Shown here in pieces: positions 1 to 35,305 of a stretch of DNA of 35,305 bases; position 1 is the stretch's first letter; the number at the start of each line of letters is the position of its first letter. The DNA is from a virus. The notes below the pieces were generated by a model, which was not told where the DNA came from, made no database searches, and saw nothing but the letters and a program-made list of their open reading frames with translations. The position numbers and the translations under genes were made by a program. Location of the stretch: positions 1 through 35,305 of IMG/VR virus record IMGVR_UViG_3300010885_034493. One strand, given 5' to 3'.

Positions 1-123
1 CCCCCGCGCCGGCAAGCAAGTGGGGAAAGGGCGGCACGTGAGCGGTTGATCACTCCCCCCCATCATCGGGTCCGTAGCGTAGGCTGTCAACAGAAAAGAC
101 AAGTGTGGGTCGAGGTCCGGAAC
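1..123. repeat. Direct terminal repeat, left copy
   Basis: Bases 1-123 are identical to 35183-35305. The frame of the gene starting at 35036 continues without a break through the repeat into 124-201. The overlap therefore represents a circular or circularly permuted molecule. Because the join falls inside a gene, it is probably an arbitrary assembly break and not a physical virion end. Confidence 0.95.
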
Positions 124-201
124 GCGATCGAATACAGCGAGGCGGCAGCGCTGATAACCGCTGCGTTGTGGATGCGTGAAGCGCAAGGAGAAATGCCGTG
201 A
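1..201 (+). CDS. 3' part of a junction-spanning hypothetical protein
   Basis: This is the C-terminal 66 codons of a 115-residue protein whose start lies at 35036. Reading begins in frame at base 1 and stops at TGA 199-201. The segment is rich in Arg, Gln and His and ends in a short helical stretch (EYSEAAALITAALWMREAQG). The next gene starts with GTG at 198, a GTGA overlap that implies translational coupling. I do not recognise the family. The basic middle would suit nucleic-acid contact, but that is only a guess. Confidence 0.7.
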   Translation, partial: PPRRQASGERAARERLITPPHHRVRSVGCQQKRQVWVEVRNAIEYSEAAALITAALWMREAQGEMP

Positions 202-446
202 CGACGACAAAAGCAAACGACGTCCTCGAACTTGGAACCGCTCGCGCTTTGCTGGGCTGCTCGTCGTCGATGTCGTTGCTCGACGGTGTTCGGGCCATAA
301 AGTCAGAACTACACGACGCCTTCTTGCGTATTGAGGAACTGGAGAAACAGCATGCACGGTCGACTGATGACAAAGGAAGCGATCGAAGCGCGGAAGCAGT
401 TGGCGAAGAGCATCGCCCGCAAGAACCCGCATCTGACGATAGATGA
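198..446 (+). CDS. Small hypothetical protein, overlaps the next gene
   Basis: An 82-residue frame beginning with GTG at 198, overlapping the upstream stop by GTGA. The N-terminal half looks helical (SLLDGVRAIKSELHDAFLRI) and the C-terminal third is hydrophilic and acidic. Its last 95 bases overlap, in another frame, the better-supported HTH gene starting at 352. Either both proteins are made from the overlap, or the tail of this frame is incidental. I do not recognise a family. Confidence 0.5.
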   Translation: MTTTKANDVLELGTARALLGCSSSMSLLDGVRAIKSELHDAFLRIEELEKQHARSTDDKGSDRSAEAVGEEHRPQEPASDDR

Positions 447-534
447 AATCCGCGAACGAGCATGCTGTAGTGGTGAGACAGTTCGCCAGGTCAAGTTGGA
501 ACTGGCGCAGGAGGCAGCATGCCAGCGTTCGTGA
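352..534 (+). CDS. Small helix-turn-helix-like protein
   Basis: A 60-residue protein from ATG 352, with GGAG at 341-344 as ribosome site. A longer frame from TTG 331 exists but lacks such a site. Residues about 10-55 are basic and helical. They contain a helix-turn-helix-like stretch around LTIDEIRERACCSGETVRQV, in which a cysteine pair sits near the turn. A role as a small DNA-binding regulator is inferred from that shape only. The end overlaps the next gene by 16 bases. Confidence 0.6.
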   Translation: MHGRLMTKEAIEARKQLAKSIARKNPHLTIDEIRERACCSGETVRQVKLELAQEAACQRS

Positions 535-668
535 AGACAAAGTGGCAGCACAAGCGGTGGTCGGCGGCAAAGAAAGCAGCCGCTAAGAGCATCGACAAGC
601 CGGAAAGCGAGTGGTCCGACAAGGAATGGGCCACCGTGACCACCATCTACAAGAACATGAAGCAGTAG
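519..668 (+). CDS. 49-residue basic hypothetical protein
   Basis: ATG at 519 follows a strong GGAGG-type site at 510-514, and the frame stops at TAG 666-668. The product is 49 residues, Lys/Ala-rich in its first half (WSAAKKAAAKSIDK) and with Trp/Tyr in the second (SEWSDKEWATVTTIYKNMK). It overlaps the HTH gene by 16 bases and ends 14 bases before the methyltransferase start. Its place between a DNA-binding protein and a DNA methyltransferase suggests a small early accessory protein. No family is recognised. Confidence 0.65.
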   Translation: MPAFVKTKWQHKRWSAAKKAAAKSIDKPESEWSDKEWATVTTIYKNMKQ

Positions 669-682
669 AGAGGACGGGGGGA

Positions 683-1387
683 ATGTCCGCACAAGTATTC
701 TTAGGACGCTGGCAGGACACGCTGGCTCACGTCGACGCCGTCAACGCTGTCATCTGCGACCCACCTTACGGCGCACGAACGCATGAGGGGTGGAACGAAG
801 GCGAGAAGCAGGTTCGTACCGCCACCGGGCAGTCGACAAGAACAGCAATCAGCTACGATGCGATGTCGCCGTCAGAGGTATTCCGCTTCGTCGACCATTG
901 GGCGCCGCGCTGCTCTGGCTGGATCGCGGTGATGACCAGCCATGACCTCATCGGCTGCTGGGAACAGGCGTTCCGCGACAATAAACGGCTACCGTTCGCC
1001 CCGGTGCCGGTCATCCAGAAACGTCCTAGGCTCATCGGGGATGGTCCTGCGTCGTGGGCCGTCTATCTGATGGTCTCACGCCCAAGAACGCGCGCTATGG
1101 CCACTTGGGGCTGCTTACCGGGCATGTACGAGGGACCAACGGTGAAGGACAGCGGTATTGCAGGAACAAAGCCGCTCAACCTCATGCGGTCCATCGTTAG
1201 GGACTATTCGCGCGCCAACGACCTTGTGTGCGACCCATTTCTGGGCAGCGGCACGACAGCTCTGGCATCGTTGATGGAGAACCGCCGCTTTGTCGGCGCT
1301 GAGCAAAAGCAAGAGCACTACGACTACGCCTTGAGCCGTCTTGCGCGCGGGTTCACGCCAGACATCTTCGGAGGCACCGATGCGTGA
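683..1387 (+). CDS. Beta-class adenine/cytosine-N4 DNA methyltransferase
   Basis: A 234-residue DNA amino-methyltransferase that would transfer a methyl group from S-adenosylmethionine to adenine N6 or cytosine N4. The catalytic motif DPPY lies at residues 26-29, and the cofactor motif DPFLGSGTT is near the C-terminus at residues 184-192. This order (motif IV before motif I) defines the beta class. The start at ATG 683 sits after a purine-rich GGGGGGA site; a longer frame from 611 adds 24 residues without a comparable site. The target sequence cannot be read from the protein. GATC is worth testing because the control region at 26400-26760 is packed with it. Such phage enzymes usually protect against restriction. 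No partner restriction gene is seen. Confidence 0.9.
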   Translation: MSAQVFLGRWQDTLAHVDAVNAVICDPPYGARTHEGWNEGEKQVRTATGQSTRTAISYDAMSPSEVFRFVDHWAPRCSGWIAVMTSHDLIGCWEQAFRDNKRLPFAPVPVIQKRPRLIGDGPASWAVYLMVSRPRTRAMATWGCLPGMYEGPTVKDSGIAGTKPLNLMRSIVRDYSRANDLVCDPFLGSGTTALASLMENRRFVGAEQKQEHYDYALSRLARGFTPDIFGGTDA

Positions 1388-1727
1388 CAGGCTTTTTGAG
1401 ATGGGCGTCTTTGACGACGACGATGCTCCGTTGCCGCCTAGAGCAGGACCGGTGCAGAACGTCGACGAGAAGCCGCTAAAGTGGCAGCACTACTGCCCTA
1501 AGTGCGACTGCGTACTCGTCGACGCCACTTTATCGGGGCTTTGCAGGGAGTGTCACCAGAAGAACCTTGAGTACAAGCGGCGCATGCAGCAGAAGAAAGA
1601 GGACGACGAGAGAGCAAAGCGGCAGGTAGCCAGCATCGTCGGCAATCTCTGCGTCAACTGCGGCGTTCGTCGTCGTAAGTATCTTTCGCGCGTCTGCGGA
1701 CAGAGGGCTTGTGAGAAGCACGAGTGA
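1380..1727 (+). CDS. Cys-rich (zinc-finger-like) hypothetical protein
   Basis: ATG at 1380 overlaps the methyltransferase stop at 1385-1387, so the two are probably coupled. The 115-residue product starts acidic (FDDDDAPLPP). It then has two Cys clusters, CPKC with CREC near residues 39-57 and CVNC with CGQRAC near residues 93-111, separated by a basic charged helix. Four CxxC-type pairs suggest two zinc-binding knuckles and a role in nucleic-acid or protein binding. The family is not recognised. Confidence 0.65.
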   Translation: MRDRLFEMGVFDDDDAPLPPRAGPVQNVDEKPLKWQHYCPKCDCVLVDATLSGLCRECHQKNLEYKRRMQQKKEDDERAKRQVASIVGNLCVNCGVRRRKYLSRVCGQRACEKHE

Positions 1728-1911
1728 GGTCAAGTGCTTCTGGTGTGGCGATGCGCTACCCCTAAAAGGACGCAGCATGGCGTGTTACCTGCCATGCTGC
1801 GCTGAAGCGGAATGCCAACGAGCCAGGAAGCGGCGCTACACCGCCGAAGCCCGCGCATTGAGAAGGTCGCTCAGGGCATCGGCAGACAAGACCGCAGCGA
1901 CGTCTTCGTGA
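1711..1911 (+). CDS. Small Cys-rich basic protein at the operon collision point
   Basis: A 66-residue frame from GTG 1711, overlapping the previous gene by 17 bases. The N-terminal half has CFWCG and a CC-x3-C cluster, suggesting a single zinc knuckle; the second half is Arg/Ala-rich. It is the last gene of the rightward operon. Its final 76 bases overlap the last leftward gene (1836-2216) on the other strand. The Cys pattern, like that of its upstream neighbour, favours a real gene. The exact start is uncertain. Confidence 0.5.
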   Translation: MRSTSEVKCFWCGDALPLKGRSMACYLPCCAEAECQRARKRRYTAEARALRRSLRASADKTAATSS

Positions 1912-2216
1912 TGCACGATTAGGTAGGGTGAGCCGTCGTCCTTGCTATCGACGCGCTCTCCGCTGATGCTGACGTTCAGCGCGATGTCGCCCACCGCGAA
2001 CTTTCCGGCGGGGACTTCGGGGCTGACGGCAACCACCTCAAAAGCGACGGCGTCGGCGATGTTCAGCTTCACCGACGACATAAGGTCGCTGTCGAACTTG
2101 CGCGACTGCTCTTCCCAAATAGCTTTCAGCAGCAGTCGAGGACCAGACGGCTTGAGAGCGCCTTCGGCGGCGGCACGTTGAAGCAGCAGACCAGTAATAC
2201 CGTGACCAACGTTCAT
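1836..2216 (-). CDS. Last late gene, hypothetical protein
   Basis: A 126-residue product starting at ATG 2216, with an ATGA overlap to the gene upstream on the minus strand. The N-terminus is mixed hydrophobic and helical. Residues about 45-110 alternate polar and hydrophobic residues (VAFEVVAVSPEVPAGKFAV), suggesting beta strands. It ends the late operon, beyond the internal-virion genes. The function is not recognised. Its 3' end overlaps a plus-strand gene by 76 bases, so the two operons share coding DNA. Confidence 0.65.
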   Translation of the reverse strand: MNVGHGITGLLLQRAAAEGALKPSGPRLLLKAIWEEQSRKFDSDLMSSVKLNIADAVAFEVVAVSPEVPAGKFAVGDIALNVSISGERVDSKDDGSPYLIVHHEDVAAVLSADALSDLLNARASAV

Positions 2217-2527
2217 TTCGACACCTTCTTAGCGGGAGCGGGAAGAGGCTGCGGAGCGGTCTTGAAGAGATCGCGCACCCAGGCGTTCTTCGGAAGCTGA
2301 GGACGGTCGTGATGATGCGACGTCGTCAGGCCAACGCGCGGGTCACGGATTTCGAGGTACGCCTTCTCGTACTCGGGGACGTACATCTTCAGTTCATCGC
2401 AGAACGCCCGAATGTTACGGGGTTCCGGCAAACCTTCGGTGTACGGCTCAAGCGCAAGGCGCAAAAGAAGAAGCTTCGCGTTACCCGATACAGGCAACGC
2501 GAAGAATTTAGCCCAGAGGTCGTTCAT
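2213..2527 (-). CDS. Hypothetical late protein
   Basis: A 104-residue product from ATG 2527. The first half is helical with a Leu-rich run (LLLLRLALEPY). The C-terminus is Pro/Ala/Lys-rich (PQPLPAPAKKVSK) and probably flexible. It is coupled to the following gene by an ATGA overlap. It lies at the end of the internal-virion cluster, so a minor virion or assembly role is possible, but no motif shows this. No clear ribosome site precedes the start. Confidence 0.6.
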   Translation of the reverse strand: MNDLWAKFFALPVSGNAKLLLLRLALEPYTEGLPEPRNIRAFCDELKMYVPEYEKAYLEIRDPRVGLTTSHHHDRPQLPKNAWVRDLFKTAPQPLPAPAKKVSK

Positions 2528-2558
2528 GCGCCGATGGTAAGCGCGGCGCTATTCTAGG

Positions 2559-2762
2559 TCAACAACGGCTTCCGCAAGTCGGGCAGGTTTTGCCCTTCAT
2601 CTTGCCTTTGCCCATCATCTCTTCGTCCATCGTTTCGTCTTCGCCCGATGCTTCGTCGACAAGTTCGCCTTCGTCGGATGCTTCGTCGCCGCCTTTCAGC
2701 GCGCCCATAACGTGCTCTGGGAGAAGCATCACCATCATCTGACCAGCGGGTTTCTTCATCAT
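2559..2762 (-). CDS. Small acidic protein with C-terminal CxxC
   Basis: A 67-residue product starting ATGATG at 2762, overlapping the stop of the 745-residue gene. It begins Met-rich, has a strongly acidic middle (about residues 26-48), then a Lys/Gly linker and a terminal CPTCGSRC. The Cys group could bind a metal ion. Acidic small proteins beside internal-virion genes sometimes act in assembly, but that is inference. No family is recognised. Confidence 0.6.
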   Translation of the reverse strand: MMKKPAGQMMVMLLPEHVMGALKGGDEASDEGELVDEASGEDETMDEEMMGKGKMKGKTCPTCGSRC

Positions 2763-4996
2763 GGCGTCACCATCGATTGCTGTTCTTCGGGGTTCTCAGG
2801 ATTGAGACTCTGATCGATCGCGCTGAGTGCCGCAAGATAGGCTGCCGGCGCATTATCCAGCATGCTCATCTCGTAGCCGGCAGACGGAGCGCCGAGCGTC
2901 GACGTTGCGGCTTCCAGCATCTTCGACTTGATGGACGGAACAAAGCGCTGGGTAACCGCAGGAGGGAGAAGACTGCCTCCAATTTTGCCTTCTTTTAGGG
3001 TCAACTCAGGTGCCCACCCCAACTTGGCAACGCGAGCAGCTTCTTCCTTCGCGGATTCTTCAAGAGGCAAAGAAACTTCATACGCGCGCTTGAGAGAGCG
3101 AAGCCCTTCTTCTGGCGTCGGAGCACCGGCAACAGTCTTTCCACGGCCAAGGCGAGCAAGACGGGCAGAAAGGACCGTGGAGAGATCCGGTGTGACCTCT
3201 GCGGAACTGACAGCGCCAAGTTCTCCCTCTGAGAGAGCGCGAGTCGACGATTTTGCGGCTTCTGCTGATGCCTGAACGCTCGCATCAGGAGATCGCTCCC
3301 ATGCTGCTGTATTGCGAAGACGATTGATCTTTTCGGTTGCGGTCTCAAGCGTCATGTCGCCGCTGTTTTCAAGGGCTTTCGCCTCTTTGATAAGCGCGCG
3401 GTAAATGCCGCGATTCTTTTCTCCGCTGATAGATTCTGGTCCCTTCCCTGGTGCTCCGAGCCCTGCTGCCTCATCGCGAAGGATCTGCGCCATTTGCTTG
3501 CCAGAAATCATCCGCTTACCAGCCTCACCGGCAAGACGCTCCGCTTCGATGATGTCCATCTGCGACTGCGCATGCTCGTATGACGACGGAGCCGCTTCTT
3601 TTGCCAGACGGTCGGCATCCGCACGCGCCTTTTTTGCGGCGGCTTTCATCATGGCGACTTCGCGCTGTTTGACGTCAAGTGCCTTGCTGGCGGCGACAGT
3701 CGAACGGATGGGGAGCTGAGCGACGTCACCTTCTGGGAGCTGTTTTGTTTCGGACGACGCCTTGATGAAGGCTTCTTTCTGAGCGTCCAAATCAGTCGCG
3801 GCTTTGTTGGCAGCCGTTTCAATCTCAGCGGCGTTCTTCGCTGCTGCCTCTGCTGCCTTCACTTTATCGGCGTACTTTGCGGTCAGCTCAGTCTTCTTCG
3901 CTTCACCGGCTGTACGCGATGCAGCAGACCGCTCTTGCAGCGCCGATGCCTGACGGTCGACTTCTGCGCGAATACGACCGAGAAGGTCACCCGACTCTGC
4001 CTTTACGGCACCGGCTTTCTCAGCAAGGCCAGCAGGCGTCCACGTCTTCGTCATGCCTGTTTCGCGCATGACGCGAGCAGCTTCCTGCGGAGAGGTTCGT
4101 AGAGTGCCCTTTTCAAGTTTTGCGGCCAGTTCTGGCCCACCCCTGGCGAGCAGCGCTCTATCGGCTGCTTCTTGAGCGTATTTTTGTGCCAACGGGACAA
4201 CGCCCGATGGAGGTTCAAGCTGCGACATCGGAACGCTGCCGGGTTCAATCGGAGTACCAAAGGGACGACCGGCAAACATGCGCGCGCCCATGCCTGCGCC
4301 CATGCCTGCGCCCATGCCGGCGAGAATCTGCAGAGGAATAGGCGCACCAGACTCCGCTGCGATCTGGCTAGCGGCACCACCGGCACCACCGGCAACGGCT
4401 TGCATGCCAGGATCTGCTGCCATCGTTTGCAGGACACGCTGCGTTACTGTCGGGGAAACAGACGGGACTGCTGGAGCTGCGGCGCGAGCAAAACCAACAC
4501 CGCCCATCGCAGCGGCCATGCCGGAAGTGGCTTGCTGAACGACGCGCTCTGCTGCGGTGTCCGGCTCTGGGACACCAAGTTCAGTCAGAAAGTCTTCAAG
4601 GGCTTTCGTCGGCATGGGAAAGTTGGTTCCCGCCGCGTAGTTGATGAAGCCCGTCGCAGGATCGGCCAGCATCTGCCACAGCGCACCGGCACCGGCACCG
4701 GCAGCAACACCCTTCGGAGAGCGCGTCAAGGCACCGAGCAGCGCACCCGTAGCGACAGGACTAGCGCCGCGAACGGCACCGCCAAGCATGCCGCCAAAGG
4801 TCGTTTCGGGCGCTTCGGCAACGGGCGTTTCAGGGGCGGCGACGGGAGCGGCGGGTGCGGCAGGAGCAGCGGGAGCAGCGGCGGGTTCGCCTTGTTTCCA
4901 GCCAGCAATGACAGCTTCACGCAGACGGCTTTCGTCAATGCTACCGCGAAGAATCTTTCCGTCTTTGCCGACTTTGTAGATTTTGACGTTAGCCAT
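2759..4996 (-). CDS. Large internal-virion / DNA-ejection protein candidate
   Basis: A 745-residue product and the largest of three consecutive genes of similar character. Residues 1-35 form a small charged domain of a kind seen at the N-terminus of phage virion proteins. An Ala/Pro linker follows. Then Gly/Ala-rich hydrophobic segments at about 65-110 and 160-245, including a GMGA repeat, could enter membranes. Residues about 340-560 are highly charged Ala/Lys/Glu coiled coil. In podoviruses such proteins sit inside the head and leave with the DNA to form a conduit across the envelope. The assignment rests on composition and position, since no catalytic motif is visible. It overlaps the 456-residue gene by TAATG. 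Confidence 0.7.
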   Translation of the reverse strand: MANVKIYKVGKDGKILRGSIDESRLREAVIAGWKQGEPAAAPAAPAAPAAPVAAPETPVAEAPETTFGGMLGGAVRGASPVATGALLGALTRSPKGVAAGAGAGALWQMLADPATGFINYAAGTNFPMPTKALEDFLTELGVPEPDTAAERVVQQATSGMAAAMGGVGFARAAAPAVPSVSPTVTQRVLQTMAADPGMQAVAGGAGGAASQIAAESGAPIPLQILAGMGAGMGAGMGARMFAGRPFGTPIEPGSVPMSQLEPPSGVVPLAQKYAQEAADRALLARGGPELAAKLEKGTLRTSPQEAARVMRETGMTKTWTPAGLAEKAGAVKAESGDLLGRIRAEVDRQASALQERSAASRTAGEAKKTELTAKYADKVKAAEAAAKNAAEIETAANKAATDLDAQKEAFIKASSETKQLPEGDVAQLPIRSTVAASKALDVKQREVAMMKAAAKKARADADRLAKEAAPSSYEHAQSQMDIIEAERLAGEAGKRMISGKQMAQILRDEAAGLGAPGKGPESISGEKNRGIYRALIKEAKALENSGDMTLETATEKINRLRNTAAWERSPDASVQASAEAAKSSTRALSEGELGAVSSAEVTPDLSTVLSARLARLGRGKTVAGAPTPEEGLRSLKRAYEVSLPLEESAKEEAARVAKLGWAPELTLKEGKIGGSLLPPAVTQRFVPSIKSKMLEAATSTLGAPSAGYEMSMLDNAPAAYLAALSAIDQSLNPENPEEQQSMVTP
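4285..4320. repeat. Three 12-bp tandem repeats coding Gly-Met-Gly-Ala
   Basis: The unit CGCCCATGCCTG occurs at 4285-4296 and 4297-4308 and, with one change, at 4309-4320. Read on the minus strand it encodes the repeated Gly-Met-Gly-Ala of a hydrophobic segment in the large internal-virion candidate. Slippage here would change segment length in steps of four residues. Confidence 0.8.
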
Positions 4997-6366
4997 TATT
5001 GCTCCAATTGGATTCCAAGAGAATCTGCTTCTTGTTTTTCAGCGGGAGTGTATTTATTTTCGACTGATGATGGGGTGACGCCAATGAGCGCATCGGCACC
5101 AAAAACGTTGCGCGAATTAATCATGGCACGATCGATTGCCATTTTTTGCTGGAACAAGTTTTCGTGCGCCTTGAGTTTTCCAATGACCGTCGAGATGTCG
5201 TCCTTGAGGCCCGGCATGTTGCTCTCAAGGTTTTTCGTTTCGTATTCGCCGGATGCCTGACCAGTAACAGCAAGCTTGTATTCGCTAAACGCAGTTTGGA
5301 ATGTAGAGATAATCTCCGCTGCCTTTTGGTCGCCAAGTTTTGAGCGAAGCTTAGTGTAGTATTGGTCAATAGGGCCGGTATAGTTTTTCAGATCTGGATA
5401 CTGATTGATAAGATCACGCAGCTTTACAAGAGCGGCAGATTGAAACGCGGTTTTGGCGTAGCGCTGCTGAATTTCAGTCCGCGCAGCGTCGGTCAGTTCG
5501 CCATTTGGTCCAAGACCAGCAGCAGACTGATACCTGGCAAGCTTTGCTTCATCCATCAGATTGGCAAGCTGCAAGCGGCGCAATTTCAGATCTTGCTCTG
5601 GCCCGGTCTTTTCTTTTTCCGGCTTCGGAAAGCCCTGACGATCATACTTCTTGGCAAGTGCACGTTGCGCTTCGGCTCGCGCCTTTTCGGTGTCACTCTT
5701 CTGCGTCGTCAGCCCCATCTCAGCGCGCGAAGCTTCGTTCTCCGCGTCGATCTGCTGCAGCGCGGTCAACATGGCGCCATAAGGTACACCGTGAGCGTCG
5801 GCCATTTCTTGAATGTCGGCTTCGGTGTAGCCGCCAGGAGGCTTCTGCTCTAGCCGCGCTTGTGCATCGGCAAGTTCGGCGTCCAATCTGGCGACGTCGG
5901 CGGGTGTGCCGCTTGCAAGAGCATCGGCCATTTTCTTGGCGTAGGCTTTTTCGGTTTCATCGCGACCTGATGCGCTCAGCATGTTCTTTAGCGTCTGCCC
6001 CTTGGAGAGCAGTCGGCCATAAACATCACTAGCACCGACCTTGAGTGCCTCTTCTTGCGCCTTGCGACGGGCTTCTTCGCGCGCAGCGGCAGCTCTGGCA
6101 TCACGTTCACGCGCAAGGGCAGCACGGTCTTCGCGAGCCTGTTCGGTTTCAGCTTTCAGCTTCGCCGTCTCCGCTTCGGTACGGGTCTTTTCAAGGCCAA
6201 AGCGTTCCTGTTCCAGCCGCTGCTTTTCTTTCAGCGCACTAGCATCCTGCATCTGCTTGTCGATGTCCGATAGCGAGGCAAGAACGTCTTCAGCGGGGTT
6301 GTAGCGCTTGCGGAAAGCGCCTTCGACGTCTTGGCGACGCTGCAGAAGAATGTCGGCGTAGGACAT
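4996..6366 (-). CDS. Coiled-coil internal-virion protein candidate
   Basis: A 456-residue protein starting at ATG 6366 in a TAATG overlap. Residues about 30-110 are an extended Arg/Glu/Ala coiled coil (repeats like RLEQERFGLEKTRTEAETAK). The remainder is mostly helical with charged patches. It has no signal peptide or obvious membrane segment. Its position between two other long helical proteins and downstream of tail genes matches the ejection-protein cluster of short-tailed phages. I infer a role in the virion core or DNA delivery. An alternative is a tail scaffold or chaperone. Confidence 0.65.
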   Translation of the reverse strand: MSYADILLQRRQDVEGAFRKRYNPAEDVLASLSDIDKQMQDASALKEKQRLEQERFGLEKTRTEAETAKLKAETEQAREDRAALARERDARAAAAREEARRKAQEEALKVGASDVYGRLLSKGQTLKNMLSASGRDETEKAYAKKMADALASGTPADVARLDAELADAQARLEQKPPGGYTEADIQEMADAHGVPYGAMLTALQQIDAENEASRAEMGLTTQKSDTEKARAEAQRALAKKYDRQGFPKPEKEKTGPEQDLKLRRLQLANLMDEAKLARYQSAAGLGPNGELTDAARTEIQQRYAKTAFQSAALVKLRDLINQYPDLKNYTGPIDQYYTKLRSKLGDQKAAEIISTFQTAFSEYKLAVTGQASGEYETKNLESNMPGLKDDISTVIGKLKAHENLFQQKMAIDRAMINSRNVFGADALIGVTPSSVENKYTPAEKQEADSLGIQLEQ

Positions 6367-7583
6367 TACTTGACCCCCACAGCGCCCATGATTGCGCTCT
6401 GCGCTTGACCGATTGGTCCTTTAGCACCACCAAGAATTGGCAAGATAAATGGCGGCACCGGAATTAACGTGTAGTCGGCAGGGTTGGCGTCAGGGCCATA
6501 CAGCGCCTTGACCGCTCCCTCAAACGTCTGGCCAGCAAGTTCGGGGATGCCCTGGATAAGCCCCTTCTCATCGATCAGCTTGCCAGCTTCATCGAGCGGG
6601 TTGGTTCCACCTTGCGGCGCAGTCTCCTGCCCCATCGCGGATTTCAAAGCGTCAAGGAACTGCTGATCGAATTCCGACTGTCGACCCTCTTGCCGCTTGC
6701 TGACGTCTACGCCGATTGCCCTGAGAGCGTTGTCGATAGCTTCCTGTTCCGCTTGGCGACGAAGGCCCAGCGTTTCCTGCGTAGCTTGCTGCCCAGCCTG
6801 ACGTCGAATGTCGCCTTCCATAGCGGCAAGAGCACCAGATGCTCCGAAGCCAGCACGACCCATTCTAGCGCGTTGCTCGACGAGTCCCTGACCGAGACGA
6901 TCCTCCATCAGTTGCTTGATGAGGGCTTCTTCTTCGGCGGTGTTTACGTCCATTCCCTGACCAGAAAGAAGCTGGTCCATCAGTTTTCGGACGTTCTCGT
7001 CAAACTGCTCGTTCGATGACGGTTGCTGCTCTGCCGGCTGCTGTTGTTCTCGCAAACGACGAAGACGGTCTGCCGTTGCAGTTTGATCCTGCTGGTCACG
7101 CAGACTACGAAGACGGTCGACGGTTGCGGCTTGCTCTGCGTCTTTCTGGGCAAAAGCATCCTGAGCCGACGAAACGACGCCGGGAGTCTTTACGGCACCA
7201 AGTTCTTCGGCGGGCTTCGTGGTGCTTGGCGGGCTGACGGCGGGACTGCCCGGTGGCAACGGCTGCGGTGCTCCCGGTGGAGCCGGTTGATTGGAAAACG
7301 TCGTCATCGCCGGGCCAGTAGGCGCAGCGGCTTTGACTTGCTGGCCGGCGGCGGTCTGCACGGTGCCAGCGGGAACACCGGCGTTGACGACAGGTTTCGG
7401 CGCAGCGGGAACAGTTTCTCGCGGTGCAGATGGAGCGGCGGTTGGCGTCGGCGCTTTCGTAGCAGGCTGAAGCGTCTGAAGTGCCTGCGGAGTGGCGACG
7501 GCTTTCTGCTCAGTCTGCAAGGTGACCGGCTTTGCCGCCGGTTTCTTTTTCATCCTGACGGTACCGGGAATAGCGAGAGCCAA
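6366..7583 (-). CDS. Pro/Gln-rich internal-virion protein candidate with hydrophobic C-terminus
   Basis: A 405-residue product. The TTG at 7583 is chosen because GGAGGTGA lies just before it; the next ATG (7553) has no such site. Residues 1-130 are low-complexity Lys/Pro/Ala/Thr/Gln. Residues about 130-310 are helical and Gln/Arg-rich (LRSLRDQQDQTATADRLRRL). The end is hydrophobic with Pro (IPVPPFILPILGGAKG), which could insert in membranes. It is the first of three adjacent internal-virion candidates. The function is inferred from this cluster and composition. Confidence 0.65.
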   Translation of the reverse strand: MALAIPGTVRMKKKPAAKPVTLQTEQKAVATPQALQTLQPATKAPTPTAAPSAPRETVPAAPKPVVNAGVPAGTVQTAAGQQVKAAAPTGPAMTTFSNQPAPPGAPQPLPPGSPAVSPPSTTKPAEELGAVKTPGVVSSAQDAFAQKDAEQAATVDRLRSLRDQQDQTATADRLRRLREQQQPAEQQPSSNEQFDENVRKLMDQLLSGQGMDVNTAEEEALIKQLMEDRLGQGLVEQRARMGRAGFGASGALAAMEGDIRRQAGQQATQETLGLRRQAEQEAIDNALRAIGVDVSKRQEGRQSEFDQQFLDALKSAMGQETAPQGGTNPLDEAGKLIDEKGLIQGIPELAGQTFEGAVKALYGPDANPADYTLIPVPPFILPILGGAKGPIGQAQSAIMGAVGVK

Positions 7584-7586
7584 AGG

Positions 7587-8540
7587 TCACCTCCAAACAA
7601 CGAAAACGTATGCGAGTTCCACGGTACCACCGGCTGGCGTAAGCGTCACGATGGTGTCGTTTGCCGATGTCGTCGGACCATCCGTACGGTTGCCAGGGGT
7701 GATCGCCCCAAAGACGACGCCGCCGGTGCCGTTAGCGTTGACGGTCGTGGTGTTGGGAGTCACCGCAAACTGTACGGATTCACCGACGTTACCGACGACA
7801 GCGCATCGAGAAGCAGCGCCGTCACGCAAAGAGCCGCTGGGTACGTTCCACGTCTGCGCGGTGGCGAAGTTGCGTGCCAGATAGCACTCCACGCGGAAGT
7901 CGGAGGCGTTGTTGGTGTCGCGCAAGACGGCGTTCTCAAACGACGTAAGCTGCGTATCGAGAATGCTGCCCGCCGATGACGTCGTCGCCTGCACAAGCGT
8001 CGGCGTATACCCAGCGTGGCTAGCGTTATTGGCTCTGTCGCCGCGAAAGTGCAGGACCAGATAGCCGGCGGTGATGGTCGACGCCGCAGAGGCCGACAAA
8101 GAGATGCGGTAGCCGGTAACCGACGTCGGCGACCAGAGAGCGTTGCTGTACGCGGTGGCCTGCGAAAGAGAGAAAAGGCGAGTGATGCCGCCAGATGCTT
8201 TCGCCGTTGCGCCAGCAGTATTGATGGTAAAACTGTCTGTTACCGTTTCGTTGGTGACGGTGACGGTCCAAGTAGCGCCGGTGGCCGAGTAGATGACCGC
8301 TTCAACGGCAACGAGATCGATAGCGTCAAGGCTACCCGATGGGTCGCGAAAGAAGATGGTCCGCGATGCGATGTTGTCGGCGCTGCTCATGCCGGTAAGC
8401 GGCACGGTTGTCTGACAGTAGGTGTAGCGACGGCTAAGGTTGCGACCGACGTCTGCCGCCATTTGACGCAAGTTGCCGTTGACACTTTCGGCGTCGACGA
8501 TTGCGCCGGTTCTGAACGTGTATGGGACTGCAGCCTTCAT
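7587..8540 (-). CDS. Beta-rich virion (tail-associated) protein
   Basis: A 317-residue protein beginning at ATG 8540 with an ATGA overlap. It is rich in Thr, Ser, Ala and Val in alternating patterns typical of beta sandwiches, with few charged residues after residue 60. The opening (VPYTFRTGAIVDAESVNGNL) resembles the opening of its upstream neighbour, in which a short motif leads to a conserved Asn. The pair may share an N-terminal attachment region. It sits between the tail hub and the internal-virion genes, so a tail or fibre component is likely. No enzymatic motif is seen. Confidence 0.6.
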   Translation of the reverse strand: MKAAVPYTFRTGAIVDAESVNGNLRQMAADVGRNLSRRYTYCQTTVPLTGMSSADNIASRTIFFRDPSGSLDAIDLVAVEAVIYSATGATWTVTVTNETVTDSFTINTAGATAKASGGITRLFSLSQATAYSNALWSPTSVTGYRISLSASAASTITAGYLVLHFRGDRANNASHAGYTPTLVQATTSSAGSILDTQLTSFENAVLRDTNNASDFRVECYLARNFATAQTWNVPSGSLRDGAASRCAVVGNVGESVQFAVTPNTTTVNANGTGGVVFGAITPGNRTDGPTTSANDTIVTLTPAGGTVELAYVFVVWR

Positions 8541-9028
8541 CCGGTCCTCCGACGAGAGCGCAGCACTAGCGAAGCCTGAGCGCGAGTGACGGGACCGGCT
8601 GACGGTGCGCCGATAGTCAGGCGATACGGAACGCCCTTGAGCAGACGAAGCCTATCGCCCGTCGTGGTGCGCAAGTCCAAGTTGGCGTGTGCGGTGCCGA
8701 TGATGGTGGTGCCGGTGACGCTCACCGTTTTGTCGAGAAGAAACGTAGTGTCGCCGTCAGTCACCGTGACGGTAGCGGTAACGGTTCTTCCAGCGGTACC
8801 GTCCTCAAGAGTGAGTCGAAGGACGCGCAGTTCGTAGTCGTCGGCTGGCGTGAAGTCGACGCAGCGAAGGCTGATGTCGTCGGCAATGGCGAGGGCAAGG
8901 CGCGTGACGGAAACGACGTGGTCCGACTGGCCAGCGACGGCGTTGTTGGTGAGCGTCGTCGTCTTGTCGTCGAAGTTGTTCCGCAGCGCTGCTTGCGTGA
9001 CGGTGCCGGTAAACGGTGTGAGCGCCAT
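8537..9028 (-). CDS. Small beta-rich virion protein
   Basis: A 163-residue product starting at ATG 9028, where TAATG overlaps the tail-hub stop. The N-terminus (PFTGTVTQAALRNNFDD) resembles the start of the next protein. The rest alternates Thr/Val with charged residues, as in beta sandwiches (GRTVTATVTVTDGDTTF). It is probably a minor tail or fibre-adaptor protein, based on position and composition. No named family is recognised. Confidence 0.6.
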   Translation of the reverse strand: MALTPFTGTVTQAALRNNFDDKTTTLTNNAVAGQSDHVVSVTRLALAIADDISLRCVDFTPADDYELRVLRLTLEDGTAGRTVTATVTVTDGDTTFLLDKTVSVTGTTIIGTAHANLDLRTTTGDRLRLLKGVPYRLTIGAPSAGPVTRAQASLVLRSRRRTG

Positions 9029-10500
9029 TAGTTGCCCCGATCGTTAGGACGCTGCGGAGCCGACTGCGAGAACTCAACCGAAGCGCCGACGTGAAGCCTG
9101 GTTTCTGGGTAGTCGGCTGCTACCTCTACGCTGACATCGTCGCCATTGATGTTGAACTGCAGACGGCGGCTAACGACGGGTGTCGGCTGGTAGATGACGC
9201 CGGTAGCGCCCCATGAGCTCGTACCGATGATTAGGCTTCTGGTGTCTGCCGGCGGTGTCGCCGACTGTGCATCTCCACGAACAGCGCAATAGACAGAGCC
9301 AGCGCCACCCACGGAAGCACCGTAAGTAACTTCGCGGACTGTCGGATTGGCCGAAGGATCCGTACTGACGATGCCCGCCAGAACCGCTTTCGGCTGCGTC
9401 GCCGCTTCGCTCGACAGAAGTTGTTCTCCATCGACGTTTCCTCCGGGCAGATAGACGCCGTCCTCGCAGAGCAGCAGTTCTTTTCCATCTGCTGTACGAA
9501 GTGTCCCTCGCGCACGGAATGTGGTGTCGACGGCACATGTCCACCAAGAGCGAACATCGTCAGCAAGAGCATGCACGGAGAGGACGTCGCCATAAGCGAC
9601 CAGCGGCCCTTCGTCGCCACCGATCATGCGGCAAGAGCGGTAGTCATCGTTGGCGACGCGCGGCCCATATGCACGGGGAGCCATGACGTCGTCGAGACCT
9701 TCTTCTTCGTTATTTTCTATGTCGACGAGCAGATAGCCGCCGCGCGAGAGCGCAAAGACACGGCCACGAATGTTCGCGCTGCTGGCGTAGTTGTAGGTCT
9801 CGTGATGGTTCAGCAGTCTCCAATCGGTGCCGTTGCTGCCGACGATGCCCGTTGCCGCTGCTGCTGCGTCAAGGCCATACACGCCGCGTGAGGTGAGGAC
9901 GACGAGAAGACCACCGGCACCTTCATGCAGGCCAAAGACGGGTGCTGGGCGCTGGTTCTGGTTCTGACCGACGAAGGTTCGCGCAGAGCCGCCGGTAGCG
10001 CTGATGGGATCGCTGATGAAAAGGCTTGCACCGTTGGCGATGACGACGCGGTTGCACCATGACGAGCAGATGCCGCGTGGAATGTCGATCGCTGTCGTCG
10101 CCGGGTTATCTGACGCCACCTTCTTGGCAAAGATAACGCCGCTGCCGATCAGTCCCCAGACGGTGTCGAAGTCGGGGCTGGTGATGACGATTTCGCCTTC
10201 GACGACGGCGTGAGTGATGATGCGCGGGTCGACGTTGACGCCGAGTGGAAACTCCTGCCAAGTGACGAAGTCTTCGTCGACGATGCGGAGCCGAAGCGCT
10301 GTCGTCGATGCGCTGACGACGTCAAAGAGGTAGTGCCAGATTTCCGACGTGTAGGGGTTGAGGACGCTGAACCCGCCGACGAAGTTACGACCGGCGTCTG
10401 GCGTGTGGATGCGCCGCAGACCAGGACGCGCAGCAAACTGCCCGCTTTGCAGCGGGTACACGTTCAGTTTGCTCCACCCACTAACGTTCTGTAGGGGCAT
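9028..10500 (-). CDS. Tail hub / nozzle-like protein (P22 gp10 or T7 gp12 type)
   Basis: A 490-residue product. ATG 10500 is chosen because GAGG lies seven bases before it; an earlier in-frame start at 10551 would overlap the upstream gene. The opening has the pattern of podoviral hub proteins, an NVSGW stretch, then NVYPL and a R-P-G-L-R motif. Repeating strands follow with phrases such as NRVVIANGASLFISDP and GLLVVLTSRGVYGLD that suggest beta-propeller blades. In P22 and T7 relatives these proteins close the portal channel and extend the tail tube. The assignment is by pattern and position, downstream of the adaptor and fibre genes. Confidence 0.6.
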   Translation of the reverse strand: MPLQNVSGWSKLNVYPLQSGQFAARPGLRRIHTPDAGRNFVGGFSVLNPYTSEIWHYLFDVVSASTTALRLRIVDEDFVTWQEFPLGVNVDPRIITHAVVEGEIVITSPDFDTVWGLIGSGVIFAKKVASDNPATTAIDIPRGICSSWCNRVVIANGASLFISDPISATGGSARTFVGQNQNQRPAPVFGLHEGAGGLLVVLTSRGVYGLDAAAAATGIVGSNGTDWRLLNHHETYNYASSANIRGRVFALSRGGYLLVDIENNEEEGLDDVMAPRAYGPRVANDDYRSCRMIGGDEGPLVAYGDVLSVHALADDVRSWWTCAVDTTFRARGTLRTADGKELLLCEDGVYLPGGNVDGEQLLSSEAATQPKAVLAGIVSTDPSANPTVREVTYGASVGGAGSVYCAVRGDAQSATPPADTRSLIIGTSSWGATGVIYQPTPVVSRRLQFNINGDDVSVEVAADYPETRLHVGASVEFSQSAPQRPNDRGN

Positions 10501-10507
10501 CTCATCC

Positions 10508-11959
10508 TCATTCGAAGTAGCCGTGAACCGCAACAGTACCGCGAAACACAAGGGACGCGGTAGCGGCGCCGGCTGGCACCTTCAAGATCACATGGACGAA
10601 CGTTCCCGGAGGCGCAGCAAGAGGCGTCGAGAAGTTCATTGGGAACCCGCTTGCGATAGTCCCGATCGCAGCAGCAGCAGCAAGAGCCTGCGTCCCCAAC
10701 GCTACACGTCGAGGACCAACGGTGGCGGCAGCGTCGGTTGTGGCGAGAGAGACAGCCGTTGAGCCGACAGCAAGCGCCCATTGAAAGAGCGTCGACGTAA
10801 CGACAGCGGCGCCAGTAACCGCCGTCTCGCCAATGCGAATGTCGGTGATGTAGAGCGTTTTTCCGGGAAGAATGTTGGTGCCGACAGGAACCTGATAGCC
10901 AAAGAGCGCATAATCAGTTTCAGCGCCGACCACCGCAGCAGCCTGCCATTGACCACCGAGCGTCGTGTAGCCAGCAGCGGTATTTGACAACGTCGCCGAA
11001 GCGGGGGCTGCGCTATTGGCGTAGTTCGCCGTCTGTCCGCTCGCCACGCCTTGCTGGTTTTGATGCGCGCCGCCGCCGCCGCCGACCATCTGGTGCGCCC
11101 ACGGTTTGTTGGTCATGACGTCGCCACCGGCAACCTGCATAAAGCCGATTTCGACACGACGACCAGCAGAGGCTACGCCGCTGTTGTAGACGCGCGCGAA
11201 GATCGGCTGCTGCGATGACGATGTTGGGCCGCCTTGCGTCGACGGCGTCTGAATACGAGCGACCAGAGCGTCATTGATCCAGAATTCGACGTCGTCGTTA
11301 TGGTTGCTGATGAGGTAGTGGTTCGTCTCGCTGGCATCATACACGCCGACGCCGTCACGCGAGGGAATGTTCGTTGGCGTAATGTTCGCGACCACTTCGG
11401 TGCCGGCAAAGTTGACGACGCCTTGAAGCTGACCACCAGAAAGACGGCGAAAGAAGATGCCGTCAGTCGGAGCAGCAACACCGGAAACATAGCCGAAGCC
11501 AAACTCGCTAACGGCATTGGTCGTAGTCGGATTGCCCTCACGGACCCAGAGGTCGCCGTAGGTCGGATAGCTGCCAAGAAGCGGGAAGCAGCGGTAGGTG
11601 CGGACGTTCGCTGCGTTACCAGATGCCGTTGCATTGCCGCTGTTGAGCGACAGAAAGCCGCTGGCCTGCGCTGCCGTCATCGTCGTCAGGTTCTGCTGCA
11701 AATGCGCCTGAGCGATCGTCGTGCCTTCAAACGACAGATTGAACAGCGGCTGGTCAGAGCCGACGCGCAGACGGTAGTCGTGGGATACTTCGACGGCGCG
11801 CACGGTACGAGCGCCCATGACGTCGCCGGCATCGACCTCCGACGACATCTGCACAAACCCAGCTTGTTCCTCTGCCTGCGGGGTAACGACATTGATGTTG
11901 AAGTTGGCGTCGACGTTTGCCTTGCCCGCCGTGCTGCTGCCGGTAGAGATTTGCGCCAT
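10508..11959 (-). CDS. Large beta-rich tail/fibre protein
   Basis: A 483-residue product starting at ATG 11959 after GGAGC. Residues about 45-290 look like one beta-sandwich domain with FGFGYVSG and VEFWINDALVARI, reminiscent of concanavalin-type folds. A Gly/His/Gln linker follows at about 300-315. The C-terminal domain resembles a type common in uncultured-phage virion proteins, with TTLGGQWQ, DYALFGYQVPVGTN and LYITDIRIG. No catalytic motif is visible. Its place among tail genes suggests a receptor-contacting or fibre-associated role. Confidence 0.6.
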   Translation of the reverse strand: MAQISTGSSTAGKANVDANFNINVVTPQAEEQAGFVQMSSEVDAGDVMGARTVRAVEVSHDYRLRVGSDQPLFNLSFEGTTIAQAHLQQNLTTMTAAQASGFLSLNSGNATASGNAANVRTYRCFPLLGSYPTYGDLWVREGNPTTTNAVSEFGFGYVSGVAAPTDGIFFRRLSGGQLQGVVNFAGTEVVANITPTNIPSRDGVGVYDASETNHYLISNHNDDVEFWINDALVARIQTPSTQGGPTSSSQQPIFARVYNSGVASAGRRVEIGFMQVAGGDVMTNKPWAHQMVGGGGGAHQNQQGVASGQTANYANSAAPASATLSNTAAGYTTLGGQWQAAAVVGAETDYALFGYQVPVGTNILPGKTLYITDIRIGETAVTGAAVVTSTLFQWALAVGSTAVSLATTDAAATVGPRRVALGTQALAAAAAIGTIASGFPMNFSTPLAAPPGTFVHVILKVPAGAATASLVFRGTVAVHGYFE

Positions 11960-11961
11960 GT

Positions 11962-12489
11962 TCAGCTCCGAGTGTAGTTGACGGTGTACGCGCCTTCGGC
12001 GTCACCATCGAGAGAGACAACGATAAGGTCAAAACCAACGCCGGCTGAGATGGATCCTACCGCAACGACGACCGGTGCAAGTTCCATTTCGTCGACGTCA
12101 CGTCCAACAAGCGCAACGGTGGGGACAATCTTCGACGCCGCCGTCACGCCGGCATCAGAAACGGTCACCTTCACGCTGTCTGCGCCACCGCTGAACGTCG
12201 CCGTCGCCTGCCCAAAGGTGCCACCGCTGCCGGTAGCTGCGATGACGACGGTGTTGCCAGCACCGTTGTCGGTGATCGTGATGCCAGAGCCAGCGGTCAA
12301 CACGCGCTCGTTGGTCAGCGTGGCATCAGTCGACAGCGTGACGTAAGTAGCCGTCGTCGGAGCACCGCCGCCGCCACCACCAGCAGCCCAGACGTAGGCG
12401 CTGCCATTCCATTGCAGCGTGTCTCCCGCTGTCGTCGGGGCAGCCGCCTCTTCGATGGGCTGCAGGCGTGTGCGGATAGGGCCGGTCAT
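11962..12489 (-). CDS. Short tail-fibre-like protein
   Basis: A 175-residue product from ATG 12489, overlapping the upstream stop by ATGA. Residues about 23-36 (GDTLQWNGSAYVWA) are the tryptophan-rich motif frequent in phage fibre shafts. A Gly run and TNERVLTAGSGITITDNG follow, also typical of fibre proteins. The C-terminus is beta-rich. It is probably a trimeric fibre or fibre connector next to the beta-helix protein. The receptor is unknown. Confidence 0.65.
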   Translation of the reverse strand: MTGPIRTRLQPIEEAAAPTTAGDTLQWNGSAYVWAAGGGGGGAPTTATYVTLSTDATLTNERVLTAGSGITITDNGAGNTVVIAATGSGGTFGQATATFSGGADSVKVTVSDAGVTAASKIVPTVALVGRDVDEMELAPVVVAVGSISAGVGFDLIVVSLDGDAEGAYTVNYTRS

Positions 12490-13208
12490 GTGTTCGACGT
12501 TACCGCGTCAGTTGACGTGTTCGTAATGATTCCGACGCCAGCATTACCGATAATTGTGTGACCACCAAGGCTTGCGGAAGTGTCTATGTTTCTTCCAAGC
12601 ATGCAGTTTAGTGAGATAACACAATTATTTGATCCAGCCTCAGCGACAACATCGCCAGCAAGAAGGTTTCCAGTAATCATTGTCGATGATCCACTTGGAA
12701 TTAAAACACTAATTTGGCTAACTGCGCCATAGCTTGACAAAAGATTTCCACGAATGGCCGCGCCAAAAGATGACTTTACGCATGTGTCAACGCCAACAAC
12801 CGAGCAATTCGTCATTTCTGAAAATTGCCCAAGCTTAATTCCAAACAGCGGATTCTGCACGCCAAGATTATTCGCAATAAGGAGATTGTTGAATACGGTG
12901 TTTGTCGATGTAGATGCGTCAAAAATGCAATCCATTAAATCAGACGCCGGAAAAATAGGAATCTTTCCGTGTGACTCAATCGTTATTCCTGGCGCATTTA
13001 TTACAATCGGACTTTTGATTGAGATTGGAGACGCAATTACAATTCTTCTGCCTGTTGCGGCGTACACGCTGCTTGAGTAATCTATGTTTTCGGTGTATGT
13101 GGCAGACCTTAATTCGTCTTCCGTGTGCACTTCACGAAAAACCTGCTGCTGAGAGACGGACGACATTGCCGCCCGCGCTCTTGGCCGCATGAAGACGCTG
13201 CTGGGCAT
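12486..13208 (-). CDS. Beta-helix (pectate-lyase-like) receptor-binding protein candidate
   Basis: A 240-residue product. The start at ATG 13208 follows GGAGA with good spacing; two GTG codons lie directly upstream. From about residue 50 on, short turns with stacked Asn, Ile, Val and Gly residues recur (PIVINAPGITIESHG, NTVFNNLLIANNLG, SSTMITGNLLAG), as in right-handed parallel beta helices of tailspikes. No catalytic residues can be assigned. The DNA is clearly more AT-rich than its neighbours, with codons such as ATT, AAT and GGA. This suggests recent exchange, typical for host-range genes. Confidence 0.65.
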   Translation of the reverse strand: MPSSVFMRPRARAAMSSVSQQQVFREVHTEDELRSATYTENIDYSSSVYAATGRRIVIASPISIKSPIVINAPGITIESHGKIPIFPASDLMDCIFDASTSTNTVFNNLLIANNLGVQNPLFGIKLGQFSEMTNCSVVGVDTCVKSSFGAAIRGNLLSSYGAVSQISVLIPSGSSTMITGNLLAGDVVAEAGSNNCVISLNCMLGRNIDTSASLGGHTIIGNAGVGIITNTSTDAVTSNT

Positions 13209-13888
13209 CACCACTCTCCGCGAACACGGATGAGTTGCAGCGATGGAGAAGTCGCAGACGGCGTGAAGATGTACGACAGGTTCCGCATGTTCGGATGACG
13301 GTAGACGGGCACCGACAGCGGCATTGTGCGCGGGTTGTTCAGCTTGTGCAGCGCATCTTCTTCCAGCTTGGCGGCAAGGCGCTCAAGCCCAGGACGCTGG
13401 TCATTGTCCTTCACTCCAAGCAGCAGAGCGGCCTCAGCGCAGACCCACGCATCGAAGGCGTGCGTCGACGGGGCAGAGACGGCTCCGTCTCCGATGAGCG
13501 GATAACCGGCGTTTGCGGGCAGCGTGTACTCTTTCACATAGGTGATGCGGAGACTGTAGACGCCGGGAACGTCAATCTCTCGGTCGCGCACCTTCGCCGG
13601 CATGACGGGCCAGTACGAGAACGGGGCGGAACCGGTGACGTACTGCACCGGGCCGATGCGCAAGATGTTGCCCAGCGTCGTGAGGTCGCACAGACCGGCG
13701 CTATTCGTCGACAGCGATGCCTCTCGGTCAAAGAGGCTGCCGCCCTCCTCGATGTACTTGGAGAGGCAGGCTGCCAGCGAGTACTGCAGCGCGGTGTTGA
13801 TTTCTGACTCAGGCCATCGACGCTGGTTCTGGTCGTCGAGGTTCTGCGAAACAAGCGCGCGTGCCTCAGCGACCGTCAATCCTGCCAT
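13208..13888 (-). CDS. Head-tail adaptor protein
   Basis: A 226-residue product. The opening (LTVAEARALVSQNLDDQNQ, then RWPESEINTALQ) is the helical pattern of phage adaptor proteins that bind below the portal: a helix, a W-x-E/D-x-E-I motif and a second helix. Later parts are mixed. A position after the capsid gene and before fibre and hub genes fits a connector between portal and tail hub. The start at ATG 13888 follows GGTGAG. It overlaps the upstream gene by 23 bases. Confidence 0.65.
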   Translation of the reverse strand: MAGLTVAEARALVSQNLDDQNQRRWPESEINTALQYSLAACLSKYIEEGGSLFDREASLSTNSAGLCDLTTLGNILRIGPVQYVTGSAPFSYWPVMPAKVRDREIDVPGVYSLRITYVKEYTLPANAGYPLIGDGAVSAPSTHAFDAWVCAEAALLLGVKDNDQRPGLERLAAKLEEDALHKLNNPRTMPLSVPVYRHPNMRNLSYIFTPSATSPSLQLIRVRGEW

Positions 13889-14282
13889 AGCTCACCTCGT
13901 AGAGAGCCCGCCAGAACTCGTCGTGCCCTACCGAAGAAGCCACGCGGCGAATTTCATTGCTGCGGGTGCGGCGGTCATCCTGGTATCGCGCCTTCATCTG
14001 CTCTTGCATGCGAGCACGACGTTCACGAACCAGCTTGAGAACATTCCATTGGTGCCGCTGCTTCTTGCTTTTCCAGACAAGACCGAGCGGCTTATCCATC
14101 GACACGTTGCGGATGGACACATGCGTGCGAATGGCGACGTGGACGACGGGGCCGACGATGCGCTCTCGCGTCTCTTCGGCCACCGTCATCTGCCCGTAGG
14201 CCATACGCGGCGTCAAACGGTGACGCGCGCCTTCCCGGCGAATCTGTCTCGCGACTTCAGCGGGGGAAACAACGCGCGCCAC
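13866..14282 (-). CDS. Basic hypothetical protein between capsid and adaptor
   Basis: A 138-residue product. GTG 14282 is preferred because AGGAG lies seven bases before it; TTG 14288 is too close to that site. The protein is strongly basic (many Arg and Lys, for example RERRARMQEQMKARYQDDRR) with helices in the second half. Position suggests head completion or a connector role. The basic charge would also suit binding packaged DNA. No family is recognised. Confidence 0.6.
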   Translation of the reverse strand: MARVVSPAEVARQIRREGARHRLTPRMAYGQMTVAEETRERIVGPVVHVAIRTHVSIRNVSMDKPLGLVWKSKKQRHQWNVLKLVRERRARMQEQMKARYQDDRRTRSNEIRRVASSVGHDEFWRALYEVSYGRIDGR

Positions 14283-14295
14283 CGTCAAACTCCTA

Positions 14296-15543
14296 TCAGA
14301 ATGCAGCGTTCAGGTTCGACATAGCGCCGAAGGCGTTACGACGCGGAACGCGCATGTTGATGCCGGCCGAGCAGAACAGGATCCACGACAGGCGGTTCTG
14401 CGAAAGCTGGAGGCTCTCACGCGACCAGCCCGCCGACTTGCCACCATCACCAGTCGGCGACGGTTCCCAGAAGACATGCAGCTTCGCCGAATACGCCTTC
14501 GCGTTGACGAAGTCCACACGCTTGCTGTTCTGCGCGTTGCTGACGACCACCGGGCAACCATCGAACTCCATGCGCGGCGCGTACTGGTCGAGCGTATCGC
14601 CCGGAGCATGACGCAGCGTGGGGTTCTGGCTCTCGTAGACCTTCTGTTCCTGGTACGGATCGACGATGAGGTGCGTCGGCTTCTCGCCACAAGCGCGGAA
14701 GATACGCTGCATCATGCGCTTACCGCTGGCGTTCGACCACGACGTCGTCGTCGAATCGAGCGTACCGGCGGGCTGGTCGGCAGCCGCAAGACCCGCGTAG
14801 AGCGCGATGCCCGACGTGGTGACGTCCTGCAGGTTCACGCAGCGGGGCGTCGAAGCCGAAGCAACCGCATTCGCACCGTTCGAACCCGCAAGGAAGATGC
14901 GGTCGGTGTTGACGAGGTTGCTGGTCAGGCTAGCGATCACGACAGCGCCGGTACCGTCGCCGTCATCGACGATCGACGTGACCTGAGCGTCGCTCTGCTT
15001 CAACGTGGTGCCGTTGCTGGCGTAGATGTCGACGAGACCACCGATCTGAAAGCCAGCGATCGACGTGACTTCAACGGTGACGTTGCTACCCGCCGTCTCG
15101 CTATTTTCCGGGTTGGCAAGTTCGTGACCGAGAATCGCGCGCTCCGTCAGACGGGCAAACTGGCGACCCAACTTCGCCATAGCCTGCTCGTAGACGTCGA
15201 TGCCGTCGCCACCACGCGCAACGCGCACGATGCCTTCGGGGAACTCAGCGTCACCCGACATAATCGCGTAGCCGTAGGTGCCCGAAGCGTAGGTGGCCTG
15301 CGCCGGGGTACGACGGGTGCCGCCGTCAGCAATGAAGCCCTGCGAAGCAAAGCCGCTGTTGTCGATCTGCACACGACCAACGTCGGTCGAACGCATGACC
15401 TCAAACACCTTGACTTTGTTCTTCGGCCCGTCGTCGGTCATCTTCCAATCGACGAGAACCGTGCTGTTGTCGACCTGATCCAGAAGGTCGTCACGACCAT
15501 CTTCCTGGAGCAGATCCTTCAATGCGGAGTAAGAGAACGCCAT
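14296..15543 (-). CDS. Major capsid protein (HK97-type)
   Basis: A 415-residue product lying directly after the scaffold gene. Its N-terminus is helical, and residues about 25-115 form an extended segment. Residues about 160-215 look like an inserted beta domain (VTVEVTSIAGFQIGGLVDIY). Then come a DPYQEQKVYESQ helix and GCPVVVSNAQNSKRVDFVN, similar to the A and P domains of HK97-fold capsid proteins. A length near 400 is usual for this fold without cleavage. ATG 15543 follows AAGGA. Very even GC-rich codon use suggests high expression. Confidence 0.8.
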   Translation of the reverse strand: MAFSYSALKDLLQEDGRDDLLDQVDNSTVLVDWKMTDDGPKNKVKVFEVMRSTDVGRVQIDNSGFASQGFIADGGTRRTPAQATYASGTYGYAIMSGDAEFPEGIVRVARGGDGIDVYEQAMAKLGRQFARLTERAILGHELANPENSETAGSNVTVEVTSIAGFQIGGLVDIYASNGTTLKQSDAQVTSIVDDGDGTGAVVIASLTSNLVNTDRIFLAGSNGANAVASASTPRCVNLQDVTTSGIALYAGLAAADQPAGTLDSTTTSWSNASGKRMMQRIFRACGEKPTHLIVDPYQEQKVYESQNPTLRHAPGDTLDQYAPRMEFDGCPVVVSNAQNSKRVDFVNAKAYSAKLHVFWEPSPTGDGGKSAGWSRESLQLSQNRLSWILFCSAGINMRVPRRNAFGAMSNLNAAF

Positions 15544-15566
15544 GTGACTCTATCCTTTCTCGACGG

Positions 15567-16496
15567 TCACACAGCGTGACCGAGTGCGCGCAACCGATTC
15601 AAGCGCCCATCGCGGGTGCGTGACTTAGGAAGCGTGGTCCCGGCAGAAACGCCGGAAACGGTGGGTGTGGGAGCAGTCGCGTTGACTTTGCGCTGCTTCC
15701 ATTCAAGGCGCTCAAGGACACGACCGGCGGCTTCCTCAAAAGAGATGCTCTCGCCAATAGCGCTTGCCGACTTGTACTCGCTGTAAATCGCCTTGATGTC
15801 GACGCCTTTGTCCCGCGACAGCTTCTGCATCTGCGCGACGGCGGCTTCGGCATCACGACGAATCTGAACCTGCTCCTGCTGCTGTTGCTGCTGCTGGTAG
15901 TAGGTGTCGCGCTGCTTTTGCAGTTCGACCATCTGCTGGGCCGACACATCGCGGCTGCGATAGTTCAGCAGCTCGAGGTCGCGAGGATCGACTTGCACAC
16001 CGGCAGTCTGAATCTGTTCGCGCAGGAACTTCACCTCTTCAAGGAGGCGACGGTTCTGCTCGACGGCTTTGCGGCCAACGTCTTCCCACTTGCCGATTTC
16101 CGTGCGGTACTGCTCCTGCAAGCCGGCATAAGCCTTCTGCGCAGGTTCAGCCCACGACGACGGGTCATCGGTCCACTGTGGCGCAGCAGGAGCCTCAACA
16201 GTCTTCTGAGTGGACTCAGGCTTACCGGGGCTATCGTTCGTCGACTGCAGGGCATCCTGAGAGGTCTCCGAGCGGACCTCCACCACCGGAGCGTTTGACT
16301 CCGATGATGGAAGTCCCTCACGGATGCGTTTCTTCAGTTCTCCGCGCTGTCGTCCCGCGAACTTTCCATCGGTTCCGCGTGACGGAGCAGACGACGCCGC
16401 AGGAGCCGCCGGTTGAGCGGCAGGGGCAGGAGAAGGAGCCGGCGCTGCGGTAGGAGCAGACGTCGGAGCCTGATTAGAAGAAACACTACCATCCAT
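15567..16496 (-). CDS. Capsid scaffolding protein
   Basis: A 309-residue product. ATG 16496 overlaps the upstream stop as TGATG; a GTG three bases earlier is possible. Residues 1-45 are Pro/Ala low complexity, then a GTDGKFAGR motif often found in phage scaffolds. The middle and end are charged helices with a Gln run near residue 200 (YYQQQQQQQEQVQ). The C-terminus is basic. This composition, with the gene placed just upstream of the capsid gene, is typical of scaffolds that guide procapsid assembly and then leave. Confidence 0.75.
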   Translation of the reverse strand: MDGSVSSNQAPTSAPTAAPAPSPAPAAQPAAPAASSAPSRGTDGKFAGRQRGELKKRIREGLPSSESNAPVVEVRSETSQDALQSTNDSPGKPESTQKTVEAPAAPQWTDDPSSWAEPAQKAYAGLQEQYRTEIGKWEDVGRKAVEQNRRLLEEVKFLREQIQTAGVQVDPRDLELLNYRSRDVSAQQMVELQKQRDTYYQQQQQQQEQVQIRRDAEAAVAQMQKLSRDKGVDIKAIYSEYKSASAIGESISFEEAAGRVLERLEWKQRKVNATAPTPTVSGVSAGTTLPKSRTRDGRLNRLRALGHAV

Positions 16497-17158
16497 CACG
16501 CAAACACCCCGTTATCGCCGAATCCCGGCGTGTCAAACTTGATCGTCTTCAAGTACGTCACAACGAACGTATCATTCGCGGCGGTAATCGTCCCACCGTG
16601 ATTGATCGAGCTGTTGGTCACATCGACCGACGTCGCCGAGATAGCGATCGGTGCCTGCTCGGTACCGCTCACGACCTTGACGATGCTCAGGACGTCGTTC
16701 ACCTTATCAATGGGGAACGCCAGCCCAAGACCATCGCCGCTGATGCCGCAAGTCAGCGCATCGCCAGAAGCAGCGCCGGTAACGGTGCGAACAACAACGC
16801 TGGTGATCTGATCGAACACCAGAGTCGTGGTGCCCGTCGTGGCCGAGCCGCTGGTGCAGGTAACGCTGACGCGCTCGTTGATCGGTTTACCAAAACGGTG
16901 ACCAAAGAACTCTACCGTCGCAGCAAGACCGCCGCCGCCACCAGAAGCGTCGGTGAGAACCAGCGTGACCTTACGGGCAACGCGGAACATCAGGCCAGAA
17001 GCCGTCGCAGCGAGCGTAAGCGCTGAACCGCTCGACAATCCCGAAGGATCGACAGAGGCAACGACGTAGTTCACGGTGACTGCGCGCGGATTCGGGATGA
17101 CTTCCCGGAACATGCGCAGCGCCGACCTTTCGTCGACTTGATTGAGAACAATAGCCAT
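16496..17158 (-). CDS. Beta-rich head protein, possible decoration protein
   Basis: A 220-residue product starting at ATG 17158 after a perfect GGAGGT site. Ser, Thr, Val and Gly alternate through most of the length (SALTLAATASGLMFRVARKV), typical of beta sandwiches. It lies between the C1q-like protein and the scaffold gene, one base after the previous stop. A capsid surface or head-associated role is inferred from this position. No catalytic motif is present. Confidence 0.55.
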   Translation of the reverse strand: MAIVLNQVDERSALRMFREVIPNPRAVTVNYVVASVDPSGLSSGSALTLAATASGLMFRVARKVTLVLTDASGGGGGLAATVEFFGHRFGKPINERVSVTCTSGSATTGTTTLVFDQITSVVVRTVTGAASGDALTCGISGDGLGLAFPIDKVNDVLSIVKVVSGTEQAPIAISATSVDVTNSSINHGGTITAANDTFVVTYLKTIKFDTPGFGDNGVFA

Positions 17159-17159
17159 T

Positions 17160-17636
17160 TCAGACCTCCATCACGTTGAACGCACCGGCGGCGGTCGTGA
17201 AGTTACCGGTCGAAGCGATAACCTTGACGGTAACGACATCACCGACCGCGCAGTTCAAGACGGCTTCGCCCGAAAGCTGAATGGCCTGCGTCGCCGTCGC
17301 CGGCTGCGTCACCTTGCAGGTACCGCCCTGACCCGTCGCGCCGATAAACGATTGGATCGTCAGAACCTGCGAGTTGACAGCGGTGATGTCCGAGAAGCAG
17401 TAGTTGACGCGGTACAGACCGGCCTTCGTGATCGTCACGGTGCCGGCAGTAGCGTCGACGATGACGCCGCTGCTACGGCTGTTCGTCCACGCGCTCGCAG
17501 CGGTGATGGTGGTAGCGGCAGTAGGGGTGGTAACGGCAAGCGAAGCGCCGACCGTCAGGTACGCATACTGCGGAGCCGAAACCAGGCCGTCAGGGTGGTT
17601 CTTGGCATCGGCAGAACGCTGGATTGCAATCGACAT
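17160..17636 (-). CDS. C1q/TNF-like jelly-roll protein, decoration candidate
   Basis: A 158-residue product starting at ATG 17636 after AAGGAGA. The second half has the pattern of C1q/TNF-like jelly rolls: VTITKAGLYRVNYCFSD, then paired strands, LSGEAVLNCAVGDVVTVKV and a final hydrophobic strand. Such domains form trimers and occur in phage fibres and capsid decorations. Here the gene opens the head cluster, which favours decoration. The function is inferred, with the fold called from sequence pattern only. Confidence 0.6.
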   Translation of the reverse strand: MSIAIQRSADAKNHPDGLVSAPQYAYLTVGASLAVTTPTAATTITAASAWTNSRSSGVIVDATAGTVTITKAGLYRVNYCFSDITAVNSQVLTIQSFIGATGQGGTCKVTQPATATQAIQLSGEAVLNCAVGDVVTVKVIASTGNFTTAAGAFNVMEV

Positions 17637-17657
17637 AACGAGTCTCCTTTTCAGTCG

Positions 17658-17678
17658 GGTCGGTAAAGGCTACCGACC
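17658..17678. terminator. Hairpin between lysis and head genes
   Basis: GGTCGGTA (17658-17665) and TACCGACC (17671-17678) form an 8-bp stem with a 5-base loop. In the minus-strand direction no U-tract follows; instead the ribosome site of the 17160-17636 gene comes next. It may therefore be an attenuator, RNA-processing or stability element and not a classical terminator. Confidence 0.4.
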
Positions 17679-17701
17679 GCGTTGTAGCGCTGTCAACTTA
17701 C

Positions 17702-18220
17702 CTATGTAACTGCGAAAACTGGTCGAACAGCGCGAACCGTGTAAACTTTAGGGTCGTTTCCCCACGTTGTAGCACCGCGAAGGGTATCCTTGCTGATGAC
17801 GATGTCGTCGCCAGTAGCAGGATCTGAACAGACGAAGTCGCCGATGTCACTCAGGCTATGCGCGAGCACCCAATGGTCGCCGCGTTCGTCGTTTTTGTGG
17901 TCGACGTGCAGCAAACAGCACCCCTTTGCGATCAGCGCTGAACGGACTGCGGGCGAAATCTCTGCTCCAGTAACGATGGACTTGATGTCGAGTCCTGCCG
18001 GCCCCTGGATAGCGCTCCAAACGATGAGTTCGCCCCTAAACGCCTGTTTGTCTCGTCCCATCGCGCTGAGATGAGGCGGCAACAGCTCCATCGCGCGCAA
18101 AAACCCGGCGGCTTCGCATAGGCAAGTCAAAACGCAGCCATAACGACCGATGGTTCCGGGTCCAAAACCCAGAGTCGCCTTCGACCATCGAGGATCAGCT
18201 TGACGCAATCGCTTTGACAC
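17702..18220 (-). CDS. C39-like cysteine peptidase, probable endolysin
   Basis: A 172-residue product from GTG 18220, with GAAGGA as ribosome site. The opening DPRWSKATLGFG followed by GTIGRYGC matches papain-like C39 peptidases, with Cys29 as the likely nucleophile. DHWVLA gives His116, and SDPATG gives Asp133 as the third residue. Proteins of this type in phages probably cut peptide bonds in cell-wall cross-links. It has no signal peptide, so release would need a holin. Two small membrane proteins lie directly upstream. A virion-processing protease is the alternative. Confidence 0.7.
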   Translation of the reverse strand: MSKRLRQADPRWSKATLGFGPGTIGRYGCVLTCLCEAAGFLRAMELLPPHLSAMGRDKQAFRGELIVWSAIQGPAGLDIKSIVTGAEISPAVRSALIAKGCCLLHVDHKNDERGDHWVLAHSLSDIGDFVCSDPATGDDIVISKDTLRGATTWGNDPKVYTVRAVRPVFAVT

Positions 18221-18277
18221 GGCATCCTTCTCGTCGAGAACCGATGTGTCTCCCCCCGTGTCGGATCTCTCCTAGCG

Positions 18278-18304
18278 CAGCGCCCCGAAAGGGGCGTTGT
18301 GTCT
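18278..18304. terminator. GC-rich hairpin with GAAA loop
   Basis: CGCCCC (18281-18286), loop GAAA, GGGGCG (18291-18296), extended by C-G, A-T and G-T pairs at the base. On the plus strand a T-rich run (TTGTGTCTTTT) follows, as in intrinsic terminators. On the minus strand, the direction of the surrounding genes, no T-run follows. It may block antisense transcription or act as a processing or pause hairpin between the holin-like gene and the peptidase gene. Confidence 0.45.
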
Positions 18305-18305
18305 T

Positions 18306-18527
18306 TTAGGGCTTCTTATTCAACGAAATCTTCTCGATCCCATCGGCGATGACGTCGGCGGCATCGGCAGCAGCGTCGTTTGCCGGGTCTTTGTCGCTAT
18401 GGGCGCGCTTCGCGTAGGAGCGCAGCAAGCCAACGACGACGTCGCGGGCGAAAAGAGCCAGCAGAACCATCACAACCTGCGCGACGGCATGCGGGCTGAC
18501 GAGGTCTTTGGCGAACATCTCGAGCAT
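18306..18527 (-). CDS. Small membrane protein, holin candidate
   Basis: A 73-residue product. ATG 18527 is chosen because GGAGG stands at the correct distance; a longer TTG start at 18539 overlaps the previous gene. Residues about 14-36 form a hydrophobic segment (AVAQVVMVLLALFARDVVVG), followed by a basic patch and a polar tail. One membrane segment beside a peptidase gene suggests a holin or holin-like protein. An Arg-Asp pair in the segment is unusual, so the assignment is tentative. Confidence 0.5.
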   Translation of the reverse strand: MLEMFAKDLVSPHAVAQVVMVLLALFARDVVVGLLRSYAKRAHSDKDPANDAAADAADVIADGIEKISLNKKP

Positions 18528-18528
18528 C

Positions 18529-18762
18529 TCAGCCTCCAAACTTCGTTAGGACGGTTTCCAGTCGGTCAAAGCGCCGGTCCAAGTCCTCGCGGAGCCTGTC
18601 GACAGCGCCTTTGACGGCATCGAGGCTTTCCTTGCTGGCTTTGTCGGCCTTCAACTCAGCCACAACCTCTTCCAAGCGGCCAACGCGCGCCTGCAGGGTC
18701 GCCCATGCTGCTGCACCTCCGACGACGGAAGAGATAGATGCGGTTACGATGGTTTCGATCAA
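18529..18762 (-). CDS. Membrane-anchored coiled-coil protein, lysis candidate
   Basis: A 77-residue product from TTG 18762, which overlaps the previous stop as TTGA and follows GGAGG. Residues 4-22 are a membrane segment (TIVTASISSVVGGAAAWAT). The rest is a heptad-rich coiled coil with Leu, Val and charged residues (LEEVVAELKADKASKESLD). N-terminal anchor plus long coiled coil is the layout of inner-membrane spanins; small holins with coiled tails are an alternative. The lysis neighbourhood supports either reading. Confidence 0.5.
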   Translation of the reverse strand: MIETIVTASISSVVGGAAAWATLQARVGRLEEVVAELKADKASKESLDAVKGAVDRLREDLDRRFDRLETVLTKFGG

Positions 18763-19286
18763 GGTGTTCCTCCGTCGACTGCTGAGAGATCATATCCTTC
18801 GGTGCGATCTGCCGGCGTCGGGCCACCGCCCCATTGAATGGGGATACCTACAGGACTTCCAGGCGTAAGAACAGCGACGGCTTGACCGATGCTCCCACCA
18901 TCAGGGGTTTCGCCGGTCAGCACTTCTCGCCACTCACGCGCTTGTTCTCGCGTCAGCGCCATAGCCACTTGGCATCCAGCACCGTTAGGCAGCGTGTGAA
19001 AGCCGCTAATCGCGTTGGCCTCAAGCATCGAATAAATGTCTCGCGCCGCTTGTGCCTTATCTCCGTCAAGACCAGACACTTCGCCAGGACGATCACCACC
19101 ACCCTCAAGGAGAACAGCGCATTGGTCCGTTGCCGGGTCAGCAACCAATACACAGTCTCCTTCGTTGGGAGCGCATTCGATCAAGAACTGGCCAGTAGGC
19201 GACAGCGTCGACGACAGATAGGCAAAACCACCGGCGATGGAGCCACCGACTGCAACGAGAAGAGCGGCAAGACGATTACGGTTCAC
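18759..19286 (-). CDS. Membrane-anchored hypothetical protein in the lysis cluster
   Basis: A 175-residue product. GTG 19286 overlaps the upstream stop as GTGA; a longer start at 19331 is less likely. Residues 5-24 are hydrophobic (RLAALLVAVGGSIAGGFAYL), probably a signal anchor. The remaining domain has four Cys and many acidic residues and would face the periplasm or outside. It ends in a Gly/Pro tail. The family is not recognised. Genes on both sides also carry export or membrane segments. Confidence 0.55.
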   Translation of the reverse strand: MNRNRLAALLVAVGGSIAGGFAYLSSTLSPTGQFLIECAPNEGDCVLVADPATDQCAVLLEGGGDRPGEVSGLDGDKAQAARDIYSMLEANAISGFHTLPNGAGCQVAMALTREQAREWREVLTGETPDGGSIGQAVAVLTPGSPVGIPIQWGGGPTPADRTEGYDLSAVDGGTP

Positions 19287-21448
19287 GGTGCCACCAGAGC
19301 AGGCCAGAGACGAACGCGCGACAACAAACAACCCGTCTGCGCAGCCGTACCTCCCTGCGTTCCAAGATAAACAAAAGATGAAACTTCTGTCGGCAACGTA
19401 GCCAACGCATCAGTCCCGATACTCAAACCATCGTAGTACGCTTGGATGCTATTCGTTGCCATTGTCTGACGAAGGTTATGCGCCACACCGTCAGAAACGT
19501 CTCCGCTTGCTGCGGTAATCTGCCATTGAACCGATGAGACGACGCCAAGGGCCTCAGCAAAGTCGGTGCTCGCCACACGCAAGCCAGCGTAGTTGGTGCC
19601 GGTGGTTCCAACCGATGCAAAGAGGCGAGAAGTGTCGGTGTCATGCGGCGGGCAAAGCACCTGCACGTCCATCGTCGTTGGACTACCGGTGTAGTGACTT
19701 GCGCCGTCAAATCTGACGTCATCAGCATTGCGTGCTGTTGGCGCCGCTGTCGTTGCAAGGTAGCTGGTCATGATGGGGAACGCTTCAACGCGCACGCCCC
19801 AGAAGCCGCAGTCAGCCGTCGCATCGGCGTCGGTGTAGGTCAGCACGCCGTCAGATGGAGCGCACAACAAATCGTGGTCATTTGGCGCAGCGGTGCCGGT
19901 GTAACTGATGGAGATGCGGCAAAGGCTAACGTCGGCAATTCCATCGCCTGTCGTATCGGCGGGCCAGCGTTGAGCGCGTGCCTGGATGACACCAGCCTGC
20001 ACCGTCTTGACCGCAGAGGTGCAGTCTTCTCCGATGGTGCATGACGCCGACGTGCAAGTGGCGATGTCGAACCATGCGGCGCCGTTCACGACGGTGTTGT
20101 CACGCAGAACAGCAAACGTCTGCGCGCCGGCCTTCGCCCACGCTGAAAACGTGTGCGTCGCTGCCGTCAGCGTGATCGACTGCCGCAAGCCATGCTCGCC
20201 AAGACTATTGGCGCCGTCGACGTCGTCACCCGTCGTCGTCAGGTCAGCGCCAGCCCATGCATCGACGAGAACAGTATCGCCGACCGTGAGAGCCGTCCAC
20301 GTCGCTTCCAACGTCTGGCTTTGAAGCGCGATGTTTGAGACAGCCGGTTCATTCATGTAGCCGGCAAGCGCTGTACCGCCGGAATAAGTACGACGAGCAA
20401 CGCGCGGTGCATTGTTGCCGGCTAGATAAAGCTGTCGTGTGCCGCCGTCGACGACGTCAATGTGCCCAGTAGTGGCGCGCGCCATTGTCGTTGGCGCAGA
20501 TAAGCCGACAGCAAGAGACGGTGCGATGCCAAATGCGGTGACAGTTCGCTGACGCGCGATCGGCGCCCATTGCGCTGGATTAGTCGCGCCGCCGGCCATG
20601 CAGCCCGAGCAACGCCACACGCGGATTGACGAGACCGTAGCGGCGTTCGATGAACCCGCCGACGCCGCACCAACTGCCAACGTCGACGCATTCGTCGCGG
20701 AAGCGGAGCGACCAGAAAAATCCACGCCGCTGCCGGCTGCACCGTTGCCGTAAGCCACCGCGCCGTTTGTGCTCGCCTCAGAGCGATCGATGAACGCAAT
20801 AAAATGCGTCCACGACGACGTTTGTCCAGTTGCGCCAATGACCGACGCCGTCACCGACGCGGTGCGAAGTTGAAGCTGCATGGCTGCCGTTGTCGACTGC
20901 GATAAACGCCAACCATCGGTGCCGGCAAGGCCCTTATCGATAACGACGGCACCAGAGGTTGCGCTCAGTTTGCCCACATACTCGACGACAAAATCGTCGG
21001 TGGTCAAGTCGCCAATCGTCGACGACGCCGCATCGTGGCGTTTCTGCGTTGTCCCGTAGGTGGTCTGCCGTTCAACGGCATCGAGCGCATGAAACGGCGT
21101 GCTAATCGTCGTCGTCGGCGATGACCCGGTACCCGCTTCTGACAAAGTCACGACGCCGCTGCTATTGCGGCAAGTCCAGTTCGTGCCCGAAATACCCTGT
21201 GCGTCACACGCGAGGACCAACGTCATCGACGTGCTGTTGACCGTGAGGCTATCGCTCAGGTCATTCGGCGTCGTGCTGCCGGCAACGAGGTCGAAGTTAG
21301 GCGACGGGGGCGCAGCGGCACCAGACGGTGATCCGTTCGCGCTGTTCCAGCCGAGCGAAGCGTCGCCGCGCATGCCAGCAAACGGGCGAAGCGCCGTCGC
21401 CAGAACCGGGGCCGACAGCAGCGCCAGAACGACGACGATACGCTGCAT
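19283..21448 (-). CDS. Exported multi-domain LamG-like carbohydrate-binding protein
   Basis: A 721-residue product. ATG 21448 overlaps the previous stop as TGATG; GTG 21451 is possible. It starts with a cleavable-type signal peptide (MQRIVVVLALLSAPVLATA). Residues about 120-290 look like a concanavalin/LamG domain with WTHFIAFIDR and ATVSSIRVW. Residues about 370-575 resemble a sugar-binding sandwich of phage fibres, ending in WGVRVEAFPIMTSYLATT. Residues about 590-720 look like a second LamG domain ending in LLSRVRLW. Many Cys residues suit an oxidising compartment. A signal peptide on a late phage lectin is unusual. It may act at the host surface or in exclusion, or be a fibre assembled in an odd way. 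Confidence 0.65.
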   Translation of the reverse strand: MQRIVVVLALLSAPVLATALRPFAGMRGDASLGWNSANGSPSGAAAPPSPNFDLVAGSTTPNDLSDSLTVNSTSMTLVLACDAQGISGTNWTCRNSSGVVTLSEAGTGSSPTTTISTPFHALDAVERQTTYGTTQKRHDAASSTIGDLTTDDFVVEYVGKLSATSGAVVIDKGLAGTDGWRLSQSTTAAMQLQLRTASVTASVIGATGQTSSWTHFIAFIDRSEASTNGAVAYGNGAAGSGVDFSGRSASATNASTLAVGAASAGSSNAATVSSIRVWRCSGCMAGGATNPAQWAPIARQRTVTAFGIAPSLAVGLSAPTTMARATTGHIDVVDGGTRQLYLAGNNAPRVARRTYSGGTALAGYMNEPAVSNIALQSQTLEATWTALTVGDTVLVDAWAGADLTTTGDDVDGANSLGEHGLRQSITLTAATHTFSAWAKAGAQTFAVLRDNTVVNGAAWFDIATCTSASCTIGEDCTSAVKTVQAGVIQARAQRWPADTTGDGIADVSLCRISISYTGTAAPNDHDLLCAPSDGVLTYTDADATADCGFWGVRVEAFPIMTSYLATTAAPTARNADDVRFDGASHYTGSPTTMDVQVLCPPHDTDTSRLFASVGTTGTNYAGLRVASTDFAEALGVVSSVQWQITAASGDVSDGVAHNLRQTMATNSIQAYYDGLSIGTDALATLPTEVSSFVYLGTQGGTAAQTGCLLSRVRLWPALVAP

Positions 21449-21801
21449 CACATGCTCCCGTAAACGACGTCGACAGCGATGGTGCCAGAGGCAGCGGCGC
21501 AGTACATACGCTTGACGTCAGCGCAGAACACCTGACCACCAGAGCAGCCGCTACCGATAGCAAGCGATGTGCTGCTGGTGACGCCAGAGCCGCCAATCTG
21601 AACGCAGGTAGCGCTGGTATTTTCGATGCACATCGTAGATGCACCAGACGGAGCGATCAGGGTCGCGGTGCCGGTGCAGCTCACCGACGTGTTCTGCAAC
21701 TCCACGACGGGGTTCGACAGCGCATGGGCGATCGGCGGCGCAAGACCGACGAGCATCAGCACCAGACCGAGGATGAGATACGGGGCGGCTTCTTTCTTCA
21801 C
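21448..21801 (-). CDS. Small exported Cys-rich protein
   Basis: A 117-residue product from GTG 21801, overlapping the portal stop as GTGA. Residues 8-27 are a hydrophobic export or anchor segment (YLILGLVLMLVGLAPPIAHA) after a Lys-containing start, with an AHA cleavage-like end. The mature part is beta-like and has seven Cys, consistent with disulfides outside the cytoplasm. It is coupled to the LamG protein by overlapping stop and start, so the two probably act together. The family is not recognised. Confidence 0.6.
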   Translation of the reverse strand: MKKEAAPYLILGLVLMLVGLAPPIAHALSNPVVELQNTSVSCTGTATLIAPSGASTMCIENTSATCVQIGGSGVTSSTSLAIGSGCSGGQVFCADVKRMYCAAASGTIAVDVVYGSM

Positions 21802-23651
21802 GTTAAAACTCCTGGGTTTTGCTGAGCGGCCATTTGCTCGACCTCTGCGGTCATCTCAGGGCTACCACCGCCCTGTTCTGGCTGCTGCTGCTGAATGAGC
21901 GCGCGGTAGGCGTTCAAGAGCGCTGCAACGCCGGCAAGACGCTGCGGTCCCATCTGCTCGTTCGACTCCATGAGCGACAACAGCGTCTCAACCGCCGTCG
22001 ACGCGACAAGACTCTGGTCCGCTTCAACAGCAAAGCCCTGCATGGCTTGCTGCGCCTGTTGGAAGACCGCCTTGCGCGTCATCGTCTCAAGCGCGGTGTC
22101 ACGTTGGCCCGTCTGACGACGCTCAGCAGCGCGTTCAATGGGCTCAAAGCCAGCCACCGCATCCTGCTCAGCCTGCGCCGCCTCTGCCGTCTTTGTCTGG
22201 TCAACACCAGGTGCCGGCTCAAGGTAGACGTCGGTTGCGAGGTCAGAACCGACGAAGCGGAGCACTTCGGGAAGACCAGCAACGCCGGTAATCTTGATGA
22301 TGCGCGGGACGACGACGTACTGCTTGCAGAGCGCCAGCATCTGTCGGTAAAGGCGCAACAGAGCATGGTCGCGCATCGCCAACGTCGCCGAGAACTTCTG
22401 CGCATCCAATTCGCTGATGTAGGCCAGATGACGCGCGTTCTTCGTTGCCGACGCATCGGAGCCGACGACGGCTTCGTTGATGCCGAAGACAATGCCAATC
22501 ATCCGTTCGTGCTCTTCAATCTGAGAGAGCAAAAGCGGCGGCGGTGGCGGCGGACCGACGATGCGGAGACCGGCGATGGCGGCTGGATCATCGCACTCGA
22601 TAATCTGGTCTTCGCCGTTCCAGAGGTCGGCAATCTTCTTCGCCGCGAGCACCTTGAGCCACTTCGCAGAGCGCGTCGTCATGCTCGCAAGTGAGGCGTG
22701 CAGTCGGTTCAGCGCAGCCTGCAGCGGGATAGCGTCGTCGACGTGGGTACCGCCATGCGGGCTGTCGGGTTTATCACCACACTTCCAAATGGAGATGGGC
22801 AGCTCACCGTGCTCGTACGGGAACGGACCGTGCTCGACAACGTGACCGGAGACGTGAACCGCAAAGAAGCCGTCAGGGATGCGCGGTGTCTTCTTGTGGT
22901 AGTAATAGATTACTTCGACGAGGTCGCGGTTTTCGCCCCACACCGACTGCGCGGGCGACGATGATGGTGGATCGGTGATGCCGGCTTTCAGCAGCTTGAT
23001 GCGGGCCGTCTCACGGTCGACGTAGCGGCGAACGTAGCAGTAGGAAGAGTCCTCGATGGCCTCTGAGCCGTCAGTGCCCCATTCCCAGATAGCCAACGGT
23101 TCAACGCAGATGTCACCCAAAGGCGTTCCATCGCTACCAAGCGGTCCCTTCCCGCTGTCCCAGTAGGTCCAAAGCGCCGATGTGCCCTGAGCGCCGCAAG
23201 TCCATGCAGCGCGGCTAATCATGCGTCGGTGGTCTTGCTGCTGACGCCAGAACGCCATAAGCTTATTGCTGACGTTCGCCGCTTCGACGTCGCCAAGACT
23301 GCTCTCGCCACCCCATGCTTTCACCGCAGGGTCGCTCTTCGTAACGCGCGCTTGCCAGGTGAGGTGCAGGTTCCGCAGTAAATTACGAGTGACGCGCGGA
23401 AGATACTGCGGCCAGTCGTCGAAGATCAGTTCGTTCTTGCGGTAGTCGATGCCTGCGTACTGGTCACCATTCAAGTATCGTTCAGCGATGACAGCACGAA
23501 GCCACGCCGTCTTTTCGTACGGCTGGAAAACCCGCTGCGCTTCTTGAAGAAGCCCGCGCGCAGTAACTTTGTCCCGCTGAACGGGGACGCCGTCGATGAC
23601 GAACTGTGCAACCGGGACGTCGACGTCGCGGAGGCTCTCAACACCGCTCAC
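21798..23651 (-). CDS. Portal protein
   Basis: A 617-residue product starting at GTG 23651 in a GTGA overlap. The early part (RAVIAERYLNGDQYAG, then PRVTRNLLRNLHLTWQARV) is the typical opening of podoviral portal proteins. Charged helices, DAIPLQAALNRLHASLASM and a long C-terminal Gln/Ala/Glu region follow. A run of Pro and Leu lies near residue 368. Twelve copies would form the ring through which the terminase pumps DNA. Its place after the terminase and its length support the call. Confidence 0.85.
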   Translation of the reverse strand: MSGVESLRDVDVPVAQFVIDGVPVQRDKVTARGLLQEAQRVFQPYEKTAWLRAVIAERYLNGDQYAGIDYRKNELIFDDWPQYLPRVTRNLLRNLHLTWQARVTKSDPAVKAWGGESSLGDVEAANVSNKLMAFWRQQQDHRRMISRAAWTCGAQGTSALWTYWDSGKGPLGSDGTPLGDICVEPLAIWEWGTDGSEAIEDSSYCYVRRYVDRETARIKLLKAGITDPPSSSPAQSVWGENRDLVEVIYYYHKKTPRIPDGFFAVHVSGHVVEHGPFPYEHGELPISIWKCGDKPDSPHGGTHVDDAIPLQAALNRLHASLASMTTRSAKWLKVLAAKKIADLWNGEDQIIECDDPAAIAGLRIVGPPPPPPLLLSQIEEHERMIGIVFGINEAVVGSDASATKNARHLAYISELDAQKFSATLAMRDHALLRLYRQMLALCKQYVVVPRIIKITGVAGLPEVLRFVGSDLATDVYLEPAPGVDQTKTAEAAQAEQDAVAGFEPIERAAERRQTGQRDTALETMTRKAVFQQAQQAMQGFAVEADQSLVASTAVETLLSLMESNEQMGPQRLAGVAALLNAYRALIQQQQPEQGGGSPEMTAEVEQMAAQQNPGVLT

Positions 23652-24037
23652 CGCCGCGACCCGAAGGCTTGCAGGAGCATCTCAATCTGCTTGTCGCGTG
23701 CCTGTTGGCGTTCAAGCGCGGGGCGTTCGGTGACGTCGGCACCAGCACCGGCAAAACTGCCGGCCATTTGCCCCAGAGCGCCGCCGATGCCGCCACCCAA
23801 CTGAGCGCCGGGAAGTGCGCCGATGCCGCCAGCGCCGGCACCGAGAACACCGCCGATGCCAGCGCCGATAGCGGAACCAGCCATAGGGGCAGCGCCGGCC
23901 AACATACGCAGAAGGTCAGCAGTCCCCGACGACTTCTCGTTCTGCCGTTGTTCCGCAGCAGAGGGACCAGCGACGCGACCCATGCCGCGATACTTCTCGT
24001 AAGGCTGAGTGTACGGGTTAGCCATGTGCGAAAGCAT
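23648..24037 (-). CDS. Gly-rich membrane-active small protein
   Basis: A 129-residue product if ATG 24037 is used. A TTG at 24061 and an ATG at 24025 are also possible, and none has a strong ribosome site. After a polar start (NPYTQPYEKYRGMGR), residues about 43-100 are Gly/Ala glycine-zipper repeats such as GAGIGGVLGAGAGGIGA. These can insert in or span membranes. The C-terminus is charged. It lies between the large terminase and portal genes, an odd place for a hydrophobic protein. A minor virion or ejection role is inferred. Confidence 0.6.
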   Translation of the reverse strand: MLSHMANPYTQPYEKYRGMGRVAGPSAAEQRQNEKSSGTADLLRMLAGAAPMAGSAIGAGIGGVLGAGAGGIGALPGAQLGGGIGGALGQMAGSFAGAGADVTERPALERQQARDKQIEMLLQAFGSRR

Positions 24038-24091
24038 GACGTCCCAAGGCGGCGGCGTCAACTTTCTACCACTAAGGAAAAAGGTTTTGTC

Positions 24092-25615
24092 CTACCAGCC
24101 TCTGTCTTTTGGTCGGCGCAGGCTACGCAAGATAGCTTCGGCGTTGACGGTCTTCTGCGGGTCAGCCGGTAGACGTGAAACGACGTATGGTGAACGCTTG
24201 ATCAGGCGAAGGCAGAAGCCGATGGCCATGAGCAGGTCTTTTCGGCCTTTCCAGTTGCCATGCTGGTCCTGGTGCAGCTCGTCGGCTTCGTCGGCGAGGT
24301 CCTTCGGTCCTTTGATGTGACCGGCGACGATAGCCTCACGTGCCAGCAATAGACCGTCGTACTTTGACGAGACGTCGGTGGTCTGCGTCTGCACGGAGAG
24401 TCCCATCGTGCGCAAGCGGTCGACGGTTCCTTCGCCGATGCCGTTGTCTTCGACGATGAGATCGGGCTGGTAGTGGTTGTGTCGGATGCGCCACTGGTCG
24501 ACGTGCGCGGGCTTGCTGTAGGCGTCGACGAGGTCTTTGACGATGGCGCACAGTTCGCTGATCGTGATGGTGTTGCTTACATAAGCAGAGACGACGGCGC
24601 TGTCTTTCTTGTCGATGACGACGACGGCGCTTCGGTCGCGGTCTTTGCCTGACGCGGTGTCGACGCCGACGACGTATTGGCCGGAACCGTCACGTCGCCA
24701 GCAAGGGACGCGAACGCCGCCGGCTTCCAAATAGAACAACGGTTCAATTACCGCTGGCGTCGTTGGTACCCATCGGCCTGTCGACGACGACCACATGTGT
24801 TCTGGCCGTTGCGGGAACTCTCGCATGGCGCGGACTAGGTCACCGGCCGCCATGTCGCGGACTGCGGTTGTAAGCCACCATGACGCGGCATCGCGTCTGG
24901 TGAAGCCTTCGGCCTGCGCCCACTCCCATTCCTGATCGCTGATAAGCGTGGGTTCTGCGCGATACTCTTCGTGCAACTCGACGGGAAAAAAGAGTTTGTC
25001 GTAGCGGTTGCCGTCGTCGCGCCACAACCGCCTTGCAAGCTGACCGGAGCCCGCTTGAATGTCGCACGTCGTGTCAATCTCCGCGAATCCGTCAAGGGAC
25101 AACGTCGCGGTAAGTGACCCGTAGGTGTCGACGTGACTTGGCCAGAACGACAGCTCTGACAGCAGCAGCCGCTGATAGCTGCCCGATGCACCGAGACGGT
25201 TACTGCCTGCGCTGACGAATTCGACGATTGAACCGCCGGGAAAGCGTGCGCGTTCGCTGTTGACGTATGCACCTAGTCCCAGCTGTCGATTCAGTATGCT
25301 AAAGAACGCGCTGCGCTCGAGCGTTTTGTCGTCCGTGTCGACGACGATGGCGGCGCGCACACGATGGCCGAGACCGTCGACGGTGGCTGTCCACGCGGCG
25401 AGTTCCAGCGTGCGTGCCGTCGTGTTTCCGATCTGGCGGGGTTTTGCACAGTACAGCCAGCGGCCGTTGTGCTGCGCTTGTTCCGAGCGACGCCAGCCCT
25501 CGACCTGCTCAGCGTTAGGTTGCCACGTCGACGTTGCGCCAGTTCTATGGTCAGTAATGCGGCACGACTGCGCTAAGACCGACATAGCGTTAGCCGGGAG
25601 CACAGGCAGCGTCAT
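24092..25615 (-). CDS. terL: Terminase large subunit
   Basis: A 507-residue packaging motor. An ATPase Walker A variant is at residues 58-66 (KPRQIGNTT), and a Walker B with its catalytic Glu is at about 150-158 (LLLSELSFW). The nuclease domain shows Asp319 in VGVDTASG, Asp390 in IVEDNGIG and a third Asp near 460 in GRKDLLMAIG. It cuts concatemers and pumps DNA through the portal. ATG 25615 overlaps the stop of a 31-residue frame. The small subunit lies just upstream. Confidence 0.9.
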   Translation of the reverse strand: MTLPVLPANAMSVLAQSCRITDHRTGATSTWQPNAEQVEGWRRSEQAQHNGRWLYCAKPRQIGNTTARTLELAAWTATVDGLGHRVRAAIVVDTDDKTLERSAFFSILNRQLGLGAYVNSERARFPGGSIVEFVSAGSNRLGASGSYQRLLLSELSFWPSHVDTYGSLTATLSLDGFAEIDTTCDIQAGSGQLARRLWRDDGNRYDKLFFPVELHEEYRAEPTLISDQEWEWAQAEGFTRRDAASWWLTTAVRDMAAGDLVRAMREFPQRPEHMWSSSTGRWVPTTPAVIEPLFYLEAGGVRVPCWRRDGSGQYVVGVDTASGKDRDRSAVVVIDKKDSAVVSAYVSNTITISELCAIVKDLVDAYSKPAHVDQWRIRHNHYQPDLIVEDNGIGEGTVDRLRTMGLSVQTQTTDVSSKYDGLLLAREAIVAGHIKGPKDLADEADELHQDQHGNWKGRKDLLMAIGFCLRLIKRSPYVVSRLPADPQKTVNAEAILRSLRRPKDRGW

Positions 25616-25707
25616 GCGTCGTCATCCGTGCGTGCGTTCTCTAACGCCACCGTCAGAAAACGGATCGCAATCACCACGGCAACACCGATCGCGATGCTAA
25701 CGGTCAT
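25612..25707 (-). CDS. 31-residue single-span membrane peptide
   Basis: ATG 25707 lies inside the end of the small-terminase gene, and the stop at 25612 overlaps the large-terminase start as ATGA. The peptide is mostly hydrophobic (VSIAIGVAVVIAIRFLTVAL) with an acidic tail, so a single membrane span is likely. It fills exactly the space between the two terminase genes. It may be a real coupled microprotein or only a bridge for re-initiating ribosomes. Confidence 0.45.
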   Translation of the reverse strand: MTVSIAIGVAVVIAIRFLTVALENARTDDDA

Positions 25708-26167
25708 CGGCGCCACCGTTCATTTCCACGACATCGTCTGCGGCGCGTTTATCCTGCGCAGGAGCGACGAGAGCCATCAACGCGCGCACAGTATCGGGTC
25801 TGGCGTCGACAGCCACTAGCGAGGCTTTAGGTGCGTCGAGTCCGAGGTATGCGGCGCGTCGTTCCTGAATCTTCAAGATGCGATCGATCGCTTGCATGTC
25901 GCCCTGTTCGGCCATAGGCGCAAGCACCGCGAGCATTTTGTCTAACCGCGACACCTCGAGCGTCCGTATCTGCTCTGCCGTCTCTGCGGCCTCTTGCTTC
26001 GTTTTGGCAAGGGTGCCGCTAACGTAATTGTACGCGGTGCCCGTGCTGATACCCAGCCTTCCCGCAATCTCCGGATAAGAAAAGCCGGCCATACGCAGCT
26101 CAAGCGCCTTAGTGGTCGTCTGCGCCCTAACGATCGCCTTGCCCGATGTCGCAACATACTTCCGCAT
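25697..26167 (-). CDS. terS: Terminase small subunit candidate
   Basis: A 156-residue product directly upstream of the large terminase. Residues about 17-50 form a helix-turn-helix (ALELRMAGFSYPEIAGRLGI then TAYNYV). Residues about 55-110 are oligomerisation-type helices (EVSRLDKMLAVLAPMAEQGD, RILKIQERRAAYLGL). This is the usual plan of small terminases that recognise the packaging site. The ribosome site of its ATG (26167) is enclosed in a short hairpin, so translation may be controlled. It is the first late gene, next to the control region. Confidence 0.75.
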   Translation of the reverse strand: MRKYVATSGKAIVRAQTTTKALELRMAGFSYPEIAGRLGISTGTAYNYVSGTLAKTKQEAAETAEQIRTLEVSRLDKMLAVLAPMAEQGDMQAIDRILKIQERRAAYLGLDAPKASLVAVDARPDTVRALMALVAPAQDKRAADDVVEMNGGADDR

Positions 26168-26195
26168 TGTGAAAACCTTTCACGGTTCACACAAT
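26166..26195 (-). promoter_or_regulatory. Hairpin enclosing the terS ribosome site
   Basis: On the minus strand GTGAAA-GGT-TTTCAC (26183 down to 26169) forms a 6-bp stem with 3-base loop ending one base before the terS ATG. The GAAAGG ribosome site lies inside it. A wider imperfect inverted repeat (ATTGTGAA / TTCACACAAT) surrounds it and might also be an operator. Sequestration would delay or regulate terminase synthesis. Confidence 0.5.
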
Positions 26196-26367
26196 CCAAG
26201 CAACCGCAATCCTACACCTACACTCTCCCACAACTGAACAATCGTCACCCTACCGTTTCGACACCCCATCCCTACCATCTCCGCTTCATTCCACTTCATC
26301 GCATTGCAAAGCCGTTTCGCAACTTTCTTTCGCGCCAATGTCGAATTGTCTTGACACGTTATCCCCT

Positions 26368-26388
26368 CTCCCCCTCATACTCCCCCTC
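26368..26388. repeat. Homopyrimidine mirror repeat
   Basis: CTCCCCCTC outward from the centre ATA (26377-26379) is matched on both sides: left arm 26368-26376, right arm 26380-26388. Mirror-symmetric polypyrimidine tracts can form triplex (H-DNA) structures. The tract with its flanks is also roughly the reverse complement of the tract at 26593-26619. Confidence 0.7.
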
Positions 26389-26451
26389 ACCGTTTCTACA
26401 ACGGTACAGATCCTCCCATGACATCCGGTCACAAGAGATCAACCCTCTGAC

Positions 26452-26486
26452 ACAGGGATCGGATCGATGCCTCTCCCGATCCCTGT
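26452..26486. repeat. 11-bp perfect inverted repeat
   Basis: ACAGGGATCGG (26452-26462) pairs with CCGATCCCTGT (26476-26486) around a 13-base loop. No T-run follows on either strand, so it is more likely a protein-binding or origin structure than a terminator. Each arm contains a GATC. Confidence 0.75.
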
Positions 26487-26592
26487 CATGAGCAATTGAT
26501 CTCCCTGCTCGGGAATGACACGGGCAGATCTGCGGCACCTGACAGATCTGAATTACTTCCGGTCATTCGCAGATCTCTCCAGTTGATCTAAC

Positions 26593-26619
26593 GGGGAGAG
26601 GGAGTCCGAGGGAGAGGGG
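26593..26619. repeat. Perfect 12-nt homopurine mirror repeat
   Basis: GGGGAGAGGGAG (26593-26604), centre TCC, then GAGGGAGAGGGG (26608-26619), an exact mirror image. This is the classic layout for intramolecular triplex formation. It lies between two groups of GATC repeats. Confidence 0.85.
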
Positions 26620-26638
26620 TTCGCGCTAACAACGCGAA
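26620..26638. repeat. Short hairpin next to the mirror repeat
   Basis: TTCGCG (26620-26625) and CGCGAA (26633-26638) form a 6-bp stem with a 7-base loop (CTAACAA). It directly follows the homopurine mirror repeat. No T-run follows. Confidence 0.6.
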
Positions 26639-26654
26639 TCCACGGCGGAAACAG

Positions 26655-26751
26655 AGATCACCTCATCCGTCGCAGTAGGTGATCTGGTCTCTGCAAGCGA
26701 AAAGCAGAGATCACCCGCAGCAAGCCTAAGTCCTCAGATCTGCGGTGATCT
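26655..26751. repeat. Two inverted pairs of AGATCACC
   Basis: AGATCACC occurs at 26655-26662 and 26708-26715; its reverse complement occurs at 26678-26685 and 26744-26751. The first pair extends to a 9-bp inverted repeat. The second extends to AGATCACC(C)GCAG against CTGCGGTGATCT. Four copies in two head-to-head pairs look like binding sites (iterons or operators) just upstream of the early promoter. Confidence 0.7.
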
Positions 26752-26773
26752 GTCTTCTGCATGAACCTTTCCC

Positions 26774-26802
26774 TTGACGGGTGTCTAGCGCGGCGTTATG
26801 CT
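26774..26802 (+). promoter_or_regulatory. Rightward early promoter
   Basis: TTGACG (26774-26779), 17-base spacer, TATGCT (26797-26802), a good sigma-70-type match. The spacer ends in CGCGGCGT, shared with the second promoter at 29876. It lies 48 bases before the first early gene. Confidence 0.7.
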
Positions 26803-26850
26803 GCCCTCACGACGCGCCTAGGAAACGCGCCGCAACACGGGAGACACCAC

Positions 26851-27060
26851 ATGCACTACATCGCGCTCATCAGTGAAAACGAGGTCGTTGGTATCGGCGT
26901 CGCGTCCGACGTCAAGACCGCAACCGCAAACGCTATCGCGGACCATCGATGCTGGTTCCCTGTCGATAAGCAGTTTTCCGTTGTCGAAGTGACGGGTGAC
27001 GTCATCAAGGCGGTTCGTCGCGGCATCGTCGACGTCAGCGCTCTCGCTATTTTCAACTGA
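26851..27060 (+). CDS. First early gene, hypothetical protein
   Basis: A 69-residue product from ATG 26851 after GGGAGA. The longer frame from 26761 runs through the promoter and is not used. The protein is compact and mixed alpha/beta (HYIALISENEVVGIGVASDV, then a helix with TATANAIADHR). There are no known motifs. As the first gene of the early operon it may act on the host at once, but nothing in the sequence shows how. Confidence 0.65.
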   Translation: MHYIALISENEVVGIGVASDVKTATANAIADHRCWFPVDKQFSVVEVTGDVIKAVRRGIVDVSALAIFN

Positions 27061-27071
27061 ACGGACACACA

Positions 27072-27302
27072 ATGCTCACCATCCAGCCCGGTCTTTACTT
27101 CTCGCGAGCTGCAGTCGACGCCGCTAATTGGTGCGGCTTGACCGACGACGACGTCGCCGCAGACATTGCGATCGTACTCGACGAAAACGCGCCATGGGAT
27201 GCCATGCGGGACATCGTCGCAGTCTCTGACGCCTACCTCGCCGGCGTGATCCGCATGGCGTCTGACCTTGCAGGCGAATGCGCCTTCTATCGCTACGGAT
27301 GA
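27072..27302 (+). CDS. Hypothetical early protein
   Basis: A 76-residue acidic product starting 12 bases after the previous stop. It has a run of Asp (GLTDDDVAADIAIVLDE) and a hydrophobic helical end. No clear ribosome site precedes the ATG. Small acidic early phage proteins often inhibit host factors, but no specific similarity is recognised. Confidence 0.6.
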   Translation: MLTIQPGLYFSRAAVDAANWCGLTDDDVAADIAIVLDENAPWDAMRDIVAVSDAYLAGVIRMASDLAGECAFYRYG

Positions 27303-27328
27303 CGACAACAACAACCTAGACGCCGTCT

Positions 27329-27349
27329 GCACCCTTTCGGCGGTGCTTT
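27329..27349 (+). terminator. Weak hairpin after the second early gene
   Basis: GCACC (27329-27333) and GGTGC (27342-27346) form a short stem, followed by TTT. It lies in the 91-base gap before the next gene. It is weak and could only reduce, not stop, transcription. Nothing else is seen in the gap. Confidence 0.3.
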
Positions 27350-27393
27350 CGGCAATTGGGAGCCTAAAAACTCTCACACAACAGGGAGACAAC

Positions 27394-27609
27394 ATGCTCG
27401 ACGCATACAGCATCACACCGCGCCAAATTGCCGATCTGCGGAATGAGGCAGCTATGGCCGGCGACGACGTCATGGTCGAATGGTGCGACATCGCGCTTTC
27501 GCGATTCCACCTTACGTACGCCGACGGACAGATCATGCCCGCTACACGCGATGAGGCACGCGCGGTTTGCGCCGACGCGATCAATGCCGCTACTGCCGCC
27601 GCCGACTGA
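27394..27609 (+). CDS. Small conserved-type early phage protein
   Basis: A 71-residue product from ATG 27394 after AGGGAGACAAC; the longer frame from 27268 lacks a ribosome site. The pattern TPRQIADLRNEAAMAGDDVM, then a Cys-Asp-x-Ala helix and a C-terminal ARAVCADAINAA, matches a small protein type I recall from many phage and plasmid early regions, whose function is not known to me. The same ribosome-site leader precedes the next gene. Confidence 0.6.
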   Translation: MLDAYSITPRQIADLRNEAAMAGDDVMVEWCDIALSRFHLTYADGQIMPATRDEARAVCADAINAATAAAD

Positions 27610-27633
27610 CACGAACACATACAGGGAGACAAC

Positions 27634-27993
27634 ATGCAACCGAATTCCATTGAAAACTTTTCGTCGGTTTATCTTAGCTACACTAAGCGCGTGAAATTGT
27701 ACGAACGATGTCGTCGACGCGCGCAACGGTGGGGCTCGCCAATTTTTGCGTTTGTTGCAGACATTCTTGAGATAAACGCCGGAACGCAAGGCAACGTTGC
27801 GCGGCGACGAATTGCCAGCATCCGAGCTAAGCAGCACAGACACAACCGGCCGATGCGCGCTCATGTGGTAACGGCTTTTGATGCGCTTCGTGGATACCGT
27901 TGTTGCGCAAAAGCAACGCAGGTATTTTGCGTTTGCCGGGTCAAAACAACCTGCCCCGACCACGGCGACCGCTGTCACGGTTCACACGATTAG
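27634..27993 (+). CDS. Basic Cys-rich hypothetical protein
   Basis: A 119-residue product from ATG 27634, preceded by the same GGGAGACAAC leader as the previous gene. It is basic (many Arg and Lys) with a helical first half and a C-terminal Cys/His cluster (CCAKATQVFCVC, then CPDHGDRCHG) that could bind zinc. Codons such as ATT, TTT and GTT are commoner than in neighbours, hinting at recent transfer. A DNA-binding role is possible. Confidence 0.6.
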   Translation: MQPNSIENFSSVYLSYTKRVKLYERCRRRAQRWGSPIFAFVADILEINAGTQGNVARRRIASIRAKQHRHNRPMRAHVVTAFDALRGYRCCAKATQVFCVCRVKTTCPDHGDRCHGSHD

Positions 27994-28018
27994 GAGCCCG
28001 CACAATCTGACTCGCCTG

Positions 28019-28038
28019 GCCCCGTTATTCGGGGCTTT
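28019..28038 (+). terminator. Hairpin followed by TTT
   Basis: GCCCCG (28019-28024), loop TTATT, CGGGGC (28030-28035), then TTT. The stem is short but GC-rich and lies in the gap between two early genes. It is probably a partial terminator limiting readthrough into the helicase genes. Confidence 0.45.
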
Positions 28039-28058
28039 CGGCGTTGGGAGGACAGAAC

Positions 28059-28400
28059 ATGACGAGCCACTTCTATGATCGCGGTCGCCTTGAAAACGTC
28101 TACGACGGAGACTTCGCAGACGATAGCGTGCACCCCGACGACCACACGTTGACGGAGCCAAAACCCATGCCAGAGACGACCGACACAATCGACGACATCG
28201 CACAACGATACTTTCTCCGGACCGCCGTCAGCGATGCGTGTGCCCCGCTACAGGCCCGAATCCGCGCGCAAGAGCTGCGGATCGTGTCGTTGATCGTGTT
28301 CCTGGACGAGACTCTGCGCGAATTGCGCCGCGTCGATCCTCGCATGGCCGATGTCATGGCGGGTCTGTCGGCTCATGTGCGACGCGGTGTTGACGGATGA
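28059..28400 (+). CDS. Hypothetical protein upstream of dnaB
   Basis: A 113-residue product from ATG 28059 after GGGAGGA. The first half is acidic and probably unstructured. The second half is helical (RIRAQELRIVSLIVFLDETL, then RELRRVD). The stop overlaps the helicase start as ATGA, so both are made together. A helicase partner such as a loader or adaptor is an attractive guess from this coupling, but no AAA or other motif is visible. Confidence 0.6.
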   Translation: MTSHFYDRGRLENVYDGDFADDSVHPDDHTLTEPKPMPETTDTIDDIAQRYFLRTAVSDACAPLQARIRAQELRIVSLIVFLDETLRELRRVDPRMADVMAGLSAHVRRGVDG

Positions 28401-29689
28401 TGCACGATGCGGAAACCCAGCTAATCGGCGCGGCACTGGTGGGGGGCCGCGTCGTTCTGGACGACATCCACGACGCCGACGTAAGAGCGCGCGACTTCTC
28501 GACGTCAACCGGCCAGACGATTTGGTCTGCCGTCGCGGCGTTGGCTGAGAGAGGGTCAGAAATTTCGGCGCTGTCCGTTGCGGACTTTCTGGAGAGCCAG
28601 AAAAATTTGGACGCAGCCGGCGGCGCTGCAGGGATAGCAAAATTTCAAGCGGCGGGAATTTCCGTGGGCCACCGGGAAGCCGCCGCGATCGTCGTTGAAC
28701 ACGCGGCGCTGCGCCGTATCAGCGAAGCGGCGAGCATCATCGCGCGGTCGGCTATCGAGCGCGACTCCGACGCGACGACACTGCTGCAGCGGGCGCAAGA
28801 AATTTTCTTTCGGCTAGGACGGCGCACCGCCCGCACCACCTACGTCGACCGAGCCGTTGTCATGCGGCGGCTGATAGAAACGGCAGCGGCTGGCGATGGT
28901 CCGCGCGGTTTGCCTACCGGCTGGCCATCGCTAGACCGTGGGCCACTAGCGCGTGGGCTCCAACCAGGACAGCTGATCATCGTCGCCGCGCGTCCTTCTA
29001 TGGGGAAGAGCGCGTTTTCCCAACAGCTTGCGTCCTACGTTGCAGACAAGCATGCGGCGGTTGCCTTGTTCTCGCTAGAGATGAGCGACGAAGAGTTGAT
29101 CGGGCGAGAGCTCGTGCAGGCCAGCAAGGTGCCGCAGGCAAGGTGGCGACAGGCACTAAGCGGCGCTGCCCTCACGAACGCGCAAGGTACCGTCGCAGAG
29201 CGCCCGTCCTATCTGTACGACTGTCCAGGGGCCACGCTGTCGTTCATCTCGTCAGCGTTGCGCCGCGCAACGCAGCAGCTAGGCGTTGGCCTTGCCGTCA
29301 TCGACTACCTGCAACTGATGCGGCTGGAAGGAACGAAGCGCGAGCAGAGCAAGGCCGATGCGATCGGCGAAATTACCGGGGGACTGAAAAATTTGGCTAG
29401 AGAGCTGAAAATTCCGATCGTGCTGTTGTCGCAGCTGAACCGAGCAGTTGAAAGCCGACCCGATAAGCGCCCGATGATGTCGGACCTGCGGGACTCCGGG
29501 ACCATCGAGCAGGACGCGGACAACGTCATCTTTCTTTATCGCCCTGAATACTACATGCGGGAAAAGACGCCGGTGGAAATGCTGGGGGCGTGCGAAATTA
29601 TCATCGCCAAAAACCGTGGCGGTCCAACCGGCGTGGCGATGCTGCAGTTCGAGGGCGAGACAATGCGTTTCACGGAGCGTGACCGATGA
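28397..29689 (+). CDS. dnaB: Replicative DNA helicase, DnaB family
   Basis: A 430-residue replicative helicase. An N-terminal helical domain begins with EAETQLIGAAL-type residues and ends near 140. The RecA-like domain has Walker A at 198-205 (ARPSMGKS), SLEMSDEEL at about 226-234, Walker B at 301-308 (VIDYLQLM) and LLSQLNRAVE with the arginine-finger-type end DLRDSGTIEQDAD. It would unwind DNA at phage forks. No phage primase or polymerase was found, so host enzymes probably supply them. The start overlaps the previous stop. Confidence 0.92.
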   Translation: MMHDAETQLIGAALVGGRVVLDDIHDADVRARDFSTSTGQTIWSAVAALAERGSEISALSVADFLESQKNLDAAGGAAGIAKFQAAGISVGHREAAAIVVEHAALRRISEAASIIARSAIERDSDATTLLQRAQEIFFRLGRRTARTTYVDRAVVMRRLIETAAAGDGPRGLPTGWPSLDRGPLARGLQPGQLIIVAARPSMGKSAFSQQLASYVADKHAAVALFSLEMSDEELIGRELVQASKVPQARWRQALSGAALTNAQGTVAERPSYLYDCPGATLSFISSALRRATQQLGVGLAVIDYLQLMRLEGTKREQSKADAIGEITGGLKNLARELKIPIVLLSQLNRAVESRPDKRPMMSDLRDSGTIEQDADNVIFLYRPEYYMREKTPVEMLGACEIIIAKNRGGPTGVAMLQFEGETMRFTERDR

Positions 29690-29889
29690 GGTTTAATCAG
29701 GACGAACAGGCCGCGATCGATGCGTGCGCGATCGTGCGTTGCGATGACGAATGGTGCGACGGTTTGTGTGGTCTGTGCCGCGAACCGCACGTACTGCTGG
29801 GCGTTGCACTGGCAGCCGTCGACGCCGTGAGGGAACGGAAAAAATTTGACCGCGAAAGACGCCTAGCTTTTCTACTTGACGAAGACTAA
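29686..29889 (+). CDS. Small Cys-rich acidic protein
   Basis: A 67-residue product from ATG 29686, overlapping the helicase stop as ATGA. CDDEWCDGLCGLC near residues 19-31 is a compact Cys group that may bind zinc. The rest is a charged helix. Its last bases contain the -35 box of the next promoter (29876). The function is unknown. Confidence 0.6.
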   Translation: MRFNQDEQAAIDACAIVRCDDEWCDGLCGLCREPHVLLGVALAAVDAVRERKKFDRERRLAFLLDED

Positions 29890-29903
29890 CGCGGCGTTAG
29901 ACT
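29876..29903 (+). promoter_or_regulatory. Second rightward promoter
   Basis: TTGACG (29876-29881), 16-base spacer, TAGACT (29898-29903). CGCGGCGTTA spans the spacer end and -10 start, exactly as in the 26774 promoter. It would start the recombination genes 20 bases downstream. Confidence 0.6.
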
Positions 29904-29923
29904 AACCAAAGGAGAGAGACACA

Positions 29924-30697
29924 ATGACAAAAGAACTCGTAAGGATCGCGCCTAACGCGCCTACCAACGTCGCAGACCTGCAGCGGCTGGGGGCTTTGCT
30001 GTCTGCCAGCGGCTACTTCAAGGACGCCCGCGACATGGCGCAAGCGGCTGTAAAAATTCAGGCCGGCGCTGAACTGGGCATCCCGCCCGTTGCTGCCATG
30101 TCGTCCATCTACATCGTCGAGGGTAAACCGACGCTGTCTGCGGTGCTCATGGGCGCGTTGGTGAAGCGTAGCGGTCGGTACAATTACCGCGTCACGGCAC
30201 ACGACAACGACCATTGCACGATCGTGTTCACCGAAGACAAAGAACAGATCGGCGTGTCGACGTTCACTTACGAAGACGCGCAGGCTGCCGGCGTCACGCG
30301 CAACCAAACATGGACGAAGTACCGCCGGAACATGCTGTTCGCCCGCGCGATGAGCAACGGCTGCCGCTGGTACTGCCCCGATGTTTTCGGCGGCCCGATC
30401 TACACGCCGGAAGAGTTGGGCGAACAGCGCGTCAATGCTGATGGCGAGGTCCAAGTCATCGAGGCACAAAAGCCCGCTGCGCCTGCCGTTGCTCCGGTCA
30501 TCGAGCAGCCGCAGCAGATAACGGAGACGGAACTTCGCGCGGCTATCGGTGCAGAGTTGACCAGGCTCCGATTGGAAGGAGAGGAACGCAAGCGCACCGT
30601 CGTGGAAGTGCTGGGCTACCGCCCGCTGACTGTCGACGACTTGAAGACTGTTTTGGAAACGCTGAAAGAGTACCCCACGCCCGCAGGGCAGGAGTGA
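29924..30697 (+). CDS. recT: RecT-type single-strand annealing protein
   Basis: A 257-residue product from ATG 29924 after AAAGGAGAG. The core shows the pattern of phage RecT-type proteins: SGYFKDARDMAQAAVKIQAG, ELGIPPVAAMSSIYIVEGK, LVKRSGRYNYRV, then RRNMLFARAMSNGCRWYCPD and VFGGPIYTPEEL. Residues about 180-257 are a charged tail. It anneals complementary single strands in recombination-dependent replication or repair. SSB and two nucleases follow in the same operon, which fits a RecE/RecT-like system. Confidence 0.85.
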   Translation: MTKELVRIAPNAPTNVADLQRLGALLSASGYFKDARDMAQAAVKIQAGAELGIPPVAAMSSIYIVEGKPTLSAVLMGALVKRSGRYNYRVTAHDNDHCTIVFTEDKEQIGVSTFTYEDAQAAGVTRNQTWTKYRRNMLFARAMSNGCRWYCPDVFGGPIYTPEELGEQRVNADGEVQVIEAQKPAAPAVAPVIEQPQQITETELRAAIGAELTRLRLEGEERKRTVVEVLGYRPLTVDDLKTVLETLKEYPTPAGQE

Positions 30698-30700
30698 ATC

Positions 30701-31093
30701 ATGGCTGGATACGCAAACATCACCATCGTCGGTAACGTCGGCAAAGATCCTGAGCAGAAGGACACCAAAGCGGGGAGCGTCGCAAAATTTAGCGTCGGCG
30801 TTTCGACCCGCAAGGATGCAGAGACGCAATGGTTCAACGTCACCGCGTGGGGCAAGACAGGCGAAATCGTCATGCGCTACGTCAAGCGTGGCGGCTCTGT
30901 CCTCATCAACGGAACCCTGCAGGTTCGCCAGTACCAGGCGAAGGACGGCACGACGAAGACCAGCGTCGATGTCGACTGCAAGGAACTGGTGATGCTGGGC
31001 CGGCGCGACGAAGCCGTTGAAGCGAAGTCGCAGAACGCGCAAAAGTTCCAACCGCCGGCGCCCGTCATGGCCGACGAGGATCTGACTTTCTAA
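30701..31093 (+). CDS. ssb: Single-stranded DNA-binding protein
   Basis: A 130-residue OB-fold protein. ITIVGNVGKDPEQKDT, AKFSVGVSTR, TQWFNVTAWG and YVKRGGSVLINGTLQVRQY match the bacterial SSB fold in order. The C-terminus is an acidic tip ending DEDLTF, the partner-binding tail of SSBs. It protects single strands and probably recruits the RecT protein and nuclease. It starts four bases after the recT stop. Confidence 0.92.
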   Translation: MAGYANITIVGNVGKDPEQKDTKAGSVAKFSVGVSTRKDAETQWFNVTAWGKTGEIVMRYVKRGGSVLINGTLQVRQYQAKDGTTKTSVDVDCKELVMLGRRDEAVEAKSQNAQKFQPPAPVMADEDLTF

Positions 31094-31362
31094 TGATTAC
31101 GCGAACCATCCTTTCGGACAAAGCGCGGCAGCGTAGGCCGGTAACCATCACGCTAAACGGCACCGTCTTTCGCGAACTGCGCTTGTCGTTGGGATGGTCG
31201 CAAGCTGAAATGGCCCGGCGTATTGGCAAGGCAAAGCCCTACGTCGGGCATTTAGAATGCGAGCGCCTCATCCCATCGTTGACAGCGGCAGAGATGATGC
31301 GAAAGGCAATCGGCGATGCGCTGCACAACAGCGGCGCACTCACAGTGGAGTGGCACGAATGA
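31093..31362 (+). CDS. Cro/C1-type helix-turn-helix regulator
   Basis: An 89-residue product whose ATG shares a base with the SSB stop (TAATG). Residues about 26-60 are an HTH_3 domain (FRELRLSLGWSQAEMARRIG then KPYVGHLECE). It probably binds operators on the phage genome; the promoters at 26774 and 29876 with their shared motif are candidates. No integrase is present, so a lysogeny switch is not implied. Confidence 0.75.
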   Translation: MITRTILSDKARQRRPVTITLNGTVFRELRLSLGWSQAEMARRIGKAKPYVGHLECERLIPSLTAAEMMRKAIGDALHNSGALTVEWHE

Positions 31363-31646
31363 GACGCGCGGCACGACGAGACGACAACGAGCGCGACGTC
31401 ATCGCGGCGCTGATCAAGGTGGGCTGCACGGTGCAAGCGCTCACCCAAGGCGATGGTGTCCCTGACCTGCTTGTCGGCGTTCCCAGTGGCCGGCTCATCG
31501 TCATCGAGGTGAAAGACGGCAGCAAGGCCCCCAGCCAACGCAGGCTGACGGAAAAGGAACTCGCATGGCACCACAAGTGGGCGGCGTTTCCAGTCTTTAT
31601 CGTCGAGAACGTTGAACAGGCGGTCAAGTTGTCGAGGTGGTCTTGA
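31359..31646 (+). CDS. VRR-NUC-type nuclease
   Basis: A 95-residue product from ATG 31359 (ATGA overlap); the longer frame from 31257 is not used. The VRR-NUC pattern is complete: Glu11 in ERDVIAAL, Asp36 in GVPDLLVG, Glu50 and Lys52 in VIEVKDG. This PD-(D/E)XK family includes structure-specific phage nucleases, often thought to resolve branched DNA. Here it stands in a recombination operon. The length is typical of the single-domain form. Confidence 0.85.
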   Translation: MRRAARRDDNERDVIAALIKVGCTVQALTQGDGVPDLLVGVPSGRLIVIEVKDGSKAPSQRRLTEKELAWHHKWAAFPVFIVENVEQAVKLSRWS

Positions 31647-32269
31647 GAGTTCTCATTGCATGCGAGTTTTCGGGGACGGTACGCGATGCCTTCACGGCAG
31701 CAGGACACTACGCAGCATCGTGTGATTTGCTCCCTACTGAGACGCCAGGACTGCACTACCAAGGGGACGTGCGCCATGTCCTAAACGAAGGATGGGATCT
31801 GATGATCGCCCATCCACCATGCACTTACCTGACGAACGCGGCCGCATGGGCGTTTGGCGATGGCCCGTACCATCAGAAGGTAAAGGCGGGAACGCTGGTC
31901 GGCGCTGCTCGACGCGCCGCGCGTGATGAGGCGGTCGCATTTGTTTCGACATTGTGGGACGCGCCAATTGCTCGGGTGGCCATCGAGAACCCGGTCGGCG
32001 CGTTGTCCACGGCATGGCGTAAGCCAGACCAGACAGTTCAGCCGTGGCAGTTCGGCCATGACGCTAGCAAAGCGACGTGCTTGTGGCTGCGAGGACTGCC
32101 GCCGCTTGCGCCGACTGATGTTCTGCCAGGAGGCACAGCCGCCAGGAGAGCGAACCAGACCGGCAGCGGCCAGAACAAGCTGCCGCCGACAGCGGACCGA
32201 TGGAAAATTCGAAGCCTGACCTATCCGAGAATTGCGGCTGCGATGGCCGCGCAATGGGGAAACCAATGA
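31643..32269 (+). CDS. C5-cytosine-methyltransferase-like phage protein
   Basis: A 208-residue product. TTG 31643 is chosen because it overlaps the previous stop as TTGA. The order ACEFSG (cofactor region), CDLLPTETPG, HPPC at 57-60 with a possible catalytic Cys, IENP at 114-117, then QPWQFGHDASKATCLWLRGL is shared by a frequent phage protein type often annotated as cytosine methyltransferase. It is much shorter than classic C5 enzymes and lacks an evident target-recognition domain. Its true reaction is therefore uncertain. Confidence 0.7.
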   Translation: MRVLIACEFSGTVRDAFTAAGHYAASCDLLPTETPGLHYQGDVRHVLNEGWDLMIAHPPCTYLTNAAAWAFGDGPYHQKVKAGTLVGAARRAARDEAVAFVSTLWDAPIARVAIENPVGALSTAWRKPDQTVQPWQFGHDASKATCLWLRGLPPLAPTDVLPGGTAARRANQTGSGQNKLPPTADRWKIRSLTYPRIAAAMAAQWGNQ

Positions 32270-32460
32270 ACAAGCGCCGATACTCGATGTCTGAAATTTT
32301 TGGGACTATGAGCGGCATGCACGAAAAGCTGCTGCTGTTGCACGAAGGCATCGCAGAGGGAAACGCGCTGACCTACTGGTTGCGCGTCAAGGTCGAAGCG
32401 GAGCGCATCGCTGACGAAGCGGCGCAGCGTATCGACGAACTGGAGAAGGAAACGCACTAG
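32266..32460 (+). CDS. Small coiled-coil hypothetical protein
   Basis: A 64-residue product from ATG 32266 (ATGA overlap with the previous stop). It is helical and charged (KLLLLHEGIAEGNALTYWLR, then a heptad-like end IADEAAQRIDELEKE). It may pair with another protein. No known motif is present. A structured non-coding stretch follows. Confidence 0.6.
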   Translation: MNKRRYSMSEIFGTMSGMHEKLLLLHEGIAEGNALTYWLRVKVEAERIADEAAQRIDELEKETH

Positions 32461-32474
32461 TTCCGTCGCGTGTG

Positions 32475-32538
32475 GCCCCGAGCGCGATAACCCGCAGGCA
32501 TTCCGCATGCGGTTCTGGTTGGAGACGTCGGGGCATTT
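32475..32538 (+). ncRNA. Nested stem structure before the second HTH gene
   Basis: GCCCCGA (32475-32481) pairs with TCGGGGC (32528-32534), enclosing AACC(C)GCA (32489-32496) paired with TGCGGTT (32508-32514). The ATTTCT that follows resembles a terminator tail, and the ribosome site GGGAGA comes next. It could be an attenuator or a small regulatory RNA element. It was seen by eye only and not folded by program. Confidence 0.4.
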
Positions 32539-32552
32539 CTCTGGGAGACACA

Positions 32553-32792
32553 ATGATTGAACGATACCGTGGACCACGTCGGATTCGCGTCGACGGCGAC
32601 CGTCTTGCCGCACTACGAACGCAGCGAAACCTCACCCTTGCCAACGTCGCCACCGTCTGCGGCGTTAGCCGTCAAGCGGTCTGCCAATGGGAAAAGGAAC
32701 AGTCGATTCCCGATGACCGCGCGCTTGAAGGGCTGGCGCAAATTTTTGGCGAGGACTTGAACAACGCAGTCAGCGTGAAGGTGTGGGAATGA
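32553..32792 (+). CDS. Second HTH (Xre-type) regulator
   Basis: A 79-residue product from ATG 32553 after GGGAGA; an upstream GTG frame (32472) runs through the structured leader and is not used. Residues about 14-66 are an HTH_3 domain (DRLAALRTQRNLTLANVATV, then SRQAVCQWEKEQSIPDDRAL). It is probably a transcription regulator, perhaps acting on the leader or the shared promoter motif. It is coupled to the nuclease gene by ATGA. Confidence 0.75.
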   Translation: MIERYRGPRRIRVDGDRLAALRTQRNLTLANVATVCGVSRQAVCQWEKEQSIPDDRALEGLAQIFGEDLNNAVSVKVWE

Positions 32793-33505
32793 CAACGAAG
32801 AAAGCAAAGAAGCCGCGTCGTCAGTACAAGGACAAGGACGGCAACAAACTTCCCAGCGTGACCACAATCCTTGGCGCCGCTATGGCGAAACCAGGACTCA
32901 TCCATTGGGCCGCGAAGGTGTCCGCAGAGGCGACTGCAGAGGCTATCATCGACGGTTTCTCGTCGCGTGAAGAGGCTATCGATGTCGGCACCAAAGCGCC
33001 TAACAGCTACCGCGACCATGCTGCGGGGCTAGGAACGACGGCACACGCGCTCATCGAAGCGCATTATGCCGGCGAAGAGGTGGTCATTGAAGGCGAAGAC
33101 GCCGCGATGCTGGCCAACTGCTACGAGCGCGCCCGCAAGGCGATCGATGAGCGATGGATCGTAGAGCATAGCGAGTGCGCGCTGGTGTCAGAGCTGGGTT
33201 TTGGCGGCACGTTCGACCTCATCTGTCTCGATAAAGCCAACGGCAACCGCATACTCGTCGACCTGAAGACGGGCAGCTACCACCCCGAAGCAATATCGCA
33301 GTTGGCCGCCTACAAGCAGATGTGGGAAGAGCACAACCCGACAGCGCTCATTGACGGTGCCGCTATTCTGCACGTCCCGATCAAAGAGGACGGCTACAAG
33401 GTGGTGACCATCGGGGATGAGTCTTTGCGGGCTGGATGGTCGCTGTTCCTTGCGGCGTTTCAGATTTACCGGCTGCTGCCGCAGATGGTGTTTGACGTAC
33501 CATGA
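32789..33505 (+). CDS. PD-(D/E)XK nuclease, Cas4/RecB-like
   Basis: A 238-residue product from ATG 32789 (ATGA overlap). The RecB-type nuclease pattern is visible: His86 in GTTAHALIE, Asp143 in GGTFDLI, Asp158 and Lys160 in LVDLKTG, Gln171 and Tyr175 in QLAAY. Such phage exonucleases feed single strands to annealing proteins. With RecT-like protein and SSB in the same operon, it is probably the exonuclease partner. No Fe-S Cys cluster of full Cas4 is seen. Confidence 0.82.
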   Translation: MTTKKAKKPRRQYKDKDGNKLPSVTTILGAAMAKPGLIHWAAKVSAEATAEAIIDGFSSREEAIDVGTKAPNSYRDHAAGLGTTAHALIEAHYAGEEVVIEGEDAAMLANCYERARKAIDERWIVEHSECALVSELGFGGTFDLICLDKANGNRILVDLKTGSYHPEAISQLAAYKQMWEEHNPTALIDGAAILHVPIKEDGYKVVTIGDESLRAGWSLFLAAFQIYRLLPQMVFDVP

Positions 33506-34134
33506 GTCCACATGTGCTCGTCGGGGAGTCAACGTCACATCGTATCGTTGAGTCGTGCACTACGCTTGGATGGGGGCGAATGTGGGTCTATCGAAACATT
33601 CGACCGATCAGCGGCGAGCGATGGGGCTTTGACAACGGTGTGTTCAAGACGTGGGACCGCACCGGGCCGATGCGTCGAGAGCAATTCGACGTCGACGGAT
33701 ACCTTTGGCGCGTGGATAGGGCGCACAAGGTAGGCACACCATATCTTGCCGTCGTTCCTGACCTGATTGCGGCAGGTAATGCCTCGCTCGACTTCTCGCT
33801 TGAGTGGCGAACAAGGCTGCCGCGCGAGTGGCCACTTTATTTGGCGGTTCAGGACGGCATGGATAGTGAGCGGGTGGAAAACTATCTGGCTTGCAATCTT
33901 TTTAGCGGAATCTTTCTGGGGGGTTCAACGGAATTCAAGAAAACGGCGCCGATGTGGTGCGCTATGGCACACAAGTACGGGACACGTTTCCACTATGGGC
34001 GATGCTCGTCGATACGGGCATGGGACCGCGCATGCGCAATGAACGCAGATAGCGTGGACAGTTCGCAGATGCTTTGGTCGTGGAAGGCGCTGCGGGCTTT
34101 TGAGAACGCCACGGGGCAAAAAACTCTTTTCTAA
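33502..34134 (+). CDS. DpdA-like (TGT-superfamily) DNA transglycosylase candidate
   Basis: A 210-residue product from ATG 33502 (ATGA overlap). The pattern resembles phage DpdA-like proteins, relatives of tRNA-guanine transglycosylase that exchange guanine in DNA for a 7-deazaguanine. Visible pieces are RWGFDNGVF, YLAVVPDLIAAG (Asp87), YLAVQDGM, IFLGGSTEFK, RFHYGR and ADSVDSS. It lies directly before queD, whose product starts deazaguanine synthesis. That neighbour supports the call. Other TGT-barrel functions remain possible. Confidence 0.55.
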   Translation: MSPHVLVGESTSHRIVESCTTLGWGRMWVYRNIRPISGERWGFDNGVFKTWDRTGPMRREQFDVDGYLWRVDRAHKVGTPYLAVVPDLIAAGNASLDFSLEWRTRLPREWPLYLAVQDGMDSERVENYLACNLFSGIFLGGSTEFKKTAPMWCAMAHKYGTRFHYGRCSSIRAWDRACAMNADSVDSSQMLWSWKALRAFENATGQKTLF

Positions 34135-34142
34135 GGTGATAC

Positions 34143-34520
34143 ATGAACGAAGTAACGATCAGCAAGCGCTTTGACTTTGACGCGGCCCATTGGCTTCCGC
34201 ACGTTTGCGAGGGACACAAGTGCGGACGGATGCATGGACATACCTACGTTGTCGAACTTCGGCTGCGCGGTGTTCCTGACAAGCGCATGGGATGGTTCGT
34301 CGACTATGCGGAGATTGCGGCAGCATGGGCACCGCTCAACGACCAGCTCGATCATCGGCTGCTGAACGAGATCGAGGGGCTCGACAACCCCACAACCGAA
34401 GTGCTCGTCACATGGATTGCAAGCAAGCTGAAACAAACGTCGATCGGTCAATGGTTGTGTGCGGTGCGCGTCTACGAGTCGTCGACGACGTGGTGTGAGA
34501 TGGTGTTCGATGACGCTTGA
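34143..34520 (+). CDS. queD: QueD, 6-carboxytetrahydropterin synthase
   Basis: A 125-residue enzyme of the queuosine/7-deazaguanine pathway, converting dihydroneopterin triphosphate to carboxytetrahydropterin. Zinc-binding His16 (DAAH) and His31/His33 (MHGHTY), catalytic Cys27 (GHKCGR) and the LDHRLLNEIEGL and NPTTEVL motifs are all present and close to bacterial QueD. QueE, QueC and FolE genes are absent, so the host pathway would be boosted and not replaced. Its DpdA-like neighbour suggests the product is used on DNA. Confidence 0.92.
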   Translation: MNEVTISKRFDFDAAHWLPHVCEGHKCGRMHGHTYVVELRLRGVPDKRMGWFVDYAEIAAAWAPLNDQLDHRLLNEIEGLDNPTTEVLVTWIASKLKQTSIGQWLCAVRVYESSTTWCEMVFDDA

Positions 34521-34731
34521 AGAACGCTGCGCTTTTCTTGAGCGCGAACTTTTCGAAGTAGGCATCCAGCTTGACGCCGCGCAGAAACGGCTTCGTCTTG
34601 CGGATGAGCTGGCAAAAGCGGTCAGAACATGGCGCGAGAACTGCGACCAATATGTATGGATGGTCGATAAGGCCATGCACGAATGGAACAAAGTACCAGG
34701 CGACGAACTGCACGACACGGAGGGAAGATGA
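34510..34731 (+). CDS. Small coiled-coil protein
   Basis: A 73-residue product from ATG 34510, overlapping the queD end by 11 bases; the longer frame from 34459 is not used. The N-terminal half has heptads (LEERCAFLERELFEVGIQLD). It is acidic at the end and overlaps the next gene by ATGA. The function is unknown. Confidence 0.6.
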   Translation: MTLEERCAFLERELFEVGIQLDAAQKRLRLADELAKAVRTWRENCDQYVWMVDKAMHEWNKVPGDELHDTEGR

Positions 34732-35036
34732 GCAAGCACACACCGGGTCCGTGGACGTTGTCTGGCGCTAACACTGTGCACGGTCCGGATTGCATCGTTG
34801 CCTTTGTGGGTACTGCGGATGAGGAGGTGCGCAAGTTCAGCAGCAAACGCCAGAACGCAGACGCCTACCTCATCGCCGCCGCGCCTGAACTGCTAGCGGC
34901 GTTGGAAGAGCTGCTCCCTGACCTGCAGTGCCGATGCGACGTCGCGTTCACGTCTCGCGGCAGGCATCAGTCGAACACGTTCTGTCACCACGAGGACAAC
35001 GTGAAGGCCGCCATCGCGAAGGCAAGGGGGAAGTAA
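34728..35036 (+). CDS. Conserved-type phage protein (HTPGPW / AAAPELLAAL)
   Basis: A 102-residue product from ATG 34728 (ATGA overlap). The opening KHTPGPWTLSG and the middle NADAYLIAAAPELLAALEEL define a widespread small phage protein type whose function is not known to me. The C-terminal part has Cys and His residues (CRCD, FCHHED). It is coupled to the junction-spanning gene by TAATG. Confidence 0.7.
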   Translation: MSKHTPGPWTLSGANTVHGPDCIVAFVGTADEEVRKFSSKRQNADAYLIAAAPELLAALEELLPDLQCRCDVAFTSRGRHQSNTFCHHEDNVKAAIAKARGK

Positions 35037-35305
35037 TGTTCACAGAGCGGTTAGCGCAAAGGCGCTTTGTGTTTGATGGCGAAGATCGCAAGGTCGAGGT
35101 CTGGTGGCGGCATGACGGATTTTTTGTCGTATCGAGTCTTCGTCGACGCGATCCGCAGAATGATAGAAAAGAACCGCCCGATCCCCCGCGCCGGCAAGCA
35201 AGTGGGGAAAGGGCGGCACGTGAGCGGTTGATCACTCCCCCCCATCATCGGGTCCGTAGCGTAGGCTGTCAACAGAAAAGACAAGTGTGGGTCGAGGTCC
35301 GGAAC
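35036..35305 (+). CDS. 5' part of the junction-spanning hypothetical protein
   Basis: ATG 35036 shares a base with the previous stop. The frame continues through the terminal repeat and, on the circle, into 124-201, giving 115 residues. The N-terminus (RRFVFDGEDRKVEVWWRHDG) is beta-like. A basic Pro/Arg region follows. No family is recognised. An uninterrupted frame over the join supports circularity. Confidence 0.7.
   Translation, partial: MFTERLAQRRFVFDGEDRKVEVWWRHDGFFVVSSLRRRDPQNDRKEPPDPPRRQASGERAARERLITPPHHRVRSVGCQQKRQVWVEVRN
35183..35305. repeat. Direct terminal repeat, right copy
   Basis: This is identical over 123 bases to 1-123. Collapsing the two copies gives a circular unit of about 35,182 bp. 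The join is inside a gene in the middle of the early operon. Confidence 0.95.

Follow-up and report, generated by a model that had tools for sequence, protein, structure and literature searches.

In phages that encode the full preQ0 pathway, such as CAjan and the Rosebush-like phage Rinkes, the transglycosylase DpdA (290–306 aa) adjoins the preQ0 genes. Other phages carry dpdA only, and for these Hutinet et al. (2019) proposed that the base is supplied by the host or taken up (PMC6884629). The 'DpdA only' phages, including Salmonella phage 7-11 and SEN1, encode a short transglycosylase assigned to PHROG 887, and their genomes lack a complete preQ0 pathway (PMC6884629, PMC8306585). In Fishburnevirus, a DpdA-like tRNA-guanine transglycosylase is partnered by a Vut_1/YhhQ-type transporter. 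The TGT fold is also found in bacterial TGT (PF01702) and in Cap10 of type IV CBASS, which acts on a protein-linked nucleobase (PMC11996544).

The window analysed here, a whole IMG/VR virus record of 35 305 nt, encodes a 210-residue protein, here called mini-DpdA, directly before queD. As in CAjan and Rinkes, the transglycosylase gene adjoins a preQ0 gene, but the protein is shorter than the DpdAs of those phages, and folE, queE and queC are absent; Rinkes dpdA is matched by the mini-DpdA family profile, whereas CAjan DpdA is not. The 'DpdA only' phages are likewise matched by profile, and share with mini-DpdA a TGT-type motif order (DNGAF, PD, HGL/HxG, ADS) and an incomplete pathway; they differ in their PHROG and in a PVWH motif, whereas mini-DpdA belongs to PHROG 15826, has a Q-D-G motif and is adjoined by queD. 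The Fishburnevirus protein is of the same family by tblastn (~30 % identity, similar length), with the transporter in place of queD. Bacterial TGT has the barrel fold and catalytic positions in common with mini-DpdA, which is about 55 % of its length. The features of the locus and of the genome ends are as follows.

1–123: direct terminal repeat, left copy, identical to 35183–35305
32789–33505, plus strand: PD-(D/E)XK exonuclease, its stop codon overlapping the dpdA start (ATGA at 33502–33505); operon context
33502–34134, plus strand: mini-dpdA, compact TGT/DpdA-like transglycosylase, 210 aa, ATG start (PHROG 15826)
34133–34139, plus strand: AAGGTGA, a Shine-Dalgarno-like sequence overlapping the dpdA stop codon, before queD
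34143–34520, plus strand: queD, 6-carboxytetrahydropterin synthase, 125 aa, ATG start (PF01242, TIGR03367)
34510–34731, plus strand: small ORF, 73 aa, its start overlapping the queD stop codon; operon context
35183–35305: direct terminal repeat, right copy, identical to 1–123

The two reading frames lie exactly where the initial annotation had placed them. The 35-kb phage genome is complete, since an exact 123-bp direct repeat is present at both ends; it is circular as assembled, and its overlapping ends leave 35 182 bp of unique sequence. Completeness is important because the dpdA–queD pair is <800 bp from the contig end. A fragment artefact, with other pathway genes lying past that end, was rejected on the 123-bp overlap. 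In the circularized genome, profiles from phage relatives found no queC, queE, folE or yhhQ, a single phage QueF used as query found no queF, and PF06508 found nothing. The preQ0 pathway is thus represented in the complete genome by queD only, together with mini-dpdA, as had been proposed from the sequence at the outset. The accompanying description of the phage as a minimal version of the system requires qualification: most related lineages examined carry mini-dpdA without a flanking pathway gene, and the idea itself is known, because host supply for dpdA-only phages was already proposed in 2019 (Hutinet et al.; PMC6884629).

By its family matches, the product of 34143–34520 is certainly QueD. 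It matches PF01242 (E 5e-31) and TIGR03367 (95.3 bits, over the curated cut-off of 89.25), and, of the zinc and catalytic residues claimed for it, the sequence has H16, C27, H31 and H33 (the CxxxHGH signature) and D70-H71. Only 8 nt separate mini-dpdA from queD, and the run of exonuclease, dpdA, queD and 73-aa ORF looks like a single operon that closes a replication/recombination module (in order, DnaB, RecT-like, SSB, resolvase-like and exonuclease). The small ORF, taken as a longer frame, has no Pfam match. Two DNA methyltransferase genes are also present in the window, at 611–1387 and 31637–32269, one of the N6/N4 type (PF01555) and one of PHROG 757; given these, the phage may join several DNA modifications.

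Single-sequence searches with mini-DpdA gave no Pfam family, no meaningful NCBIfam match and no PDB sequence, and PDB sequence-profile searches gave nothing meaningful. The sole family match is PHROG 15826, which is labelled 'unknown function'. With a seven-sequence alignment, at least 437 related viral loci were found, and the 80 best were retained. AlphaFold2, given a 63-sequence alignment, predicts a barrel with a mean pLDDT of 94.4. In a Foldseek search of the PDB with this model, many TGTs were matched, with the top TM-scores of the list (0.55–0.63), and Cap10 was matched at 0.61; non-TGT barrel enzymes had similar E-values and mostly lower TM-scores. A TGT-type barrel, whose absence had been named beforehand as grounds to refute the assignment, is therefore what the structure prediction returned. 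Amongst the significant matches to viral models, queuine tRNA-ribosyltransferases recur. The best viral structural match, UniProt A0A0F7L9Z1 from an uncultured marine virus, has 499 aa, 2.4 times the query length, and is possibly a fusion of mini-DpdA with another domain.

The profile comparison suggested in the initial annotation was also run. The family profile matches one built from 13 known phage DpdAs at 97.3 % (E 2e-11) and six bacterial TGTs at 84.5 % (E 7e-6), a much stronger similarity to phage DpdA than to TGT. In the reverse direction, the 13-DpdA profile was run against all six frames of the circularized genome, and the mini-dpdA ORF was the best and only significant match (E 1.1e-4). 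The DpdA-like pieces first noticed in the 210-aa protein (VVPDLIAAG, VQDGM, FLGGSTEFK, HYGR and ADSVDSS) are all present, and on this result the resemblance exceeds chance. Together with the predicted fold, these profile matches indicate that 33502–34134 encodes a compact protein of the TGT/DpdA superfamily.

In a scan of seven phage genomes, the family profile retrieved the genes annotated as dpdA in Rinkes, 7-11 and phi3ST:2; in CAjan, nt-1, CP220 and HVTV-1 it found nothing (for the last three, at E <= 1). Membership of DpdA2, DpdA3 or DpdA4 thus found no support in the results for nt-1, CP220 (linked to DpdA3) and HVTV-1 (linked to DpdA4). Mini-DpdA also falls outside the annotated phage DpdA family, as it matches neither PHROG 887 nor the NCBIfam DpdA model NF041059, under whose cut-off known phage DpdAs likewise score.

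Six positions or pairs (D44, D87, Q117, G140-G141, H164 and D186) are shared by nearly all the 68 lineages compared and are proposed as active-site residues, with D186 as the putative nucleophile. In the profile alignment with bacterial TGTs, D186 aligns with the TGT nucleophile Asp280, and Q117 and G140-G141 with Q203 and G229-G230; D44 and D87 are paired with TGT D102 and D156 by motif order only. The TGT-type catalytic Asp pair and base-binding residues are thus present in TGT order. H164 is invariant in the 68 rows and aligns near the invariant His of known phage DpdAs; it may correspond to His196, a histidine that DpdA2 lacks (PMC6884629). A TGT-like Gln, within the Q-D-G motif, occupies the site at which canonical phage DpdAs (PHROG 887) show PVWH. 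This Gln, with the fold and the catalytic positions, would also suit a small tRNA-acting TGT that, with QueD, raises queuosine in the tRNAs used during infection, so improving translation; queuosine boosting has been proposed for phages with pathway genes but no dpdA (Hutinet et al., PMC6884629). We consider a tRNA substrate unlikely, as mini-DpdA, at 210 aa, is without the zinc subdomain found at the C-terminus of TGT (there is no CxCxxC motif and no PF01702 match), its profile similarity is far stronger to phage DpdA, its gene shares an operon with a DNA exonuclease of the replication module, and a TGT is already encoded in 12 of the 14 cellular genomes in which a relative occurs.

It is likely, in our judgement, that mini-DpdA is a guanine transglycosylase that puts a 7-deazaguanine into phage DNA, with queD boosting supply and the host supplying the rest. 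By TGT chemistry, the enzyme would cleave the glycosidic bond at certain guanines of the phage genome's DNA, Asp186 would hold the sugar during the exchange, and a 7-deazaguanine base, either preQ0 or a pathway intermediate, would be inserted. The phage queD would raise flux at the 6-carboxytetrahydropterin step, while the host would provide either FolE, QueE and QueC or a base obtained by salvage. The likely benefit would be escape from host restriction. We infer four elements here, namely that the substrate is DNA and neither RNA nor protein, which base is inserted, that the host supplies the rest and that the phage is protected; the mechanism starts from the observed family, fold, conserved active-site positions, complete genome, absence of pathway genes and recurrent linkage to preQ0 genes. 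Published findings count against this reading, as among dpdA-only phages 7-11 has trace dADG and Orion none (PMC6884629), and MED16 DNA, with dADG in it, remained open to cutting by most of the enzymes tried (PMC8306585).

Relatives were compared as 67 lineages, defined as 80 % identity clusters of viral contigs from the scan. A preQ0-pathway or preQ0-transporter gene is present in the stored flanks of 21 of the 67, invariably on the same strand, and adjoins mini-dpdA in 20, usually as a single gene. The partner identities of the representatives were confirmed with family models, and are listed below by lineage.

queD: L002, L010/L013, L047, L083
queC: L019, L044, L045, L048, L052, L054, L073, L080
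queE: L042, L043
queE and queD: L038
queE and queC: L081
queC and queD: L072
folE: L078
Vut_1/YhhQ: L027, L061
full preQ0 set: L058/L065

Partner gain or loss requires at least 13 changes on a quick tree. These pairings with a single gene or a transporter fit a partial pathway that would be finished by the host and, taken with the missing pathway genes, the one-gene pairings support 7-deazaguanine use and a design in which the phage supplements the host. Cap9/Cap10 is itself a pair of QueC-like and TGT-like proteins (PMC11996544), several relatives pair mini-dpdA with QueC, and Cap10, a remodelled TGT, is amongst the better PDB matches. Mini-DpdA might by this comparison handle a protein- or small-molecule-linked 7-deazaguanine, as an anti-defence protein rather than a DNA modifier. 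To this we give hardly any probability: no PADLOC defence model matches mini-DpdA, the FolE, QueD, QueE and preQ0-transporter partners point to free-base supply, and the profile match is to DNA-modifying DpdAs.

The stored flanks of 46 of the 67 lineages hold no pathway gene at all; missing partners are weak evidence because most of the related records are fragments. Such flanks, and the lack of modification in Orion, a singleton-DpdA phage (PMC6884629), would fit unrelated neighbours, QueD boosting the pterin or queuosine metabolism of the host, and the transglycosylase being a remnant without a substrate. Against this, 20 of 26 flank pathway matches lie directly beside mini-dpdA, with a chance of ~1e-11 under random placement, a rough value that assumes the number of genes per locus. 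Both genes are also under purifying selection, with dN/dS values of 0.12 (dpdA) and 0.08 (queD) relative to the homologous pair in contig L002. That contig has the same dpdA–queD pair, the proteins being 94 and 91 % identical, with a different upstream gene, and the pair forms the principal stretch of alignment between it and the phage. We therefore regard a chance association as very improbable, and the pair appears to behave as a small exchangeable cassette.

Among the 14 cellular genomes with a relative, QueC was matched in 12 (11 at full length) and TGT in 12, which is consistent with host supply. Micromonospora (L116) has neither QueC nor TGT, and there a Vut_1/YhhQ-type gene adjoins mini-dpdA. 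The arrangement is the same in Fishburnevirus mycobacteriophages, and mycobacteria have none of the preQ0 pathway genes (PMC6884629); a transporter would explain access to the base in a host without the pathway. These few cases suggest that the partner gene may match the metabolic gap of the host. A broader proposal, that PHROG 15826 is a large, unannotated family of barrel-only transglycosylases, a plug-in shared by phages with widely differing hosts, to which each phage adds the single preQ0 gene or transporter that host supply needs, its content reporting the host gap, and that at the extreme an unusual intermediate replaces preQ0, is put forward only tentatively, as a possibility that we think doubtful.

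The identification of PHROG 15826 with a subfamily of mini-DpdAs, with recurrent single-gene partners, appears to be new; the 2023 DpdA survey, which reportedly names further subfamilies, DpdA3 and DpdA4, may cover part of it. Through it, a widespread phage family with no Pfam entry, labelled 'unknown function' in PHROGs and represented by the at least 437 viral loci, would gain a function that can be tested. At ~210 residues and without the zinc domain, mini-DpdA would be a very small transglycosylase of the TGT/DpdA type. The source of the base in dpdA-only phages, which was open in the 2019 survey, becomes a prediction, namely that the partner gene marks the limiting step of the host.

This phage stands well apart from those that have been isolated. 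In its structural module (window 2759–21451, minus strand), most of the large proteins scanned are without a PHROG match (722, 415, 483, 507, 456 and 745 aa), and the terminase had no relative amongst 50 697 phage records in a search aimed at host assignment. For the same purpose, the DnaB helicase gave distant relatives only, from many hosts.

Some related loci deserve mention in their own right. Lineage L058 encodes both mini-DpdA and a canonical DpdA (5803–6468 and 9571–10527) beside its full preQ0 set; this record cannot establish mini-DpdA activity because the canonical DpdA is also there, and its full pathway was dropped as direct support for preQ0 insertion by mini-DpdA. In L029, a 28-residue queD piece just upstream of mini-dpdA (2583–2666) is possibly a decayed queD. 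A relative in PHROG 15826 from Erythrobacter phage ZS04 (L003, 7980–8621) is named 'DarB-like antirestriction protein' in GenBank; profile evidence points to a transglycosylase instead. In GreaseLightnin and Phegasus, both Fishburnevirus mycobacteriophages, the gene immediately upstream of the DpdA-like one is labelled 'hypothetical protein' but encodes a queuosine-precursor transporter of the Vut_1/YhhQ type, at the following positions.

L005, 7379–7936: Vut_1/YhhQ-type gene, Fishburnevirus GreaseLightnin
L007, 4376–4933: Vut_1/YhhQ-type gene, Fishburnevirus Phegasus
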